Of a stretch of 64,000 bases of DNA, positions 1 to 64,000 are shown in pieces; position 1 is the stretch's first letter; every line of letters starts with the position of its first letter. The notes below the pieces were generated by a model that saw only the letters and a program-made list of their open reading frames with translations, was not told the origin of the DNA and made no database searches. This stretch comes from an uncultured Colwellia sp. (GTDB lineage: Bacteria; Pseudomonadota; Gammaproteobacteria; Enterobacterales; Alteromonadaceae): the NCBI GenBank assembly GCA_913058395.1, contig CAJXQI010000023.1:1-64000 (forward strand). Reading direction: 5' to 3'. Position numbers and translations under genes: made by a program.

Positions 1-55
1 GAGCACCGCCCTTACAAGGCGGGGGTCACTGGTTCAAGCCCAGTATCGTCCACCA
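1..55 (+). tRNA. tRNA-Val (anticodon UAC), 3' part
   Basis: The window opens inside a tRNA gene. A 5-bp anticodon stem (CCGCC/GGCGG) encloses the loop CTTACAA with anticodon TAC at 13-15. A T-arm with the GGTTCAAGCC-type loop follows, then the acceptor 3' strand ATCGTCC, discriminator A and an encoded CCA at 53-55. The D-arm and 5' acceptor strand lie upstream of the window. TAC reads GUA-type valine codons. Bacterial tRNA-Val(UAC) genes often come in tandem arrays, so more copies may lie upstream. Confidence 0.93.
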
Positions 56-504
56 TCATTATTTCTCTATTAATATTTCAAAAAATCTACTTATTTTCTC
101 AAATATATACTCGTAGGTAAATTAACTCTATTTCCGCTGCTAAATTTTCAGTTAAAAATAACTATTATTCATTAACAATTATGCGCTATTCGTCTCTGCC
201 CTCCTTTAGCAACCCTTTAGCTTCAAACTATTTGCACCTTCGGCTTTCTAAGCCTAAGCAAGTCTCGAATTAAAGTTCATACCCATCACTAAAATCAATA
301 ACCTAACAAAGCACCAGAACAATTATCCCGTTATTAATGCCTGCAAAATTTTGCTAAACAGCTCCTACTCACGTTTTCACAATTAAAATCGCGAAGTTTG
401 CCGTTCAAGTGACTTTGGTGACTGTCTATGTGCTGATGAAAATTGCAGCTTTCAACCGAGGTAAGTAAGCCTGAAATTGTATTAGTAGCTGAAATTTAGG
501 CAAT
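56..504. other. intergenic, no gene seen
   Basis: About 450 bases of AT-rich sequence between the tRNA and the terminator of the next gene. Short open frames exist on both strands but none has a start with a ribosome binding site or a recognisable product. No clear terminator hairpin follows the tRNA. Confidence 0.6.
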
Positions 505-530
505 AAAAAAGCGGACAACAGTCCGCTTTC
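505..530 (-). terminator. Rho-independent terminator of the DUF3718 gene
   Basis: A 9-bp perfect stem (508-516 with 521-529, sequence AAAGCGGAC) with an AACA loop. On the minus strand it is followed by a run of six T. It lies 20 bases past the stop codon of the DUF3718 gene. Confidence 0.85.
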
Positions 531-549
531 ATTTGAATGATACTAGAGA

Positions 550-894
550 TTAGCCATTAATACGTTTTTGCGCTACCACAGTTAATTCTGCTGAATTAAT
601 TGTTGCTAAAATACCTTCAACTTTTGCTTTAGGTAATTTACCTAACATTAATGTACCGGTTTTAATCGAGTTATTTTTACCAGCAAAAGCAACTAAGTTT
701 TGACCATTGCACTGAATGCCGTCAAACACATTACGAATTTTTAATTTATTAGTCTTTAAAAATGAACGGAAGCGAGATTTATCATCAATTGAAACATACT
801 CACATAGTTTTGTAGCAACATTAGTCGCTTGCGCATTTTGCGAGTAAGTTGTTGCTAGGAATATGAATGTGATTGCTAATAAAATGTTTTTCAT
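550..894 (-). CDS. DUF3718 family secreted protein
   Basis: A 114-residue protein with a clear signal peptide (about residues 1-23, hydrophobic core LLAITFIFLATT, cleavage near AQA). The mature part carries LCEYVSIDDKSRFRSFL, an IRNVFDGIQCNGQNL block and two cysteines, matching my recollection of DUF3718, a small exported family of Alteromonadales with unknown function. The two cysteines may form a disulfide in the periplasm; this is inference. The gene stands alone, with a strong terminator behind it and a strong rRNA-like promoter about 145 bases upstream of its start codon, which suggests growth-rate-linked expression. Confidence 0.75.
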   Translation of the reverse strand: MKNILLAITFIFLATTYSQNAQATNVATKLCEYVSIDDKSRFRSFLKTNKLKIRNVFDGIQCNGQNLVAFAGKNNSIKTGTLMLGKLPKAKVEGILATINSAELTVVAQKRING

Positions 895-1040
895 GAGAAG
901 TGCCTTAATATCAATAAAAATAAAACTAGTGAAACGAACTATCGATACTAAATCGCATTGGAAACCCCGCTGCCATAGGTAATCCCCTTAGACCGGTTGT
1001 TTTGCGTAATACTCTTTCAAATATCTTGCCGTTTCTGCTG

Positions 1041-1075
1041 GAGGCGCATTATACAGAGACGAAATTGTTACACAA
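1041..1075 (-). promoter_or_regulatory. strong sigma-70 promoter of rRNA P1 type
   Basis: On the minus strand a -35 hexamer TTGTGT (1070-1075) and a perfect -10 TATAAT (1048-1053) are 16 bases apart. The -10 is followed by GCGCC, the GC-rich discriminator typical of rRNA and tRNA promoters that respond to ppGpp/DksA. The sequence upstream of -35 is A/T-rich, like an UP element. Transcription would run leftward into the DUF3718 gene with a leader of roughly 145 bases. Hexamers and spacing are seen; stringent control is inferred. Confidence 0.7.
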
Positions 1076-1244
1076 GGTTAAAATTTGTTATCCAAAATAT
1101 TTCTGCAAAAATTTGTATATTAAGTACCTCTACTAGCAGAAAATTTCAGCAAAGTTTTACTGACACGATAATCACAAGAACACACGACATCATTAGCTGA
1201 CTCGGTTATAATCACTTTTTAATTTTCAGCTTTAAAGGTTTGCT

Positions 1245-1634
1245 ATGTCAGCTGACATCCCTCTTATCGATATTTCCGTACAACCTATTGAATTGTGTAA
1301 ATTGTTAAAAATAGCCAATATGGTCGGTGGTGGTGGCGAAGCTAAAATTGTTATCAGCGAAGGCTATGTGCTGGTCAATAACGAAGTTGAATTTCAAAAG
1401 CGTAAAAAAGTTTACCAAGACGACATTATTGAATTTAATGGCGAAATTGTGCAAGTTAATGTAGTTAAAAGCCAAAAAAAATCATCTGAAGCAAGTTCAA
1501 TGACGAAGCAAGCACAGGGTAATAAACCAAAATCCAAAACAAAGAAAAAGCAACCTGCTGCTTTTCAAAATGTGCCAAATGAAATGGTACAAGTTGAGCA
1601 ACCACGCTCAAAGCGCAAGCCAATCTCTTTTTAA
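1245..1634 (+). CDS. S4-domain RNA-binding protein (YbcJ-like)
   Basis: A 129-residue protein. Residues about 10-75 form an S4 RNA-binding fold of the YbcJ type: LCKLLKIANMVGGGGEAK, then the VLVNNEVEFQKRKKV turn and a last strand. E. coli YbcJ is only about 70 residues; this protein adds a lysine- and arginine-rich, low-complexity tail (about residues 80-129) that probably increases RNA affinity. The likely role is RNA or ribosome binding in the cytoplasm; the substrate is unknown. Its stop codon overlaps the stop of the convergent EamA gene by three bases, and no terminator lies between them. Confidence 0.85.
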   Translation: MSADIPLIDISVQPIELCKLLKIANMVGGGGEAKIVISEGYVLVNNEVEFQKRKKVYQDDIIEFNGEIVQVNVVKSQKKSSEASSMTKQAQGNKPKSKTKKKQPAAFQNVPNEMVQVEQPRSKRKPISF

Positions 1635-2482
1635 CTTTGGTTTACACGCATTTTTAGGTTTGCAATTAAAGCGCCTGCAACAATTAATGCCATGGCAATA
1701 AATAATTGTTTAGTAAACATTTGCTCACTAAAGCTTATCAGTACTAACGTCGACAATAGCGGTGTAAAATACGACATTGTCGCAATAACTCTCGGGTCGC
1801 CTCTTTTAAGTGCTACATCCCAACAATAAAAAGAAAGTCCTAAAGGGCCTACACCTAACATAACAATCAAGCCCAAATCACGTAATGTCACATTTGGCGT
1901 TGTTTCTAATGCAAAATGTGACATTGCAGCTAAGCCACCTGAAAGTAAACAAAACAGTCCTACCGTCGCTGAACCAAACGGAGTGTGGCTTTGATTTAGC
2001 TTCTTTGAAAGTAATGAATAACACGCCCAAGTAATTGCCGCAATTATTGCCAGGCTATAACCGAGTACGTCATCGCTAGAAATAGTGACACCATTTGCAG
2101 CAACGATTAGCCCAGCACCGGCCAGTGAAATTAAGGTTCCAATAACTTGTCGTTTACTTAAGCTTATGTCTTTAAAAAACAGTGGCGTAAATAACAAAAT
2201 AAATAACGGCCACAAATAGTTAAGTAAATTAGCTGTAACAGGTGGCGCTAGACGAAGTGCCATGAACAATAAGAAGTGATAACCAAAAACACCGCAGACT
2301 CCAACCAATAATAGTTGTGGATTTACCTGCCATTTTTTATATTGCGGTAACGATAAGCTTCCGCCAATTAATAGCGTTGCAGCTAATAAAAGAAACGGCG
2401 GAATATGATTAAGCTTGGCAACAAGCAGCGCTAAACTGCTCCATAGGAAAATAGTAATAAAGGTTAATAATATATAATGCAT
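1631..2482 (-). CDS. EamA/DMT family inner-membrane transporter
   Basis: A 283-residue protein made of about ten hydrophobic segments in two tandem EamA repeats (roughly residues 1-135 and 140-280), the usual size and layout of drug/metabolite transporters such as RhaT or YedA relatives. The substrate cannot be predicted; many family members export amino acids or metabolites. It follows the GNAT gene by 27 bases on the same strand, so the two probably share a transcript. Its 3' end overlaps the convergent S4-domain gene. Confidence 0.88.
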   Translation of the reverse strand: MHYILLTFITIFLWSSLALLVAKLNHIPPFLLLAATLLIGGSLSLPQYKKWQVNPQLLLVGVCGVFGYHFLLFMALRLAPPVTANLLNYLWPLFILLFTPLFFKDISLSKRQVIGTLISLAGAGLIVAANGVTISSDDVLGYSLAIIAAITWACYSLLSKKLNQSHTPFGSATVGLFCLLSGGLAAMSHFALETTPNVTLRDLGLIVMLGVGPLGLSFYCWDVALKRGDPRVIATMSYFTPLLSTLVLISFSEQMFTKQLFIAMALIVAGALIANLKMRVNQS

Positions 2483-2509
2483 TATTTTAAAATAACTATG
2501 TTGTGGTGA

Positions 2510-2992
2510 TTATAATTTTTTCTGCCAAAATACCGCCTGGCCCATTTTAGGGTCAAGTTCATAACTGCCAAAGCCAACTTTTTCATAGGCCTTTTTGGCA
2601 ATTACATTACCTTCTAACACTTCTAAAGTAAGCTTACAGCAGCCTTTATCAATTGCGATGGCTTCAACATAATCAAATAAGTATTGAGTTAACCCTTGCC
2701 CTCGATTCGCTTCAAGTACCACAATATCATGGAAATTGATCAGCGGTTTTGCGCTAAAAGTAGAAAAACCTTCAACACAGTTTGCCAATGCAGCAACTTT
2801 ACCATCAACATAGCAAAGTACGATAAATACATTAGTTTGCTGTCGTAACTTGGCGATTAAATTATTTTGTACAAAGTCAGATAACGCTTCACCACCGCCC
2901 ATAGGATCAAGCGCATATGCTGACAAACACGTCATCACATCTTGTGCTTGTTGTTGATCATGATAATTCGCTGTTATTACCGATATTGCCAT
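2510..2992 (-). CDS. GNAT family N-acetyltransferase
   Basis: A 160-residue single-domain acetyltransferase. The acetyl-CoA site is seen as VVLEANRGQGLTQYLFDYV (motif A, about residues 93-111, an R-G-Q-G-L pyrophosphate loop). A following LTLEVLEGNVIAKKAYEKVGF segment is the usual motif B in which an Asn and Tyr flank the thiol of CoA. The acceptor substrate is unknown. It is the first gene of a probable two-gene unit with the EamA transporter; acetylation before or instead of export is possible but unproven. Confidence 0.88.
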   Translation of the reverse strand: MAISVITANYHDQQQAQDVMTCLSAYALDPMGGGEALSDFVQNNLIAKLRQQTNVFIVLCYVDGKVAALANCVEGFSTFSAKPLINFHDIVVLEANRGQGLTQYLFDYVEAIAIDKGCCKLTLEVLEGNVIAKKAYEKVGFGSYELDPKMGQAVFWQKKL

Positions 2993-3199
2993 TTTGGTTA
3001 TCCTTTTGTTTATCAGAAAACTAGTTCACTAAGAAAGCCATAGGTTACTACCAATTGACTATACTCGACACAAGATTTATTTACAGGGTAAGTGCTTAAA
3101 AGTTATCTTAATATTGAATGTTACAAGAATTATTCCTGCACTCTATCTTCCATGATAGGATTGCCGATTATACAACTGAATTAATTGCCCGAGTGATCA

Positions 3200-4282
3200 A
3201 TGTCTAAAATACTACCTTTGAGCTTATTAGCATTGTGCTATATCCTTCCTTTGGCTACCGCAACTGTATTTGCCAATACCGATAAACATGGTGAATTACC
3301 TAAAGCCGTAAGTAATAACGCCGTTGCACAAGTAAAAGCTAACAACCAAGATTATATTATTTCATTTTCAGGTTTGGCCAGCGGCAAAAGCTTTGAAGAC
3401 GTTCATAATTACACCTATGTTTATGATGTTAAGCTGCAAACATGGCAAGTAAAGTCACAAGTACCTATTGCTAAAGCAATTAATGGCTTAACCGGACGAC
3501 TTGCGAGTGTTGCTACAGCAATCAATGACACCGCTTATGTATTTGGCGGTTATACCGTAGCAGAAGATCATAGTGAAGTATCAGTGCCTGATGTATATGC
3601 CTACCATGTAATGACTGACCAATATCAGCAATTAGCTGCGATGCCAGTGCCAGTTGATGACAGTGTTGCTCTGGCGTACAAAAATCGTTATATCTACTTA
3701 GTTAGCGGCTGGCACAATGACGGCAACGTGAATTTAGTGCAGTTGTTTGATACACAAACGAATCAATGGCAGCAGGCATCACCATTTCCTGGAAAACCTG
3801 TATTTGGTCATGCTGGTGGTATTGTTGAAAACACCTTAGTGATTTGTGACGGCGTTCGAGTTGATGTTCACCTTACTAAACGTCGCAGTTATGCCGCAGA
3901 AAACGCCTGTTATCGTGGCGAAATAAATCCCAAAAAGCCTAGTAGTATTTCATGGCATCAGGTTAAGCACCCTACGGGCACCTCACGTTATCGTATGGCA
4001 GCTAAAGGCGTAATAAATCCGGTAACAAACTCAAAAGAAATAGTTTTTGTTGGCGGCAGTGATAACCCGTATAACTACAATGGTACCGGTTATAACGGCG
4101 AGCCATCTACGCCGAGCAATGAAATTTGGCGATACAATATTGCCACAGCAAAATGGCAAATAACTTATAGCAACATAGCAACGATGGATCATCGTGGCCT
4201 GCTGGAGCTTAATGGTAAATTGCTCACCGTTGGCGGTATGGGTAAAAACCAAAAAGTACTTAAAAGCATTAATACCTACTAG
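3200..4282 (+). CDS. exported Kelch-repeat beta-propeller protein
   Basis: A 360-residue protein with an N-terminal signal peptide (core LPLSLLALCYILPLATA, cleavage near VFA). It then shows repeated Kelch blades: AYVFGGY near residue 115, IYLVSGWHND near 170 with a tryptophan and QTNQW pattern, IVFVGGSDN near 285 with EIWRYNIATAKW, and a final LLTVGGMGK. This pattern matches the Kelch/galactose-oxidase propeller fold, also used by NanM-type sialic acid mutarotases. No oxidase copper ligands are evident. The likely place is the periplasm or outer surface; the ligand is unknown. It is flanked by long gaps and appears monocistronic. Confidence 0.8.
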   Translation: MSKILPLSLLALCYILPLATATVFANTDKHGELPKAVSNNAVAQVKANNQDYIISFSGLASGKSFEDVHNYTYVYDVKLQTWQVKSQVPIAKAINGLTGRLASVATAINDTAYVFGGYTVAEDHSEVSVPDVYAYHVMTDQYQQLAAMPVPVDDSVALAYKNRYIYLVSGWHNDGNVNLVQLFDTQTNQWQQASPFPGKPVFGHAGGIVENTLVICDGVRVDVHLTKRRSYAAENACYRGEINPKKPSSISWHQVKHPTGTSRYRMAAKGVINPVTNSKEIVFVGGSDNPYNYNGTGYNGEPSTPSNEIWRYNIATAKWQITYSNIATMDHRGLLELNGKLLTVGGMGKNQKVLKSINTY

Positions 4283-4401
4283 ATGTTTACCACGCTTTTG
4301 TTAACCTCTATTTAGGCGATAAAAGTTACTGATTAAGTGACTTCCTCCCTAAAGAAAAAATTATTTAGCTAAGTTTTTATCAAATGGGCAATTAAAACCT
4401 T

Positions 4402-4428
4402 TTTTGCGTGAAATTGCCCTGTTAGAAT
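4402..4428 (+). promoter_or_regulatory. possible proS promoter
   Basis: A TAGAAT -10-like hexamer (4423-4428) lies 45 bases upstream of the proS start, followed by ACGCC. A 17-base spacer leads back to a T-rich stretch that is only a weak -35 match. Confidence 0.35.
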
Positions 4429-4472
4429 ACGCCTCATATTTATTACTCGCTTACTAATGGAATTTATTCTCA

Positions 4473-6185
4473 ATGCGTACAAGCCAATATTTACTTTCAA
4501 CGTTGAAAGAAACCCCTGCTAGTGCTGAAGTTATCAGTCATCAATTAATGTTACGTGCTGGTTTAGTGCGTAATGTCGCTTCAGGAATGTATACGTGGCT
4601 ACCGACAGGTTTAAAAGTGTTACGTAAAGTTGAAAACATTGTGCGTGAAGAAATGGAACGTGCTGGCTCATTAGAAGTATTAATGCCAATGGTGCAACCT
4701 GCTGACCTTTGGGAAGAATCAGGTCGCTGGGAAGACTACGGCCCTGAATTATTACGTTTAAAAGATCGTCACAATCGCTCATTCGTATTAGGCCCTACGC
4801 ACGAAGAAGTTATCACTAAACTTGTTAGCAATGAAATTAGCAGTTACAAGCAACTGCCATTGAACATGTTTCAAATTCAAACAAAATTCCGTGATGAAAT
4901 TCGCCCTCGTTTCGGCGTAATGCGTGGTCGTGAATTCTTAATGAAAGATGCTTATTCTTTCCATTTAGGTGCTGATTGCCTAGATAAAACTTATCAAGCG
5001 ATGTTCGATGCTTATTGTCGTATTTTCGATCGTTTAGGTTTAGATTACCGCCCTGTTATCGCTGATACTGGCTCAATTGGTGGTGATGCGTCACATGAAT
5101 TTCATGTTTTAGCTGATTCAGGTGAAGATGATATCGCCTTTAGTGATGTTAGTGACTTTGCCGCGAACGTTGAAAAAGCTGAAGCGCTAGCTCCTAAAGG
5201 AACGCGTCCAGAAGCAACTCAAACATTAGCAGAAGTATCAACGCCAAACGTTCGCACGATTGACGACGTAGCTGCATTCTTTAAAGTTGATGCGGCAAAT
5301 ACGGTTAAAACGTTATTGGTTATGGGTGTTGCAAGCGCAGATAATGAAGCACCAGTTGTTGCCTTAGTTGTTCGTGGCGATCATCAATTAAACGAAATTA
5401 AAGTTGAAAACTTAGCGCAGGTTGCTACGCCATTAACTTTTGCGACTGATGAACAGATATTAGCAACGGTTAATTGTAATGCTGGCTCTATAGGCCCTGT
5501 CGGCTTAAATATTGATGTTATTGTTGACCGCAGTGCTGCGCATTTAGCTGACTTTATTTGTGGCGCAAACAAAAACGATGTGCACTTTAGCGGCGTAAAC
5601 TGGGATCGTGACGCAACAAACTATAGCGTTGAAGATATCCGTAACGTGGTTGAAGGCGACCCTAGTCCATGCGGCGAAGGTAACATAGTCATCAAACGTG
5701 GTATCGAAGTTGGTCATATTTTCCAATTAGGTGAAAAATATGCCCAAGCAATGAAATGTGGCGTATTAACCGAAGCAGGTAAAAACCAGACGTTAACTAT
5801 GGGTTGTTACGGTATTGGTGTATCTCGTATTGTTGCTGCAGCCATTGAACAAAACCACGATAAATACGGCATAAAATGGCCTGAAGCTATCGCACCATAC
5901 CAAGTAGCAGTTGTGCCAATGAACATGGCTAAATCTGCCCGTGTTAAAGAAACGGCTGAAACGCTATATGAACAGTTACAAGCTGCCGGCATCGAAGTTA
6001 TTTTTGATGATCGCAAAGAGCGTCCTGGTGTTATGTTTGCTGACCATGAATTAATGGGTACACCATTATTATTAGTCATTGGTGAGCGCAATTTAGATAA
6101 CCAAGAAATTGAAGTGAAGAACCGTATTACTGGTGAAAAGTCACTTCTAGCTATCAGCGATGTTATGTCACTTTTTAATAGCTAA
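4473..6185 (+). CDS. proS: prolyl-tRNA synthetase
   Basis: A 570-residue class II aminoacyl-tRNA synthetase that charges tRNA-Pro. It begins [15 protein letters not shown] like E. coli ProS. The catalytic core shows motif 2 ([26 protein letters not shown] region, residues about 139-165) and motif 3 ([15 protein letters not shown], near 445). Between them, around residues 220-400, lies the YbaK-like insertion domain that edits mischarged Ala-tRNA-Pro. The C-terminal anticodon-binding domain covers about 470-570. The length matches the bacterial long (prokaryote-like) ProS. It stands alone and ends at a strong bidirectional terminator. Confidence 0.98.
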
Positions 6186-6245
6186 CATTAAGCACTAAAA
6201 CTTAGCACTAATCTTTAACTATTAGTTTTAAGTTTACGAAAACGT

Positions 6246-6280
6246 AAAACGGCCATGTATTCAATTACACGGCCGTTTTT
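6246..6280 (+). terminator. bidirectional Rho-independent terminator (proS / LRAT-like gene)
   Basis: AAAACGGCC (6246-6254) pairs with GGCCGTTTT (6271-6279), and inner TGTA/TACA pairs extend the stem. T-runs on both strands allow it to serve proS on the plus strand and the convergent LRAT-like gene on the minus strand. Confidence 0.88.
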
Positions 6281-6306
6281 CTATTCTAATAAGCACATTA
6301 AAGAAA

Positions 6307-6897
6307 TCAACAATCACACAGGTCCCAATAAATAACGCGATCGAATAATTGCGCGATATTGACCGATAACGACTTAAAGGTTGTTATTGCCTCAGCATTC
6401 GGTTGGAAGCATTGCCAAATAAACTGATGGCAGTTATTGTCAAACAGATGATAGTCTCGCTGTTGATAAATTTGTTCGATAGCATTTTGTGCCGCTAACT
6501 CACTACTTAACGGCTTACCTAACGAGTCGCAAACAATAAAAATACCTTTGCCTGATCGGTCATCAGTAAAACGATGTGGCGAAACAGGCTTGACTAAGCC
6601 ATTACCGTCTAGCTCAATAATAGTATTATCACCAACCCAAATACCGGTGTGATCTAATACGCCGCCAATACCACAACAAACAATTGAGCCAATTTCAGGC
6701 AACACTTTTTGCTCCGTATCAAAAATATCAGTTGGATAAGTGGCAATAGGACTATCATGACGATCGAGTTCAACCAATGTTTGCACACGAAAGCTGTTCG
6801 CACGTTTTCGTTGTTGAGACTTTCTATCATCAGCTAAACCTTTAACAGCCAAAGCTGACACAGCTGCTGCACCAATCCACAATAACGGTAAAGGCAT
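6307..6897 (-). CDS. LRAT/permuted NlpC-P60-like papain-fold protein
   Basis: A 196-residue protein with a short N-terminal hydrophobic stretch (LPLLWIGAAAVSALAV), probably a membrane anchor. The core has GSIVCCGIGGVLDHTGIWVGDNTIIEL (about residues 70-97), where His of DHTGIWVG would be the catalytic base. A later YHLFDNNCHQF (about 148-158) supplies the NC motif Cys. This H-then-C order is the circular permutation seen in LRAT-like and DUF862-type papain-fold proteins. Such enzymes act as acyltransferases, deamidases or amidases; the substrate here is unknown. It is monocistronic with a good AAGGAGA ribosome site just upstream of its start. Confidence 0.68.
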   Translation of the reverse strand: MPLPLLWIGAAAVSALAVKGLADDRKSQQRKRANSFRVQTLVELDRHDSPIATYPTDIFDTEQKVLPEIGSIVCCGIGGVLDHTGIWVGDNTIIELDGNGLVKPVSPHRFTDDRSGKGIFIVCDSLGKPLSSELAAQNAIEQIYQQRDYHLFDNNCHQFIWQCFQPNAEAITTFKSLSVNIAQLFDRVIYWDLCDC

Positions 6898-7188
6898 AAG
6901 TTCTCCTTAAATCAGGCTTATAATTAGCGTTAACTATTGTCGAAGCGACACTAAAACTATCATTAAAAATGTTACTAATAACAAGATGGTGTAAAAATAG
7001 TCAATTTACTATAAAAAATTTGCAAGTAACTGTTTCAAAGTTATGAAATATTAGCAACAATGGCTTAAGTTGATTTTCCTGTTGCTTAACTAAATTTAGT
7101 TGAGCCAAAGCCAAATAGAACCACAACTTACTCTGCGCAGAGCTAAAACTTTCCGTTTCCTTTAATTAAGTAATAAAAGAATGCCATT
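6898..7188. other. divergent intergenic between the LRAT-like gene and alaA
   Basis: About 290 AT-rich bases that must hold the promoters for both divergent genes. I see no strong hexamer pair, no clear operator and no further open frame. Confidence 0.5.
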
Positions 7189-8403
7189 ATGAAAAATATC
7201 AAAAAGTCTTCAAAGCTAAAAAATGTCTGTTACGAAATTCGTGGCCAAGTCGCCGCAGAAGCCAAACGTTTAGAAGATGAAGGCCATAAAATTCTTAAGC
7301 TTAATATAGGTAACCCTGCTCCATTTGGCTTTGAAGCTCCTGATGATATTCTCAAAGACGTTATTCATAACTTACCTACAGCTCAGGGCTATTGCGAATC
7401 AAAAGGTATTTATCCTGCTCGTGTTGCCGTTATGCAGTATTTTCAGCAACAAGGAATTTTAGACATTAGTGTTGATGATATTTTTATCGGTAACGGGGTA
7501 AGCGAACTGATTGTTATGGCCATGCAAGGCTTACTAAATAATGACGATGAAGTGTTAATTCCAGCACCTGACTACCCACTTTGGACAGCTGCTGTAGCGC
7601 TTTCTGGTGGCAATCCAGTGCACTATGCTTGTGATGAAGAAAATCAATGGTTTCCAGATTTAAAAGACATGGAAAGCAAAATCACACCAAAAACAAAAGC
7701 GATTGTCTTAATTAATCCGAATAACCCAACGGGTGCAGTATACAGTGAAGAAATTTTACAAGGTATTATCGAACTTGCTCGTAAGCATAGTTTAATCATC
7801 TTTAGTGATGAAATTTACGATAAAATTCTTTATGACCAAACACAACATATTCCGACAGCACGACTAGCTAATGATGTATTGATTATCACCATGGGCGGCC
7901 TATCGAAGAATTACCGTATTGCTGGTTTTCGCGCTGGCTGGATGGTAATAACGGGGCCAAAACTTCATGCTGAAGATTATTTAGAAGGCTTAAATATACT
8001 CTCTTCTATGCGCTTATGCGCCAATGTGCCTTGTCAGCATGCTATTCAAACGGCATTAGGCGGTTATCAAAGTATTAACGAGCTAATTCATGAAGACGGC
8101 CGCTTGTTAAAACAACGAAATTTGGCCCACGAAATGATTAACAACATTGACGGCTTATCTTGTAACCCAGCGATGGGCGCTTTATATCTGTTTGTCAAAG
8201 TTGATCAGAAAAAATTCAACATTACCGACGATGAAAAAATGGTTTTAGACTTATTAAAACAAGAAAAAATTCTATTGGTTCATGGCCGAGCTTTTAATAT
8301 TGAGCAAAAAAACTACTTTCGCTTAGTTTTCCTTCCTCATGTTGATGAATTAAAACCAGCGATGGAAAAACTAGCAAACTTTTTCGCTAGCTATCGCCAA
8401 TAG
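7189..8403 (+). CDS. alaA: alanine aminotransferase AlaA
   Basis: A 404-residue class I/II PLP aminotransferase, closely matching E. coli AlaA (YfbQ) along its length, for example SSKLKNVCYEIRG at the N-terminus, NPNNPTGAVYS near 177 and MRLCANVPCQHAIQTALGGY near 275. The PLP-binding lysine is K240 in GGLSKNYRIAGFR (E. coli has SKTYR). It makes alanine from pyruvate with glutamate as amino donor. The next gene is the yfbR homologue, 83 bases downstream; alaA and yfbR are also neighbours in E. coli, which supports both calls. Confidence 0.95.
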   Translation: MKNIKKSSKLKNVCYEIRGQVAAEAKRLEDEGHKILKLNIGNPAPFGFEAPDDILKDVIHNLPTAQGYCESKGIYPARVAVMQYFQQQGILDISVDDIFIGNGVSELIVMAMQGLLNNDDEVLIPAPDYPLWTAAVALSGGNPVHYACDEENQWFPDLKDMESKITPKTKAIVLINPNNPTGAVYSEEILQGIIELARKHSLIIFSDEIYDKILYDQTQHIPTARLANDVLIITMGGLSKNYRIAGFRAGWMVITGPKLHAEDYLEGLNILSSMRLCANVPCQHAIQTALGGYQSINELIHEDGRLLKQRNLAHEMINNIDGLSCNPAMGALYLFVKVDQKKFNITDDEKMVLDLLKQEKILLVHGRAFNIEQKNYFRLVFLPHVDELKPAMEKLANFFASYRQ

Positions 8404-8486
8404 CAATTATCATCAGCTTTTAATAACAGCAGTATTACGTTCCCATAAACATGTGGGGACGAATCAACAACTATAAGGCAGCCATT

Positions 8487-9092
8487 ATGCAAAGTACTTT
8501 TCTAGCTTGGATGTTTAGAATGCCACTTATCAAACGTTGGGCATTAATGTTTTGTGTGAAACCTGAGAATGTTGCAGAGCATTCTCATCAGGTTGCCATA
8601 GTTGCACATTTATTAGCGGTGATAAAAAACAAGAAATTTGGTGGCAGCATTAATGCCGACAAAGTTGCCACCGTAGCGCTTTATCACGAAGCCAGTGAAA
8701 CCCGTTTTGGCGATATTGTTAGCCCAACTAAATATGCTAATGCTGAAATTGCCCGTGAATTTAAAAAAATTGAATATTTGGCAGAAAAACAATGCTTGGC
8801 TTCATTGCCAGACGAGTTTCAAGAAATTTTTGCCGACATTATCGTGCAGGATCACGTTGAAGAACAATATAAGCAAATAGTTAAAGCTGCAGACATTTTA
8901 GTTGCCTACATCAAAGCACTTGATGAGTTAAATCATCAAAACCATGAATTTGATCACGTCAAAGAACGTTTAGAATTAAAGTTAACCGAGCTTAAGCAAA
9001 ATATGCCAGAAGTTGAGTATTTTATGGATATATTTTTACAAGCCTGTTCAGCAACGGTAGATAAACTCACTGCTGAACAAGCAAAAAAGTAA
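8487..9092 (+). CDS. yfbR: 5'-deoxynucleotidase YfbR-like HD-domain protein
   Basis: I take ATG 8487 as start because AAGG lies 8 bases before it and the product then begins MQSTFLAWMFRM like YfbR and has 201 residues, close to E. coli's 199. An in-frame ATG at 8451 would add 12 residues. YfbR dephosphorylates deoxynucleoside 5'-monophosphates. The metal-site pattern is kept (EHSHQVA at 31-37; GDIVSPTKY at 75-83; IVKAAD later), but the signature HD dyad is H67-E68 here (YHEASE). The carboxylate could still bind metal. It follows alaA as in E. coli, so the two are probably cotranscribed. Confidence 0.86.
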   Translation: MQSTFLAWMFRMPLIKRWALMFCVKPENVAEHSHQVAIVAHLLAVIKNKKFGGSINADKVATVALYHEASETRFGDIVSPTKYANAEIAREFKKIEYLAEKQCLASLPDEFQEIFADIIVQDHVEEQYKQIVKAADILVAYIKALDELNHQNHEFDHVKERLELKLTELKQNMPEVEYFMDIFLQACSATVDKLTAEQAKK

Positions 9093-9164
9093 CACCTAAG
9101 TAGTAACAAGCTAATTATAAAAGTTAACAAATTTCCCCATCAACTTAACATATCATTAAAGTTC

Positions 9165-9914
9165 TTAAAGGCGTTTAATCAATTGATCAAACATCTGCTT
9201 TATTTGCAGATCACCAAAACTATAAACTCCCTCTTGTGCAGAGAACGCACGAAATACCGTTGGAAAATCAGTTGAATCTAAATCCTTCATAATAGCGAGT
9301 AACTGTCGCTCAGGATAACCTAAGCCGCTTTCATCAAGTGTTCGCCTCTCTTGTGCTTCAATAGCAGGAACTAAAAAAGGCATAACATTATTTAGCTTGC
9401 CCGCAATAATATGCATCTGTTGATAATCTTGTTTTTGATACAAAGACCACAATTGCACCAGTAGTTTTTTATGCTCCCCGGATAGTTTTTGGCGGTTTTT
9501 CAGAGCGTCTATTAGTTCTTGCTCAGACATAGCAGCAAAACTATACTCATTGCCTTCATTTGGGCGCACAAGATAAATGTTATCAACGGCTGTGTAGTTC
9601 GCTAATAAGTGTATAACAAACCAAAAGTTAGCTTGGCAAAATAAGTCATCCTCAAACCAGCATATAACTTCTCTATCAAATGGCAGCGCTATTATTTTTT
9701 CTATTTCAGGCACTGTTTTAAGGTAATAGTCTTCAGCGTTAAAGCCATCATATTCAGCAATAAAGTTTGCACGGTTACGATAAAATTCAGTTAAAGAATT
9801 ACCTTGAACGTTACCATCAATCAAACATTCTCGAGCTATGATTAGTTCGGCTTCAATCAAACCATGTAACTGGCCTTTCAATGAGTCTCCGTTAAGAATA
9901 TGAACTTGCTTCAC
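9165..9914 (-). CDS. DUF1835 domain-containing protein
   Basis: A 249-residue cytoplasmic protein with no signal peptide or membrane segment. The N-terminal half has the DUF1835 pattern: VHILNGDSLKGQL at residues 4-16, then IIARECLIDG, and an aspartate- and tryptophan-rich EVICWFEDDLFCQANFWFVIHLL stretch near 100-125 split over a strand and helix. The C-terminal half is helical with ERRTLDESGLGYPERQLL near 190, as in DUF1835 proteins that carry a second helical domain. Biochemical function is unknown. It is a single gene, convergent with yfbR. Confidence 0.78.
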   Translation of the reverse strand: MKQVHILNGDSLKGQLHGLIEAELIIARECLIDGNVQGNSLTEFYRNRANFIAEYDGFNAEDYYLKTVPEIEKIIALPFDREVICWFEDDLFCQANFWFVIHLLANYTAVDNIYLVRPNEGNEYSFAAMSEQELIDALKNRQKLSGEHKKLLVQLWSLYQKQDYQQMHIIAGKLNNVMPFLVPAIEAQERRTLDESGLGYPERQLLAIMKDLDSTDFPTVFRAFSAQEGVYSFGDLQIKQMFDQLIKRL

Positions 9915-10020
9915 TTTTTATCCTTTAAGTTGGTAATATTTTACTTTTCGACACGTGCTTACTGAGTTAGAAATACTGAACTAGATATTTTTAAAAACAG
10001 CTATCATTAAAAGTAATTTA

Positions 10021-10048
10021 GCCAATATATGCAAGCGCGTATATTGGC
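10021..10048 (-). terminator. inverted repeat, possible terminator of the 60-residue gene
   Basis: GCCAATATA (10021-10029) pairs with TATATTGGC (10040-10048) around a 10-base loop. It lies 42 bases past the stop of the small gene. The stem is good but no T-run follows directly on either strand, so termination is uncertain. Confidence 0.4.
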
Positions 10049-10089
10049 AATTATCATTAAAACTTAAAGTCATCCAGCCATACCCCAAC

Positions 10090-10272
10090 CTAGTTATAAC
10101 CTAAAACAAAGCCAAATGAAGCGTCTGCTTGATTATCATTTTTTAAAGGGTGCTGTTGTGCGTAATTCAAGGTTTCAACTAGTTGGTGATTATCGCCACG
10201 ACAATTCATACGCATGCTTTCATGATATTGAGTTAATTCTTTTGTATTTTTAAAATCATTAATAGAAGCCAT
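10090..10272 (-). CDS. small 60-residue protein of unknown function
   Basis: I choose ATG 10272 because GAGGAAAA lies 6-9 bases before it on the minus strand; an open frame continues upstream to 10437 but that part has no ribosome site and reads like non-coding sequence. The product is polar, with no membrane segment: it starts MASINDFKNTKEL, has CRGDNHQLVETLNYAQQHP in the middle and ends in FGFVLGYN. I do not recognise the family. A perfect 8-bp inverted repeat sits 26 bases upstream of the start, suggesting control of its expression. Confidence 0.6.
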   Translation of the reverse strand: MASINDFKNTKELTQYHESMRMNCRGDNHQLVETLNYAQQHPLKNDNQADASFGFVLGYN

Positions 10273-10600
10273 AATTTTTTCCTCATAAAATATTGGTGGT
10301 AAGTACTTTCCTGTACTTACATATGATTGATTGCAAAACGTACGCCAACAAAGATAAATAAACCAAGCCCATGATTTTAAATAATAAAATAAAAGTAGAT
10401 AAATGTGTTTACGATTGCATAAAATAGTAATTTGCATTTTGCAAAGCAGTTTAAGTAGCTATTGGCAAATATGTAGGTAAATATCGTGAATTTAATATTT
10501 GTTAACTATGTATCGAAAAGCTATTGCCCGTTAAACTGATAGCCACTTAAGTATTATGCCAGTAATCACATAGATAAATAATTTAGGAAGTTTTTAAATA
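10273..10600. other. divergent intergenic with regulatory inverted repeat
   Basis: About 330 AT-rich bases between the small minus-strand gene and the PqiA-like gene. Apart from the inverted repeat at 10299-10320 I see no strong promoter pair and no further gene. Confidence 0.5.
10299..10320. promoter_or_regulatory. 8-bp inverted repeat before the 60-residue gene
   Basis: GTAAGTAC (10299-10306) and GTACTTAC (10313-10320) are perfect reverse complements separated by TTTCCT. It begins 26 bases upstream of the small gene's start codon. It could be an operator, or an RNA hairpin in the leader whose loop reads AGGAAA on the minus strand. Confidence 0.5.
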
Positions 10601-11179
10601 ATGATAAGAAAACATTTAGGTTTTTTAATTAACCTCATTGCCATTGCACTATTCATACCCGGTATTTTATTACCGATGTTTTCACTAAATATGGCGATGA
10701 CAGCTAATGTCAGTGGCGCTGAACTTACCAACACATTGATCGACAAAAACCTGTCTTTGTTACAAACCATTCAAGAGCTGTGGCAGGATGAACGCCTGTT
10801 GGTTGCAGGACTAATTTTTGCTTTTTCAATTTGTATTCCAGTCATAAAATTTACGTTGCTAAGCTTTGCTTATGCTAAAAAGCATTCAACATTAGAAGTT
10901 AGAATTTATAACTTTATCAGCCAAATTGGAAAATGGTCGATGGCAGACGTATTCGTTGTCGCAATATTCCTTGCGGTATTATCAACCAACCACGCAGAAA
11001 CCGCGACACAACAACAATTAGCGCTATTTGGCTTCAAGTTAGACTTAATTGTCAGTAGTGAAACGTTATCGGCATTGGGTGCAGGGTTTTATTACTTTAC
11101 CGCATACTGCTTATTATCTTTACTTGGTACCGCTATCAGCCAAAGCAGTATTTCATATCAAGCCAAGAACAGTAATTGA
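10601..11179 (+). CDS. PqiA-like inner-membrane protein (single domain)
   Basis: A 192-residue protein with about four membrane segments: residues 8-28, about 65-90, 115-130 and 155-175. The segments LFIPGILLPMFSLNM near the start and GKWSMADVFVVAIFLAVLSTN near 110-130 match the PqiA (paraquat-inducible protein A) domain. E. coli PqiA has two such domains and zinc-binding cysteines; this protein has one domain and lacks the cysteine motif. PqiA/LetA proteins couple to MCE-type lipid transporters, but no MCE gene is next to it, so its partner is unknown. AGGAAG lies before the ATG. Confidence 0.8.
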   Translation: MIRKHLGFLINLIAIALFIPGILLPMFSLNMAMTANVSGAELTNTLIDKNLSLLQTIQELWQDERLLVAGLIFAFSICIPVIKFTLLSFAYAKKHSTLEVRIYNFISQIGKWSMADVFVVAIFLAVLSTNHAETATQQQLALFGFKLDLIVSSETLSALGAGFYYFTAYCLLSLLGTAISQSSISYQAKNSN

Positions 11180-11294
11180 GGAGCGTTTTCCAAAATATAG
11201 CACCGTATTACCGCGATATTTATAAGTACAATGATTAGCTTTATTTAAGCTTGTGATTCTGAAGTTTCATTGAGGATATTGATATTTTTTGCAG

Positions 11295-11329
11295 TATATT
11301 GCTGATCACGATATAGACTCAGCAATATA
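11295..11329. repeat. 11-bp inverted repeat spanning the stop codon of the P-loop gene
   Basis: TATATTGCTGA (11295-11305) and TCAGCAATATA (11319-11329) are perfect complements with a 13-base loop. It covers the 3' end of the P-loop gene (stop at 11306). Neither side has a proper T-run, so it may stabilise the 3' end rather than terminate. Confidence 0.5.
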
Positions 11330-11848
11330 TTCCTTTGCCTCTTTAGGAGACTTTAGCCTTACAAAATTAATATGTGAATATTCATCAGATGTCATTATGC
11401 CAAGATATTTTTTACGATTAGAATGATAATTCTGTAATGTCCAAAGAATTATCGACTTTCTACTTAAAAAGGTTTTTTGAAACGATTCAACATTCCCGGT
11501 GTTAGGCCATATTTCTCGTTTACTTACAATGCGCTGAATGGCCCTTTTAAATGCCTGAAATACCGTGCGACTGAGCGAGTAGTCAATCCAAATAACAGTA
11601 TGAACCCTAGCCCATTTTAATGATGAGGTTCTTGAATAATTACCATCAAGAACCCAGCCATCATTTGATATGGCAGCCTGCACCTTAGGAAGAAACTCAC
11701 TATTATTCGACTCTTGCCAATTTGGCTTCCAAAATAGTTCATCCATCTCGATATATTTAACATTTAATTTAGCCGCTAATGCTTTGCTAAATGTTGACTT
11801 ACCGCTAGCGCTAGTGCCAACTACATTGATGTTTTTAGCAGTATTCAC
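11306..11848 (-). CDS. P-loop nucleotide kinase-like / FlaR-type topology modulation protein
   Basis: A 180-residue P-loop protein. Walker A is GTSASGKST at residues 11-19. IEMDELFWKPNW follows at about 33-44, where D and the downstream WVLDGNYSR (about 65-73) match the adenylate-kinase-like family often annotated DNA topology modulation protein FlaR or AAA ATPase. VHTVIWIDYSLSRTVFQAFKRAIQR follows in the middle. The substrate is unknown; related proteins are predicted small-molecule kinases. It is a single gene, with a tandem repeat about 50 bases upstream of its start and a hairpin over its stop. Confidence 0.8.
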   Translation of the reverse strand: MNTAKNINVVGTSASGKSTFSKALAAKLNVKYIEMDELFWKPNWQESNNSEFLPKVQAAISNDGWVLDGNYSRTSSLKWARVHTVIWIDYSLSRTVFQAFKRAIQRIVSKREIWPNTGNVESFQKTFLSRKSIILWTLQNYHSNRKKYLGIMTSDEYSHINFVRLKSPKEAKEYIAESIS

Positions 11849-11891
11849 AGATGCCTCAGTATATGACGTACATGGTTAAGCAGCGTAATAC

Positions 11892-11935
11892 CTATTTAAA
11901 TAGCTGACTATTTAAAGGGCTGACTATTTAAAGGG
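11892..11935. repeat. 16-bp tandem repeat (two full copies plus a partial one)
   Basis: The unit CTGACTATTTAAAGGG occurs at 11904-11919 and again at 11920-11935, and a related CTATTTAAA partial copy sits at 11895. It lies just upstream of the P-loop gene and may be a replication-slippage product. Confidence 0.8.
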
Positions 11936-12099
11936 CTAATCATTGTTTGCCAAAATATATACCGAAAACGAGTAAACTTCTCTACCGGTTTTAAATTCTT
12001 ATTTTGTTACGATTTCACTCTTAACGCAGAATAAACAACCGACGGTTTTAGCATTCAATTACCAACACTCAGTTTATTTATTACACAACAAACAAGACG

Positions 12100-13014
12100 T
12101 TAAAAAACTGACCACCCCGTGCGCTGAACCAACATTTCTAGCGCTAGAGTACCCAATTTACTATTGCCAATTTTATCAAGCCCCGGCGACCAAACAGCAA
12201 TTGACGCTTTGCCCGGAGCAATAGCTAATATGCCTCCACCGACACCGCTTTTTCCAGGTAAGCCAACACGAAAAGCAAACTCACCTGAACCGTCATAATG
12301 CCCACACATCATCATCAACGAATTTATCCGCCTAGCTCTATGCGATGATACAACTCTAGATCCGGTACTTTGATTTACACCATCAGACACTAAAAACAAC
12401 CCTGATTTTGCTAATTGCTCACAACTCATTGAAATTGAACACTGATGATAATAAACCCCTAACAGTTTATCTATTTGATGCTCAATACGATTGAATGAGG
12501 CCATAAAGTGCGCTAATGATGAATTACGATGTCCTGATGCAAGCTCCGACATAGCGACTTTTTCATCAATACCTACGCTATCGTCATTGGCAATATAACG
12601 AACGAATTGCAAAATTTCAGCCAACGATTCTTTAGGCTCATGCCCCATCATAATTGCATCAACAATGGCAATAGCACCGGCATTTATAAACGGGTTACGT
12701 GGTTTACCATGTTCATGTTCCAGTTGAACAATAGAGTTAAATGGATCGCCCGACGGCTCTCGACCAACTTTTGTCCACACCCTATCGCCTATTTTTCCTA
12801 ATGCTAGCGTTAGGCTAAATACCTTAGATATACTTTGAATTGAAAATAACTGTTGAGCACACCCTGCGCTAAACACTTGCCCATTTGGCAAAGCGACTGA
12901 AATACCAAATTGATTTGGATTGATTGTCGCAAGTTCAGGAATATAATCAGCAACTTTACCTCTGTCTGTATTCTCACTCATGAACTCGGCAATTTCATTT
13001 AGAATTTCTTGCAA
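12100..13014 (-). CDS. glsA: glutaminase (GlsA family)
   Basis: A 304-residue serine-dependent beta-lactamase-like glutaminase that hydrolyses glutamine to glutamate and ammonia in the cytoplasm. The catalytic Ser-Lys pair is S61-x-x-K64 in [10 protein letters not shown]. Other family blocks are [11 protein letters not shown] near 86, [12 protein letters not shown] near 104 and the C-terminal [15 protein letters not shown] near 250. The length is that of E. coli GlsA/GlsB. It ends at WSVF 28 bases after a TTTATTTATT-rich stretch; no strong terminator is seen. It stands alone between unrelated genes. Confidence 0.96.
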
Positions 13015-13361
13015 GTCTTTTTACTCTATCACTATCAATGGTGATGTTTTTATCACAATAAAACAGGCAAGGACAAAGATAATTTTATTTTTTAATGACG
13101 TTTAGCAAAATAGATGAATACGTGCCGAGTTACTTCTTTAATATTGAGCGGTAACACACAAAATTTTTGCGCTCTTTAATGGCCAATATAATGCCATGTT
13201 AAAAGAAAAATTTTAGTGGCCTAAAGTGTGAAAATAGTATTTACGCTGCATAGTTTCAAGCGCTACTGTGTATAGCAACTTAATAACAAACTGGCTCCAG
13301 GTATTATAATGCTTACAGACACCATCAATAACGCCAACATTAGAGAGAATTTTTACTACAT
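13015..13361. other. intergenic, no gene seen
   Basis: About 350 AT-rich bases between the glutaminase promoter region and the DoxX-like gene. No open frame with a ribosome site, no convincing hairpin. It borders the rearranged IS scar and may itself contain decayed sequence. Confidence 0.5.
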
Positions 13362-13748
13362 TCATGCGCCTTTCTTCTTAAAGTCATCTTTTAATTCATG
13401 TAGTAATATAAAGCTAAAGCCAATCAAAGCAATATTAGTAGTAACAGGGTTAAATGCTTCAATAAGTAAATGAGGCTGCATCATAGCAACAAAACCTAAC
13501 AATCCTGTAAGCCCTATAATATTAATTAAAATAATCGCTTTTGAACGATATAAAACAAAGAATAATATCCCGAAGATAACCTCACCTGCGCCTGCTATTT
13601 TAGTCACAAAGTAAGAAAGCTCTATTGATAAACCTAAACTAGATGTCATCAATTTTTCTAGTGGGGCTATATGCACAAGCTTTGGGAAAATACCTTGATA
13701 TAGCCAACTAAAGGCAATGATGAACCGTGCAATTTGTATTGATGACAA
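13362..13748 (-). CDS. DoxX-like small membrane protein
   Basis: A 128-residue protein with four hydrophobic segments. FSWLYQGIFPKLVHIAPLEKL at residues 13-33, an AGAGEVIFGILFFVLYRS helix near 52-70 and AFNPVTTNIALIGFSFILLHEL at the end fit the DoxX-like (DoxX_3) family. Function is unknown; relatives sit beside or fused to NAD(P)-binding epimerase-like proteins. It is 27 bases downstream of a second, truncated DoxX-like gene. The intact length and open frame suggest it is still functional. Confidence 0.72.
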   Translation of the reverse strand: MSSIQIARFIIAFSWLYQGIFPKLVHIAPLEKLMTSSLGLSIELSYFVTKIAGAGEVIFGILFFVLYRSKAIILINIIGLTGLLGFVAMMQPHLLIEAFNPVTTNIALIGFSFILLHELKDDFKKKGA

Positions 13749-13775
13749 GGTGAACCTCTTTACTACTGAATTGAA

Positions 13776-14084
13776 TTATTCGATTTTCGTTGAACCTATA
13801 TTGACGTTACTGGCATATACATAACCAATCAAAACAACAATAGGAATATTCTTAACTATGGGCCCAAATGGATGCAACCAAAAACTCGGATCTATAAACG
13901 TTAAAAGTAAAGTGTAAATTGCAATTACGCATACTTGCACAATACAACATAACTTGCTTTTAACTGATGTTATTAACCAAAGCCCAAGTATTATGTCTAA
14001 GATTCCGCCAGCATAAATTGATACATCGGCAATTGCCCCTGTGATATTGGCGTTCGCTAATAATGATGTAGAGTGCGAGTTCAC
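13776..14084 (-). pseudogene. truncated DoxX-like membrane protein, 5' end replaced by IS sequence
   Basis: The open frame gives 102 residues. From about residue 9 (ANITGAIADVSIYAGGILD...) it matches the DoxX-like pattern, including FWLHPFGPIVKNIPIVVLIGY, but the first helix is missing. The first eight codons lie in the IS5 transposase remnant read on the opposite strand, so the junction is near 14062 and the present ATG comes from the IS. In many relatives this domain is the C-terminus of an SDR/epimerase-like protein, so a much larger N-terminal part may have been lost. Whether the fragment is translated is unknown. Confidence 0.65.
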
Positions 14085-14550
14085 TGATGGCAGCTATGTT
14101 GAAGCACATCAACATAGTACAGGTGCCGCCTCGAAACAGGAACAAGCGATAGCATTAAGTAGTGGCGGTAATACCAGCAAAATTCACTTAGCTGTTGATA
14201 GCTATGGCCTACCTATTGAATTTATGATTACAGGCGGTGATGTTCACGATAGTAAGGTGGCAAATGAATTAATTGGTTTATTACCTCAAGGTGATTTTGT
14301 TATCGCAAATAAAGTGCGAGAGCGAATCTCAAGACTTGCAATACCTAGAAAGCAAAACTCAAAAGTGGGGAATGATGATATCGAATGGTGCTTGTATAAA
14401 TATAGGCACTTAGTTGAAAATGCATTTGCGAGACTAAAGCACTTCCGTGCTATAGCGACAAGATATGACAAATTAAAATTACAGTTTGAGAGTATGTTAG
14501 CAATGGCGTGCGCAATGATTTGGCTGCCAATGTGAAAGATCAACAGAGCC
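14062..14550 (+). mobile_element. IS5-family element remnant (right part only)
   Basis: The 3' part of an IS5-type (IS427-like) element: a truncated transposase frame, then a terminal sequence GATCAACAGAGCC at 14538-14550 whose reverse complement (GGCTCTGTTGATC) looks like an IS5-family terminal inverted repeat. No matching left end is present; the left edge abuts the DoxX-like fragment near 14062. The element is therefore an immobile relic that took part in a deletion. Confidence 0.75.
14065..14535 (+). pseudogene. IS5-family transposase, N-terminally truncated and internally deleted
   Basis: About 156 codons cover the C-terminal DDE catalytic part: FTDGSYVEAHQHS (first catalytic D), HLAVDSYGLP and TGGDVHDSK, then IPRKQNSKVGNDD and YRHLVENAFARLKHFRAIATRYDK (the last catalytic E). 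The usual YD-containing stretch after VIA(D)K is missing: IANK runs straight into VRERI, and the usual catalytic D before K is N here. Roughly the first 100 residues are absent. The protein cannot be an active transposase. Confidence 0.85.
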
Positions 14551-14551
14551 T

Positions 14552-14662
14552 AATGAAATCAGCTTATTCGATGCAAGTGCTGTGAATGATGCTCGTTCAA
14601 CGGCACAAAGAAGAGCCGTGGGTATATCGGTATACGAACAAATTCAGTCAATTAAAGAATAA
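14552..14662 (+). pseudogene. orphan 3' end of an unidentified gene cut by the IS
   Basis: Directly after the IS terminus an open frame of 36 codons runs to a TAA at 14660-14662. It has a protein-like composition (starting NEISLFDASAVNDARS and ending ISVYEQIQSIKE) but has no start codon or ribosome site of its own. It looks like the surviving C-terminus of the gene into which the IS inserted. I do not recognise the family. Confidence 0.45.
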
Positions 14663-15063
14663 CTCTTAGCTTTAAAGTATTAACGTTTGCCTTTACAAGT
14701 TAATTTAAAAATTCATATTCAAAGTGGCTTTCAAATCACTACGCTAACGACACTGCCATTCCACTCCGCGTTAAACTTTGTTCGTAAAACAAACTCGTAA
14801 TATTTTCTAAGCTAGTACCCATGGTGTAGAAAAATCAGCTAACAACTACATCAATACCGCATTGATCATTTCCCATAGTTTACGAACAAGCTGACTCGCG
14901 ATGAATAAATTAATAAACTAACGCATAAGGGAAAGGTAATATCATGATTTTCTTATTTTTGATGTTATGCGGTTACTAAAGTGCAACTTTAACGGTATTC
15001 ATTCGGCAAATATACGGGTAAAATCCCTGCTCTTAAAATTTAGCGAATAAGTAAGTAGTACAA
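14663..15063. other. intergenic upstream of the U32 gene
   Basis: About 400 bases. I see no gene. The part next to 15064 must contain the promoter of the U32 gene; a TAAAAT hexamer at 15019-15024 is a weak -10 candidate. Confidence 0.5.
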
Positions 15064-17364
15064 ATGGATCATAAAATTGAATTATTAGCCCCCGGCGGCG
15101 ATGTTGATGCAATTAAAGCGGCAATTATTGCAGGTGCTGACGCAGTATATTGTGGCTTAGATACACTAAATGCCCGAAATCGCGCTGCTAATATTTCCTT
15201 TGAACAACTCATTGGTATCATTCGCTTAGCACATCAATATGACTGCCAGATATTTTTAACCTTAAATGTTATTATTTTAGAGCGTGAATTTAAGTCTATT
15301 GCCAAGTTACTAAGTAAATTAGTTAACACCACGTTAGATGGCGTTATCGTGCAAGATATCGGCATGTTTAATATTATTACCAAACATTTTCCGACGTTAG
15401 ACATTCATGCTTCTACTCAGTTAACCACGCACAATGTTGGTCAAATTCCATTTTTGAAAAAATTGGGCGCTTCTCGAGTTAACTTATCTCGTGAATTGAA
15501 TTTACGCGAGATTACCGCAATAAATAAAGTGTGTATTGAGCAAGACGTACTAACTGAAGTATTTGTTCACGGCTCACTTTGTGTTGCCTTTTCAGGTTTA
15601 TGTTATTCAACCTCTGCCAGTGTTGGCAACTCAGGTAACCGCGGCAGATGCAGCCAAGCATGCCGTGAAGAATATGAAACAACACCGTCTGGGCATAACT
15701 TCCCACTTAATATTAAAGACAATTCAGCCTTTTTTGATTTACCGGCCTTAATCGATGCAGGTGTTCATTCATTTAAAATTGAAGGTCGTATTAAAGGCGC
15801 AAACTATGTTCACACCGTGGTTGACAGCTTTCGCAAACAAATTGACGGTTTCCTTAATACCGGTGAATTAACCCAAGATGGCGAGCGCTTATATAAAGTA
15901 TTTAACCGTGATTTCTCAAATGCTTTTTTACGTGGCGATTTAAATCAATCAATGTTTATCGATAACCCGCGCGATAACTCAAAAGTTCACGCGGTAAATA
16001 AACACAAAGCTGACGATAGCCAAACTATTTCAATTGTACAAATTCAAGACGTAGAGCAAAACCTACAAGCTGACAAAAATGATATTGAAGCAGAAGTAGT
16101 GGAGAAAATTAAGCACTTAAGCATTGAAAAAGTGCCACTTACTTTAAGCTTTGCTGGCGAACTTGAAAAGCCGTTAACGGTTACAGTAACAACAACAGGA
16201 TTTTCAGTTGAGCAAAATACCTTTACGGTGCAATCAAGCAGTTTAATGAGAGCAAGTGATCAAGCGTGTATTGACCCTGCAACAATAAACAAGCGTTTTA
16301 AAAGCTTTAACAATGCCGAATTTTTACTTAACGAGTTAAACTGCGACAAGTTAAATGATGGTTTAAGTATTCCTTTTAAAGAACTAACAGCGCTTAAAAA
16401 TGAAATTGCTAGCACACTGAATAATTCAGTAACGGTATTACCAGAAGTGACTTTACCACCGCTAGTTAATCACCCAAAGGCTGCCCCTGAAAATGGAAGT
16501 AAAGCTAAGTTATCACTGTTAATTTGTGATGAAGCTGATGTTGAGTTAGCTAATGTTACTGATGCCGACATTTACTTTAAACTGCCGGACGCGTACAAAC
16601 GTGAATGTACTAAATATGTTGGTTTTTTACAGGAAAATCCTCGTTTAATTCCATGGTTTCCTGCTGTACTTATCGGTAAAGATTACGACGTAGCGGTTAA
16701 TATTTTAGAACAAGTTAAACCAGCATTAATTGTAACGAATAATACTGGTATTGCTTGTCGTGCCAATGAACTGGGCATTAAGTGGATTGCCGGGCCATTT
16801 TTAAATACCACCAATTCATACGCATTATTGGCAATGAAAGAAAGCTTCGATTGTAGTGGCGCCTTTATTTCTAACGAGATAAACGCCATGCAGATGAAGA
16901 ATATTGCTCGTCCAGAAAACTTCAAATTGTTCTACAGCATTTACCACCCTATTTTGTTGATGACCAGCCGCCAGTGTTTCTTCCAACAAAGCGTCGGTTG
17001 TGAAAAACCACGTATCGACAACGGTTGTATGCTTTCATGTGATAAATCGACCAGCATCACTAACCTTAAAGGTGTGTCGTTTGCTATCGATAAACAAAAA
17101 GCTGGTTATCCAAGTATTTATAACCAAGATCAGTTTTTGAATATGGAAATTATTGAAGACTTGTCACACTTATTTGACGGCTTTATGATTGACTTAACCA
17201 ACATTGGCGCCGGAGATAGAGAGTCTCCAGATAAAGCCTTGTTGATCAGCCAGTTTGAAGATTTATTGTCGAATCAAGCATCAAATAGCCAATCAGCAAC
17301 AAAACAGCAGCTAAATGACTTAGTACCTGAGTCAACGAATATTCAATACCACAATGGTTTGTAA
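15064..17364 (+). CDS. U32 family protein, RlhA-like (23S rRNA hydroxylation)
   Basis: A 766-residue peptidase U32 family member. The N-terminal domain (ELLAPGGDVDAIKAAI..., GADAVYCG near residue 25-32) is a TIM-like barrel. Residues about 165-205 carry FVHGSLCVAFSGLCYSTSA and GRCSQACR, closely like E. coli RlhA (YdcP), whose cysteines bind iron-sulfur and which makes 5-hydroxycytidine at C2501 of 23S rRNA. FKIEGRIKGANYV follows. A DUF3656-type middle region and a C-terminal domain with SRQCFFQQSVGC and NGCMLSC cysteines follow. E. coli RlhA is about 650 residues, so this is a long version. TrhP-type tRNA hydroxylation is the alternative. Confidence 0.82.
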   Translation: MDHKIELLAPGGDVDAIKAAIIAGADAVYCGLDTLNARNRAANISFEQLIGIIRLAHQYDCQIFLTLNVIILEREFKSIAKLLSKLVNTTLDGVIVQDIGMFNIITKHFPTLDIHASTQLTTHNVGQIPFLKKLGASRVNLSRELNLREITAINKVCIEQDVLTEVFVHGSLCVAFSGLCYSTSASVGNSGNRGRCSQACREEYETTPSGHNFPLNIKDNSAFFDLPALIDAGVHSFKIEGRIKGANYVHTVVDSFRKQIDGFLNTGELTQDGERLYKVFNRDFSNAFLRGDLNQSMFIDNPRDNSKVHAVNKHKADDSQTISIVQIQDVEQNLQADKNDIEAEVVEKIKHLSIEKVPLTLSFAGELEKPLTVTVTTTGFSVEQNTFTVQSSSLMRASDQACIDPATINKRFKSFNNAEFLLNELNCDKLNDGLSIPFKELTALKNEIASTLNNSVTVLPEVTLPPLVNHPKAAPENGSKAKLSLLICDEADVELANVTDADIYFKLPDAYKRECTKYVGFLQENPRLIPWFPAVLIGKDYDVAVNILEQVKPALIVTNNTGIACRANELGIKWIAGPFLNTTNSYALLAMKESFDCSGAFISNEINAMQMKNIARPENFKLFYSIYHPILLMTSRQCFFQQSVGCEKPRIDNGCMLSCDKSTSITNLKGVSFAIDKQKAGYPSIYNQDQFLNMEIIEDLSHLFDGFMIDLTNIGAGDRESPDKALLISQFEDLLSNQASNSQSATKQQLNDLVPESTNIQYHNGL

Positions 17365-17391
17365 GTAGAGTTAGCTGTAATTATCTAAGAG

Positions 17392-17428
17392 AAAAAAGCA
17401 CTGTTATTGCAAAATAACAGTGCTTTTT
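17392..17428 (+). terminator. strong bidirectional terminator
   Basis: A 16-bp perfect stem (AAAAGCACTGTTATT arm, 17393-17408, with 17413-17428) and a GCAA tetraloop, flanked by A-run and T-run. It ends the U32 gene and can also end the convergent VOC gene. Confidence 0.93.
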
Positions 17429-17456
17429 CATTTTAAAACCAAAACACTTACGCTAG

Positions 17457-17816
17457 TTAAGTATTTTCTATAATCCAAACCGCGAATTCATTGCCGCTTG
17501 GTTCAATAAAATGGAAACGACGGCCACCAGGGAACGAAAAAATAGCGGTAGATATTTTGCCGCCAGCAGATTCAACTATTGCTTGAGTGCTTTCCAAGTC
17601 ATCACTTTTAAGTACCAATAATGCCGAACCATTCGCGGCCAAAGACGTTAACTCTGCTTGATAAAAGCCGCCGTCTAAACCTTGGCCAGTAAAAGCTGTG
17701 TATTCGGGGCCAAAGTCTTGAAATTCCCAGCCAAAAGCTTGCTCGAAGAACTGCTTTGTTGCTGGAATATTACAGGCTGGAAATTCAACATAATTTAATT
17801 TTAAGTTCGCTGACAT
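17457..17816 (-). CDS. VOC (glyoxalase/bleomycin resistance-like) family protein
   Basis: A 119-residue single VOC domain of the PhnB/YaeR kind: KLNYVEFPACNIPATKQFFEQAFGW at the start, GLDGGFY near 50, LLVLKSDDLESTQAIVE near 70 and a final FPGGRRFHFIEPSGNEFAVW. H101-like and glutamate residues in FHFIEPSGNEFAVW would be metal ligands in catalytic members. Proteins of this shape are often annotated glyoxalase without known substrate. The gene is monocistronic and convergent with the U32 gene across a shared terminator. Confidence 0.86.
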   Translation of the reverse strand: MSANLKLNYVEFPACNIPATKQFFEQAFGWEFQDFGPEYTAFTGQGLDGGFYQAELTSLAANGSALLVLKSDDLESTQAIVESAGGKISTAIFSFPGGRRFHFIEPSGNEFAVWIIENT

Positions 17817-18096
17817 AATTTACATAATCCCTATTGATTACTTAGCTTTACTAACACTAATAAATAAAAACTTAACACCTTGAGCAAAAGCGAACCTCAG
17901 CTTTGAGCTTGAAAGTATTACGTGTTAAAAAATCATACTTATACCGGTATTAATCGATATAGTAGCCCCATACCATTAGGCTTTTTTGCATGATTTTATT
18001 CTTCGCTTTTATCCATTGTACAATCCCAATAAATAAGTTCGAATGTAAGATATAAAAACACATAATTCTTAAAAAATAAATATATTAATTAACACT

Positions 18097-18975
18097 TTAA
18101 AGGCTCGCTAGGAATTTTCTATACAAGCTAATTTCTTCTGTTTTTTCCAACATATTTGAATGGCTAGCATTTTCGACAACCATTAGCTGCTTACTCGCTG
18201 ATTGGCTAACGTCAAACAAGCGTCGAGATAGTTCTACAGGAGCTTGCTGATCATCTTCACCTGCAATAATTAACAACGGATTTTTATAACTTTCCGCAAG
18301 CACTCTTTTGTTGTCTACTTGTTGAAATACTGGTTCAACATCAATGCTAATGAATAGCTTGCTATACCATGGCATTCTAGCATCTATCCATTCATCTACA
18401 TTTGTTGCAGAGCCTTGTAATACTAGCGCACTAGGCGTTTTTACTTTCACCACTTGCCCAGCAATAAAGCTTCCTAGCGAGAAACCATGAATTATAATTT
18501 TTTCTGGCAATAGTTTTTGCTCTATATAATCAAATTGCTGAGTAGCATCGGTGATGAGGTTAGCTATCGTTGCTTCACCATTACTTGCCCCAGTACCTCT
18601 GCGGTCGAAAATTACGATATCTTTATTGAGCTTCCCTAAAGACCCCATAACTGAAGCCATAGAATTTTCCACTGACATACCGTTACCCTGTAAAAAATAG
18701 ATAACTTCTTTTGAGCTCGGGTGATCAAGAAAAACACCTTTAATAACGATTGTTTCAGCTGAACTTTTCTCTGGGTTAGCACCTGTGTTGTCATTTACTA
18801 TTATTGATATCGGCTTTAATTCAAATGCAGAATAAACTCGCTGCCATTCTTGCCATTTTTCTACGGTATACGATGTAAGAATATCATCTTGGGCAATAAA
18901 CCCTTTTTGCGTTAATTGCGCGCTACAGGCAACTAGATTCAGTAAAACACCAATAAGTATTATTCTAAGCTTCAT
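18097..18975 (-). CDS. alpha/beta hydrolase lipoprotein
   Basis: A 292-residue protein with a lipoprotein signal peptide (LIGVLLNLVAC, lipidated Cys17), so it is probably anchored in the envelope facing the periplasm. The hydrolase fold is clear: FLQGNGMSVEN oxyanion strand, IVIFDRRGTGASNG near 122, the nucleophile elbow IIHGFSLGSF (G-F-S-L-G, near 160-170), a late acid in IIAGEDDQQAP and the catalytic His in VENASHSNMLE. It resembles the BEM46/YfhR-like esterases. The substrate is unknown. Single gene, no partner. Confidence 0.86.
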   Translation of the reverse strand: MKLRIILIGVLLNLVACSAQLTQKGFIAQDDILTSYTVEKWQEWQRVYSAFELKPISIIVNDNTGANPEKSSAETIVIKGVFLDHPSSKEVIYFLQGNGMSVENSMASVMGSLGKLNKDIVIFDRRGTGASNGEATIANLITDATQQFDYIEQKLLPEKIIIHGFSLGSFIAGQVVKVKTPSALVLQGSATNVDEWIDARMPWYSKLFISIDVEPVFQQVDNKRVLAESYKNPLLIIAGEDDQQAPVELSRRLFDVSQSASKQLMVVENASHSNMLEKTEEISLYRKFLASL

Positions 18976-19155
18976 ATTTTATTCCCTTAATCATTATAAT
19001 TTTTGCACTACTTTTCCATGGCATGCTAAATACACGACATTAAAAGTGAAGCTGGTTCACTTTGAAACAGCTCTAAAGTTATTGAAAGTTTGAGTTTCGC
19101 GATCAGCGAAATTTGAATTAAAAAGTAATTAGCTAAGTAGTAAGTCTTCTTTTCG

Positions 19156-19833
19156 CTAAATATCAGTATCGTCAGTAAAGCCAACGCCGAAAGCAATGCT
19201 ATTGCCCTCGCCTATATTAAACTCTAAGCCGGTTGACAGCTTATAGCCGAGTTTCCATTGAACATCGTTTCGTGAGTCGAACGGTGAGCTGAATCGACTT
19301 TTCCCATTGATTAAGCCGACGCTTGCTGCAATATAAGGCGATAAATTATCAAAAACATGTAACTTTTTAACTTTGACGCTACCGTATAGCGCCACTTCTT
19401 GATATTTACCATCAACGCCAAATGAACGGCTATTACCAAAGGCATTGCTCTGCTCAGCTCCAAAACGTCCAGAAAACTGCGTTGTAAGATAGTTAAGTTC
19501 AATGCTTTTACTCACTTGCCAATGATTATTTAGCTGAAGAGATTTTATTAAACCGAACCCAACAGACCGTGATAGGTTTTGCTGCTTTATTTCAAAACTT
19601 GTTATATCAAAATTAGTTATATCAACATCTTGGTTGTGGCTTACACCTAAAGAAAAGTAAGGCTGATATTCTGAAAATTTTACTTCTTCACTTAACCGTT
19701 CATCAATAGCATTACCCGCCAAACTATTACCGCTAAATAACATTGATAAAGTAATCAAAACATTAAAAATAATTCGATTAAGTTTTACGCCGAAAACACG
19801 CTTTGGCCAATTATGCTTTTTCATCTGTTTCAT
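19156..19833 (-). CDS. predicted outer-membrane beta-barrel protein
   Basis: A 225-residue protein with an N-terminal signal (NVLITLSMLFSGNSLAG) after a basic stretch. The remainder alternates polar and hydrophobic residues in short strands (YQPYFSLGVSHNQ, YQEVALYGSVKVKK, LSPYIAASVGLINGKS, WKLGYKLSTGLEFNI, NSIAFGVGF), as in small OmpW/OprF-like barrels. It lacks a terminal aromatic residue; it ends in DDTDI, so it may be a divergent barrel. Its start overlaps the stop of the XRE regulator by 23 bases, placing it third in a DUF2975-XRE operon. ATG 19824 is an alternative start. Confidence 0.65.
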   Translation of the reverse strand: MKQMKKHNWPKRVFGVKLNRIIFNVLITLSMLFSGNSLAGNAIDERLSEEVKFSEYQPYFSLGVSHNQDVDITNFDITSFEIKQQNLSRSVGFGLIKSLQLNNHWQVSKSIELNYLTTQFSGRFGAEQSNAFGNSRSFGVDGKYQEVALYGSVKVKKLHVFDNLSPYIAASVGLINGKSRFSSPFDSRNDVQWKLGYKLSTGLEFNIGEGNSIAFGVGFTDDTDI

Positions 19834-20038
19834 CCTTATGCTGATAAATTAAAATATCACCTGGTACACAATCTAATGCCTGACAAATAGCATCTAAAGT
19901 CGAGAAACGTATTGCTTTCGCCCTACCACTTTTTAAAACAGATAAGTTCTGTGGCGTGATACCTATGATTTGCGCGAGATCATTAGACTTCATTTTTCGC
20001 TTCGCCAACATGACGTCCAATTCAATAATTATCGCCAT
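19811..20038 (-). CDS. XRE-family helix-turn-helix regulator (YozG-like)
   Basis: A 75-residue DNA-binding protein starting MAIIIELDVMLAKRKM. The helix-turn-helix is seen as NDLAQIIGITPQNLSVLKSGRAKAIRFSTLDAI, followed by CQALDCVPGDIL, the standard end of the short Cro/CI-type family usually paired with DUF2975 proteins. I choose ATG 20038 because it overlaps the stop of the DUF2975 gene as TAATG, a translational-coupling arrangement; the open frame extends further upstream without sense. It probably autoregulates the operon through the inverted repeat at 20625-20642. Confidence 0.88.
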   Translation of the reverse strand: MAIIIELDVMLAKRKMKSNDLAQIIGITPQNLSVLKSGRAKAIRFSTLDAICQALDCVPGDILIYQHKDETDEKA

Positions 20039-20610
20039 TAGATCACCAACTCTTGTTGCTCTTTTATCAGTAAACCTTCTTGCATTATCCACGCTATAAC
20101 ATAAACAATGCTGCCAATTAGCAAATAGTTAAGCTCAGTAGAGCCAAAATTAAGGATGATAGGTAAACTGTCACTAAGACCGGTAAAACGTATAAACAAC
20201 GTGACTAATAATGGATAGAACAGATTGAGTAACAGCCAAAAAAGTAAGGTTTTACCCAACATTTTTAAACAATAAATCGTGTTAGTTGTGAAAATTTCCC
20301 CTTCTTGGTAATAAGAAAACAAACGCAGCAGGAAAAAATAAATGAAGAAGTAAGGCAATAATTCTGCGGAGCCTAAAATTAATGTGGTATTGAAGTTTTC
20401 TTGCTTAAGGCTTTGAGCAATATCTTGCCAAGAATGGCTAAATTCAATATTAAAACTACTATAAAACAGGCCAAAATCGACAATTGCTTGCTGCCCTAAA
20501 TCAGTATTCTCACCTAAGCTAGCAACTAAAACAAAGGCAATGACTTGCAAAGAAGCAAGAAAGAAAATTAAGTAGCGAATGTACTGACTTAGGCGCGATA
20601 TTTTGGACAT
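20038..20610 (-). CDS. DUF2975 membrane protein
   Basis: A 190-residue inner-membrane protein with four hydrophobic segments (about residues 10-32, 78-98, 112-135 and 155-178). The segment LFSYYQEGEIFTTNTIYCLKMLGK (about 95-118) is the family mark of DUF2975. Such proteins are usually encoded directly before a short XRE regulator, as here, and may sense a membrane signal and control the regulator; the mechanism is not established as far as I know. It is the first gene of a three-gene overlapping operon. Confidence 0.85.
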   Translation of the reverse strand: MSKISRLSQYIRYLIFFLASLQVIAFVLVASLGENTDLGQQAIVDFGLFYSSFNIEFSHSWQDIAQSLKQENFNTTLILGSAELLPYFFIYFFLLRLFSYYQEGEIFTTNTIYCLKMLGKTLLFWLLLNLFYPLLVTLFIRFTGLSDSLPIILNFGSTELNYLLIGSIVYVIAWIMQEGLLIKEQQELVI

Positions 20611-20624
20611 TTATAGGTTATCTC

Positions 20625-20642
20625 AATGTAATGATTTACATT
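20625..20642 (-). promoter_or_regulatory. candidate operator for the DUF2975-XRE operon
   Basis: A perfect 7-bp inverted repeat AATGTAA-TGAT-TTACATT lies 15-32 bases before the start codon of the first operon gene. Its position fits autorepression by the XRE protein. The repeat is seen; the binding is inferred. Confidence 0.5.
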
Positions 20643-21026
20643 AAACTAACATATAGGTAAATAAAAACAACCATTAGTTACCGATAAACGATAACTTTAA
20701 AATCTTAAACAGTAATTAATAAAAGTAAAACACCTTGTAAACACTTACAGACTGAAAGCGTATAACTGGCGAAGAGTATGTTAATTTGGCGGATTATTAT
20801 ATTGAATCTTAAATGGGTAAACTAATGCTGGTTGCCGTTTGAAAGCCATTGAGGTTAACTAAAAGCAACACTATTAAACACGCGATGATGACGTATGCAA
20901 CCTTATAAATTAAGCCGAAAGTTAACGAACAATCATTAACATCGACTCATTATTAAAACGGCACAGTGCTAATAGCCTAAAATAAGTCATAACCTAGCGT
21001 TAAATTAAAACTTATTTTTAGCTAAT
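20643..21026. other. intergenic, no gene seen
   Basis: About 380 AT-rich bases between the DUF2975 operon and the DUF2750 gene. No frame with coding character and no terminator with a T-run was found. Confidence 0.5.
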
Positions 21027-21383
21027 TTATAAAGTTTCAATCTCTGCTAATGCTTGAGTAAATTCAGGTAACTCTAATTCAAAGCAATCAGCATCTTCTT
21101 GCCAATCCAATCCGATAATAACATTGTCTTCAAGCAAGTCTTCGACCCAAAACTCCATCCAATCAGCAACACTAATGGCAGCGGGAACATAATCCGCCCA
21201 CTCTTCAACACAATGTTTTTTAGCTAATGTTTCAGTTGACCAAAGCGGCATAACTTCAGTATTTTCAAAGTTTACTGAATCAAGAACTACCCAATCTTCA
21301 CTACTTTTATCTTGCAGTGCCCAAAGAGTTTGTGTTTCTTTAATTTGATTTATAAAAGTACTAAGTACGCTTACTGTTGACAT
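21027..21383 (-). CDS. DUF2750 family protein
   Basis: A 118-residue acidic, soluble protein. The pattern WALQDKSSEDWVVLDS, VMPLWSTETLAKKHCVEEWADYVP and a final WMEFWVEDLLEDN...GLDW matches DUF2750, a small family with unknown function whose members share the P-L-W-x3 block. It lies alone, convergent to nothing, divergent from the TonB receptor gene. A role linked to the receptor is possible only by position. Confidence 0.82.
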   Translation of the reverse strand: MSTVSVLSTFINQIKETQTLWALQDKSSEDWVVLDSVNFENTEVMPLWSTETLAKKHCVEEWADYVPAAISVADWMEFWVEDLLEDNVIIGLDWQEDADCFELELPEFTQALAEIETL

Positions 21384-21576
21384 AATATCAAGTTACCTTA
21401 AAAGTTTTGTCGCCATTATACGGGGGCAAAGCATTTTACTCAACGCAACTAAAACTAGCATTATCAAATATTCACCACCGTTAGAAATAGCATTAGTAGT
21501 TGTTGACTGCCCCCACCTATTCAATAACTTGTTTTAAATCAAAAAAAGGCAATTAACGTTAAAAATCAATAGCAAG

Positions 21577-21593
21577 TGCGACATTATGTCGCA
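21577..21593 (+). promoter_or_regulatory. perfect 17-bp palindrome upstream of the TonB receptor
   Basis: TGCGACAT-T-ATGTCGCA is a perfect palindrome with a single central base, 65-81 bases upstream of the receptor ATG. The size and odd-length dyad suit a dimeric repressor or activator. It does not resemble a Fur box. The palindrome is seen; the binding protein is unknown. Confidence 0.6.
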
Positions 21594-21657
21594 GTAAAGA
21601 ATTGAACTTTTCAGATATAGTTGCCGCAATTAATACCTATTATCAAAGAGCTTCTCC

Positions 21658-24306
21658 ATGTTACTGAAAAAATCTTACCTAAGTATTTGCTGCTCAATAG
21701 CTTTTGTCTCCGCTTTCACCGTTAATGCTGACGAAATAGATAGCCAGACCACCGAACGAATTGAAATCACCGGTTCACGCATTAAACAGGTTGACCTTGA
21801 GTCCGCCAGCCCAGTAACCGTTATTGATGCCCCGCAAATTGCCTTTTCTGGTATTTCCAGCGTTGAAGAATTATTGCAAGAAATGACAGCAGCTGCAGGC
21901 CCTGCTGGTAACGCGACAAACGCTTACTGGACCAGTAATGGTTATGCCACAGCACAAATAAATCTACGAGGTTTAGGTATTAAACGTACCTTAGTATTAC
22001 TAAATGGTCGCCGCATTGTTGCTGGTGGTACCGGTGCGAACGATAGCCCTGATCTGAATATGATCCCAGTGAACTTAATCAAACGCATTGAAGTACTAAA
22101 AGATGGTGCTTCCGCTATTTACGGCGCAGATGCTATTGCTGGTGTGGTTAACATTATTACTAAAGATGATTTTTCAGGTGCGCAACTAACCATGAAAGCA
22201 GGTGCAAGCGATAAAGGCGATACTGAAAATCAAGAAATAAATTTAACTTTAGGCAGCGATTTTGACCGCGGTAATATGGTGGTTAACATCAATTACGTTA
22301 ACACTGGCAATGCCTTACAGTCAGAACGAAATCCTTGTCCATTAACAGAAGTTGATGGCAAACTTGAATGTTTCTATTCCGGCTCAACAGTTGGTGGTCG
22401 TGCAACACTTGCTGATGGTAGTGAAGTACAATTTAACCAAAACCCAACGGGCGACGGTAATAGTTATTCAACTTACAGTAACAGTGAACATGGCTATAAC
22501 TGGTTTGAATCTTTAAATTCATATAGCCCAATGCAACGCTTTAACATTGCAACCTTAGTTAACTACGATGTTAATGACGATGTACAATTAAGTACTGAAC
22601 TTATTTATGCAAATCGTCGTTCAAGCCAAATTGTCACTCCAAGAGGCTTTGCAAAAGTAAACGTTGCCAGTGATTTTGTTTACAATCCAACTGGCCAAGA
22701 TTTAGTCTTAAAAAATCGTCGTAATGTTGAAGTTGATAATCCTGAATTTTTTCAAGAAACCAATACCTTACAAACAAGCTTTATGCTTAACGGTGAACTG
22801 GCTAACGATTGGCAATGGCAACTAAGTTACAGCTATGGCCGTAACACCGGCACCGACGGTTGGAGTTATGACTTTAATGATGCTCGCGTTGCACAAACAT
22901 TAGACAGCTCAGTTTGTAGCACAGAGCCTGGTGCGGCAATTCCTTGTGGTGACTATTTTGGCGTTGGAGAACTTTCCCAAGAAGTTATTGACTATGTCAC
23001 TTATCAACGAGAAGGCACTGGTGGTAACGAATTACGTGCTTGGGCTGGTCAATTAACCGGTGATTTAGTCGAGCTTGATGCCGGTACGTTAGCTTTTGCT
23101 GCAGGCATTGAGCAACGCGACGAAAAAGGTTGGCGTAAGCCCGACACAGTTGCCCAACAAAATGGTGATGAAGATGCCATTTCTGGTGCTTACCAAGTAA
23201 AAGAAGCTTATATTGAATTTGCAGTGCCGCTAGCACGCAACACTGCTTGGGCAGAAAACCTAGCTGCTGATGTCGCACTGCGTTATTCAGATTATTCTAC
23301 CTTTGATTCTGATACAACATATAAGCTTGGGCTTACTTGGCGTATAAACGACGCTTTTATGCTCAGAGGTGTACGCTCTTCGGCATTTAGAACACCAACT
23401 ATTACGGAGTTATTTGGCGGTACAAACACTGAAAACCTTATTACGGTTGATCCTTGCGCCGGCGCTACAGGCACAATCAAAGAAAACTGTCTTGCTGCTG
23501 GTGTTCCAGTTGACTTCGTACAGGATGGCTCAACCGTTAAAACCAGTGTTGGTGGCAACCCAGATGTGGCTCCAGAGCGAGCAAATACATTAACATTAGG
23601 TGCTGTATGGCAAAGCCCGTATGCTGATGACTTAGCCGTTACGCTAGATTACTTCGATATAGAAATAGACAATGCGATTAACTCGGTTGCCGGTTCGAAC
23701 ATGCTACGTTTATGTTATTCAGACCCTGTAGCCTATGCTGCTTACTGCGATAATATTGTTCGTGACGAAAATACCCATCAAGTGATTGAAATTGAGAAAC
23801 GCCCGATGAATGCTGCCAATGAAAAAGTTGCCGGTATTGACGTTAATGTAAAATACAAAACAGAATACAATGGCTATCAGCTGTCATTAAACTGGGATGT
23901 AACACGCTTATTAACCCATGAAAACACCGCTTTTGATGGCGCCGAAACTGAAGTGCTTTTAGGTAAAATTACTGCTGACCGTGGTAGCTATGCTAAATGG
24001 AAAAGTAATATTCAAACCTCAGTAGCAACACAAGATTGGAAATTTAATTATAGCATTCGTTATATTGGTAAAGCTGATGATGAAAATGGTGGCGGCCCTA
24101 TCGGTAGTTCAGTACCTAGTATTTTCTATCATGATATTCAAGCAAGCTATGCCATGTCTGATGATTTAGTATTTTCAGCAGGTATTGATAATGTATTTGA
24201 TAAACAGCCGCCGTTTTTAACTTCAACGAATGATGCTAATACCGACGTATTTACTTACGACACCGTTGGGCGCAGAGGCTATGTAAAAGCAAATTATTAC
24301 TTTTAA
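21658..24306 (+). CDS. TonB-dependent outer-membrane receptor
   Basis: An 882-residue receptor with a signal peptide (cleavage near NADA, residue 24). A plug domain follows: ERIEITGSRIKQVDLESASPVTV (a TonB-box-like start), INLRGLGIKRTLVLLNGRR near 100, LIKRIEVLKDGASAIYGADAIAGVVNIITK near 135-165. The 22-strand barrel follows and ends VGRRGYVKANYYF with the terminal Phe typical of barrels. It imports a ligand across the outer membrane with energy from TonB-ExbBD. The type is widespread in Alteromonadales for sugars, peptides or siderophores; the ligand is not evident here. The palindrome upstream suggests specific control. A terminator follows. Confidence 0.95.
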   Translation: MLLKKSYLSICCSIAFVSAFTVNADEIDSQTTERIEITGSRIKQVDLESASPVTVIDAPQIAFSGISSVEELLQEMTAAAGPAGNATNAYWTSNGYATAQINLRGLGIKRTLVLLNGRRIVAGGTGANDSPDLNMIPVNLIKRIEVLKDGASAIYGADAIAGVVNIITKDDFSGAQLTMKAGASDKGDTENQEINLTLGSDFDRGNMVVNINYVNTGNALQSERNPCPLTEVDGKLECFYSGSTVGGRATLADGSEVQFNQNPTGDGNSYSTYSNSEHGYNWFESLNSYSPMQRFNIATLVNYDVNDDVQLSTELIYANRRSSQIVTPRGFAKVNVASDFVYNPTGQDLVLKNRRNVEVDNPEFFQETNTLQTSFMLNGELANDWQWQLSYSYGRNTGTDGWSYDFNDARVAQTLDSSVCSTEPGAAIPCGDYFGVGELSQEVIDYVTYQREGTGGNELRAWAGQLTGDLVELDAGTLAFAAGIEQRDEKGWRKPDTVAQQNGDEDAISGAYQVKEAYIEFAVPLARNTAWAENLAADVALRYSDYSTFDSDTTYKLGLTWRINDAFMLRGVRSSAFRTPTITELFGGTNTENLITVDPCAGATGTIKENCLAAGVPVDFVQDGSTVKTSVGGNPDVAPERANTLTLGAVWQSPYADDLAVTLDYFDIEIDNAINSVAGSNMLRLCYSDPVAYAAYCDNIVRDENTHQVIEIEKRPMNAANEKVAGIDVNVKYKTEYNGYQLSLNWDVTRLLTHENTAFDGAETEVLLGKITADRGSYAKWKSNIQTSVATQDWKFNYSIRYIGKADDENGGGPIGSSVPSIFYHDIQASYAMSDDLVFSAGIDNVFDKQPPFLTSTNDANTDVFTYDTVGRRGYVKANYYF

Positions 24307-24344
24307 TAGTCGAATTTGTCGCATTATTCTTCAGTAATACTTAC

Positions 24345-24372
24345 ACAAAGGACACTTTTTAGTGTCCTTTGT
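24345..24372 (+). terminator. hairpin after the TonB receptor gene
   Basis: A 12-bp perfect stem ACAAAGGACACT / AGTGTCCTTTGT with a TTTT loop, 38 bases past the receptor stop. The T-run after the stem is short (ACTTTC), so efficiency is uncertain. It also lies near the 3' end of the convergent acyltransferase gene. Confidence 0.75.
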
Positions 24373-24397
24373 ACTTTCAATACTTAAACTCAATGAC

Positions 24398-26362
24398 CTA
24401 CTCAGAAACATTAAATTGATTATAGCCTTCATTAATCAAATGGTTAATTAGCCTTTTACCAAAAACTTTCTCTCCTGCATAACTAATATGCGTTTTGTCT
24501 GAGTAAGTAATATCACCATCAATGATCAAATCTTTTGGCATATTTAGCTCAAACGCAACTAATTTAGAAATATAGGGAATTTCATATTCTTTAAGTTTCG
24601 ATGAAAATACACTATCAACAAAAAGGCTTAAAGATGTACTATTTTCTGAGATAATATTCTCATGTTGCTTATCAAAGGATTGTTCGTAATTCCAATGTAT
24701 AGGTGCCGTTTTCAAAGAAGGTAGCATGCCTATCATAACTACGTTTAAAGAATATTTTTCTTTTATCCCAACTAAGTAATCAACAACTTCTTTTATACTA
24801 GCGATAGATAAGTCTTCAGCAGTAGCTTCCTTTTCCTCAACCTTGAATAACCGGTAAGGTGCTTGTGTATATAGTACATGGGAAATATTCTTTGAATGTT
24901 TAGCTGCAAATAATTTAAAGTCCTCGTACTGACATTTAGGCATGTTTTCGGGTGGATCAATAAACTTATGTGCTCGGCAATAGCCTTTAGAAACACTGAC
25001 TATAAAAGGGTTAGATGCATTCATTGCTATAGCGTTATACAAATCCATACCATGGCTTCCACCGAGTATAAATATTGACTGTCCGTGCTTTTCCGCACAC
25101 TTATTAAACCTAATTATAAAATTTTCATTGAATTCATTTGACCAAAACTTACAACCATCATCGAACATCATTTGATTTGAAAAAGATTGTTCTGCTGTTT
25201 GCATTTTTTTATAACGAGCCATTTTTTCAGGAAAAATCACTTTTTGAATTTGCATGTTCTCTTTAAGCAATAGCCCCACTAATGAGAAAATAACTATTGA
25301 CGCCATCGAATACTTGAGCATTTTACTTTCATTAAATTTTTTTCTATCTCTAAATGGATTTTCAACATATTTCCAAGTTAAATAACTCAAAGAAAAAATC
25401 AATGTTATTGCTGTGAGAATCTGACTCGGCTCTAAGTGAATTGAATATATCTTTTTCATTAAAGCTAAAACTGGTTGATGCCAAAGATATAGGCTATAGC
25501 TAATTAACCCAATCATTGATAGAAATTGAATTGATAAAGCTCTCCCAATAACATTCCCTTGTTCTGAAAAAAGTAAAACTAATACAGCCCCTAATACTGG
25601 CAATATCGTTAATGACGTTGGATGCAAAGTCGAAGGAGTAAACAAAAAGTAAGAAACTAAAATAAAGCTAATGCCTATACCTGCAAGGAATGTTGAAAGT
25701 TTAGCTCTAATTTTTCTTACATAATCATTTAAGTAAAACACAGCGGCTAACGCCCCAGCCATTAATTCCCATGCCCTTGAAGGAAGTAAATAGAAGTTTC
25801 CTATAGGAGAATTAGCTGCCCCCCACTCAGAAATTAACAAACTAGCAATAGAAATTAAAATTAAAGCACTAACAACTATTTTCCTTCCTGAAGAAAACAA
25901 TGCCATGATAAGTAACGGAAAAAATATATAAAATTGCTCTTCAACCGCCAAACTCCAAGTATGAAGCATTGGAGAAAGTTCTGATGCAGTTCCAAAGTAG
26001 CCCGAGGTCTGCCAAAAATATATATTAGATGAGAAGAGGACTGTACTTAAAACACTAACACCATAATCACCAATAAATTTAGGATTTCCACTTATGAACG
26101 GTATAATCAGTGAAGTTATAATAATAACGGCTAATAAAGCCGGTAGTATTCTTCTTGCTCTACGTTCATAAAATTTAACAAGCGAAAAGCTATTATTTTC
26201 AAACTCCCTCAATAAAATAGACGTTATCAGAAAGCCACTGATGACAAAAAAAACGTCTACGCCTAGAAAGCCGCCTGTAATATAAGGCAATCCAGAGTGA
26301 ACCCAAATGACGGGGAGAATGGCGATAGCCCTAAGACCATCAATTTCCTTACGATAATGCAA
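24398..26362 (-). CDS. OafA/YrhL-type acyltransferase with C-terminal SGNH domain
   Basis: A 654-residue inner-membrane protein. The N-terminal part (about 1-350) is an acyltransferase-3 domain with ten or so membrane helices, starting YRKEIDGLRAIAILPVIWVH (catalytic His), GFLGVDVFFVISGFLI, HTWSLAVEEQFYIFFPLL and YLWHQPVL. The C-terminal part (about 400-654) is an SGNH hydrolase-like domain with LGGSHGMDLYNA and a final DKTHISYAG (Asp/His pair). Such fusions O-acetylate cell-surface glycans such as O-antigen or exopolysaccharide, the SGNH domain transferring the acetyl group in the periplasm. It stands alone, not in a glycan cluster. Confidence 0.9.
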   Translation of the reverse strand: MHYRKEIDGLRAIAILPVIWVHSGLPYITGGFLGVDVFFVISGFLITSILLREFENNSFSLVKFYERRARRILPALLAVIIITSLIIPFISGNPKFIGDYGVSVLSTVLFSSNIYFWQTSGYFGTASELSPMLHTWSLAVEEQFYIFFPLLIMALFSSGRKIVVSALILISIASLLISEWGAANSPIGNFYLLPSRAWELMAGALAAVFYLNDYVRKIRAKLSTFLAGIGISFILVSYFLFTPSTLHPTSLTILPVLGAVLVLLFSEQGNVIGRALSIQFLSMIGLISYSLYLWHQPVLALMKKIYSIHLEPSQILTAITLIFSLSYLTWKYVENPFRDRKKFNESKMLKYSMASIVIFSLVGLLLKENMQIQKVIFPEKMARYKKMQTAEQSFSNQMMFDDGCKFWSNEFNENFIIRFNKCAEKHGQSIFILGGSHGMDLYNAIAMNASNPFIVSVSKGYCRAHKFIDPPENMPKCQYEDFKLFAAKHSKNISHVLYTQAPYRLFKVEEKEATAEDLSIASIKEVVDYLVGIKEKYSLNVVMIGMLPSLKTAPIHWNYEQSFDKQHENIISENSTSLSLFVDSVFSSKLKEYEIPYISKLVAFELNMPKDLIIDGDITYSDKTHISYAGEKVFGKRLINHLINEGYNQFNVSE

Positions 26363-26733
26363 TGCATACTTCCTTGATTAATAATAATACTGATAAAATT
26401 GTTACTATCTTCACTATGTTATAATATTTCGGCTAATATAAGTAACAATTAAGTGTTATTCAAGTGACAATTGAGTGCATCAAAAAAATATCAAGAACGT
26501 AACATTTTAAACTATTGGGACTGCATTCAGACGACAAATGCTCCAAAGTGTAATCGCGATATTTAATAGCTGAGATGTATTGCTAATAGCAACAAAAGAA
26601 AGGGACTCGACTTTAGTTCTGTACTCTCTTCAATATCCATCTATCACTTTATTATGTTAAGAACTACTTAATCTTGATAGTAGATCAAACTCGCCAAACT
26701 TCCATTAATTTGCATGCTGCTTATAAGATAGTG
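26363..26733. other. intergenic, no gene seen
   Basis: About 370 bases between the start of the acyltransferase gene and the stop of the YedK-like gene. No coding frame and no clear hairpin is visible. Confidence 0.5.
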
Positions 26734-27306
26734 CTAAGCAGCACTTACGACTAATAGATCTTGTTCAAGAGGTAACATTAATTTCTGCAACTCACTAAAA
26801 TTTTGCCCAAACCATAACTTGATGCTTTCAGGCTTGATCAGTACAGGCATTCGATGGTGATACTGCGCACATAAATGATTAGATTGAGTAGTTAGCGTAA
26901 CAACTTCTAGAGCTTCGCCTTGTCGATAATAGCTGATGCCTGCCATATATATGGGGTGGTGCTCTTTATGTCTAAAATAGTATTTTTGCTTTTTATTACT
27001 TTCCTTTCTCCATTCATACCAACCGCTACAGGGAACTAAACAACGATGGCGAGTAAACGCTTGAGCAAATGTAGGCTTATGAGCAACAGTTTCACTTTGG
27101 GCGTTAATCACTAAACGTTTGGACCATGGTGGTTGTATGCCCCATTGCATATCAGCCTGCAATAAATAATTTTCTTGGCGAACAATTGCTGCAACATTTT
27201 CACTTGGACAAAGATTGTTATTACTTTTGCTGTAAAATTTGATGCCTAGTGTATCACTTACGATTTGGCATAAAGGATAATCAATAACATTAAGTCGACC
27301 ACACAT
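26734..27306 (-). CDS. yedK: SOS-response-associated peptidase family, YedK/HMCES-like DNA repair protein
   Basis: A 190-residue SRAP-domain protein. The catalytic Cys2 directly follows Met1 (MCGR), exposed after Met removal. The other site residues are present: N68 (VINAQSET), E98 in GWYEWR and H160 in YHHRMPV. SRAP proteins form a thiazolidine link with abasic sites in single-stranded DNA and so protect them. E. coli YedK is 222 residues, so this is a slightly short version. No LexA box is apparent upstream. It is a single gene, divergent from the PEP-CTERM gene. Confidence 0.92.
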   Translation of the reverse strand: MCGRLNVIDYPLCQIVSDTLGIKFYSKSNNNLCPSENVAAIVRQENYLLQADMQWGIQPPWSKRLVINAQSETVAHKPTFAQAFTRHRCLVPCSGWYEWRKESNKKQKYYFRHKEHHPIYMAGISYYRQGEALEVVTLTTQSNHLCAQYHHRMPVLIKPESIKLWFGQNFSELQKLMLPLEQDLLVVSAA

Positions 27307-27634
27307 TTATAGTTTTCTCACATATATATTTTACATTTAGCGCTTTGAAATAAGCTTAGTGATTAATTAGTTGATAACCTAAATAATCACTGCGCAACTT
27401 GTATAATTAATGCTGCGCGATTAAATAACGTTGCGCTTTGCAAATCGCAACAAACTTATTGCAAAATGCAAGGCTAATAACTATTTAGCACATTTTGCAA
27501 CTACGTAGTAATTTCAATATAAAGCTTTATTAATTCATAGCCCTCAATACCTCCCCCCAACAACCACTTAAAAAACAAAAGGTTAAAAAACAACCTCACT
27601 AATCTATTGTTTAAGAAATCACAAAAGAAAATAT
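27307..27634. other. intergenic between the YedK-like and PEP-CTERM genes, TTGC-rich
   Basis: This holds several TTGC/GCAA dyads: GTTGCG/CGCAAC arms at 27430-27451 and TTGCA-AAA-TGCAA near 27460-27472. They may be activator sites for the sigma-54-like promoter that follows, since sigma-54 activators bind dyads 80-200 bases upstream. No gene is seen. Confidence 0.4.
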
Positions 27635-27650
27635 TGGTATATTTGCTGCT
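27635..27650 (+). promoter_or_regulatory. candidate sigma-54 (-24/-12) promoter of a PEP-CTERM gene
   Basis: TGGTATATTTGCTGCT has GG (27636-27637) and GC (27648-27649) exactly 10 bases apart, matching the sigma-54 pattern TGGCAC-N5-TTGCT at most key positions. A start about 12 bases downstream gives a leader of about 25 bases containing the AAGGA ribosome site. The sequence match is seen; sigma-54 use is inferred. Confidence 0.5.
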
Positions 27651-27684
27651 ATTACTAAGTATCTGCAAAAGTAAGGATGTAAAC

Positions 27685-28326
27685 ATGAAAAACTTAACTA
27701 AAATGATTACCTTTGTATTACTTACAATCTCAGGAACAGCAAACAGTGCAATCATTACGATTAATGATGAGACCCAAATTAAACCATTATCTTTAAATCA
27801 GAGTTTTTTAGATTTCTATGATTATGACAGCATGTGTCATCGTTGGTCTTCAAATACGGGGTTCGAAATAAACGACGGTATCGTGATGCTTTTTGCTGAG
27901 CACAATAATGACCTAGCATTAATCACTTTAGTTGATAAGCCAGGTGAGGGCGATGGTGGCCGAGCAAAAATGAGCATTAATCATATGCATGAGCATGGTA
28001 ATATTCTGTTTATGGATGATGCCAACGACCGTTTATTAGCGAATGGTATCAACTGGCGCTGGAATGCAGGTAAAAATGACGGCATGATCTACGAATTATT
28101 TAACATGGAAAATTTTGATATTGATATCAGTTTCAGCAAGTTGTCAGGCTTAGATAATGGTATTACTTTCTTATCATTTGACCAGTCATTAACAGCAAAT
28201 AATTCACCAACAGCTATGAATATGCAACAGTCGTTCTCTGCCCAAAGCCAAGTGCCTGAGCCTACATCTATTGCATTATTTGGTTTAGCATTGGTAGGTT
28301 TGTCACTAAGAAAAAAAGTGATTTAA
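27685..28326 (+). CDS. PEP-CTERM sorting-signal protein
   Basis: I choose ATG 27685 because AAGGA lies 7 bases before it; the open frame extends upstream to 27607. The 213-residue product has a signal peptide (MKNLTKMITFVLLTISGTANSA), a mainly beta middle with two cysteine-poor domains, and a C-terminal PEP-CTERM tail: VPEPTSIALFGLALVGLSLRKK (VPEP, hydrophobic helix, basic end; about residues 189-211). Exosortase EpsH cleaves such tails so that the protein is released to or anchored at the exopolysaccharide surface. The middle part is not recognised. Only one PEP-CTERM tail-bearing gene is local; the exosortase is outside the window. Confidence 0.85.
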   Translation: MKNLTKMITFVLLTISGTANSAIITINDETQIKPLSLNQSFLDFYDYDSMCHRWSSNTGFEINDGIVMLFAEHNNDLALITLVDKPGEGDGGRAKMSINHMHEHGNILFMDDANDRLLANGINWRWNAGKNDGMIYELFNMENFDIDISFSKLSGLDNGITFLSFDQSLTANNSPTAMNMQQSFSAQSQVPEPTSIALFGLALVGLSLRKKVI

Positions 28327-28480
28327 ATGTTCTTCTCCCACTTCCCTGCCTCCGTAAATATTGTTTAATAAGCAATATTTACTTTTTTTCACTTCATCAA
28401 AAAAGAAAATAAAAATACTCAAATTACGCCAATCATCTGTTAAGCTTAAATATTCATACCTTAAGTAACAAAATATTCGC

Positions 28481-29647
28481 GTGAAAATTGAGATCGTAAA
28501 TAGCATTACTGATATCAAAGAACAAGACTGGCACAGGCTAAATAGCGCGTCATCAGTATTTTCAAACTATCAATTTTTCAAGTGTTTAGAAAGCAGTGGC
28601 TCAATTTCCAAAGCGCAAGGTTGGCAACCTCATCATTTGCAATTAACTAGCGATAATCAAGAGAAAAACACCACCGAAATTGACGCTATTGTGCCAATGT
28701 ACATCAAATCACACTCATGGGGAGAATACGTTTTTGACTGGGCATGGGCCGATGCGTACCAGCATCACAATGTCCCCTACTATCCTAAATTAGTGGCAAC
28801 AGCCCCCTTTACTCCCGTCACTGGCGATAAATTATTATCTCAAAAGCTCAAGATAAACGAGCTATTTCATTACTTAAGTGAGCACTGCCAACAGAGCAAC
28901 ATGAATAGTTGGCATTTACTGTATTGCCAAACTGAGGGACAGCGTGAACAGCAAGCGTCAGTGCCCCCAACAGAAAATGTCTATCAACGTAATACCGTGC
29001 AATTTCACTGGCTTAATTATGACTATCGAGACTTTAATGATTTCTTAGCTAACTTTACTGCCAGAAAAAGAAAAAACACGCGTAAAGAACGGCTCTCTAT
29101 CGAGCAACAGGATATAAATATCAGACGCATTAAAGGCGCTGAAATTAGCAAAAAAGAGTTGGCGTTTTTCTACTTAACCTATCAGCTTACTTATTTAAAA
29201 CGAGGACATACACCACACCTAACCTTGCAATTTTTTCAAGATATCATTAAGCAATTGCCTGAGAATGTATTGTTGATTATTGCCAATTGTAAAGGTGAAG
29301 ACGTAGCATGCGCATGGTTCTTTTATGACAACGATAATCTATACGGCCGCTACTGGGGTTGTACGCAAAACTTTAACAACTTACATTTTGAATTGTGTTA
29401 CTACCAAGGTATAGAGTTTTGTATTGAAAATAAACTGAGTTTATTTCATCCTGGTACTCAAGGGGAGCACAAAATACAACGCGGCTTTGAACCTAAATTA
29501 ACCACATCTTATCATTGGATTAAACATCAAGCATTTCGACCATCAATTAAAGCCTTTTGTTTACAAGAGCAGCAACAAATGTATCACTACCAAAAGCAAT
29601 GCCAGCAACTTTTACCTTTTAGACAAAGCCAAAAAAATGATAAATAA
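28481..29647 (+). CDS. FemAB/GNAT-like acyltransferase (DUF482, COG3146)
   Basis: A 388-residue cytoplasmic protein starting with GTG (28481) in the order VKIEIVNSITDIKEQDW. The pattern SSVFSNYQFFKCLE near 25-38, HHLQL, VPMYIKSHSWGEYVFDWAWADAY near 75-98 and NNLHFELCYYQGIEFCIENKLSLFHPGTQGEHKIQRGF near 300-340 is that of the DUF482 'peptidoglycan biosynthesis/recognition' or FemAB-like acyltransferases. The acceptor is unknown. It is 32 bases upstream of a DUF938 methyltransferase gene on the same strand, likely an operon. Confidence 0.85.
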   Translation: MKIEIVNSITDIKEQDWHRLNSASSVFSNYQFFKCLESSGSISKAQGWQPHHLQLTSDNQEKNTTEIDAIVPMYIKSHSWGEYVFDWAWADAYQHHNVPYYPKLVATAPFTPVTGDKLLSQKLKINELFHYLSEHCQQSNMNSWHLLYCQTEGQREQQASVPPTENVYQRNTVQFHWLNYDYRDFNDFLANFTARKRKNTRKERLSIEQQDINIRRIKGAEISKKELAFFYLTYQLTYLKRGHTPHLTLQFFQDIIKQLPENVLLIIANCKGEDVACAWFFYDNDNLYGRYWGCTQNFNNLHFELCYYQGIEFCIENKLSLFHPGTQGEHKIQRGFEPKLTTSYHWIKHQAFRPSIKAFCLQEQQQMYHYQKQCQQLLPFRQSQKNDK

Positions 29648-29679
29648 ATAGAATATCTACATTCAAGAGTAATTGACCT

Positions 29680-30273
29680 ATGAACAAACCTTATTCACAA
29701 GCCTGCGAGAATAACAAAGTATTTATTTTACCTCTTCTAGCCGACAGCTTTCAAAATAGTAAAACCTTGTTGGAAGTTGGCTCAGGTACAGGGCAGCATG
29801 CGGTATATTTTGCCGCGAATATGCCATGGCTATCATGGCAAACCAGCGATGTTATTGAAAATCATCATGGTATTAATCAGTGGTTAAATGAGTGTTCTGC
29901 ACGTAATTTACTGGCTCCTTTTGCTCTAGATTTAAACAACCCTTGGCCTTTAACACTAGTTGACGCTATTTATACCGCTAATACCTTACACATTGTAAGT
30001 TGGCCTTTAGTACAAGCATTTTTTCAAGGTGTATCGCAACACTTAGCCAAAGATGGTAAGTGTTGTATTTACGGACCATTTAAATATCAAGGTAAGTTTA
30101 CCAGTGAAAGCAATGCCAATTTTAATGATTGGCTAAAAGAGCGTGATGCAGAAAGTGCTATTCGCGACTTTGAAGCAATATGCGAACTTGCCACACAAGC
30201 GGGATTACAGCTTGAAAATGATCATGAAATGCCAGCGAACAATCGCTTATTAGTGTTCACAAAAATTATATAG
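29680..30273 (+). CDS. DUF938 SAM-dependent methyltransferase-like protein
   Basis: A 197-residue Rossmann-fold protein of the DUF938 family. Motif I is LLEVGSGTGQHAVYFA (about residues 31-46), then WQTSDVIENH, ALDLNNPWPL and DAIYTANTLHIVSW (motif IV). KYQGKFTSESNANFNDWLKERD near 130-150 is a family mark. It probably binds S-adenosylmethionine; the methylated substrate is not known. It is the second gene of a two-gene unit with the FemAB-like gene and ends at a clear terminator. Confidence 0.88.
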   Translation: MNKPYSQACENNKVFILPLLADSFQNSKTLLEVGSGTGQHAVYFAANMPWLSWQTSDVIENHHGINQWLNECSARNLLAPFALDLNNPWPLTLVDAIYTANTLHIVSWPLVQAFFQGVSQHLAKDGKCCIYGPFKYQGKFTSESNANFNDWLKERDAESAIRDFEAICELATQAGLQLENDHEMPANNRLLVFTKII

Positions 30274-30340
30274 TCTAAATTCGGCGTTAGAGACCGTAGC
30301 TCTAGATTGATGAGCCTTCAACGGTGTTATCGCATGCAAT

Positions 30341-30375
30341 AGCCCATCAATGATTAATAACCGATGGGCTTTATT
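30341..30375 (+). terminator. Rho-independent terminator after DUF938 gene
   Basis: AGCCCATC (30341-30348) pairs with GATGGGCT (30363-30370) around a 14-base AT-rich loop and is followed by TTATT. It also lies before the 3' end of the long minus-strand island and may act in both directions. Confidence 0.8.
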
Positions 30376-30410
30376 AAATGCTCAATTTCGTTTTCGCTAG
30401 CAGCAATAAA

Positions 30411-31583
30411 TTAGCTAATATCTTTAATTGCTCGGCCAATACCGTCAACCGTTAGCGGATACATTTTGTGATCAACTATTTGCTGGATAACCGAAATAGA
30501 ATGATGATAAGGCCAATGCGTTTCGGGTTGTGGGTTTAACCAAGCAACTTTGTTAAAATGGCCTAATAGCCGGTTCATATAATCAATGCCCGGTTTTTCA
30601 TTCCAATGTTCAACACTGCCACCACGAGCAATAATTTCATAAGGCCCCATAGTGGCATCGCCCACAAAAATCACTTTGTAATCTGAGCCAAAAGTTCTGA
30701 TTATTTCTTCAAGATCAATCGTTTCTTGGTAACGGCGATGGTTATCTTGCCAAACCTTTTCGTATAAACAGTTATGAAAATAGAAAAACTTTAAATGTTT
30801 AAACTCGCTGTGAGCCGCTGAAAATAATTCTTCACAGGTATGAATATATTCATCCATTGAGCCGCCAATATCGAAGAACATCAGTACTTTTACAGCATTA
30901 TGACGTTCAGGTTCCATATGAATATCAAGCAAACCGCCATTTTGGGCGGTAGAGCGTATGGTGGTATTAATATCGAGCTTTTCACTAGCGCCAGTACGGG
31001 CAAATTTACGTAGTTTTTTTAACGCTAATTTTATATTTCGCGTACCCAATTCACGGTCTTGGTCGAAGTTTTTAAACTCTCGTTTATCCCAAACTTTCAC
31101 CGCACTATTGTTACGGTTTTTATCTTGCCCAACACGAATACCTTCAGGGTTATAACCATAAGCGCCAAATGGCGATGTGCCACCAGTACCTACCCACTTA
31201 TTCCCGCCGGCATGACGTTTTTTTTGTTCTTCAAGGCGTTCTTTTAAAGTTTTCATTAACTCTTCAAGGCCACCTAGCGCTTTAAGCTTATCTTTTTCTT
31301 CTTGCGATAAGTGTTTTTCAAATTCCTTGCGCAGCCAATCTTCTGGTAAAACTTGGTCAAAAATATCAATGCTTTCTATGCCTTTAAAGTATTCGGCAAA
31401 GGCGTTGTCATATTTGTCGTAATGTATTTCGTCTTTTACCATGACAATTTTAGCCAGGTTATAAAAGTCGTCAACATTCGCAAAAATCACACCCTTTTTA
31501 AGCACCGCGATAAGATCTAACAGCTCACGTAAACTGCACGGTACTTTGTGCTTTTTTAAGGTGAGAAAAAAATCAATAAACAC
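30411..31583 (-). CDS. VWA-domain protein, CoxE-like
   Basis: A 390-residue protein of the CoxE-like VWA family. The N-terminal part is helical and charged (about 1-130), the middle is Gly-rich (GGNKWVGTGGTSPFGAYG), and the C-terminal VWA domain has the MIDAS motif FDIGGSMDEY (D-x-G-x-S, about residue 238). Such proteins pair with a MoxR ATPase to remodel or insert metal centres, as with CoxD/CoxE for CO dehydrogenase and NorQ/NorD for NO reductase. It starts 8 bases after the MoxR gene, and both follow the Mo enzyme and haem protein genes, so it may mature one of them. Confidence 0.85.
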   Translation of the reverse strand: MFIDFFLTLKKHKVPCSLRELLDLIAVLKKGVIFANVDDFYNLAKIVMVKDEIHYDKYDNAFAEYFKGIESIDIFDQVLPEDWLRKEFEKHLSQEEKDKLKALGGLEELMKTLKERLEEQKKRHAGGNKWVGTGGTSPFGAYGYNPEGIRVGQDKNRNNSAVKVWDKREFKNFDQDRELGTRNIKLALKKLRKFARTGASEKLDINTTIRSTAQNGGLLDIHMEPERHNAVKVLMFFDIGGSMDEYIHTCEELFSAAHSEFKHLKFFYFHNCLYEKVWQDNHRRYQETIDLEEIIRTFGSDYKVIFVGDATMGPYEIIARGGSVEHWNEKPGIDYMNRLLGHFNKVAWLNPQPETHWPYHHSISVIQQIVDHKMYPLTVDGIGRAIKDIS

Positions 31584-31590
31584 CGTTAGA

Positions 31591-32424
31591 TCACCCGTTT
31601 CGTCTGCTCATAAAGGCCAGTTTTTCAATTAGTGATACATCTTGTTCGTTCTTTAATAACGCGCCAAATAGTGGAATTATGTCTGACTTATTATTCAATA
31701 GTACGTCTTGCGCAATATCATCTGAGATCAGTAATTTTAACCAATCGATTAATTCTGACGTTGACGGCTTTTTCTTGATGCCGTTCAGCTCTCTTAAATC
31801 AAAAAACACTTCTAAAGTTTGTTTTAGTAAGTCTTGCTTAACATTTGGATGGTGCACATCAATAATTTTCGCCATTTCAACTTTAGTTGGAAACTTAATG
31901 TAATGGAAAAAACAGCGGCGTAAAAAGGCATCGGGCAGCTCTTTTTCATTATTTGAGGTGATGATAATAATCGGACGTTGCTTGGCCGTAATCACCTGTT
32001 GTGTTTCATAAACAAAGAACTCCATTTTATCGAGTTCTTGTAATAAATCGTTTGGAAATTCAATGTCTGCTTTGTCAATTTCATCAATCAATAAAATCGG
32101 GCGCTGTTCTTCTTCAAATGCTTGCCATAACTTACCTTTAACGATGTAATTGGAAATGTCGTGCACACGTTCGTCGCCCAGTTGGCTGTCACGTAATCGA
32201 GATACCGCATCGTATTCATATAAGCCCTGTTGCGCTTTGGTTGTTGACTTAATATGCCATTGATACAATTTACAATTCAATGAGCTTGCTAGCTCTTCCG
32301 CTAACTGTGTTTTACCCGTTCCAGGCTCACCTTTGATTAATAAAGGTTTCTCTAATGCTATGGCCGCGTTAACCGCCATTGTTAGATCATCGGATGCAAT
32401 GTAATTATCTGTACTTTTAAACAT
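31591..32424 (-). CDS. MoxR-family AAA+ ATPase
   Basis: A 277-residue AAA+ ATPase. Walker A is GEPGTGKTQLAEELA (about residues 36-50), Walker B RPILLIDEIDKADIEFPNDLL near 107-127, sensor 1 IIITSNNEKELPDAFLRRC near 152-170. This is the MoxR/NorQ type. The partner is the VWA protein encoded next. MoxR/VWA pairs act as chaperones for enzymes with metal cofactors; the client here is unproven. It lies in the long minus-strand island, 18 bases after the DUF1295 gene. Confidence 0.92.
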   Translation of the reverse strand: MFKSTDNYIASDDLTMAVNAAIALEKPLLIKGEPGTGKTQLAEELASSLNCKLYQWHIKSTTKAQQGLYEYDAVSRLRDSQLGDERVHDISNYIVKGKLWQAFEEEQRPILLIDEIDKADIEFPNDLLQELDKMEFFVYETQQVITAKQRPIIIITSNNEKELPDAFLRRCFFHYIKFPTKVEMAKIIDVHHPNVKQDLLKQTLEVFFDLRELNGIKKKPSTSELIDWLKLLISDDIAQDVLLNNKSDIIPLFGALLKNEQDVSLIEKLAFMSRRNG

Positions 32425-32441
32425 GGGTTTACCCTATAAAT

Positions 32442-33368
32442 TTATGATGTTCTGTTACTTTTATTAGCGCCGGGGAAAAATATATTCGTTGTTTGCTGAT
32501 ACGCTTTATATTCTGGACGTTTCTGCAGTGAATAAAATTCAGACGGTACCGCGCCGGTATAAAATACTAAGGTGGTGTACATCATTCTTGAGGCCAGTAA
32601 CACACCAACACCTAATAACACCCATATCACTAATGACTCTTGTTGATAGAGAGCTAACCAAGAAGGAATAGCGGCAATCACAAGGCCGTTCCATACCATC
32701 CATTCGGCAAAATAATTCGGATGACGACTATATTTCCATAAGCCGACATTACAGACCTTGTTTTTCTCGCCTAATTTTTTCATCTTACGAAGAAACGCTA
32801 ATTTTTGCATATCAGCCAGTGTTTCCATAGCAAAGGCGCTCAGCCAGACAATAATACCGACTATTTCGAATATTGAAATATTTCCATCAGGATTTGTTGC
32901 AATTACAAAGGCTGGCATGGCAAGAAATGAAGCATTGGCTAAGCCCTGTAAAATAGCTTCAACCTGCATGGCTAACGCGGTATTGGTTTTACCTGCTTTT
33001 TGCCAGCGACGCTTTTGATATTCATAACGCGGAAATTCAGTTTTTAAATGACCAATTTTCCACATTTTTAACGCGCCAAGTCCCATTCTACTACCAGCAA
33101 AAATATAGGCGATACTGACAATAGCAACGCGAACACTATCACCTTCGCCATAAATCCAAGTCAGTATGCCAATGAGGGTAAGCCCCCACGGCCAGCCAAT
33201 ATCAACATATGACATTCGCCCTGTGCGCCAAGCGGGAATACAAACCACCAAGGTAAATAACAGCAGTTGCAATGTGCCATTAATAAAACCAACAAAGGCT
33301 AACGTTTCGGTGAAAAATAGTAAAACCCAACCCGCAATAAACAAAAATAACGGTGAAAAATATTTCAT
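32442..33368 (-). CDS. DUF1295 (steroid 5-alpha-reductase-like) membrane protein
   Basis: A 308-residue integral membrane protein with about eight hydrophobic segments. GLWKYSRHPNYFAEWMVW (about residues 212-229) is the conserved cofactor-binding block shared by DUF1295, isoprenylcysteine methyltransferase and steroid 5-alpha-reductase C-terminal domains, and FYTGAVPSEFYSLQKRPEYKAYQQTT follows. It would act on a lipid-like substrate in the inner membrane, either reducing an enone with NADPH or methylating. It sits between the Mo enzyme and the MoxR gene within the catabolic island, which suits a hydrophobic substrate. Confidence 0.85.
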   Translation of the reverse strand: MKYFSPLFLFIAGWVLLFFTETLAFVGFINGTLQLLLFTLVVCIPAWRTGRMSYVDIGWPWGLTLIGILTWIYGEGDSVRVAIVSIAYIFAGSRMGLGALKMWKIGHLKTEFPRYEYQKRRWQKAGKTNTALAMQVEAILQGLANASFLAMPAFVIATNPDGNISIFEIVGIIVWLSAFAMETLADMQKLAFLRKMKKLGEKNKVCNVGLWKYSRHPNYFAEWMVWNGLVIAAIPSWLALYQQESLVIWVLLGVGVLLASRMMYTTLVFYTGAVPSEFYSLQKRPEYKAYQQTTNIFFPGANKSNRTS

Positions 33369-33382
33369 TTTTTCTAATTCCT

Positions 33383-35497
33383 TTACGCGACTGCTATTGC
33401 GACAGGTGTACCATTAAGCGCAGCATTTCCGGTTAACGTATCAACACGGTTGGCGTCGGTTAAGTCATTAATGCTGACACCGGGCTGAGTGGCAGCCACT
33501 GACATTTTTGTGCCCTTTTGATTATGCCCCCAACCTTGCGGCATGCTCACCACGCCTTTTTGTATGTCGTCAGTGATCACCGCTTCTATTTCAACGGCGC
33601 CGTTAATTGAGCTTACTTTGAGTATTTGCCCTTTGCTGATCCCTAACGCTTTTGCATCTGCTGGGTTTATCTCTAAGGTACAAGGATTTTTACCTTTCAC
33701 TAAACGCTCTGAATTTTGTGTCCAGGTATTATGGCTTTTAACTAAACGTCGACCAATTAAATCAAACGGGTATTGGTTATCGCGCGCAGGCTTTGTCATT
33801 ACCGCATTTAAACGTGGTAAGTCATCAACATATAATTGCGGGAGTAAATTTATTTTGCCATTTTCGGTTTTAATGCGCTCTTCTAAACAAGGCATTAACG
33901 GGCCAATATCAATACCATGTGGGTTATCAATCAGCTTTTGTAAACTCATGCCTTGTTCACCGTACGGGCCATTTTTCAATTCCATATCGAGTATCATTTC
34001 AGGCGTTATTTTTAATGACTTGTGATCAAGCGGCACGCCTGCCATACGGGCTGATAATTCTACCAATATTTGCCAATCAGCCCGTTGATTATCTTCTTTT
34101 TCGAACAATGGCGGCGAGTATTTAACAGTATTTCGTACTGAGAATGAGTTGAAGAAAATATCAAAATGTGAATTTTCAACGCCGGTTGTACCCGGTAGAA
34201 TAATATTAGCGTGTTTGGTGGTTTCATTTAGGTAAATATCTACCGACACCATGTAGTCTAAAGTGTCAAAAGCATCAGCAAGTTTATCACCACTTGGCGC
34301 TGAAAGAACCGGATTACCGGCTATGGTGATCAGGCTTTTTATTTGTCCTTCGCCTTGGGTTAAAATTTCCTCTGCTAATATTGCCACTGGAAATTCACCA
34401 TTAAAAAATGGCAACTTTCTTACTCGTGAATGATATTGACCAAATGAACTTTTATGACCTTTTTTATGATTTCTGATCATGTCAAACGCCGGTTGTGGAA
34501 ACATTGCGCCACCTGCGCGGTCGAAGTTACCTGTAACAATGTTCAGCACATTGGTTAACCACTGACACAAACCGCCAAAGGTTTGCGTTGATGCGCCCAT
34601 GCGGCTGTAGCAAACCGCTGAATCTGCAGTCATCATATCGTCAGCAAGTGTTCTAATAGCATTAGCCTCGATACCGACAAATTCAGCAACAGTTTCAGGA
34701 GCATAGTTTTGGGCGATCTCTTCAAGTTCTTCTAATCCGTCAACCATTGAGGCTAAATGGCGTAAGTTGATTTTTTTAGCGGCAAAAACACAGTGGATCA
34801 TCGAAAAAAGTAGCAAGGCGTCTTTTTCTGGGCGAATAAACAAATGCTGATCAGCAATTTTTGCGGTGCGAGTACAGCGCGGATCAACCACTACCACTTT
34901 ACCACCGCGTTTTTGAATCGCTTTCATTCGACCAATAACATTAGGTGCTGTCATCATGCTACCGTTTGAAACCACAGGGTTGCCACCGATAATCAACATA
35001 AAATCGGTGCGATCAATATCAGGTACAGGTATCAACATGCCCGCCCCCAACATAAAATTAGAGGCCACATGATGCGGCATTTGGTCGGTAGATGCAGAGC
35101 TAAAGCGGTTAATGGTACCGAGTGATTTCATAAAGGGCTTTAAAAATAAGCCATTACCCAAACTATGGGCATTGGGATTACCTAAATATATTGCCAAGGC
35201 ATTTTTGCCATGTGCTTGTTGAATAGCACTAAACTTTTCGGTTATTTCTTCAAAAGCCTCATCCCAAGAAATATCTTCCCAACCTATTGCTGTGCGTCTA
35301 ATCGGAGTTTTTAATCGCTCTTTATCATTGTAAAAGTCTTGTAATGCAGTAGCTTTAGGGCAGTTATAGCCTTTGCTAAAGGGGTCTTTTTGGTCGCCCT
35401 TAATAGACAATATTTCTTTGTCTTTATACTGAATTTCCAAGCCACACATGGCTTCACAAATATTACAATTTCGATAATGTGTTTTAATGTCAGTCAT
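33383..35497 (-). CDS. molybdopterin-dependent oxidoreductase (DMSO reductase family)
   Basis: About 704 residues from ATG 35497, where AGG lies 8 bases upstream; an in-frame ATG at 35536 would add 13. It starts with a [4Fe-4S] site, C-x2-C-x3-C-x27-C in NCNICEAMCGLEI...GYNCPK. The bis-MGD domains follow: WDEAFEEITEKF, SADQMPHH, IGGNPVVSNGSMM, VVVDPRCTRTAKIAD, and a C-terminal VSMPQGWGHNQKGTK substrate-domain block. No twin-arginine signal is visible, so it is probably cytoplasmic. Its substrate is unknown; the next gene upstream is a c-type haem protein, a possible electron partner if located across the membrane, or an unrelated gene. Confidence 0.85.
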   Translation of the reverse strand: MTDIKTHYRNCNICEAMCGLEIQYKDKEILSIKGDQKDPFSKGYNCPKATALQDFYNDKERLKTPIRRTAIGWEDISWDEAFEEITEKFSAIQQAHGKNALAIYLGNPNAHSLGNGLFLKPFMKSLGTINRFSSASTDQMPHHVASNFMLGAGMLIPVPDIDRTDFMLIIGGNPVVSNGSMMTAPNVIGRMKAIQKRGGKVVVVDPRCTRTAKIADQHLFIRPEKDALLLFSMIHCVFAAKKINLRHLASMVDGLEELEEIAQNYAPETVAEFVGIEANAIRTLADDMMTADSAVCYSRMGASTQTFGGLCQWLTNVLNIVTGNFDRAGGAMFPQPAFDMIRNHKKGHKSSFGQYHSRVRKLPFFNGEFPVAILAEEILTQGEGQIKSLITIAGNPVLSAPSGDKLADAFDTLDYMVSVDIYLNETTKHANIILPGTTGVENSHFDIFFNSFSVRNTVKYSPPLFEKEDNQRADWQILVELSARMAGVPLDHKSLKITPEMILDMELKNGPYGEQGMSLQKLIDNPHGIDIGPLMPCLEERIKTENGKINLLPQLYVDDLPRLNAVMTKPARDNQYPFDLIGRRLVKSHNTWTQNSERLVKGKNPCTLEINPADAKALGISKGQILKVSSINGAVEIEAVITDDIQKGVVSMPQGWGHNQKGTKMSVAATQPGVSINDLTDANRVDTLTGNAALNGTPVAIAVA

Positions 35498-35569
35498 GCT
35501 TTTACCTAAAGTTGATACATAAAATGGCTTGGTCATATCTTATAAAAAGTTTTAAGCTATATTTCTCGC

Positions 35570-36301
35570 TTAAAGCTTCTCTTCAAACCATTTCTTGGTT
35601 AAACCAATAGAAACCATAGCTTTAAGTTTAAACAGCGCCATCCAATCACCTGACTCAGGCACAGCTTCGCCACAACGAGGGTCTGAGCGTTGTAAAGCGC
35701 CGGTCATTTTGTGGTCAATCGGAATAGGATCACAACCATGGTCAGATTCACAGATAAAATCCCAAGGTTCGCGCGCAGGCGCATGGCATGCAAAGCAGTT
35801 ACCATCGAAGCGATTATTTACATCAACAAAACCACGTTTTGCGATAGTTGAGCCGGTTTCATCAACTTGCAATTCAAAAAACTCCCAATCACCGGTTGCT
35901 GGCGAAGCACCCGCTTCGCGTTTAACCATCACTTCAGTTGGCACAAGTTGCACCACTGAACCAGCAGGATAAATAGCACCTTTCGGGTTATTCGCTGCGG
36001 TCAATGTAGCTTCAATATCACCTAAAACGTTATCGACATAAAAATGCCTTACCGGTGTCATATCGCGGATACAGCTAAAGGTTTCTTCAGTAATATTTAC
36101 CGGCAAGTCTTTTTTCGCGACGTCTTCATTGGAAACGACTTCTTTGAGTGTGGTTACCGCTTCTTTTACCGTTGATTTAAGTGTTTCAAATGCTGCGGTA
36201 GCGTTTTCTTTTACGTTATTGGTTTGGGCATATGTCGGTAATGACAGTAAACACGAGACCAAAACCAATGGCAGTGTTCTTTTTATTATTATATTGACCA
36301 T
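35570..36301 (-). CDS. exported haem-binding protein, cytochrome P460-like
   Basis: A 243-residue protein with a signal peptide (LPLVLVSCLLSLPTYA). The mature part carries one c-type haem motif, CFACH, near residue 160 (NRFDGNCFACHAP), and a two-sheet-like core with PAGSVVQLVPTEVMVKREAG and WEFFELQVDETG, as in cytochrome P460 family proteins. It would act in the periplasm. C-terminal cysteines (FICESDHGCDPIP) may form a disulfide. It lies between a CurA-like reductase and the Mo enzyme gene; a link to the Mo enzyme is inference. Confidence 0.72.
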   Translation of the reverse strand: MVNIIIKRTLPLVLVSCLLSLPTYAQTNNVKENATAAFETLKSTVKEAVTTLKEVVSNEDVAKKDLPVNITEETFSCIRDMTPVRHFYVDNVLGDIEATLTAANNPKGAIYPAGSVVQLVPTEVMVKREAGASPATGDWEFFELQVDETGSTIAKRGFVDVNNRFDGNCFACHAPAREPWDFICESDHGCDPIPIDHKMTGALQRSDPRCGEAVPESGDWMALFKLKAMVSIGLTKKWFEEKL

Positions 36302-36414
36302 GTTAATTTCCAGTTTGTTGGCTTAAATATATCCGTTAAATTCCGACCTAAATAGATGGTTAAATTAGCCGCAAAGTAAATATCTAGTTAGCGGCTATTT
36401 AGGTATTAACGCGT

Positions 36415-37413
36415 TTATAGTTTTACAATCAACTTGCCTTTATTGGCACCAGTGAAGAACAAATTCAATCCAGTCATTGCCGACTCAAGCCCTGGTAAAA
36501 CGTGTGCACGATGCTTAATTTGGCCTTTCATCACGTAAGGCGTTAACTTCGCTAGCAGCGCAGGTACTTCACCGAAATGATCTGGCATGGTAAAGCCTTG
36601 CACAGTTAAGCGCTTTTTAATGATCGGGATCCAGTTTGGTGCTAAGTCTGGCTCAGCCTTTGGGTAGTCAGCAATTAAGCCACATACCGCAATACGGCCA
36701 TGTGCGTTCATACGCGCAAATACATGGTGCTGAATAGGCCCGCCAGTATTTTCAAAGTACACATCAATCCCGTTTGGCGTTAATTCAGCAAGCTTTGTTG
36801 CTAGGTCATCCGTTTTGTAGTTCACTGCGCCATCAAAGCCTAACTCATTAACAATCCAGTCAGCTTTTTCATCGCTACCAACAACACCAATAACCGTTAA
36901 ACCATCTGCTTTTGCTAGCTGGCCAACAATTGAACCTACAGAGCCTGCAGCACCAGAAACTACAATGGTTTCACCTTTTTGCGGCTTACCAATACTGTAC
37001 AGTCCTTGTGTTGCCGTTAAGCCCGGTAAGGCAAACACAGATAATATTGCTTCGTCAGGTAATGGTGCGGTGACTTTATTTAAGCCAACACCGTTACTTA
37101 AAAAGTATTCTGTCCAACCCATCATGCCCATAACACGGTCGCCCACAGCAAAGTCTGGATGATTACTTTCAACAATTTCACCCACACCAGAGCTGCGCAT
37201 TACCGTACCTAAATCAACAGGAGGAATATAACTTTCAGTATCAGGGCTCATCCAACCAAACATTGCTGGGTCAAGCGACATATGGTTTTGCTTAACTAAA
37301 AATTCGCCTTCACCAACGCTTGGTATATTTTTAGTAACCACTTCAAACAGTTCAGGACCAATTGGACCGCCACTTGGGCGAGCGATTAAGTTTATTGCGG
37401 TATAAGTAGTCAT
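36415..37413 (-). CDS. NADP-dependent MDR oxidoreductase, CurA / prostaglandin reductase-like
   Basis: A 332-residue zinc-free medium-chain dehydrogenase. NLIARPSGGPIGPELF opens the protein, the substrate region has MSLDPAMFGWM and SYIPPVDLGTVM, and the Rossmann domain has VSGAAGSVGSIVGQLAKADG near 152-171. INLIARP and GYIADYP-like blocks match the CurA/PTGR1 group, which reduces alpha,beta-unsaturated aldehydes and ketones with NADPH. This suits detoxification or catabolism of oxidised lipids. It is in the catabolic island, downstream of the patatin gene with a 92-base gap containing a tandem repeat. Confidence 0.92.
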   Translation of the reverse strand: MTTYTAINLIARPSGGPIGPELFEVVTKNIPSVGEGEFLVKQNHMSLDPAMFGWMSPDTESYIPPVDLGTVMRSSGVGEIVESNHPDFAVGDRVMGMMGWTEYFLSNGVGLNKVTAPLPDEAILSVFALPGLTATQGLYSIGKPQKGETIVVSGAAGSVGSIVGQLAKADGLTVIGVVGSDEKADWIVNELGFDGAVNYKTDDLATKLAELTPNGIDVYFENTGGPIQHHVFARMNAHGRIAVCGLIADYPKAEPDLAPNWIPIIKKRLTVQGFTMPDHFGEVPALLAKLTPYVMKGQIKHRAHVLPGLESAMTGLNLFFTGANKGKLIVKL

Positions 37414-37450
37414 ATTTTTAATTCTCTTTTAAGTTTCTTTATTCGATTAT

Positions 37451-37485
37451 TTATTAAATTGCTTATTAAATTGCTTATTAAATTA
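37451..37485. repeat. 12-bp tandem repeat between patatin and reductase genes
   Basis: The unit TTATTAAATTGC occurs at 37451-37462 and 37463-37474 and begins again at 37475-37485. It fills part of the gap before the CurA-like gene. It probably arose by replication slippage. Confidence 0.85.
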
Positions 37486-37505
37486 ATTACTACATTGTTT
37501 ACTAG

Positions 37506-38558
37506 TTAAGCGACTAAACTGCTAATGGGCTTTATTTGACTGATATTTTGCGCTTGGTAGAAAATTTTAAAGGCTTCTGCCAATTTCTCACTTTCCAAAA
37601 ACACCCGCTGCCAATACTGTAGGCGTTGCTCAGGCTCTAAGGTGGTAAAGTCCGTACGATCAGGAATTTTTCCATAGGGCAGTGAATCAATAAATTGTCG
37701 TGAAGGACAAACCAATACGGTTTTATCGTAATGTTTGGCTCGCACATTTCTTGATAACTTTTTATCAAACCAGCCGGCTTTTAGTGTTGAGCTAAAATGC
37801 GGATATAAAGTTAAGCCGTCTAACGCGACATCAAAATGATAATCGATAATACCGCCATCGCGATACATACCGTTTTCACAGTCAGCAATATCTTTTATCC
37901 CTTGCATCACCATAGGAATGGCACCTGATGCAAGCAATGCGTCTTTAATATTATGTTCAGTAAAAGCTAAGCGTGTTGTCGCGATATTATCAGGGTCATG
38001 AAGCTGTAACTGACTGGCCTGATGCTGAAAAACATAACGTTCGTACTGACTTTTTATTAACGAGCGATTGACACTATTGCGCAGCAAACTCATTAACAAA
38101 CCTAAGCCCAAGACCAACTTATTTTCAGAGCTAACAAAACCTCGACACTTAGCAACAACAAAATGGGCATTAAATATTTTATTATTCATGATTTCATTGG
38201 CGCCAGAATCACCAAATAAAATGTCTAATAATTCTCGTGCTTTTTCGGTTATTTCTTTTGGCTTAGCATCAGTTGAATAAACTGTTTCACTGTAATGCTT
38301 TGCGAGTCGTTCTATAGCGGCAACGGGATCAGCCTGAGCGAAACATGCCATTCTAAAAGCGCCAGCACTTGAACCAACTAAATTTAATGGCTGTTGTTGG
38401 TGTTTAAAAAAGTCACCAAAAAAGTATTTATCTAAACCATATAAAACAAACCATTTAGGCCCGCCACTGGCACCTAAAAAGTTATTAAAAATGTCTGGCG
38501 AAAAACCGTTTTCTTTAATGGTTTTTAACGCGGTGTCACCGGCGTAAATTTCTAACAT
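37506..38558 (-). CDS. patatin-like phospholipase
   Basis: About 350 residues from ATG 38558, preceded by AGGAAGA at a 12-base distance; the open frame also allows starts up to 38621. The oxyanion motif is FLGASGGPKWF (G-x-S-G-G-P-K type), the nucleophile elbow is LVGSSAGAF (G-S-S-A-G, near residue 65) and the catalytic Asp of a D-G-G motif is in CENGMYRDGGIIDYH. The enzyme would release fatty acids from lipids. It lies next to the fadD-like ligase gene, 69 bases away, so free fatty acid could be activated immediately. Confidence 0.88.
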   Translation of the reverse strand: MLEIYAGDTALKTIKENGFSPDIFNNFLGASGGPKWFVLYGLDKYFFGDFFKHQQQPLNLVGSSAGAFRMACFAQADPVAAIERLAKHYSETVYSTDAKPKEITEKARELLDILFGDSGANEIMNNKIFNAHFVVAKCRGFVSSENKLVLGLGLLMSLLRNSVNRSLIKSQYERYVFQHQASQLQLHDPDNIATTRLAFTEHNIKDALLASGAIPMVMQGIKDIADCENGMYRDGGIIDYHFDVALDGLTLYPHFSSTLKAGWFDKKLSRNVRAKHYDKTVLVCPSRQFIDSLPYGKIPDRTDFTTLEPEQRLQYWQRVFLESEKLAEAFKIFYQAQNISQIKPISSLVA

Positions 38559-38627
38559 ATTTATCGAGTGTCTTCCTAATATTGAGTGATTATGAGCAGC
38601 CATAGCCATAATATTTACCATAAATTA

Positions 38628-40283
38628 TTAGCGAAGCTCTTTTCGTAGCACTTTGCCAACATTGGTTTTTGGTAATTCTTCAAGAAAAACAACTTCTTTT
38701 GGACGCTTATAATTGGTTAATAACTCAGTACAATGCTCGATAACGTCACGCTCGGTTAAGTTCAGGTCTTTACGCACAACAAACACTTTGACCATTTCAC
38801 CTGTAGCATCGCTTGGCGCTGCTACAGCAGCAGCTTCTAAAATACCTTCATGACTCACCAGAACTTCTTCAATTTCATTAGGGAAAACATTAAAGCCAGA
38901 AACAATAATCATGTCTTTTTTACGATCGACAATGGTAAAGAAACCATTTTCATCCATGGTGGCAATATCACCCGTTGCTAACCAACCGTCTTTTAATACT
39001 TCGTCAGTTGCGTCTTGGCGATTATGATAGCCTCTCATCACTTGCGGGCCTTTTACCCACATTTCGCCAGGTTCACCAATAGCAACTTCTTTGCCATCAT
39101 CACCCATCAATCGTACATCTGTTGACGATGCAGGAAGACCAATAGTGCCATTGTAAGTTTCTTGATTGTAAGGGCTCATTGAAACTAACGGTGCACATTC
39201 AGTAAGGCCGTAACCTTCCAATAAACGTGTATTTGTTACTTTCTCCCAAAGCTCAGCAACCGGACGTTGCACTGACATACCGCCACCAAAGCCAAGTTTT
39301 AGTGCGCTAAAGTCAAGTTTATCGAAGCCTGGTGTGTGCAGTAGTGCATTAAATAAGGTATTTACACCTGTAATGGCAGTAAATGGATACTTGGCGAGCT
39401 CTTTGACAAATCCGTCCATATCTCTTGGATTGGTGATCAGCAAATTTTTACCACCGAACGGCATAAAGCATAAACAATTAGAGGTTAACGCATAAACATG
39501 GTACAGCGGCAACGCCGTTACCATGATCTCTTTACCGACTTCATAAACATTTTTTGTCGCGGCATTAGATTGTTCTAAATTGGCCACCATATTTCGATGT
39601 GTCAGCATGGCGCCTTTTGATGGCCCTGTTGTTCCACCAGTATATTGTAAAAAGGCCAGATCCTCACCTGTAACAGTTACAGAGCTAAAACTAAGCTTAC
39701 TGCCTTTAGCCATCACTTTATTAAACTTAATAGCATTAGGTAAATGATAAGCAGGCACCTGTTTTTTAACATATTTAAGTACGCAGTTTATTAATGTCCC
39801 TTTTAATACTCCTAAGCGGTCCCCAACACCTGTGGTAATCACATGTTCAACGTCAGTATCATCAATAACTTTTTCTAGCACATGCGCAAAATTTTCTAGA
39901 ATTAGGATGCCTTTCGCACCAGAGTCTTTTAATTGATGTTGTAATTCACGCGGTGTATAAAGCGGATTAACGTTTACCACAGTTAAACCTGCGATTAACG
40001 CGCCAAACAAGGCAATTGGATATTGTAAAGTATTGGGGATCATTATCGCGAACTTGTCACCTTTAACATAACCCAGATCTTTTTGTAGATATGCCGCAAA
40101 GTCGGTGGCCTGTTGAGCTAGTTCCTGATAACTAATACTGACATCCATATTAATAAAGGCAGTATTGCTGTTATACAGCTTGGTATACTTGAAAAATAGC
40201 TCTGCCAAAGAGCTGTATTTATCAGGATCTATTTCAAACTCAACGCCTGGTGGATAACTTTTTTCAAGCCAAATTTTTTCCAC
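38628..40283 (-). CDS. long-chain fatty-acid--CoA ligase
   Basis: A 551-residue ANL-superfamily ligase of the FadD type. The AMP-binding signature is [16 protein letters not shown] (about 208-223), followed by TEC-containing [17 protein letters not shown] near 355 and the hinge [21 protein letters not shown] near 440. It activates fatty acids to acyl-CoA with ATP. N-terminal extras of bacterial FadD are absent. The gene is in the minus-strand island between patatin and thiolase genes, and would supply acyl-CoA to the downstream enzymes. Confidence 0.93.
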
Positions 40284-40334
40284 AATACTTTCCTTTTTTT
40301 TAATTTATTATTTTACTTTGTGTTTTTCATAAGC

Positions 40335-41516
40335 CTAGAGCACTTCGAATAATCCTGCCGCCCCTTGTCCACCGCCAATGCACATACTGACCACAACATA
40401 CTTAACGCCACGACGTTTACCTTCAATTAGCGCGTGCATCACCATGCGTGTGCCGCTCATGCCATAAGGATGACCGATAGAAATTGCCCCGCCATTTACA
40501 TTTAAACGATCTTCTGGAATAGCCAATTTTTCAGCGCAGTAAAGTACTTGCACCGCAAAGGCTTCATTAATTTCCCATAACCCAATATCGTCCATGGTTA
40601 AGCCATTACGCTCAAGTAGCTTTGGAATTGCATAAATAGGGCCAATACCCATTTCATCAGGTTCACAACCAGCAACCACTAAACCGCGATAAGCCCCTAA
40701 CGGTGTTAAGCCACGTGCTTGGGCTAATTCGCGTTCCATCACTACAACGGCGGCAGCGCCGTCAGACAACTGTGAGGCATTACCACCGGTAATTGAACCA
40801 TTATCTTTTACGGCTTTTAAACCCGATAAGCCGTCTAAATTAGTTAATGGTCGATTACCTTCATCCTGCGTTAATGTCACCGATTCTTTGCTGACATCAC
40901 CGCTAGCTTTGTCCATAACCAATTTAGTACAAGTTACTGGCACAATTTCATCATCAAACTTACCATCAGCTTGTGCTTGTGCGGTGCGTTGCTGAGATTT
41001 CAGCGCATAAGCATCTTGCTGTGCGCGTGAAATGTTATAACGATTCGCAACAATTTCTGCGGTATCTAACATCGGCATGTAAATAGCGGGGCGATACGCT
41101 TTGACACTAGGGTCAACAGCCCGGTGCATATTCATGTTATCGTTTTGTACCAAACTGATAGAGTCACACCCGCCCGCAATAACCACATTAGCGCCATCAC
41201 AAACAATATGATTTGCCGCAGTGGCAATTGACATTAATCCTGATGAACATTGGCGATCAATAGTCATGCCGGGCACTGAAACCGGTAGCTCCGCCGCCAT
41301 TGCTACCTGTCGACCAAAGTTCATGCCTTGGTTACCTTGGGTTAACGCCGCACCGAAAATACAGTCGTCAATTTCATTTGGATCAATTCCTGCCCTTTCA
41401 ACAGCAGCCTTTACTGCAACTGCTGCCAAGGTTGGCGCTGATAAATCGTTAAAAGCACCGCGATAAGCTTTCCCGATGGGGGTACGTGCGACTGATACAA
41501 TGACGGCTTCTCTCAT
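40335..41516 (-). CDS. acetyl-CoA C-acyltransferase (thiolase)
   Basis: A 393-residue thiolase II family enzyme. The three catalytic residues are present: C90 in [11 protein letters not shown]349 in [10 protein letters not shown] and C379 in SMCIGGGQG. It begins [16 protein letters not shown]. It cleaves 3-ketoacyl-CoA to acetyl-CoA and a shorter acyl-CoA as the last step of beta-oxidation, in the cytoplasm. Chain-length preference cannot be read from the sequence. The gene is between the ligase gene and an SDR gene in the island. Confidence 0.95.
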
Positions 41517-41641
41517 GATGATTCCTGCTGAGTAATTTTTATATTTTATGTTTTAGAGCTATTTAACTTTCAAAGTACTGACATTTAAGAGTTTTAGGTT
41601 TGAAAGCCTTTGACCAACGGCAATTAATATTTTTATTATTG

Positions 41642-42562
41642 CTAGTGCTGCTGCGACTTCATAAACGCCATTGCTTTCATAACAAATTTTTCACCTTGTT
41701 TAGCCCCTGACGTTAATGATGCTTGTTTATCTTGAGCAATCAATTCATCCCAATGTTCACGTACCGTTTCTGGATTTTGCGAAGCTTGATGAATAAAGCA
41801 GCCTTGGGTTTCAAAAATGCTGGCACTTGAGTAACCACCAGCACCAGCACATAAAATAAAGCGATTTGGCGCATTTTCATCGCATAAGGTCAACATACCC
41901 GCCGTTACCGCTTCAGGCGCAAAAGCTTTAACAATTTCTTCAGGCATTAAATCTTCGGTCATGCGAGTACCTGCCGTTGGTGCTAAGGCATTAACATGAA
42001 TATTATTTTTTGCCCCTTCAAGCACTAACGTATTCATTAACCCTAATACCGCCATTTTTGCCGCACCGTAGTTCGACTGGCCAAAATTGCCGTACATGCC
42101 GCTAGAAGAGGTGGTCATAACAATACGGCCATAATTTTGCTCGCGCATAATATCCCAAACCGCTTTAGTACAATTGACGGTGCCCATAACATGCACGTCC
42201 ATCACTAATTTAAAATCTTCTAAGCTCATTTTGGTAAATGATTTATCGCGTAAAATGCCAGCGTTATTAATTAGAATATCAACACGTCCCCATTTATTCA
42301 TGGTTTGCATGACCATGTCTTGTACTTCGTCGAAATTAGCAACATTAGCACCATGGCTGATAGCTTTGCCGCCCATTTCTTCAATTAGGCGAACAACCTC
42401 TTGTGATGCTGCACTTGACGCACCACTACCATCACGAGCACCACCTAAGTCATTAACAACAACTTTTGCGCCACGCCTTGCTAATTCCAATGCATGCGAA
42501 CGCCCTAAACCGTTACCTGCACCGGTTACAATCGCGACTTGTCCTGCGAAACTGATGGTCAT
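41642..42562 (-). CDS. SDR oxidoreductase, HSD17B4-like 3-hydroxyacyl-CoA dehydrogenase
   Basis: A 306-residue short-chain dehydrogenase. The NAD site is VTGAGNGLGRSHALELARRGA (about residues 11-31) and the active site has S-x12-Y-x3-K: TTSSSGMYGNFGQSNYGAAKMAVLG near 150-175. NDLGGARDG near 38 and the long C-terminal tail with FETQGCFIHQASQNPETVREHWDEL match the peroxisomal bifunctional (HSD17B4/MFE-2) dehydrogenase domain. It would oxidise (3R)-hydroxyacyl-CoA. The adjacent MaoC gene encodes the matching R-hydratase, as in MFE-2 where both are fused. Confidence 0.9.
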   Translation of the reverse strand: MTISFAGQVAIVTGAGNGLGRSHALELARRGAKVVVNDLGGARDGSGASSAASQEVVRLIEEMGGKAISHGANVANFDEVQDMVMQTMNKWGRVDILINNAGILRDKSFTKMSLEDFKLVMDVHVMGTVNCTKAVWDIMREQNYGRIVMTTSSSGMYGNFGQSNYGAAKMAVLGLMNTLVLEGAKNNIHVNALAPTAGTRMTEDLMPEEIVKAFAPEAVTAGMLTLCDENAPNRFILCAGAGGYSSASIFETQGCFIHQASQNPETVREHWDELIAQDKQASLTSGAKQGEKFVMKAMAFMKSQQH

Positions 42563-42630
42563 ATTTTTTCCTTAAACATTTTTAATTTTTAACAGTATTA
42601 AACTTTTTATTTTTATTTACCTAAAAGGCG

Positions 42631-43092
42631 TTACTTGACCATTTGTACTGAAATCCACTCGGCAACTAACGCTGGAGTATCACAACCTTCAATTTCAATA
42701 GTGACTTGGGTAGATAAACGAAATTGTCCGGGCTTTTTCTCTTCAATTGATAGTGTTTTAGCATGAGCGCGTACACGGCTATTCACCGTTACGGGTTGTA
42801 AAAATCTAACTTTATCAAAGCCTGCATTTAGCCCCATATAAAAGCCATCAATAATGACACTGAAACTTTCAGCAAAATGAGACAGCATAGATAAGGATAA
42901 AAAACCGTGCGCAATTGTTGAACCAAATGGCGTTGCTTGCGCTTTTTCTTCATCCACATGAATGAACTGATGGTCGAATGTGCAGTCAGCAAATTGATTA
43001 ATTTGTGTTTGAGTTATTTGATGCCAGTCGGTTGGCTCGGTTTCAAAGCCAATAAATTTGGCTATTTCTTCTCTATTGATAACTGTCGGCAT
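42631..43092 (-). CDS. MaoC-family (R)-enoyl-CoA hydratase
   Basis: I choose ATG 43092, with AGGG 9 bases upstream on the minus strand; the open frame extends to 43131. The 153-residue product has the hydratase-2 motif near 45-70: FIHVDEEKAQ...PFGSTIAHGFLSLSML, with catalytic Asp and His. It would hydrate trans-2-enoyl-CoA to the (R)-3-hydroxy form for the neighbouring SDR. It is the first gene after the 43.2-kb promoter, so it leads the second transcription unit of the island. Confidence 0.93.
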   Translation of the reverse strand: MPTVINREEIAKFIGFETEPTDWHQITQTQINQFADCTFDHQFIHVDEEKAQATPFGSTIAHGFLSLSMLSHFAESFSVIIDGFYMGLNAGFDKVRFLQPVTVNSRVRAHAKTLSIEEKKPGQFRLSTQVTIEIEGCDTPALVAEWISVQMVK

Positions 43093-43171
43093 ATTCACTG
43101 TCCCTTTATGCTTCACATGACGATTGTTCACATGTCAAATATTGCTATGAATGAAATTTAAGCGATAACTC

Positions 43172-43242
43172 ATGCTAAGCGGGACGGTAAAATTAAACAA
43201 ATGAATAGTTTTGATATCTATATATTTACAGTGCGAATAGTT
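43172..43242 (-). promoter_or_regulatory. island promoter 2 with LysR-type upstream sites
   Basis: On the minus strand -35 TTGTTT (43195-43200) and -10 TAGCAT (43172-43177) are 17 bases apart. GAATAGTT half-sites (plus-strand reading) at 43203-43210 and 43235-43242 lie upstream, 32 bases apart. A 21-base block at 43190-43210 is identical to one at 51430-51450, and the same hexamers and spacing recur there. This promoter serves the MaoC gene and those behind it. The features are seen; the regulator is inferred to be the LysR protein at 51570. Confidence 0.75.
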
Positions 43243-43293
43243 AAAGGATTTATTGGGCGATGTGAACATTAAATAAATGAAGAGCTTAAAAGT

Positions 43294-43314
43294 AAAAAAA
43301 CATTATCGATAATG
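43294..43314 (-). terminator. possible terminator: palindrome with T-run
   Basis: CATTATCGATAATG (43301-43314) is a perfect 14-bp palindrome followed on the minus strand by seven T. The stem (5 bp around a TCGA loop) is weak and AT-rich, so it may be an operator or a weak terminator about 130 bases past the stop of the acyl-CoA dehydrogenase gene. Confidence 0.4.
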
Positions 43315-43445
43315 CTATCGACAATATTTTTTAATTTATATTTTTTATTTTGAATTAGGTAGTGCCACAATGCATTACGAACACACACATTGGTTTGATT
43401 CTATTTTTTAACCAGAGTTGACGCTAACTTAAAAACCTTAGGTTA

Positions 43446-45251
43446 TTAAAACCACTCTGCCTGCATATCAAAGCTTGTGCTGTCAGTACTAACTAAAACT
43501 TTTTGCCACATAGCGACTTGCGGTAATTCAATTCGATAAAAGTACTGTAATGCTTGTAATTTTCCTTGGTAGAAATGTTTATCGTCCTTGTGCGGTTGCT
43601 CAGCTAAAGCATTGCTTGCAACAATACCTTGTTTTAGCCATAGCCACGCAATAATCACGTGACCAAACATTGATAAGTAGCTCACAGAATTAGCCAAAGC
43701 TAGGTCGATGTTTTTAGTCGACATATCCTTTAATACTGCTTCAGTTGTACTGTTTAGCGTATTAAGCGCTGTAGCTAATTGCGCTGAAAATTCATCTAGA
43801 CTGGCAATTTCCTTAGCGATAGCAATGGTTTTATTCATTTCACTTATAGTTGCTAAATAACCTTTCATATTATTCATTGGCACTTTGCGAGCGATAAGAT
43901 CTAACGATTGAATACCTGTGGTACCTTCATGAATAGCATTAAGGCGATTATCACGATAAAACATCTCCACCGGATGTTCATTAATATAACCGTGGCCACC
44001 TAATACTTGAATGGCATAGGAATTGGCTTTTGGCCCGTATTCTGATGGCCAGGTTTTAATAATCGGCGTTAAAAAATCTAATAAGGTATGAGCATATTCA
44101 CGTTGTTCTTCTGAAGGCGCGGTTTTCTCATCATCACTTAACTGCGTGCCATAAAGCACCAGTGCCATTGCACCTTCTGCATAAGCTTTTTGTGCCAAAA
44201 GCATACGGCGAACATCGGCATGTTCAATAATATTAACCATCGGCGAAAGTGGATCTTTACAAGAGGGCAAACGACCTTGAGGACGGTTTTTCGCATAATC
44301 GAGTGAATATTGAAAACCAGCACTTGCCAGCACTGCACCACTGGTACCGACCATAATGCGTGCTTCATTCATCATATGAAACATGTACTTAAGGCCTTGA
44401 TTCTCTTCGCCAACTAAGTAAGCAACTGAGCCATTTTTTTCACCAAAGCTTAATGCCGTTGATGTTTGCGCCTTACCCCCCATTTTGTGGAATAGGCCAG
44501 CAAGCGCCACCTCATTATCAACGCCGATGGAACCATCATCATTGAGTAAAAATTTAGGCACAACAAACAGTGAAATGCCTTTTACCCCTTTAGGCGCACC
44601 TTGCACACGCGCAAGCACTAAATGAACAATGTTTTCACTTAAGTCGTGATCGCCACCAGAAATGAAAATTTTACTGCCTGAAACTCGATAACTGCCATCG
44701 CTTGCTTTTACAGCTTTGGTTGATAAGTCACCTAAACCTGAGCCACTGCCGGGCTCAGTCATCGCCATGGTGCCCATAAAGCGCCCGTCTAACATTGGTT
44801 TTACCCATGTGTCGATCAATTCTTTACTAGCATGGGCTTGTAGTAAGTTAGCATTGGCGGTGGTTAACATGTTGTAACCCATACCAACACCACCGGCAAT
44901 GGTAAGATAAGTAGCTGCAGCACTGGCAACAATTGGCGGTAATTGCATACCACCTAATTCATAATCTGCCGTTGCAGAGCCAATACCAGAAGCATTAACC
45001 GCTGCAATGGCGGGTTTAAGCTCTGGAATTAAATGCACTTTTTTACCATCAAAGGCCGGTTGATGAGTATCTAGCTTCTGACGAATAGGAAGAAAATGCT
45101 TCTCTGCAATTGCTTTTGCCGTATTAATAACTTCATTAAATGTTTGACGGTCATGGTCTTGATAGCGCTCTCTGCCAATTAGCCCTTCACTATCAAATAG
45201 TTCATAAAGCATAAACTCCAAATCACGCTCATTTATCATTGCTGCTGCCAT
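43446..45251 (-). CDS. acyl-CoA dehydrogenase with C-terminal extension
   Basis: A 601-residue FAD-dependent dehydrogenase. ITVAGGVGMGYNML near 122 and MAMTEPGSGSGLGDLSTKA (about 167-185) form the FAD/substrate core. YRDNRLNAIHEGTTGIQSLDLIARKV near 445-470 has the likely catalytic Glu (HEGTTGIQ). The C-terminal 120 residues are the extra helical domain of the long (DUF-tailed) acyl-CoA dehydrogenases. It introduces the trans-2 double bond. It is the last gene before the 43.2-kb promoter region and follows an SDR gene by 70 bases. Confidence 0.93.
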   Translation of the reverse strand: MAAAMINERDLEFMLYELFDSEGLIGRERYQDHDRQTFNEVINTAKAIAEKHFLPIRQKLDTHQPAFDGKKVHLIPELKPAIAAVNASGIGSATADYELGGMQLPPIVASAAATYLTIAGGVGMGYNMLTTANANLLQAHASKELIDTWVKPMLDGRFMGTMAMTEPGSGSGLGDLSTKAVKASDGSYRVSGSKIFISGGDHDLSENIVHLVLARVQGAPKGVKGISLFVVPKFLLNDDGSIGVDNEVALAGLFHKMGGKAQTSTALSFGEKNGSVAYLVGEENQGLKYMFHMMNEARIMVGTSGAVLASAGFQYSLDYAKNRPQGRLPSCKDPLSPMVNIIEHADVRRMLLAQKAYAEGAMALVLYGTQLSDDEKTAPSEEQREYAHTLLDFLTPIIKTWPSEYGPKANSYAIQVLGGHGYINEHPVEMFYRDNRLNAIHEGTTGIQSLDLIARKVPMNNMKGYLATISEMNKTIAIAKEIASLDEFSAQLATALNTLNSTTEAVLKDMSTKNIDLALANSVSYLSMFGHVIIAWLWLKQGIVASNALAEQPHKDDKHFYQGKLQALQYFYRIELPQVAMWQKVLVSTDSTSFDMQAEWF

Positions 45252-45321
45252 ACGATTCTCTTTATTCGTTAAGAAGTTAAAACATGTGATCTTATTTAGT
45301 TATTTTCTTGGCTCATGTTTG

Positions 45322-46083
45322 CTAGGTCGCGGATACGCCACCATCGACTGCGATACATTGTCCTGTTAAGTATGTATTAGCAGGTGATAACATCATTAGC
45401 ATCATAGCAACGATTTCTTTAGGCTCTCCTAAGCGGTTCATTGGCGCACCACGGCCCATTTTGTTTTGCTTTTCTTCGTCAGCAAAATTGGTCACCATTG
45501 GTGTTAAGGTAAAGAAAGGACAAATTGCATTGATTCGAATATTATTGCGACCGTATTCAACCGCACCGGTTTTGGTTAGCCCAATAACAGCATGTTTCGC
45601 CATAGAATAGGCACTACCACGCGCTGCACCGCCCAAACCAGCCATAGAGCTAACATTAAGAATAATGCCTTCCCCCTGCTGCAACATTTGTTTTATTTGA
45701 TGGCGCATACCAAATTGCACACCTTTAACATTGATGGCAAATTGACTGTCCATTAAGGTTTCATCAATATCATGCAATGGCATAAATTCATGGGCAATAC
45801 CGGCATTGTTTACGCCAATATCGACACATCCAAATGTTTCAATGGCGGCATCGACCATGGCTTTACATTGCTCATTTTTAGAGACATCGCATTTCATTGC
45901 TAAAACTTCTGCACCAGTAGCGGCAATTGCATCAGCCACTTTATGAACGCCCGCTTCATTAATATCACTTATGACTAATTTCGCGCCACGTTTAGCCAAC
46001 TCTTCAGCCAGTAGCTGACCAAAACCTTGCGCAGCGCCAGTAATAACGGCAACTTTACCGGTAAAATCTAACAATGGATCCAT
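45322..46083 (-). CDS. SDR family oxidoreductase
   Basis: A 253-residue classic short-chain dehydrogenase: VITGAAQGFGQLLAEELAKRG at residues 12-32, NNAGIAHEF near 89-97, and the active site S-x12-Y-x3-K in NVSSMAGLGGAARGSAYSMAKHAVIG. The end GQCIAVDGGVSAT is typical. It probably oxidises a 3-hydroxyacyl-CoA or another secondary alcohol. LvaD, in the levulinate operon of Pseudomonas putida, is an SDR encoded next to a kinase and an acyl-CoA dehydrogenase-like enzyme, like this gene and its neighbours; this is a comparison, not proof. Confidence 0.92.
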   Translation of the reverse strand: MDPLLDFTGKVAVITGAAQGFGQLLAEELAKRGAKLVISDINEAGVHKVADAIAATGAEVLAMKCDVSKNEQCKAMVDAAIETFGCVDIGVNNAGIAHEFMPLHDIDETLMDSQFAINVKGVQFGMRHQIKQMLQQGEGIILNVSSMAGLGGAARGSAYSMAKHAVIGLTKTGAVEYGRNNIRINAICPFFTLTPMVTNFADEEKQNKMGRGAPMNRLGEPKEIVAMMLMMLSPANTYLTGQCIAVDGGVSAT

Positions 46084-46130
46084 GATGATGTCCCTATAAA
46101 AAAGATTGAATGTTATTGTTGTTAATATTT

Positions 46131-47192
46131 TTATTCGTTTTTAGGTTTTGTTTTATTTTCTTTTTCTTGGGCAATAATTTCTAAAGCCATTTTTGCTAAC
46201 GGCTCGACAAACGTACCAATTTTACTGGCATTAGCATTAGAGGCGTTACCTTGCGATGCCCTTTTAGCCACGCCTTGAACAATGGCGGCTAAACGGAAAA
46301 AACCAAAGGTAAGATAAAACGTCCAATTTTCTATCTTGTCGATGTTCATACGTTGACAATATTGCGCAATATATTCTTCTTCGCTTGGAATACCCAAACT
46401 GCTGCGGTCAATGCCTTTTAAGCCATCAATACTGCCTAAACCTTGCGGCATACGTAATCCCATACATTGATAAGCCAAATCTGAAAATGGATGTCCTAAG
46501 GTAGAAAGTTCCCAGTCCAATATCGCCATAATCTCAGGCTTGTCTTTCGCAAACATAATATTGTCTAAACGATAATCACCATGCACTAAACATATACGGC
46601 CATCATCTTCAGGTAGGTTGGCTTCTAACCATTGTCCTAGTGTATTCATAGCTGGAATATCTTGTAGTTCAGAGGCTTTGTATTGTGCTAACCAGCGTTC
46701 CAGTTGGCGCTTAAAATAATTACCCATTTTGCCGTAGTCACTTAAACCAACCTTTTCAATATCCACACTGTGCAGCGCTACTAAGGCTTTATTCATGGCG
46801 TCATACATCGCTGTTCTACGGTGATTATCTTCAATTTCAGTTAACGATGCATGCCAATAAATACTGCCGTCACAAAACTCCATCAAATAGAACATTGAAC
46901 CCATAATGTTGGTGTCTAGACAAAGGTGATAAACCTGAGCCACAGGGACATCACTATTTTTAAGCGCATCTAGTACTCTAAACTCACGATCAACCGCATG
47001 GGCTGATTTCAATAATTTACCGGGGGGTTGCCGACGTAAAACATAAGTACCTGACTGAGCAATTACTTTAAAGGTAGGGTTTGACTGCCCTCCTGGAAAC
47101 TTATCTAAGCTTATCGGTCCTTTAAAGCCGGCAACGTGGTGCTCGAGGTAATTCGTTAAAACATCCATATCAATGGCTAAAGCATTTGGCAT
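46131..47192 (-). CDS. phosphotransferase, ACAD10/11 kinase-domain type
   Basis: A 353-residue protein of the aminoglycoside phosphotransferase (APH) fold. FPGGQSNPTFKV (phosphate-binding loop, near residue 28), YVLRRQPPGKLLKSAHAVDREFRVL, the catalytic HGDYRLDNIMF near 205-215 and the metal-site ILDWELSTLGHPFSDLAY near 223-240 all match. This type forms the N-terminal kinase domain of vertebrate ACAD10/11 and LvaA in Pseudomonas, which phosphorylate 4-hydroxyacyl-CoA. It is 45 bases downstream of an ACAD11-like dehydrogenase gene, so the two enzymes probably act in sequence. Confidence 0.9.
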   Translation of the reverse strand: MPNALAIDMDVLTNYLEHHVAGFKGPISLDKFPGGQSNPTFKVIAQSGTYVLRRQPPGKLLKSAHAVDREFRVLDALKNSDVPVAQVYHLCLDTNIMGSMFYLMEFCDGSIYWHASLTEIEDNHRRTAMYDAMNKALVALHSVDIEKVGLSDYGKMGNYFKRQLERWLAQYKASELQDIPAMNTLGQWLEANLPEDDGRICLVHGDYRLDNIMFAKDKPEIMAILDWELSTLGHPFSDLAYQCMGLRMPQGLGSIDGLKGIDRSSLGIPSEEEYIAQYCQRMNIDKIENWTFYLTFGFFRLAAIVQGVAKRASQGNASNANASKIGTFVEPLAKMALEIIAQEKENKTKPKNE

Positions 47193-47237
47193 TTATTCAC
47201 TACTCTTAATTAAAATAATTGGCGCGATGGCAATAAA

Positions 47238-48449
47238 TCATTCTGCCTTTTGCTTAACTAAATCTCGCCCTAATTGCATCATATGTACTTGATCAGGGCC
47301 ATCAGCTAAACGTAAGGTTCTTTGCCCTGCATAGGCATGCGCTAAGAAAGTATCTTGGCTAACACCGACGGCACCATGACACTGAATAGCCCGATCTAGG
47401 ACATCAAGTGACATATTCGGCGCTACAATTTTGATCATGGCAATTAAGTCTTTAGCCGCTTTATTACCTTCGGTATCCATTTTATGCGCAGCTTTTAAGG
47501 TCATTAAGCGGGCTTGTTCAATTTGACAAGCAGATAAGGCAATATCTTCACGAATAGATTGTTGTTTGATCATAGGACGACCAAAAACAATACGTTCATT
47601 GACGCGTTTACACATTAGATCTAATGCCCGTTGAGCAACACCAATTGAGCGCATGCAATGATGTACACGCCCTGGCCCTAATCGGCCTTGAGCAATTTCA
47701 AAACCTTTACCTTCACCGACAATAATATTTTCTACCGGTACTCGAACATTTTCAAAGGTAATTTCGGCATGCCCTTCTGGTGCATCAACATAACCAAACA
47801 CTTGCATAGGGCGAACAACGGTTACCCCAGGCGTTTTCATAGGTACTAATACTTGCGATTGCTGAATGTAACGATTGCTATTTTCCGGATCGGTTTTTCC
47901 CATCACAATCATGACTTCACATTGTTTACGACAAGCACCACTAATATAAAACTTACGGCCGTTAATAACGTACTCGTCACCTTCACGATCAATTCGTAGT
48001 TCAATATTGGTTGCATCGCTTGAAGCAACTTCGGGTTCAGTCATCGCGAAAGCAGAACGGATTTTCCCTTCTAAGAGTGGCTCTAACCATTGTTTTTTCT
48101 GTGCTTCACTGCCATATTTTGCCAATACTTCCATATTGCCAGTATCAGGTGCTGCACAATTGAAAACTTCAGGCCCCCACATCACTTTACCCATGATTTC
48201 AGCAAGCGGTGCATATTCTAAATTGGTTAAACCAGCACTATATTTACCATAGGCGACAGGAAGAAATAAATTCCATAAACCCGCGGCTTTTGCTTTTGCT
48301 TTTAGCTCTTCCATTAATGCTGGTGTCGTCCATTGGTCTTTAGCAACAAGATCATGCATTTCTTGTTCAACAGGAAAAACATGATCATCCATAAAATCAG
48401 ATACCTGTTTAATAAGTTTTTGAACTTTTTCGCTATATTCAAAATTCAT
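47238..48449 (-). CDS. acyl-CoA dehydrogenase, ACAD10/11-like
   Basis: I choose ATG 48449 (AAGGA 7 bases upstream); the frame extends to 48479. The 403-residue protein matches the ACAD10/11 dehydrogenase domain: [16 protein letters not shown] near 145, [21 protein letters not shown] near 174, and [20 protein letters not shown] at the end. In this group the usual catalytic Glu region reads DGPD-x-VH, with Asp in place of Glu. ACAD10/11 and LvaC remove phosphate from a 4-phosphoacyl-CoA to give an enoyl-CoA or 3-hydroxyacyl-CoA. Its gene precedes the kinase gene. Confidence 0.9.
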
Positions 48450-48485
48450 CGTATGGTCCTTATTTAATCTTGTTAACAAGCAAAT

Positions 48486-49622
48486 TTAGCTTAATGACAT
48501 TAGTGACTTTTTAGTAAAAGGTTTAATTTCTTCAATCGCGTTAACGCCGATTTTATTGACCCAATCAGGGTCAACTAGCAATGCGCGTCCAATGGCAACC
48601 AAATCAAACTCATTGTTGCCTAAGCGTTCAAGTAGTTCTTCAATCCCAGTTGGATTCGAGGTACCTGATAAGTCTTTATTGCCTTCGCCAATAAAGTCAG
48701 CGTCTAAGCCAACATTACCCACGGTAATAACAGGTTTATCGGTTAATTTTTTCGTCCACCCCGCTAGATTTAAATCCGAGCCTTCAAATTCACTGACCCA
48801 AAAACGGCGCGTACTCGCATGAAATACATCAACGCCAGCATCACTAAGTAAACCTAAAAATATACCTAATTCTTCAGGTGTTTGACAAAGCTTGGCACTG
48901 TAATCTTGTTGCTTCCATTGAGAAAATCTAAATATTATCGTGAAATCTTCACCAACAGCAGCGCGTATGGCTTGGACAATTTCAACACCAAAGCGCGTAC
49001 GATTTTTTAACGAGCCACCGTATTGGTCGTCACGTTGATTAGTGCCTTGCCAAAAGAATTGGTCTACTAAATAACCATGAGCACCATGAACTTCAATGGC
49101 GTCAAAACCTATGTTTTTCGCATCAAGTGCAGCTTGCGCGAATGATGCAACAACTTCATCTATATCGGCTTGAGTCATTGCAACACCATTTTCAGCGCCC
49201 GGCTTAAATAAACCTGACGGGCTATATGCCGGTACTTCTTTATCTGGACCTACACCTAGTTTTCTCACTGAGCCCACATGCCACAATTGTGGTGCAATTT
49301 TACCACCAGCGGCGTGTACTTCATCAACCACGTGCTTCCAACCAGCAAGTGCTTCTTCACCATGAATAGCTGGCACATTTTCATAACCATTAGCACCTTT
49401 ATGTGAAATGAAGGTACCTTCGGTAATAATTAGACCAACATTACCTTCAGCACGCCTGCGGTAATATGCTGCAACGTCTTTTGACGGTATGTTGTTCGGA
49501 GAAAACGCACGTGTCATAGGTGCCATTACCGTTTTATTTTTTAGTGTTAATGACTTAACTGAAAACGTTTTAAATAATGCGTCTGTATTGGTGCTGGCTG
49601 TTGTGTCTGTGTTCGTCGTCAT
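48486..49622 (-). CDS. Old Yellow Enzyme family flavin oxidoreductase
   Basis: A 378-residue FMN enzyme. KNKTVMAPMTRAFSP near 28-42, PQLWHVGS near 110, VEVHGAHGYLVDQFFWQGTNQRDDQYGGSLKNRTRF near 173-210 split over the His-His substrate site, and a final LVAIGRALLVDPDWVNKI match the NADH:flavin oxidoreductase/OYE family (12-oxophytodienoate reductase type). OYEs reduce activated C=C bonds of enones, enals and nitro compounds with NAD(P)H. This fits unsaturated or oxidised acyl substrates. It is in the middle of the upstream transcription unit. Confidence 0.92.
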   Translation of the reverse strand: MTTNTDTTASTNTDALFKTFSVKSLTLKNKTVMAPMTRAFSPNNIPSKDVAAYYRRRAEGNVGLIITEGTFISHKGANGYENVPAIHGEEALAGWKHVVDEVHAAGGKIAPQLWHVGSVRKLGVGPDKEVPAYSPSGLFKPGAENGVAMTQADIDEVVASFAQAALDAKNIGFDAIEVHGAHGYLVDQFFWQGTNQRDDQYGGSLKNRTRFGVEIVQAIRAAVGEDFTIIFRFSQWKQQDYSAKLCQTPEELGIFLGLLSDAGVDVFHASTRRFWVSEFEGSDLNLAGWTKKLTDKPVITVGNVGLDADFIGEGNKDLSGTSNPTGIEELLERLGNNEFDLVAIGRALLVDPDWVNKIGVNAIEEIKPFTKKSLMSLS

Positions 49623-49685
49623 AAATATTTTCTCGTAATTTTTAATATGCTTAAGATAAAGCGCTATTTAGCAATTATTTTGGAA

Positions 49686-50456
49686 TTAGCCAATCAGGTA
49701 TCCACCGTCAACATTAATAGCGGTGCCGGTAGTGTAGCTTGATGCATCTGACACTAAATACAGTACCGTACCTGCCATTTCATCGGGTTGAGCAACACGC
49801 TTCATTGGCACATGTGCCATGGCTTGCTCTAAAATTTTGGGATTGTTCACTAAGGTCGAGGCAAACTTAGTGTCTGTTGCACCTGGCAATAAGGCATTAA
49901 CACGAATATTGAATTGCGCGCATTCTTTAGCAAAAGCTTTTGTCATCGAAATAACCGCCGCTTTCGTAATAGAATAAATACCTTGGAAGTCACCAGGTAT
50001 CACACCATTAATAGAAGCGACATTGACAATGCTGCCGCCATCACTATCTCTCATTAACTTAGCGCCTAGTGTCGACATAAAGAAATAACCACGAATATTG
50101 ACATCAACCGTTTTCTGAAAGGCACTTAAATCAGTATCTAAAATATGACCAAAATATGGGTTAGCGGCGGCATTGTTCACTAAAATATCTAGCTTGCCGT
50201 GTTGCTCGGCAATACTGGCAAAAATAGCATCAATTTGATCCATTTCTCCGATATGACAAGCTATCGCTTGCGCACTGCCGCCTGCTTTCGTTATATCATC
50301 AACAACAGCTTGGCAGCCTGCAATTTTTCGACTTGAAACAATAACGTGTGCGCCATGCTGAGCAAGTAACTTGGCGATACTTTCACCAATACCTCGGCTA
50401 GCACCGGTAACTAATGCGATTTTTCCTGATAAATCAAATAAATTGCCATTATTCAT
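49686..50456 (-). CDS. SDR family oxidoreductase
   Basis: A 256-residue short-chain dehydrogenase. VTGASRGIGESIAKLLAQHGA at residues 16-36 binds NAD(P); LVNNAAANPYFGH is near 88; the active site is NVASINGVIPGDFQGIYSITKAAVISM. The C-terminus GTAINVDGGYLIG is typical. It is probably a 3-hydroxyacyl-CoA or 3-ketoacyl reductase-type enzyme. It is the second gene of the upstream unit, directly behind the histidine phosphatase gene. Confidence 0.92.
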   Translation of the reverse strand: MNNGNLFDLSGKIALVTGASRGIGESIAKLLAQHGAHVIVSSRKIAGCQAVVDDITKAGGSAQAIACHIGEMDQIDAIFASIAEQHGKLDILVNNAAANPYFGHILDTDLSAFQKTVDVNIRGYFFMSTLGAKLMRDSDGGSIVNVASINGVIPGDFQGIYSITKAAVISMTKAFAKECAQFNIRVNALLPGATDTKFASTLVNNPKILEQAMAHVPMKRVAQPDEMAGTVLYLVSDASSYTTGTAINVDGGYLIG

Positions 50457-50498
50457 GATGTTCCCTACTTAAATTTTGGTTAATTTTTTAACAAGTGA

Positions 50499-51233
50499 TT
50501 ATCTAAAAGTAATCCAGTCATCGCCTGCTTGTTCCAAATGACTATAGTTATTCAAATAATCAACACTAAGCATGTTTTCAGAAAATAGCAGTTTAGTTAC
50601 GCTAGTATTTCTAGCTTGCTGATTAATTTCTAATGCTTGTTGATCACTGAGTTTTAATATGTGCTGTACGATCACTGAAATAGTACCGCCAGAGGTAAAA
50701 ACTAAGATGTCTTTTGAATTTTTAGACTCATTGCCCTCAGCGTTAACCTTACGTTTGTTGGCAAGCTCCTGGGCAATAATATCGTGCAGTGCTCTTATGC
50801 AGCGTGTTTTAAACTCAAGCCAGCTCTCTTTATACTCTTGGTCTTTATCACCAGAAACCCAACGATTAAGCGCTTGAGCAAATTCTTTTTGAAAAGTTTT
50901 GTTTGGCTCTTTAAGTTGGTTAATTTCTTCGCTCATTTTTGTCAGGTCTTGCCATTGAGCTTGATAGTTTTTTAAGATATCAACATGGTCAAACTCATTA
51001 AAACCAGAGTGAATAATCATTGGTGTAGCAGCACCTTGATAGCCTTCTTTAAAGCTAGATAAAGTTTGGCTGTGACGTAATAAGTCACCAGAATAAAATT
51101 TGCTCGGATTAGCTCGCGCACGCCAATACTGGCCTAGCAACTCAGCCTGTTTGCTACCTTTTTCGGATAACTGATCATAGTCAGCGCTACCAAAAGATGC
51201 CTGACCATGACGGATCAAATAAATTGCTGCCAT
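50499..51233 (-). CDS. histidine phosphatase family protein
   Basis: A 244-residue phosphatase. The catalytic RHG motif is YLIRHGQASFGSADYDQLSEKG at residues 5-26, with the second catalytic His in the VFTSGGTISVIVQH region and Arg from LLRHSQT near 55. It would remove phosphate from a small molecule. It is the first gene after the 51.4-kb promoter. With a kinase and ACAD10/11-like enzyme in the same unit, a role in removing a misplaced phosphate (metabolite repair) is possible but unproven. Confidence 0.88.
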   Translation of the reverse strand: MAAIYLIRHGQASFGSADYDQLSEKGSKQAELLGQYWRARANPSKFYSGDLLRHSQTLSSFKEGYQGAATPMIIHSGFNEFDHVDILKNYQAQWQDLTKMSEEINQLKEPNKTFQKEFAQALNRWVSGDKDQEYKESWLEFKTRCIRALHDIIAQELANKRKVNAEGNESKNSKDILVFTSGGTISVIVQHILKLSDQQALEINQQARNTSVTKLLFSENMLSVDYLNNYSHLEQAGDDWITFR

Positions 51234-51411
51234 TGCTACTGCTCAGCCTTAATATAAAATATTGAGCTCAATAAGGAAGGCATAGACCAGTCATTGAACT
51301 GACTTTTAGTTATTGTTTTTATTTCGAAAACAACCACATTGCCTCCTTAGCTCTGTTTTAAATAACTACCACTTTTATATAGCAAGTACGGTAGTTCGAA
51401 TGTACTTGACT

Positions 51412-51482
51412 ATGCTAAGCCTAGCATCTAAATTAAACAAATGAATAGTTCTAATACCCTACTATTTGTATTTTAAATAGTA
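51412..51482 (-). promoter_or_regulatory. island promoter 1 with LysR-type upstream sites
   Basis: On the minus strand -35 TTGTTT (51435-51440) and -10 TAGCAT (51412-51417) are 17 bases apart. Upstream, GAATAGTT lies at 51443-51450 and AAATAGTA at 51475-51482, 32 bases apart, the same spacing as at 43.2 kb. TACTATTT/AAATAGTA arms (51460-51482) also form an 8-bp inverted repeat. The layout suits a LysR-type activator site (recognition plus activation sites) next to the promoter and also near the divergent LysR gene. Confidence 0.78.
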
Positions 51483-51490
51483 CTTATTAA

Positions 51491-51514
51491 GGTATGTGTT
51501 GAGGTATGTGTTGA
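51491..51514. repeat. 12-bp perfect tandem duplication
   Basis: GGTATGTGTTGA occurs twice in direct succession (51491-51502 and 51503-51514) upstream of the LysR gene. It could be a binding site or slippage product. Confidence 0.85.
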
Positions 51515-51569
51515 TTGCTCTGATGTTTAACTTCAGACCTTGTGATAAAAAGAACGTAATGGAGTAAGT

Positions 51570-52481
51570 ATGAAAATTGATTTGAATTTGTTCGTTGTGT
51601 TCGATGCAATATATTGTGAGGGTAATATTACCAAAGCCGCATCGGTACTGAATTTATCGCAACCAGCAGTCAGTCACTCTTTAGGAAAATTGCGTACTTA
51701 TTTTGATGATGCTTTGTTTATTCGCCAAGGTAATGAAATGAGGCCGACCCCGGTTGCAAAAAATGTTATTGACGATGTACGAGAAGCGCTACATCAATTA
51801 CAAGTTTGTTTAGTACAGTCACGGCAATTTGAGCCATTAACCTCTCGAAAGAACTTTTCACTTTCACTGCACGGTTCATTAGAGCCCTATTATTTACCCA
51901 TACTGCAAGAAAGCTTGTCGGTAGAATCTCCAGCAATAAACTTGCGAAGTAATAGACGAGTGAGGCGAAGTGAGCTAGAAAACAAATTAGCCAGCGGCGA
52001 TATAGACTTAGCTATTGATGCGCTGATCCCCGTCAGCAATAATATTTTGCACACACAACTAGAGCTAGACCAATTGGTTGTTGTCGCGCGCAAGAACCAC
52101 CCAGCGATTAAAGGCAAACTCGATTTAGAGACTTACCTTAGCTTAGAGCATGTATTGGTGTCATCTAGATCAACAGGCCCTGGTTTGGAAGATTTTGAAT
52201 TATCTCGCATTGGCTTACATCGCAAAATATCATTACGCTGTCAGCATGCAATATCAGCTTGTCGAGTGATAATTAGTAACGACATGCTGCTTACTTTGCC
52301 AAAGACAGCAGCAAAAATGTATAGTGAAATGCTCGATATTACCACTTATCCAATGCCTGTTGACTTGCCTGGAATTGATGTTCATTTGTACTGGCATGTT
52401 AATGTTGACAAAGAGCCTGCAAATAAGTGGTTGAGAAATAAAATGATCATGGCGGCGTCAAATACAAAAATTTCAACGTAA
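51570..52481 (+). CDS. LysR-family transcriptional regulator
   Basis: A 303-residue LysR-type regulator, starting MKIDLNLFVVFDAIY with the winged helix at about residues 5-60: GNITKAASVLNLSQPAVSHSLGKLR. The remaining part is the periplasmic-protein-like effector-binding domain. AATGGAGTAAGT-type ribosome site precedes the ATG. It is divergent from the acyl-CoA island, the standard arrangement for a LysR regulator of a catabolic operon. It probably activates both promoters at 51.4 and 43.2 kb on sensing a pathway intermediate; this is inference from position and shared sites. Confidence 0.93.
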   Translation: MKIDLNLFVVFDAIYCEGNITKAASVLNLSQPAVSHSLGKLRTYFDDALFIRQGNEMRPTPVAKNVIDDVREALHQLQVCLVQSRQFEPLTSRKNFSLSLHGSLEPYYLPILQESLSVESPAINLRSNRRVRRSELENKLASGDIDLAIDALIPVSNNILHTQLELDQLVVVARKNHPAIKGKLDLETYLSLEHVLVSSRSTGPGLEDFELSRIGLHRKISLRCQHAISACRVIISNDMLLTLPKTAAKMYSEMLDITTYPMPVDLPGIDVHLYWHVNVDKEPANKWLRNKMIMAASNTKIST

Positions 52482-52754
52482 TTTATAGCGTTATTCCAAA
52501 GTCAGTTTAGCTACACAATCAACAGTGCTAGTCCATTGTCACTTATATTACCTGCTTAGTATCAACCTTTGCTATGACACAAGATATGATGAAAACATAT
52601 GATGCTGAAGAGCGCTTCTTAGAGGCAGTATTTATTGCACAGCCCTTTAGTTTTCAATAAACTAGCCAAAATGTCTCAACTATTAATAACTTATGCTACA
52701 TTATATGTATGGAATTAACATCTTATAATCAATAGCTTAAGCGAGTATCTTTTT

Positions 52755-55379
52755 TTGCAATTTTACAATGCCAGTAAGTGGCTATTCACAGCGCTCATTT
52801 CTATTACTTTACTTGCAGTCATTGCTTGCTTTGCAAGTATGACAAACAATATCGATAAGAAGAGTATTACCGAAGCAAATAGCTCTTTTAGCTTTGAGAG
52901 CAGCTATTTCATAGATAAAAATGTCGGCACTCAAGTCGATGATGTATTACAAGAGGCTAAATTTACTGGCAGTGAATTAAATAAAATTCCATATGCATTG
53001 GCAGATCAAAGCTATTGGATTAAGTTGTCTTTACATTATCCGGTACATGGAAAGCTTAGTTCTTCTAATTTACTCAGTAACTCAAATACAGCGAGTTTTT
53101 TGAAAAACGCCTCCCAAGAACAAATAATTCTGCTGGCTGAGCACAGTATGTTGCAAACATTTGACGTCTATCATCTAGATGCATTGGGGCCTGCTAAAAA
53201 AATATTTTCTAAGCTTGCTCAAATAGAAAATACATCCCAACAAGTTTATCCCTACACCGCACTAACATTAAATTCATTTGGTCATAGCGAGTTTTTAATT
53301 CATGTAAAAAGCTCAGGCCCACCAAACATTCCATTACTCATGTTTAAACCTATAGATTTCGAACAGCGTTTAATGCTTTCGCAAATAGTCTATGGTGCCT
53401 TTATTGGTATATTGTTGATAATGGCAATATACAACTTGGTACTGTTTTTTGCTGCCAAAGATAAAGTATATTTAATATATATCAGCTATTTGTTATCAGC
53501 ATTTGTCGTGCTTTCTTCTTTAACTGGGTATGGTTACTTTTTATTTTCTAATAAAATAATGCAACAATTAAATCAGTACTCAATTTTCTTTCATTTTTTG
53601 CTTATTATCTCGCTACTGCTATTTACCTTATATTTTTTAAGATACGAACGGCTAAAGCATTGGGCATTTAAATACACCATAATACTTACTATATTTATCA
53701 CATTTGCAGCATTTTACTCAATTTCCTTAGATAATATTGCACAGGCTGAACTTTTCTTCGCACTACAACCCATATTCTATATTGTTGCGCTTTATCTAAT
53801 TATTACTCGCATTAAAAGAGACTTTTCTTGGGCGCGTTTCTACTTTTTATCCTGGCTTCCCTTGCTAACTGGCGCGGCAATACAGCCGATGGTTTTACTG
53901 AATAAACTTGAATATAGTTTCTTAACTCGAAATGCTTTTTTATTCGCGATTATGATTGAAGTCACTTTTATGGCATTTGCACTTGCAGAACGCATTCGTC
54001 GTAATGAAAAAGAAAAACTGAATATGATTGCTTACCACCAAAGCAATCACCTACCAAGAAAAACAAATTTAGATCATTGTATTTCACAATCAATAGCGAA
54101 TGGAATAAATAACCTAACAGTTGTGGTGATAAAACCTGAACAATTTAAACGTATCGATTTATATATTGATGAACAAACCCGCATCAAATTTTTTCAAGGC
54201 TTAAATCGAAAATTGACATCTTTATTCAGGTTCAATGATGCAATACTTACCATCACTGATCACAAAGAAAAGTTATGTTTTTTAGAAAATGATTGCTTGG
54301 CGATGGTTATCAATAACAATAAAAATCAACAAGATATTGAGCTTATTGTGCACTCAATACAAAACGCTGCCAGTAATGTTTTTTACCTAAAAGACCTTAA
54401 GCTACCTCTATCCGCCTATGTTGGCTTAGCTAATTACGCTGAACACGGAAACTCAGGCGATACTTTAATTGAAAATGCCTCTCAGGCTGCTAATAATGCC
54501 GAATTAAAGCAGAATATGTGGGGATATTTTTCAGCACAAGACAATCAACATGCCCCGTCGTCAATGCAATTAGCCATTGATCTTCAAGACGCTATTCTGC
54601 ACCAAAGGTTTGAGTTATTTCATCAACCGCAAATTGATTTAAAAACGGGTAAAGTGTGTAGTAGTGAATGTTTAGTACGTTGGAATCACCCCGTTTTAGG
54701 GTGTGTTTCACCAGAAGTATTTATTCCTATCGCAGAAGATTTCGGTTTAATGCCGACATTAACACTTTGGATTATTGAAACCGCGTTACACCAACAGGTA
54801 ATACTGTCTGAGCAAACAAACCTTAACCATATGGTGTCGATAAATATCAGTGGTAAAGATCTCGTTCAATCAAATTTTATAAAGGATGTCGCTGAAATAA
54901 TTGCTAATGTTGATATAAAAGCTGAAAAAATTATTTTTGAATTGACTGAGTCACTATCCTTCTCAGAGGATAGCGTTGCGGTTAAAACAATAGAGAGTTT
55001 AATTGAATTAGGCATCACGATAAGTATCGACGACTTTGGCACGGGTTATTCGTCTATGTCTCAAATTAGTCACTTACCTTTTCAGGAATTAAAAATTGAT
55101 AGAGAGTTTGTTGAGAATGTTTGCAGTGATCCGAAGCGTAAGGTTATTGCTGAAACCACTGTAAAAATGGCGAAGGGGTTAAATTTAGAAGTAGTCGCAG
55201 AGGGTATTAATAGTGCATTAGATGAAGCGACATTAAGACAGTTTGGTTGCGATATAGGCCAAGGTTATTATTACGCTAAGCCTATGTCTCATCTTGATTA
55301 TCTTAATTGGTTGAACAATTTAACCAATGGTCAAATACCCGCAAGCCTAGATGGTGAATTTATTCCTGCTGAAAAATAG
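52755..55379 (+). CDS. 7TMR-DISM sensor with degenerate GGDEF and EAL domains
   Basis: An 874-residue protein read from TTG 52755 (GCGAG 9 bases upstream; no ATG keeps the first membrane segment). Domains: membrane segment about 8-26; periplasmic 7TMR-DISM extracellular region to about 215; seven membrane helices about 215-415; a GGDEF-like domain about 450-600 whose signature position reads ENDCLAM, so it is inactive; and an EAL domain about 625-865. The EAL motif is ECL (Glu kept), with NISGKDL, ELTES, DDFGTGYSS and KIDREFV present, so c-di-GMP phosphodiesterase activity is plausible. The 3' end lies 5 bases from the convergent ABC gene. Confidence 0.88.
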   Translation: MQFYNASKWLFTALISITLLAVIACFASMTNNIDKKSITEANSSFSFESSYFIDKNVGTQVDDVLQEAKFTGSELNKIPYALADQSYWIKLSLHYPVHGKLSSSNLLSNSNTASFLKNASQEQIILLAEHSMLQTFDVYHLDALGPAKKIFSKLAQIENTSQQVYPYTALTLNSFGHSEFLIHVKSSGPPNIPLLMFKPIDFEQRLMLSQIVYGAFIGILLIMAIYNLVLFFAAKDKVYLIYISYLLSAFVVLSSLTGYGYFLFSNKIMQQLNQYSIFFHFLLIISLLLFTLYFLRYERLKHWAFKYTIILTIFITFAAFYSISLDNIAQAELFFALQPIFYIVALYLIITRIKRDFSWARFYFLSWLPLLTGAAIQPMVLLNKLEYSFLTRNAFLFAIMIEVTFMAFALAERIRRNEKEKLNMIAYHQSNHLPRKTNLDHCISQSIANGINNLTVVVIKPEQFKRIDLYIDEQTRIKFFQGLNRKLTSLFRFNDAILTITDHKEKLCFLENDCLAMVINNNKNQQDIELIVHSIQNAASNVFYLKDLKLPLSAYVGLANYAEHGNSGDTLIENASQAANNAELKQNMWGYFSAQDNQHAPSSMQLAIDLQDAILHQRFELFHQPQIDLKTGKVCSSECLVRWNHPVLGCVSPEVFIPIAEDFGLMPTLTLWIIETALHQQVILSEQTNLNHMVSINISGKDLVQSNFIKDVAEIIANVDIKAEKIIFELTESLSFSEDSVAVKTIESLIELGITISIDDFGTGYSSMSQISHLPFQELKIDREFVENVCSDPKRKVIAETTVKMAKGLNLEVVAEGINSALDEATLRQFGCDIGQGYYYAKPMSHLDYLNWLNNLTNGQIPASLDGEFIPAEK

Positions 55380-55384
55380 CCTAA

Positions 55385-56284
55385 TTAAAACAATTGATTT
55401 TCTAATGTTTTCCCGTTTATCAATTGTGCGTAAGACCAATTGTTCTTATGCAGCATAGTCAGTAATTCTAGTTCAATAGCGACAGTATTTTGTGTAATGG
55501 CTATTGATAACAAATACTCCCTATCTTGTGTGACTGTGACATGAGTTACGCCTTGCATAGCCATCAATGAAGGTAAGATTTCTGGATATTCTTGCTTCAT
55601 TCTTAAGGTAATGAACCTTTCACTTTCTTTTGAATTTAAATCAGTATGTTGCTTTAATTGACCTGATTCTAAGTAAAGTACCTGATCACATAAACGCTCT
55701 AATTCACTTAAATCATGCGAACTAAGAATAAAATTAACATCGTTAGCATGCTCAGCAACAATGGCTCTAATTTCTTTAGCATTTATTGGATCTAGTCCCG
55801 CAGTAGCCTCATCCAACATAACTATTTCAGGCGCCCCCAATAGTGCTTGTGCAATTGTTGCACGTTTACGCATGCCATGAGAAAGCTCACTCGGTCGACT
55901 ATTAGAAGCATCTTGCAGCCCCACCATCGCAATTACTCGCTGAGTATCCTTTAAAGCTAATTTTTTACTCATACCTTGCAAGCGTGCATAAAAAGTTAGC
56001 TGGCTAGCAATTGAAAAACGAGGATCTAATTGGGCATCTTGAGGCAAAGCAGCCAATCGCCCAAACAAAGCAGAACTGGCCGGCTTGTGACCCAATATTT
56101 TAATACTGCCAGACGTTGGTTGAATATAACCACATAGCAAACTAAATAATGTTGTTTTTCCAGCGCCGTTAGGCCCAACAAGTGCAACCGGTGCCCCCTG
56201 ATTTAAAGAGAAGTTAACACCTTCTAATGCTTGCTTATCACCATAGCGCTTACCTACATTTTCAACTTCAATAATTAAACTCAT
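55385..56284 (-). CDS. ABC transporter ATP-binding protein
   Basis: A 299-residue ATPase. Walker A is GPNGAGKTTLFSLLCG (about 37-52), the ABC signature region is LSHGMRKRATIAQALLG near 133-149 and Walker B is EIVMLDEATAGLDP near 153-166. The ABC-2 type with a C-terminal regulatory extension resembles NosF/CcmA-like exporters. It overlaps the start of the permease gene by 4 bases and forms a two-gene exporter with it. The cargo is unknown. Confidence 0.93.
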   Translation of the reverse strand: MSLIIEVENVGKRYGDKQALEGVNFSLNQGAPVALVGPNGAGKTTLFSLLCGYIQPTSGSIKILGHKPASSALFGRLAALPQDAQLDPRFSIASQLTFYARLQGMSKKLALKDTQRVIAMVGLQDASNSRPSELSHGMRKRATIAQALLGAPEIVMLDEATAGLDPINAKEIRAIVAEHANDVNFILSSHDLSELERLCDQVLYLESGQLKQHTDLNSKESERFITLRMKQEYPEILPSLMAMQGVTHVTVTQDREYLLSIAITQNTVAIELELLTMLHKNNWSYAQLINGKTLENQLF

Positions 56285-57096
56285 ATCGCAGCCCTCTTCA
56301 TAAGTATGTGACTACATGTAAGTAACACGACAGTTTGAATTAATGGCAAAATATAGTGGCTCCCATCTAAACCATTTTGAGACAAAATACTGTTTATTTG
56401 GCCACCAGGAAATATCAAATTTAAGTAAAATTCTTGCCCGAGTTGGTATTTTATAAAAGCAATAATTAATGGTCCTAAACCAAAGAATAAAATCGCCACT
56501 ACTATCGCCATTCTGGCCGAGCTGACTATGATATTTAATAACGACATTAACGCGATAAATGGCATAACAACGATCAATAATTCGAACGCAAGTTTTGCAC
56601 CTATGATCACGCTTTCTCCGAAGAGTGCCGTATCACGCACGCTTGCCAAAATAACCGTAGCTGCAATTGTTAACATTATGAGTATCGACACGATCAATAA
56701 TTGCCCCAAATAGCGCCCTGCTATCAATTCTAATCGAGTTGAGCGTAATGTTATAAACCTTAGAGTGCCTCGTTGTTTATCAGAACAAATTTGATCGCTG
56801 CAGGCTAAAACCGAAAAAACGGGGAAAAAGTAAACGGCAACAAGCCAATAAATGGCATATTCCGATACGGGCCAATCCAGTAAAGCAGATAAGCCAAGCG
56901 CACCAAATAGCTGATGAGCCATACTTTCAAAGGCGTTTGAAGTGACAATAGATGCCGCTGAGCTGACAAAGTAATAAAGAATGATAAACCAAATAGTGGC
57001 AAACGCGAGTAACGCCAGTAATCCACGTTTAGTATTAAACAAGCGAACCATTTCAAAAAGAATGATATTAGATAATCTGGAAAGGTTGATATTCAA
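56281..57096 (-). CDS. ABC-2 type permease
   Basis: A 271-residue protein with about six hydrophobic segments (residues 28-50, 95-115, 145-165, 170-195, 205-225 and the C-terminus). SDQICSDKQRGTLRFITLRSTRLELIAGRYLGQL near 105-138 matches the coupling-helix region of ABC-2 exporter permeases such as NosY. Its stop overlaps the ATPase start codon, so the pair is translated together. It exports or rearranges an unknown substrate in the inner membrane. Confidence 0.88.
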   Translation of the reverse strand: MNINLSRLSNIILFEMVRLFNTKRGLLALLAFATIWFIILYYFVSSAASIVTSNAFESMAHQLFGALGLSALLDWPVSEYAIYWLVAVYFFPVFSVLACSDQICSDKQRGTLRFITLRSTRLELIAGRYLGQLLIVSILIMLTIAATVILASVRDTALFGESVIIGAKLAFELLIVVMPFIALMSLLNIIVSSARMAIVVAILFFGLGPLIIAFIKYQLGQEFYLNLIFPGGQINSILSQNGLDGSHYILPLIQTVVLLTCSHILMKRAAI

Positions 57097-57195
57097 TCGG
57101 CACCAATAATAAGTTACTGTTTTGAGTACCTTAAAAGGAAAACCAACAAAAAGCGAGCTTTATCCTATAGTGCAGTTTATTTTTTAAACTAATAC

Positions 57196-57240
57196 AAAAA
57201 CTTGCTGTAATAATGTTAAATTTTAATACAGCAAGTTTAT
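57196..57240 (-). terminator. Rho-independent terminator of the DUF748 gene
   Basis: AAACTTGCTGTA (57198-57209) pairs with TACAGCAAGTTT (57227-57238) and, on the minus strand, is followed by five T. It starts 22 bases past the DUF748 stop and also insulates the ABC permease promoter. Confidence 0.85.
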
Positions 57241-57261
57241 AATCAAAGACACTTTTTAATA

Positions 57262-59667
57262 CTAAATAACAAACTCTATTCTTGATTTTGCTTCTTTTGA
57301 CGTATCAATTTGCGGCGTACAAAGTAAAAGCTTTGCCGAGGTAACATTTAGTTTTTCTACCATGTAATCTTTGAACAATTCGACACGTTGTTGCGAAATA
57401 GCTTTTAGGCGCTCAACATTGTCTGGTAGATGCGCTTCTTCAGCACTGGTTACAGCAATATCAGCAGGCGTTGCAATTGCACATAGCTTAACATTTATAT
57501 CTGACTGGTCTTCTAACATGACTGACATTTGACGACTAAATTCAAGCTGTTCAGCGCTCAATTCAACTTGCTTGGGCAGATAATTTAAATCATTAATACG
57601 TAGCTTTAACGCATATTCTCCTGCCGCCATCGCTACTTTCATTACACTTGCATAAGGTACAAAGGTTGTGATCAAGTACTCTTTTGCTGCAGACATAGTT
57701 GCTTGTTTAACAAGTAAAGTTATAAAACCCGAAAAGCCAAACGAAGGTGAACTTGTATCTCCTGATAAAGGAACAGAAAGCTCTACATTGCCATCTGAGT
57801 CTTTTAGCATACCCAATGCGACATTAAACGGTACACTCGTTTGATCAGTTACTGTACCTGATTCATGATCGTCAGCAGCGGTAAACTCGACTCCTCGAAG
57901 TAATAAATCTACATCACCGTTTATTTCACTACCATCAAGGCCTGCCTTGATTTTAACATCCAGCTGTCCACTTTCAATTTCATACTTCAAGGCATTTTTT
58001 ATATAACTAGAAACGCTAGGTAGGCTAACTTCTTTAATCACTGCATCCAAATTGAAACTTTGTTTTTCTGCAAAAGGCTGTCCGCGGCCGCTAACAACAA
58101 AGTTTGCATATTTATCGCTTTTACCTTGTAAATTAAACAGGCTTTCAAGCGCTGGCTTGGCAGTATTTATATCTTTCAATGATAAAGTATTAATTTGAAC
58201 GTTACGTTGATAGTGAGGTTTAACACTTTTATCTTCAAAATCAATTACTGCGTCATCAAGCAACTTGAACTCACCTAAGCTAAATGCAAATTCAGACCCG
58301 TCACTTTCTTTAACTTCGGCGTTATCAAGGGTGCTTTCTTCTTCACTGTCCTTTTCATCAACTAGTGTTTGATTATCAGCTGTCGATGCTTGAGTTTCAT
58401 TTAACGAGATGAGTGTTGCTAACTTTTTATTCTCATCTAGTAATAAATTACTGACTAAACCAGAAAGCGTAATATCTTGAATTGAAACGCTATCGGGCTT
58501 GTAGCCGATATCATTAATAGCAAGCTGTTTAAATGATGCTAATGCGGGTAAATCATTCATAGAATGTTGAGAAAACACGCCGTCACTCACATTCAGGGTA
58601 TTAATTGCTACATTCGGAATATTTTCAGCAACGGTTAACGAAACACCTTCAACGGCAATATCTTCAATTTTGACTAATTGTTCATTACCAGCAATTGTTT
58701 TTACTAAAATCCCATTAGTTTTGCTAACTATGCTAGCTGCAATGTTAGCAGGCGTTTCAGCTACCAAGGTCACTAATAAATCATCACTTTGTACTTGTTG
58801 ACTAGCAATATCAACAGAGAAATTACCTTGTTCAACGTGAAAATTATTAATGGAAAGTAAAAAACTATCTACATTTATCATTGTGCTGTCTGATGATAAT
58901 TTAACACTTAATTTATTAGAGTAACTCAGTTCGCCATTCAACGCTTTTAATGTTTCAGGCATAAAGCCTTGAACATGCTTTAATGAGAACTCATCTACAT
59001 TCAAAGCAACGTCAACCAAACCTTGTTGCTCTATTAACTTAGCATTTACCTCTAAACGTATAGGTGCGTCATTAATTTTACTCATTAACAACAACTGTAA
59101 ATCTTGTTCTTTCTGGGATAGCAATATGTCTTCAATCGACAAGGAGTTTAATTGAATATGATGGTTTTTATCTAAATGTTCTAATTCAACAATCGCGTTG
59201 TTTAAGCCAAAGTTAGGAATAACAAGCTTGTAGGGAGATTCTGAGTTTTCATTTTCTACTACTTGTTCCGAATCGCTTTCAGCTTCACCATTCATTAATT
59301 CGAAACCAGCAACAGTTAGAGAGGTATTCTTAGCAACAACGGGAATATAAACACCATCAACTTCAAACTCAGCAATATAAATGGTATCGAAGAGCAGCTG
59401 ATATAAATGTATCTCTGCGTTAAGGTTTTCTAATTTTAATACCGTGTCCTTTTCTTTAAGTTGAAGCTCTAAGTCACTAATACTAAGGCGAGCCATAAAT
59501 GGGTTATAACGAATACTAGAGCTCGATACAATAGAGTATCCTTTAGGTAAGCCATGGTTATTAATCACATAATTAGCGATTACTGGTGAAAGTAACCAGA
59601 TCAAACAATAAAGAACGAAAACTGTGATGGCGATAATTTTTATTAAATTTTTGAGATGGCGTCTCAT
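57262..59667 (-). CDS. DUF748 (AsmA-like) envelope protein
   Basis: An 801-residue protein with one N-terminal membrane helix (IIAITVFVLYCLIWLLSPVIANYVI, about 11-35). The remainder is a long periplasmic, repeat-rich beta region. It contains the typical DUF748/AsmA pattern YSIVSSSSIRYNPFMARLSISDLEL, an acidic linker near residues 410-450, and a C-terminal domain with DVDLLLRGVEF and LMDSDGNVELSVPLSGDTSSPSFGF-like blocks. AsmA-family proteins are thought to form hydrophobic grooves bridging inner and outer membrane to move phospholipids. Single gene, terminated strongly. Confidence 0.88.
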   Translation of the reverse strand: MRRHLKNLIKIIAITVFVLYCLIWLLSPVIANYVINNHGLPKGYSIVSSSSIRYNPFMARLSISDLELQLKEKDTVLKLENLNAEIHLYQLLFDTIYIAEFEVDGVYIPVVAKNTSLTVAGFELMNGEAESDSEQVVENENSESPYKLVIPNFGLNNAIVELEHLDKNHHIQLNSLSIEDILLSQKEQDLQLLLMSKINDAPIRLEVNAKLIEQQGLVDVALNVDEFSLKHVQGFMPETLKALNGELSYSNKLSVKLSSDSTMINVDSFLLSINNFHVEQGNFSVDIASQQVQSDDLLVTLVAETPANIAASIVSKTNGILVKTIAGNEQLVKIEDIAVEGVSLTVAENIPNVAINTLNVSDGVFSQHSMNDLPALASFKQLAINDIGYKPDSVSIQDITLSGLVSNLLLDENKKLATLISLNETQASTADNQTLVDEKDSEEESTLDNAEVKESDGSEFAFSLGEFKLLDDAVIDFEDKSVKPHYQRNVQINTLSLKDINTAKPALESLFNLQGKSDKYANFVVSGRGQPFAEKQSFNLDAVIKEVSLPSVSSYIKNALKYEIESGQLDVKIKAGLDGSEINGDVDLLLRGVEFTAADDHESGTVTDQTSVPFNVALGMLKDSDGNVELSVPLSGDTSSPSFGFSGFITLLVKQATMSAAKEYLITTFVPYASVMKVAMAAGEYALKLRINDLNYLPKQVELSAEQLEFSRQMSVMLEDQSDINVKLCAIATPADIAVTSAEEAHLPDNVERLKAISQQRVELFKDYMVEKLNVTSAKLLLCTPQIDTSKEAKSRIEFVI

Positions 59668-59750
59668 CGTATATTCCTATACTTTACTGCGATTAAATTA
59701 TTCTGTGAGATTATTTGATATTTCAATAGAAGCTTAACAAAATAAAGAGT

Positions 59751-59787
59751 AAAAAAATGGACCATAGTAATACTTACTCTGGTCCAA
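59751..59787 (-). terminator. Rho-independent terminator of the DUF2959 unit
   Basis: TGGACCA (59758-59764) pairs with TGGTCCA (59780-59786), extended inside by AGTAA/TTACT, and a T-run follows on the minus strand (seven A at 59751-59757). It is 17 bases beyond the DUF2959 stop. Confidence 0.88.
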
Positions 59788-59803
59788 AAGTTATTAATAG
59801 AGT

Positions 59804-60472
59804 TTATTCTGGTTGTAATAAATCGATAAACTGTTGTGATTGTTCAATCGCTTTGCTCATTTCAGCAACTAATGACTCAACATCACGTTTAATGGTTTTA
59901 TATTCACCTTGCAAAGCACCAATAGCTTGAGCATTTAAGTTATGTTTCAAATACAAACTGTTGTCTTTAAGTGCAGCTAAAACTGGCGCCATTCTATCTT
60001 TTGCTCGATACATTGATTTAATCAAACTTTGATAGTTACGTTGAGTTTTTTTCATTTTTTGTTGGCTTTGCTGCTTCAAACTTGCACTTGAATATTGCTG
60101 AATTTCATCATTCCATTCATCAAACAATGCATCAGCAACATTTTCAATTGCAACAATACGCGATTCAACTTCTTCTGCTGATGATTTGCTAGCTTCGTAT
60201 TGGTCATTGACGAGTTCATATTGCGCAGCTAAATCGCCACCATCATAATTTATTAATTGCGAAAGTTGATCAAGTGCCGATTTGAACTGTTGCTGCGCAT
60301 CTTCTTGCGCTGTTTGGGCATTTTCAACACGATCTAGCATGATGTCGCGTTTGTGAACGCCAACCTTTTCCATTGCTGAATAATAGGCAGACTGACAGCC
60401 CATCACTGCAATAGCGGTAAATGCTATCAGCATATATTTTTTCATATAGTTAACGCGAGTAACACTAATCAT
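59804..60472 (-). CDS. DUF2959 lipoprotein
   Basis: A 222-residue protein from ATG 60472, chosen because a strong GGAGG lies 6 bases before it; it overlaps the stop of the upstream small gene by 4 bases (ATGA). The signal peptide MKKYMLIAFTAIAVMGC carries a lipobox, so the mature protein is a lipoprotein. The rest is highly helical and rich in Gln/Lys/Glu (SAYYSAMEKVGVHKRDIMLDRVENAQ, then long coiled-coil-like helices), the DUF2959 pattern found in Alteromonadales and Vibrionales. Function unknown; it may be a periplasmic coiled-coil adapter. Confidence 0.86.
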   Translation of the reverse strand: MISVTRVNYMKKYMLIAFTAIAVMGCQSAYYSAMEKVGVHKRDIMLDRVENAQTAQEDAQQQFKSALDQLSQLINYDGGDLAAQYELVNDQYEASKSSAEEVESRIVAIENVADALFDEWNDEIQQYSSASLKQQSQQKMKKTQRNYQSLIKSMYRAKDRMAPVLAALKDNSLYLKHNLNAQAIGALQGEYKTIKRDVESLVAEMSKAIEQSQQFIDLLQPE

Positions 60473-60699
60473 GAACTGCCTCCACTGGTATAGCGTGCTG
60501 CATCAATAATGCACCAAATGTAAACAATAGGTAATAATATCCACCCAATACCTATCCACATTAATGCACCTGCAATGGTCCAAGAAAGAAAAAACAAAAT
60601 GGCTGGCATAATGCGGCCTTGCACTAGTTGCCCCAAGCCAGGAATGAAAATACTACAAAGAGCCGCTAAAACATTGCCACCAGAACCCTGCTGCGCCAT
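60469..60699 (-). CDS. small membrane protein of unknown function
   Basis: I choose ATG 60699, with GGAGG 6 bases upstream; the open frame begins at 60711 with TTG. The 76-residue protein begins MAQQGSGGNVLAALCS and has two membrane helices: SIFIPGLGQLVQGRIMPAILFFLSW and AGALMWIGIGWILLPIVYIW. The IPGLGQL...G pattern is like TM2 or YqaE-type small membrane proteins. It is translationally coupled (ATGA overlap) to the DUF2959 lipoprotein gene, so the two may act together. Confidence 0.75.
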   Translation of the reverse strand: MAQQGSGGNVLAALCSIFIPGLGQLVQGRIMPAILFFLSWTIAGALMWIGIGWILLPIVYIWCIIDAARYTSGGSS

Positions 60700-60937
60700 A
60701 TGAACCTCCAAGTGTAAAAATTTTGTTATTAAATTATCGTTTTATTGTCAATAGTATAACATCAGCTTAATTTATAATGCTGCTGTTATTAACTGCAAGC
60801 TAATAACAATTTATAAGACAATTACATATTCATTAAACTTTTTACTATAATTTATAGTAAAACGCTTTCTACTAATCCTTTATTACGAAGAGCTACTAAC
60901 TAAAAATTAACTTTACTATTTAATAACCTTTATACGC

Positions 60938-60969
60938 AAAAAAGCCAAATGTAATTACATTTGGCTTTT
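60938..60969 (-). terminator. Rho-independent terminator of the second PEP-CTERM gene
   Basis: AAAAGCCAAATGT (60940-60952 region) pairs with ACATTTGGCTTTT (60957-60969) around an AATT loop; on the minus strand a T-run follows. It is 44 bases past the PEP-CTERM stop. Confidence 0.9.
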
Positions 60970-61012
60970 AGACTATCGCTTTTAATCATCTACATAATAA
61001 ATATATAAAATA

Positions 61013-61804
61013 CTATGCTGAGAATGAGTTTCGCTTACTACGTTGGCGATAAGTAATACCAACCAAAGCAAGTAACATTAAAATCATTGTTGAAGGCTCT
61101 GGTACTATCGCTGGTTTATTACCACGATTTACAGCAAATGTGTCATGAACAGCATCGTTATAACAAGACATTGCCCAACTTAATGACAAAGAGGTAGCAT
61201 TTTTAAATGCATCTAAGCCACTTACGTTAAAGCTAAAGCTTACTTTGCCGTTTCCAGCACTCCAAGATGAAGTACCTGCGTTTAGTTCACTTCCTGTTGT
61301 ATTACCAAATACTGAACCTTTATCGCTTGAGTATCCATGATATTGACCAGCAGTTTTAGTGCCATTAACTTCATAAAGTCCGCCATTAGTTTGGTTGTAG
61401 CGATTGTATTTACTAAAACGTGTGTTCCAACCGCCGAATAAGTCACCTAATGAAAAAGCGTAGTTAAAATCGAAACTTCCGTTATTATTTGCACCGATTA
61501 AAAGGTCTCCATAAACAATTTTCTTTCTGTTACTACCATTGCGGTATTTGTTATTAGAAGTGTTACCTTGAGAATTTGTATTCGCAAAATTAGTAAATAT
61601 ATCAACAGTAATAGTATTGTCAGATGCCCAAGAAACATCCATCTGGTTAATGTCATATATAGAACCGCCTTGACCAGCATCTGCTCTATCATCAACAGAA
61701 ACACTTGTTCCGTCCATAGAGATATCCGTGGCATATGCACTACTAGTTGCTAAGAACGCACCAAATGCTATTGTTTTCAAACTTTTTGTAATTATCGACA
61801 TCAT
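61013..61804 (-). CDS. PEP-CTERM sorting-signal protein
   Basis: I choose ATG 61804 (MMSIITKSL..., GGAA about 10 bases upstream); the frame extends to a GTG at 61846. The 263-residue product has a signal peptide (KTIAFGAFLATSSAYA). The middle has GNTSNNKYRNGSNRKK, Gly/Asn/Ser-rich strands and domains of a type I do not recognise. The C-terminus carries the PEP-CTERM tail VPEPSTMILMLLALVGITYRQRSK. Exosortase would cleave there. A sigma-54-like promoter lies about 100 bases upstream and a strong terminator follows. Confidence 0.87.
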   Translation of the reverse strand: MMSIITKSLKTIAFGAFLATSSAYATDISMDGTSVSVDDRADAGQGGSIYDINQMDVSWASDNTITVDIFTNFANTNSQGNTSNNKYRNGSNRKKIVYGDLLIGANNNGSFDFNYAFSLGDLFGGWNTRFSKYNRYNQTNGGLYEVNGTKTAGQYHGYSSDKGSVFGNTTGSELNAGTSSWSAGNGKVSFSFNVSGLDAFKNATSLSLSWAMSCYNDAVHDTFAVNRGNKPAIVPEPSTMILMLLALVGITYRQRSKRNSFSA

Positions 61805-61904
61805 AATAAATATTCCAGTTAACGTACTTACAACTTCTAAATTCACTATCGTTTAACTAAGTTCGTGATTTATATTGTTTTAGGCCTAAATCTAATAGGT
61901 AAAA

Positions 61905-61920
61905 AGCAATTATCAAGCCA
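61905..61920 (-). promoter_or_regulatory. candidate sigma-54 (-24/-12) promoter of the second PEP-CTERM gene
   Basis: On the minus strand TGGCTTGATAATTGCT matches the pattern TGGC-N7-TTGCT: GG and GC are 10 bases apart and TTGCT is perfect. Transcription would begin near 61893, giving a leader of about 90 bases. The match is seen; use by RpoN is inferred. Confidence 0.6.
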
Positions 61921-62218
61921 AAATAAAATAACTCTTAATTAACAACACTGTAAGATGGTTTTTCATTTCTAAAACATAAAACAAACATAAGTTGTAAAAT
62001 TACCTGACAACAAAATATATGCTACCTAACTAATGTACTCAATATATAATAAATAGTTATATTAACGGTGGAATGCAATACAAATACATTATTATTTTAG
62101 ATATATAAATAATAACATCAATTTAGCTAGCTTAGGCAACTAAAAATTATTAACATAATTATAAAACCGCCAACCTACTCCTGTAATGTATATCCTATTA
62201 TTACAAATGGAAAAATTT
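61921..62218. other. divergent intergenic before the PrsT-like gene
   Basis: About 300 very AT-rich bases. I found no GG-N10-GC pair on the plus strand, so the TPR gene does not obviously share the sigma-54 type promoter. No gene is seen. Confidence 0.5.
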
Positions 62219-64000
62219 ATGATCAAATCAATGCATCTAAATACAATGAGTCTAGATAGCTGTATAACTGTTCTCAAGAAACCTGTTTTTATTTTCACAC
62301 TTTTAGGGGCATTAGCATGTACTAGCTATGCTGAAGACGGCGCTAACACATTATATGAAAACGCTTTAATTGCCTTTCAAAGTCAAGAAATAGATACTTC
62401 CATCATTCACCTTAAAAACTCTTTAAAACAGCAAGCAGACCACCTTCCTTCACGTATATTGTTAGCGCAAGCCCTTTTAGCACTCGGTGATGGAGCATTA
62501 GCAGAGATAGAATTAAATAAAGCAAGAGCCTATGATGCGGATAAAAACCGTTTAGTTACACTTTACGCTCATGCATACATATTACAGCACAAATACGATG
62601 AAGTAATGCGCGTAACAGAAGCAGGAAGTAGAGGAAAAAAAATTGAAAGTGAGTTGCTGATTTATAGAGGGCAAGCACAAATAGGACAAAAACTTTACCG
62701 GTCCGCTGACAGTACTTTTACTGAAGCATTAGTTTTATCGCCTAAAAGCCAACTAGCACTTATTGGCCGTGCTCAAATTGCTTTGATATCATTAAAGCCC
62801 TTAATCGCCTTACAATATGTAGAAAAGTCTTTGGCTAGCACAAAACCTTTCATCAATGGTTGGATTTTTAAGGCTAACATTCTGTCTCAACTTGGTGAAA
62901 AAGAATTGGCATTAGACGCTATTAATAAAGCGTTAACAATAAATGAATCACATATGGCCGCTCGACTAACTAAAGCCATGCTACATATAGGCATGCAAGA
63001 GTACGCAGTTGCTGAGCCGCATGTTGATTTCATTCTTAATGAGATACCAAATGAACCAAGAGCAGGTTATTTAAAAGCCCTTATCAACGCAAGTTCAGAG
63101 AGCTCATCAGAAAAGTCAGGCCAAAGTAAATTGACCGAAGTTATTGCAACATTAGCGGCAGTTCCTGATGAGATAATGAAAAACACCCCTGACTATTACT
63201 ACTTAGCCGGCTTAACTAATTTTCAATTCGGTAATTTTGATGATGCTATAAGGTATTTGGAGAAGTACCTGACTTATGTTGAATTCCACCTAGATTCTGT
63301 CGTTATGGTAGCAAAAATTAATTTGCAACAAGGCGATACAACAACCGCTAAGAATCTTTTAAAAAAGGCAAACTTAGCACACCCTAATAATCCAAATATT
63401 TTAACTATGCTAGGTATGACCTATTTGCAATTAAAAGATGCAAACCGAGCCGAGGTTTATTTTAAACAAGTGTTAAAAATGTACCCAAACTCAGAAGTAG
63501 GCATCAGTAACTTAGCTCGTAGTAAAATGCAATCTGGAGAGTATAAATCTGCAATTGATGCTTTACTTAGCATTAAAAACAATGAAGTAGGTAACGTTCA
63601 AATAAAGTTACTACTAATTGATTCATATGAAAAAAACCAATCATTTGATAAAGCCATATCTGTAGCAACTGAGTTGACGATACAATTTCCAGAAGAGAGC
63701 TATTTTCAGCAAAGGTTAGGCTCACTACATGGTTGGAATAAAAATTTTCCTGCAGCAAGAGAAGCATTTCAAAAATCCTTGTTACTGGATGCATCAAATG
63801 TTTTAGCTGTAGTACATTTAGCAAGAATGGATATTCTAGAAAATAAGAATACACAAGCAAGAACCTTCCTTAATGAACAACTCAAAGCTTTCCCTAAAAA
63901 TGCCTTAATAATGGCGGAAATTTCTGATTCTTTATTGATTGAGAATAAAAATTCTGAAGCACTAGTGTGGATAGAAAAGGCAAATGCACAAGTACCGAAT
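62219..64000 (+). CDS. prsT: PrsT-like TPR protein of the PEP-CTERM system, 3' end beyond window
   Basis: An open frame of 594 codons from ATG 62219 runs off the window end without a stop; other in-frame ATGs at 62231 and 62246 are possible, as no strong ribosome site is seen. A signal segment (PVFIFTLLGALACTSYA, cleavage before EDG, or a weak lipobox at Cys34) is followed by about fifteen TPR units, e.g. LYENALIAFQSQEIDTSIIHLKNSLK, ILLAQALLALGDGALAEIELNKA, LTMLGMTYLQLKDANRAEVYFKQVL. This is the layout of PrsT, the TPR protein in exosortase/PEP-CTERM loci; PrsT proteins are about 900 residues. The nearby PEP-CTERM gene supports the call. Confidence 0.78.
   Translation, partial: MIKSMHLNTMSLDSCITVLKKPVFIFTLLGALACTSYAEDGANTLYENALIAFQSQEIDTSIIHLKNSLKQQADHLPSRILLAQALLALGDGALAEIELNKARAYDADKNRLVTLYAHAYILQHKYDEVMRVTEAGSRGKKIESELLIYRGQAQIGQKLYRSADSTFTEALVLSPKSQLALIGRAQIALISLKPLIALQYVEKSLASTKPFINGWIFKANILSQLGEKELALDAINKALTINESHMAARLTKAMLHIGMQEYAVAEPHVDFILNEIPNEPRAGYLKALINASSESSSEKSGQSKLTEVIATLAAVPDEIMKNTPDYYYLAGLTNFQFGNFDDAIRYLEKYLTYVEFHLDSVVMVAKINLQQGDTTTAKNLLKKANLAHPNNPNILTMLGMTYLQLKDANRAEVYFKQVLKMYPNSEVGISNLARSKMQSGEYKSAIDALLSIKNNEVGNVQIKLLLIDSYEKNQSFDKAISVATELTIQFPEESYFQQRLGSLHGWNKNFPAAREAFQKSLLLDASNVLAVVHLARMDILENKNTQARTFLNEQLKAFPKNALIMAEISDSLLIENKNSEALVWIEKANAQVPN

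Follow-up and report, generated by a model that had tools for sequence, protein, structure and literature searches.

The assignment of ACAD10/11 to the breakdown of 4-hydroxy fatty acids in animals dates only from 2024-2025. Vertebrate ACAD11 and ACAD10 (PMC12440821, PMC11342911) carry a kinase and an acyl-CoA dehydrogenase (ACAD) on one chain, and ACAD10 has a HAD domain as well. In Burkholderia pseudomallei the kinase and ACAD are separate proteins (Q63VL0 and its partner), and this split pair is reported to stand in for the ACAD10 domains in vitro (PMC11342911). The lva operon of Pseudomonas putida (LvaA, LvaB, LvaC, LvaD, LvaE; PMC6692424, PMC12440821) follows the logic of a kinase, an ACAD, a short-chain dehydrogenase (SDR) and a CoA ligase, and is described as having a sigma54-dependent regulator, LvaR. 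In the lva cluster of P. citronellolis LA18T a kinase 59% identical to LvaA, a 'histidine phosphatase family protein', an ACAD and an SDR stand together, and no lvaB is reported from this cluster (PMC6692424).

We set beside these systems a locus from an uncultured Colwellia sp., which lies in a 64,000 nucleotide stretch of DNA (the window, Table 1). The kinase, ACAD and SDRb genes each form a full-length open frame on the minus strand, with a gap of exactly 45 bases between the kinase and ACAD genes. The window thus has two genes instead of the single vertebrate chain, and a neighbour of histidine-phosphatase fold (HP) where ACAD10 has its HAD domain. Unlike the P. putida operon, it has beta-oxidation genes of its own, a LysR regulator in place of LvaR and a kinase that is probably nearer to ACAD11, and it lacks an LvaB-like gene. 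We think it very probable that this is a LysR-controlled unit that channels fatty acids with a 4-hydroxy (probably also a 4-oxo or 4-oxo-2-ene) group into beta-oxidation. The split pair itself is not new, as the Burkholderia pair is published, and the less expected part is HP at the head of the run.

Table 1. Features of the run and of its regulator, with positions in the window.
Feature	Position	Strand	Details
LysR-family regulator, divergent	51570..52481	+	
Palindrome CTATTT-N7-AAATAG between lysR and HP	51462..51480	.	9 intergenic regions aligned
HP, histidine-phosphatase fold	50499..51233	-	244 aa; Pfam His_Phos_1 E 2.6e-21
SDRa, NCBIfam PRK07035 oxidoreductase; candidate 4-oxo/4-hydroxy oxidoreductase	49686..50456	-	473 bits vs cut-off 373
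OYE, NADH:flavin oxidoreductase; candidate ene-reductase	48486..49622	-	Pfam Oxidored_FMN E 2.9e-70
ACAD10/11-type acyl-CoA dehydrogenase	47238..48449	-	403 aa; R256, R261, H264-C-M-R267, D383
Kinase, ACAD10/11-type, APH fold	46131..47192	-	353 aa; Pfam APH E 2.8e-50; D206, N211, R162, R69-E70
SDRb, short-chain dehydrogenase	45322..46083	-	253 aa; adjoins kinase in near relatives
Acyl-CoA dehydrogenase, 601 aa	43446..45251	-	Acyl-CoA_dh_C, Pfam PF12806 E 1.6e-34
MaoC-type hydratase	42631..43131	-	domain search
SDR, 306 aa, putative 3-hydroxyacyl-CoA dehydrogenase	41642..42562	-	domain search
Thiolase (acetyl-CoA C-acyltransferase)	40335..41516	-	TIGR01930 E 5.5e-127, above cut-off
AMP-forming acyl-CoA ligase, FadD-like	38628..40283	-	AMP-binding E 3.3e-86
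Patatin-like protein, far end of run, unit membership uncertain	37506..38621	-	Pfam Patatin E 8.1e-08

The product of the ACAD gene matches the three classical ACAD domains of Pfam. Among solved structures it matches human ACAD11 best (2wbi, E 4.7e-132) and mouse ACAD11 next (2.3e-131 and 1.1e-130), and kinase and ACAD are homologous to mouse ACAD11 over nearly full length. The determinants reported for ACAD11 (R626, R631, H634, R637 and D753; PMC12440821) fall on R256, R261, H264, R267 and D383 of the window ACAD, so that the catalytic Asp, the HCMR motif and the phosphate-binding Arg of the vertebrate proteins are shared. These five residues, together with C265 and M266, are kept in 124/124 aligned homologues, which had been preselected at more than 45% identity. 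Asp383, in ADGPD, occupies the position of the usual catalytic Glu, and the C-terminus ends in LADGPDQVH. Chain length and substrate are left unfixed by these residues.

The kinase matches mouse ACAD11 with an E-value of 1.5e-77 and is the sole copy in the window's genome at E <= 0.001. Its D206 and N211 are the catalytic Asp and Asn of the APH fold and correspond to D220 and N225 of mouse ACAD11, while the CoA-binding Arg residues are R162 (equivalent to R176) and R69, beside the alphaC Glu. All of these, along with H204, D226 and E70, are present in 162/162 aligned kinases. The second CoA-binding Arg is R86 in the published numbering; by our count of the mouse chain the Arg beside the Glu lies two places lower. 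In a tree rooted on the kinase of locus L166 and built with ACAD10 and LvaA left out, the smallest clade holding the window kinase and mouse ACAD11 comprises 90 of the 163 leaves (support 0.998), and none of the nine type-B kinases checked falls inside it. By sequence, then, the window kinase groups with the ACAD10/11 kinases and not with the type-B kinases.

The preliminary description of this DNA had proposed a split ACAD10/11 pair, with an APH-type kinase 45 bases from an ACAD ending in DGPDQVH. All of this is borne out by the coordinates, domain matches, residues, closest structures and kinase grouping given above, and we regard the two genes as a split ACAD10/11 pair on that basis. It had also likened the kinase to both ACAD10/11 and LvaA. 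The first likeness stands, and LvaA itself is reported as only 29% identical to ACAD10/11 kinases (PMC11342911). The separate genes, which it had set against the fused vertebrate proteins, are present but are not special given the pair already shown for B. pseudomallei (PMC11342911).

The arrangement recurs elsewhere. We took 120 loci on the strength of their kinase matches. In 67 of them an ACAD that shares over 45% identity with that of the window lies on the same strand within 4 kb of the kinase, and in 7 more it lies on the opposite strand, thus the adjacency is not due to chance. Fused bacterial kinase-ACAD genes were considered and rejected. Seven kinase matches sat within open frames of 632-885 aa, and the four inspected by eye (L167, L171-L173), as well as L126 with 519 aa, appear to be a kinase behind a GC-rich open-frame artefact.

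We take Pfam DUF6285 to be the family of LvaB. A profile search of the window's genome gave no DUF6285 match and no non-overlapping ORF of LvaB size was found in the gaps of the run, in agreement with the earlier remark that LvaB is not obvious here. At L166 a more distant kinase overlaps a DUF6285 gene instead of HP. Nevertheless, HP and LvaB as strict alternatives are unsupported at the genome level: across 299 genomes DUF6285 occurs in 24, HP in 47 and both in 3 (G367, G431 and G467), with about 3.8 expected by chance. A P. putida-type lva operon to serve as reference was not found among 30 ACAD loci (1.5 kb flanks) of the presumed Pseudomonas family, in which LysR stands beside the ACAD in 26 and a kinase in 3; the family was assigned from an HP of a named P. 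fluorescens that is 71% identical to the HP of member G351.

The remaining genes of the run are preserved to differing degrees. The preliminary description had pointed to the SDR beside the pair, SDRb, which is present, but SDRa is the more characteristic and recurrent one: it accompanies HP and kinase and is 68-91% identical in loci with a match of more than 55% beside the module. An OYE neighbour is 63-91% identical in 8/120 kinase loci and 26-27% identical in two more. The close OYE is confined to near relatives and L114, so the 4-oxo-2-ene step is a weak part of the proposal. The beta-oxidation genes lie downstream in the same direction with their order kept in L086, L088 and L109, and the patatin-like gene is kept in several relatives. 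A divergent LysR gene stands beside the module in many loci. The palindrome, whose arms were read by eye in an alignment that left out 4 further intergenic regions of more than 900 bases, is likely the LysR operator.

HP has the fold of branch 1 of the histidine phosphatase superfamily (PGAM5, PhoE, CobC), with its RHG motif, second Arg and Glu. The predicted model (pLDDT 94.7) matches PGAM5 (6cni_A, Z 21.9, rmsd 2.5, 178 aligned) and PhoE (1h2e, Z 20.4). Within the HP family R8, the nucleophile H9, R53 and E80 are kept in 122/122 aligned members, and the RHG motif has Gly or Ala in third place. Unlike in that branch, the second catalytic His is a Ser in 122/122 (Ser181 here, in FTSGG); our control for this column, the five solved structures aligned among 64 matched, has His in 5/5.

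Members of the HP family repeatedly adjoin such kinases in Proteobacteria, Myxococcota and Deinococcota. A sample of 79 genomes from the window's own family has 42 HP places, and at 38 of them a kinase stands no more than 5 kb away, with both genes on one strand in 38/38. A kinase match occurs in 38/39 genomes with HP versus 5/40 without (Fisher p 7e-16, uncorrected for kinship). These counts rule out HP as a chance neighbour. The figure is 12/16 places in the class sample (by our reading, with the window's genome counted) and only 24/48 within 5 kb in the phylum sample (without that genome), the three samples being overlapping. A kinase stands within 5 kb of HP in 46 of 80 named loci, always on the same strand (46/46) and 0-25 bases away in 30 of the 46. 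HP was not seen in 73/100 type-A loci (stretches up to about 20 kb, some stopping at contig edges), thus it is not bound to the kinase everywhere. In the literature found, a histidine phosphatase gene replacing lvaB is noted only in PMC6692424, for one Pseudomonas. A literature search by P. aeruginosa locus tags gave no paper.

Could the pair be an ordinary acyl-CoA dehydrogenase next to an unrelated APH kinase? The Pfam and NCBIfam names for both are generic or below cut-off, as this would have it, but Asp383, HCMR and Arg256 in the ACAD, the grouping of the kinase with ACAD11 and the recurrent adjacency make it very improbable. The reading that fits best is that 4-hydroxyacyl-CoA is broken down, because a split pair with an Asp in the catalytic place sits in a beta-oxidation unit. 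The earlier suggestion of 4-hydroxy acid catabolism stands to this extent, but the residues do not single out levulinate, a lactone or a 4-hydroxy fatty acid. In the pathway we propose, the ligase would form the CoA ester, and OYE with SDRa and SDRb may bring 4-oxo(-2-ene) forms to 4-hydroxyacyl-CoA. With ATP and by means of Asp206, the kinase would then place a phosphate on the 4-hydroxyl of this ester. In the ACAD, Asp383 would remove the alpha proton while Arg256, His264 and Arg267 grip the phosphate, whose ejection would give 2-enoyl-CoA without net electron transfer. This mechanism is taken from the ACAD10/11 papers, and the window contributes the residues alone. The MaoC hydratase, SDR, thiolase and 601-aa ACAD could finish the rounds, judging by their families, and HP may keep 4-phosphoacyl-CoA or its free acid low, either as a weak phosphatase or through an effect on the kinase.

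These two actions of HP correspond to different proteins. HP could be an active repair phosphatase, a role that the preliminary description had raised as a possibility, and return a 4-phospho fatty acid formed as a dead end, or 4-phosphoacyl-CoA in excess, to the 4-hydroxy form. We give this slightly less than an even chance. The invariant His9, Arg8, Arg53 and Glu80 favor this, and 4-phosphohexanoate is formed in mammalian cells, in the authors' view when the CoA adduct is hydrolysed (PMC11342911). A single HP is present in 36/39 HP genomes of the family sample, including 10/13 with two kinases, which suits a shared metabolite. The fixed Ser, at a position that is His in all five aligned structures, argues against it, although replacements of catalytic His in rat fructose-2,6-bisphosphatase are quoted as costing less than tenfold (PMC10728186, citing others). 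Alternatively, and tentatively, HP may hydrolyse nothing and instead be a partner of the kinase or a brake on it, in which case it would be a counterpart of the incomplete ACAD10 HAD domain and take the place of LvaB. That domain is reported to lack one catalytic Asp, to have negligible phosphatase activity and to restrain the kinase (PMC11342911). The P. citronellolis cluster, the tight same-strand spacing in the named loci and the DUF6285 gene at L166 are in line with such a partner. However, the kept nucleophile, both Arg and the Glu exceed the needs of a pure binding protein, and half of the phylum sample has HP away from the kinase. Further, some genomes have both HP and DUF6285, and the link of LvaB to DUF6285 is an assumption.

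The bacterial unit offers two separate enzymes and a recurrent phosphatase-like neighbour, which makes control of the kinase step directly testable. It also suggests what a widespread 'histidine phosphatase family protein' may do. It is possible, if doubtful, that the HP family with its fixed His-to-Ser exchange governs 4-hydroxyacyl-CoA kinases in several bacterial phyla. If true, HP would be an independent solution to the control problem met by the incomplete HAD domain of ACAD10, and perhaps by LvaB in P. putida.

The kinase and the acyl-CoA dehydrogenase (ACAD) of the window lie within a run of 12 co-directional genes on the minus strand (37506-51233), which is headed by a histidine-phosphatase-fold protein (HP). 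The gene order is nearly all conserved in three loci of near relatives (L086, L088 and L109), and no second copy of the kinase was found in the window's genome at E <= 0.001. The unit is followed downstream (30411-36301, also minus strand) by genes that we labelled by reading the sequence: a molybdopterin-type oxidoreductase, a small protein whose CFACH motif resembles a haem-binding site, a DUF1295-like protein and a MoxR/VWA-like pair. A short ORF at 14041-14535 resembles, by eye, part of an IS-type transposase.

Genes of the run, the divergent regulator gene and the palindromes between lysR and HP
Feature	Position	Strand
HP	50499-51233	-
SDRa (short-chain dehydrogenase)	49686-50456	-
OYE (NADH:flavin oxidoreductase)	48486-49622	-
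ACAD	47238-48449	-
Kinase	46131-47192	-
SDRb (short-chain dehydrogenase)	45322-46083	-
601-aa ACAD	43446-45251	-
MaoC	42631-43131	-
306-aa SDR	41642-42562	-
Thiolase	40335-41516	-
Acyl-CoA ligase	38628-40283	-
Patatin-like protein	37506-38621	-
LysR gene, divergent from the run	51570-52481	+
CTATTT-N7-AAATAG (window, also L109)	51462-51480	
CTATTC-N7-GAATAG (L085)		
CTATTCG-N5-CGAATAG (L091)		
TTATTC-N7-GAATAA (L095)		

The preliminary description had read the kinase and ACAD as a split pair of the ACAD10/11 type, and this is confirmed by both proteins. The solved structure closest to ACAD is human ACAD11 (2wbi, E 4.7e-132), followed by two mouse ACAD11 chains and then 4hr3, named a putative acyl-CoA dehydrogenase (E 1.5e-124), with further structures at E 1e-41 or weaker. 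The mouse ACAD11 determinants R626, R631, H634, R637 and D753 (listed in the available text of PMC12440821) correspond to R256, R261, H264, R267 and D383 of the window ACAD, and these residues, as well as C265 and M266, do not vary across 124/124 aligned homologues preselected at >45% identity to it. A catalytic Glu had been named as evidence against the pair; the catalytic place is held by Asp (D383), so this test fails to refute it. The kinase matches 3dxp at E 1.5e-108, a structure likewise named a putative acyl-CoA dehydrogenase, as well as mouse ACAD11 (E 1.5e-77 and 2e-76) and 9o56 (E 1.5e-44), and H204, D206, N211, D226, E228, R162, R69 and E70 are invariant in 162/162 kinases. In a FastTree phylogeny with 163 sequences, the window kinase and mouse ACAD11 share a smallest common clade of 90 leaves (support 0.998). 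This clade contains none of the nine type-B loci checked; type B is a second kind of kinase that shares about 30-38% identity with the window's and, in the one member tested, is nearer to 9o56. The window's own kind, type A (>=40% identity), occurs in 25/79 genomes sampled from the window's family (identity >=54%).

Kinase and ACAD are separate proteins in B. pseudomallei too, where each substitutes in vitro for the matching part of ACAD10, and bacterial kinases are up to 51% and 38% identical to the kinase domains of ACAD10 and ACAD11, respectively (available text of PMC11342911). With that split pair in print, the window's pair is of an already described kind. The P. putida lva (levulinate) operon follows the same logic as the window unit (PMC6692424). 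At L166:5890-7282, eight bases are shared by the gene of a distant APH kinase (24% identity to that of the window) and a gene for DUF6285, which we take to be the family of LvaB, the small partner of the LvaA kinase; this may be a parallel arrangement of kinase and small partner.

HP has a histidine phosphatase fold (model pLDDT 94.7), and the model superposes on PGAM5 6cni (Z 21.9, rmsd 2.5 over 178 residues) and PhoE 1h2e (Z 20.4). Its active site, as read from alignments, is changed in one constant way: S181 lies at the position of the superfamily's second catalytic His. A profile search of solved structures gave 64 matches, with Ser opposite His in 5/5 alignments shown. R8, H9, R53, E80, W125, S181, G183 and N209 are invariant in 122/122 sequences (the window, 41 from unnamed and 80 from named genomes). 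Since all were found by similarity to this family, the count shows a Ser that is fixed within it and is no measure of its rarity elsewhere. The 80 named loci are the best of at least 588 matches, preselected by the motif L[IV]RH[GA]QASF around the first His and not around the Ser. Six plasmid copies, hand-picked from 41 matching plasmid records, also read TSGG, including a Deinococcus copy that lacks the ASF part. Named members, among the matches listed, come from gamma-, beta- and alphaproteobacteria, myxobacteria, actinobacteria (Actinoplanes, Leekyejoonella) and others.

HP recurs with the kinase/ACAD module. Within 5 kb of HP, a kinase, ACAD (>45%) or SDRa (>60%) occurs at 65 of these best 80 named loci; the kinase is near at 46 (same strand in 46/46, 0-25 bases off in 30) and ACAD at 59 (same strand in 59/59). 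The remaining 15 of the 80 have none of the three within 5 kb; some are at contig edges, some have LysR adjoining HP, and in others, both actinobacterial loci among them, none of this applies. In three myxobacterial loci (L265, L267, L270) HP is directly preceded by a type-B kinase. The module is found on plasmids of Deinococcus, Pseudoalteromonas, Azospirillum, Ideonella, a Rhodobacteraceae strain and Caballeronia, annotated as ACAD-(SDR)-phosphotransferase-HP or HP-phosphotransferase-SDR-ACAD, with kinase and HP at most 24 bases apart or overlapping. HP lies close to a kinase at 38/42 places in the family sample and 24/48 in the phylum sample, where 45/47 HP genomes have a kinase match somewhere. 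In the family sample HP is single in 36/39 HP genomes, and 13/43 kinase genomes have two kinases. In the family taken as Pseudomonas, HP and a type-B kinase are separated at L194, L195 and L197 by a protein of about 103 aa; it is of SCP2 sterol-carrier type by Pfam on the L197 copy, which the other two resemble. These loci have SDRa and no ACAD >45% identical in the stretch examined; in this family such ACADs mostly adjoin their own LysR gene (26/30 loci).

Seen from the kinase, 120 loci were compared, 100 with a type-A kinase and 20 with a less similar one. Within 4 kb, 67/120 have a same-strand ACAD >45% identical to the window's, and a further 7/120 have one on the opposite strand. Clustering all same-strand neighbours within 4 kb ranked ACADs of any kind (73 loci), SDRs (63) and HP (41) highest, followed by zinc-type or quinone oxidoreductases (21), MaoC (12) and acyl-CoA ligase (10). 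OYE neighbours the kinase in 9/120, one just 27% identical, and close OYE is confined to near relatives and L114. HP was absent from 73/100 type-A loci in stretches of up to about 20 kb, mostly in families other than the window's; the association is not universal. At four of the 120 loci (L129, L159, L163, L164), none with HP, a SurE-family protein by Pfam is a same-strand neighbour (e.g. L163:8358-9197). SurE proteins are phosphatases in many cases, so another phosphatase may take HP's place there.

What HP does may be viewed in two ways. That it is a repair phosphatase strikes us as close to an even call: the nucleophile His is retained, and one superfamily member is reported to tolerate losing a catalytic His (cited in PMC10728186), so HP may still hydrolyse its substrate. 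The same paper describes flea proteins without catalytic residues that have lost the activity and bind ligands instead. One Pseudomonas has a "histidine phosphatase family protein" where lvaB would be, proposed as a possible remover of the phosphate of 4-phosphovaleryl-CoA (PMC6692424). In animals, that removal falls to the ACAD domain. The single Pseudomonas strain was the only mention of such a partner in the literature text available to our search.

An altered phosphatase site beside a kinase invites the same explanation as the incomplete HAD domain of ACAD10, which has negligible phosphatase activity and restrains the kinase (available text of PMC11342911). By this analogy HP would be a partner of the kinase, a role we propose tentatively and consider somewhat improbable.

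The lysR-HP palindrome is kept with compensating changes in nine aligned intergenic regions (arms by eye, four longer regions omitted), with one mismatch in L086, L087 and L090 and a weak form in L092; a scripted search of the same regions for 5-base arms 5 apart found no palindrome. This pattern is consistent with a LysR operator.

The unit as a whole departs from known ones by its recurrent, histidine-altered phosphatase-like partner. By family, its enzymes cover activation, dehydrogenation and hydration, together with a candidate hydroxyacyl dehydrogenase and a thiolase, so complete rounds of beta-oxidation are plausibly within its capacity. The OYE family reduces activated C=C bonds, which, together with the SDRs, suggests that the unit may also take in acids of the 4-oxo-2-enoic or 4-oxo type, like those among lipid peroxidation products or algal oxylipins.
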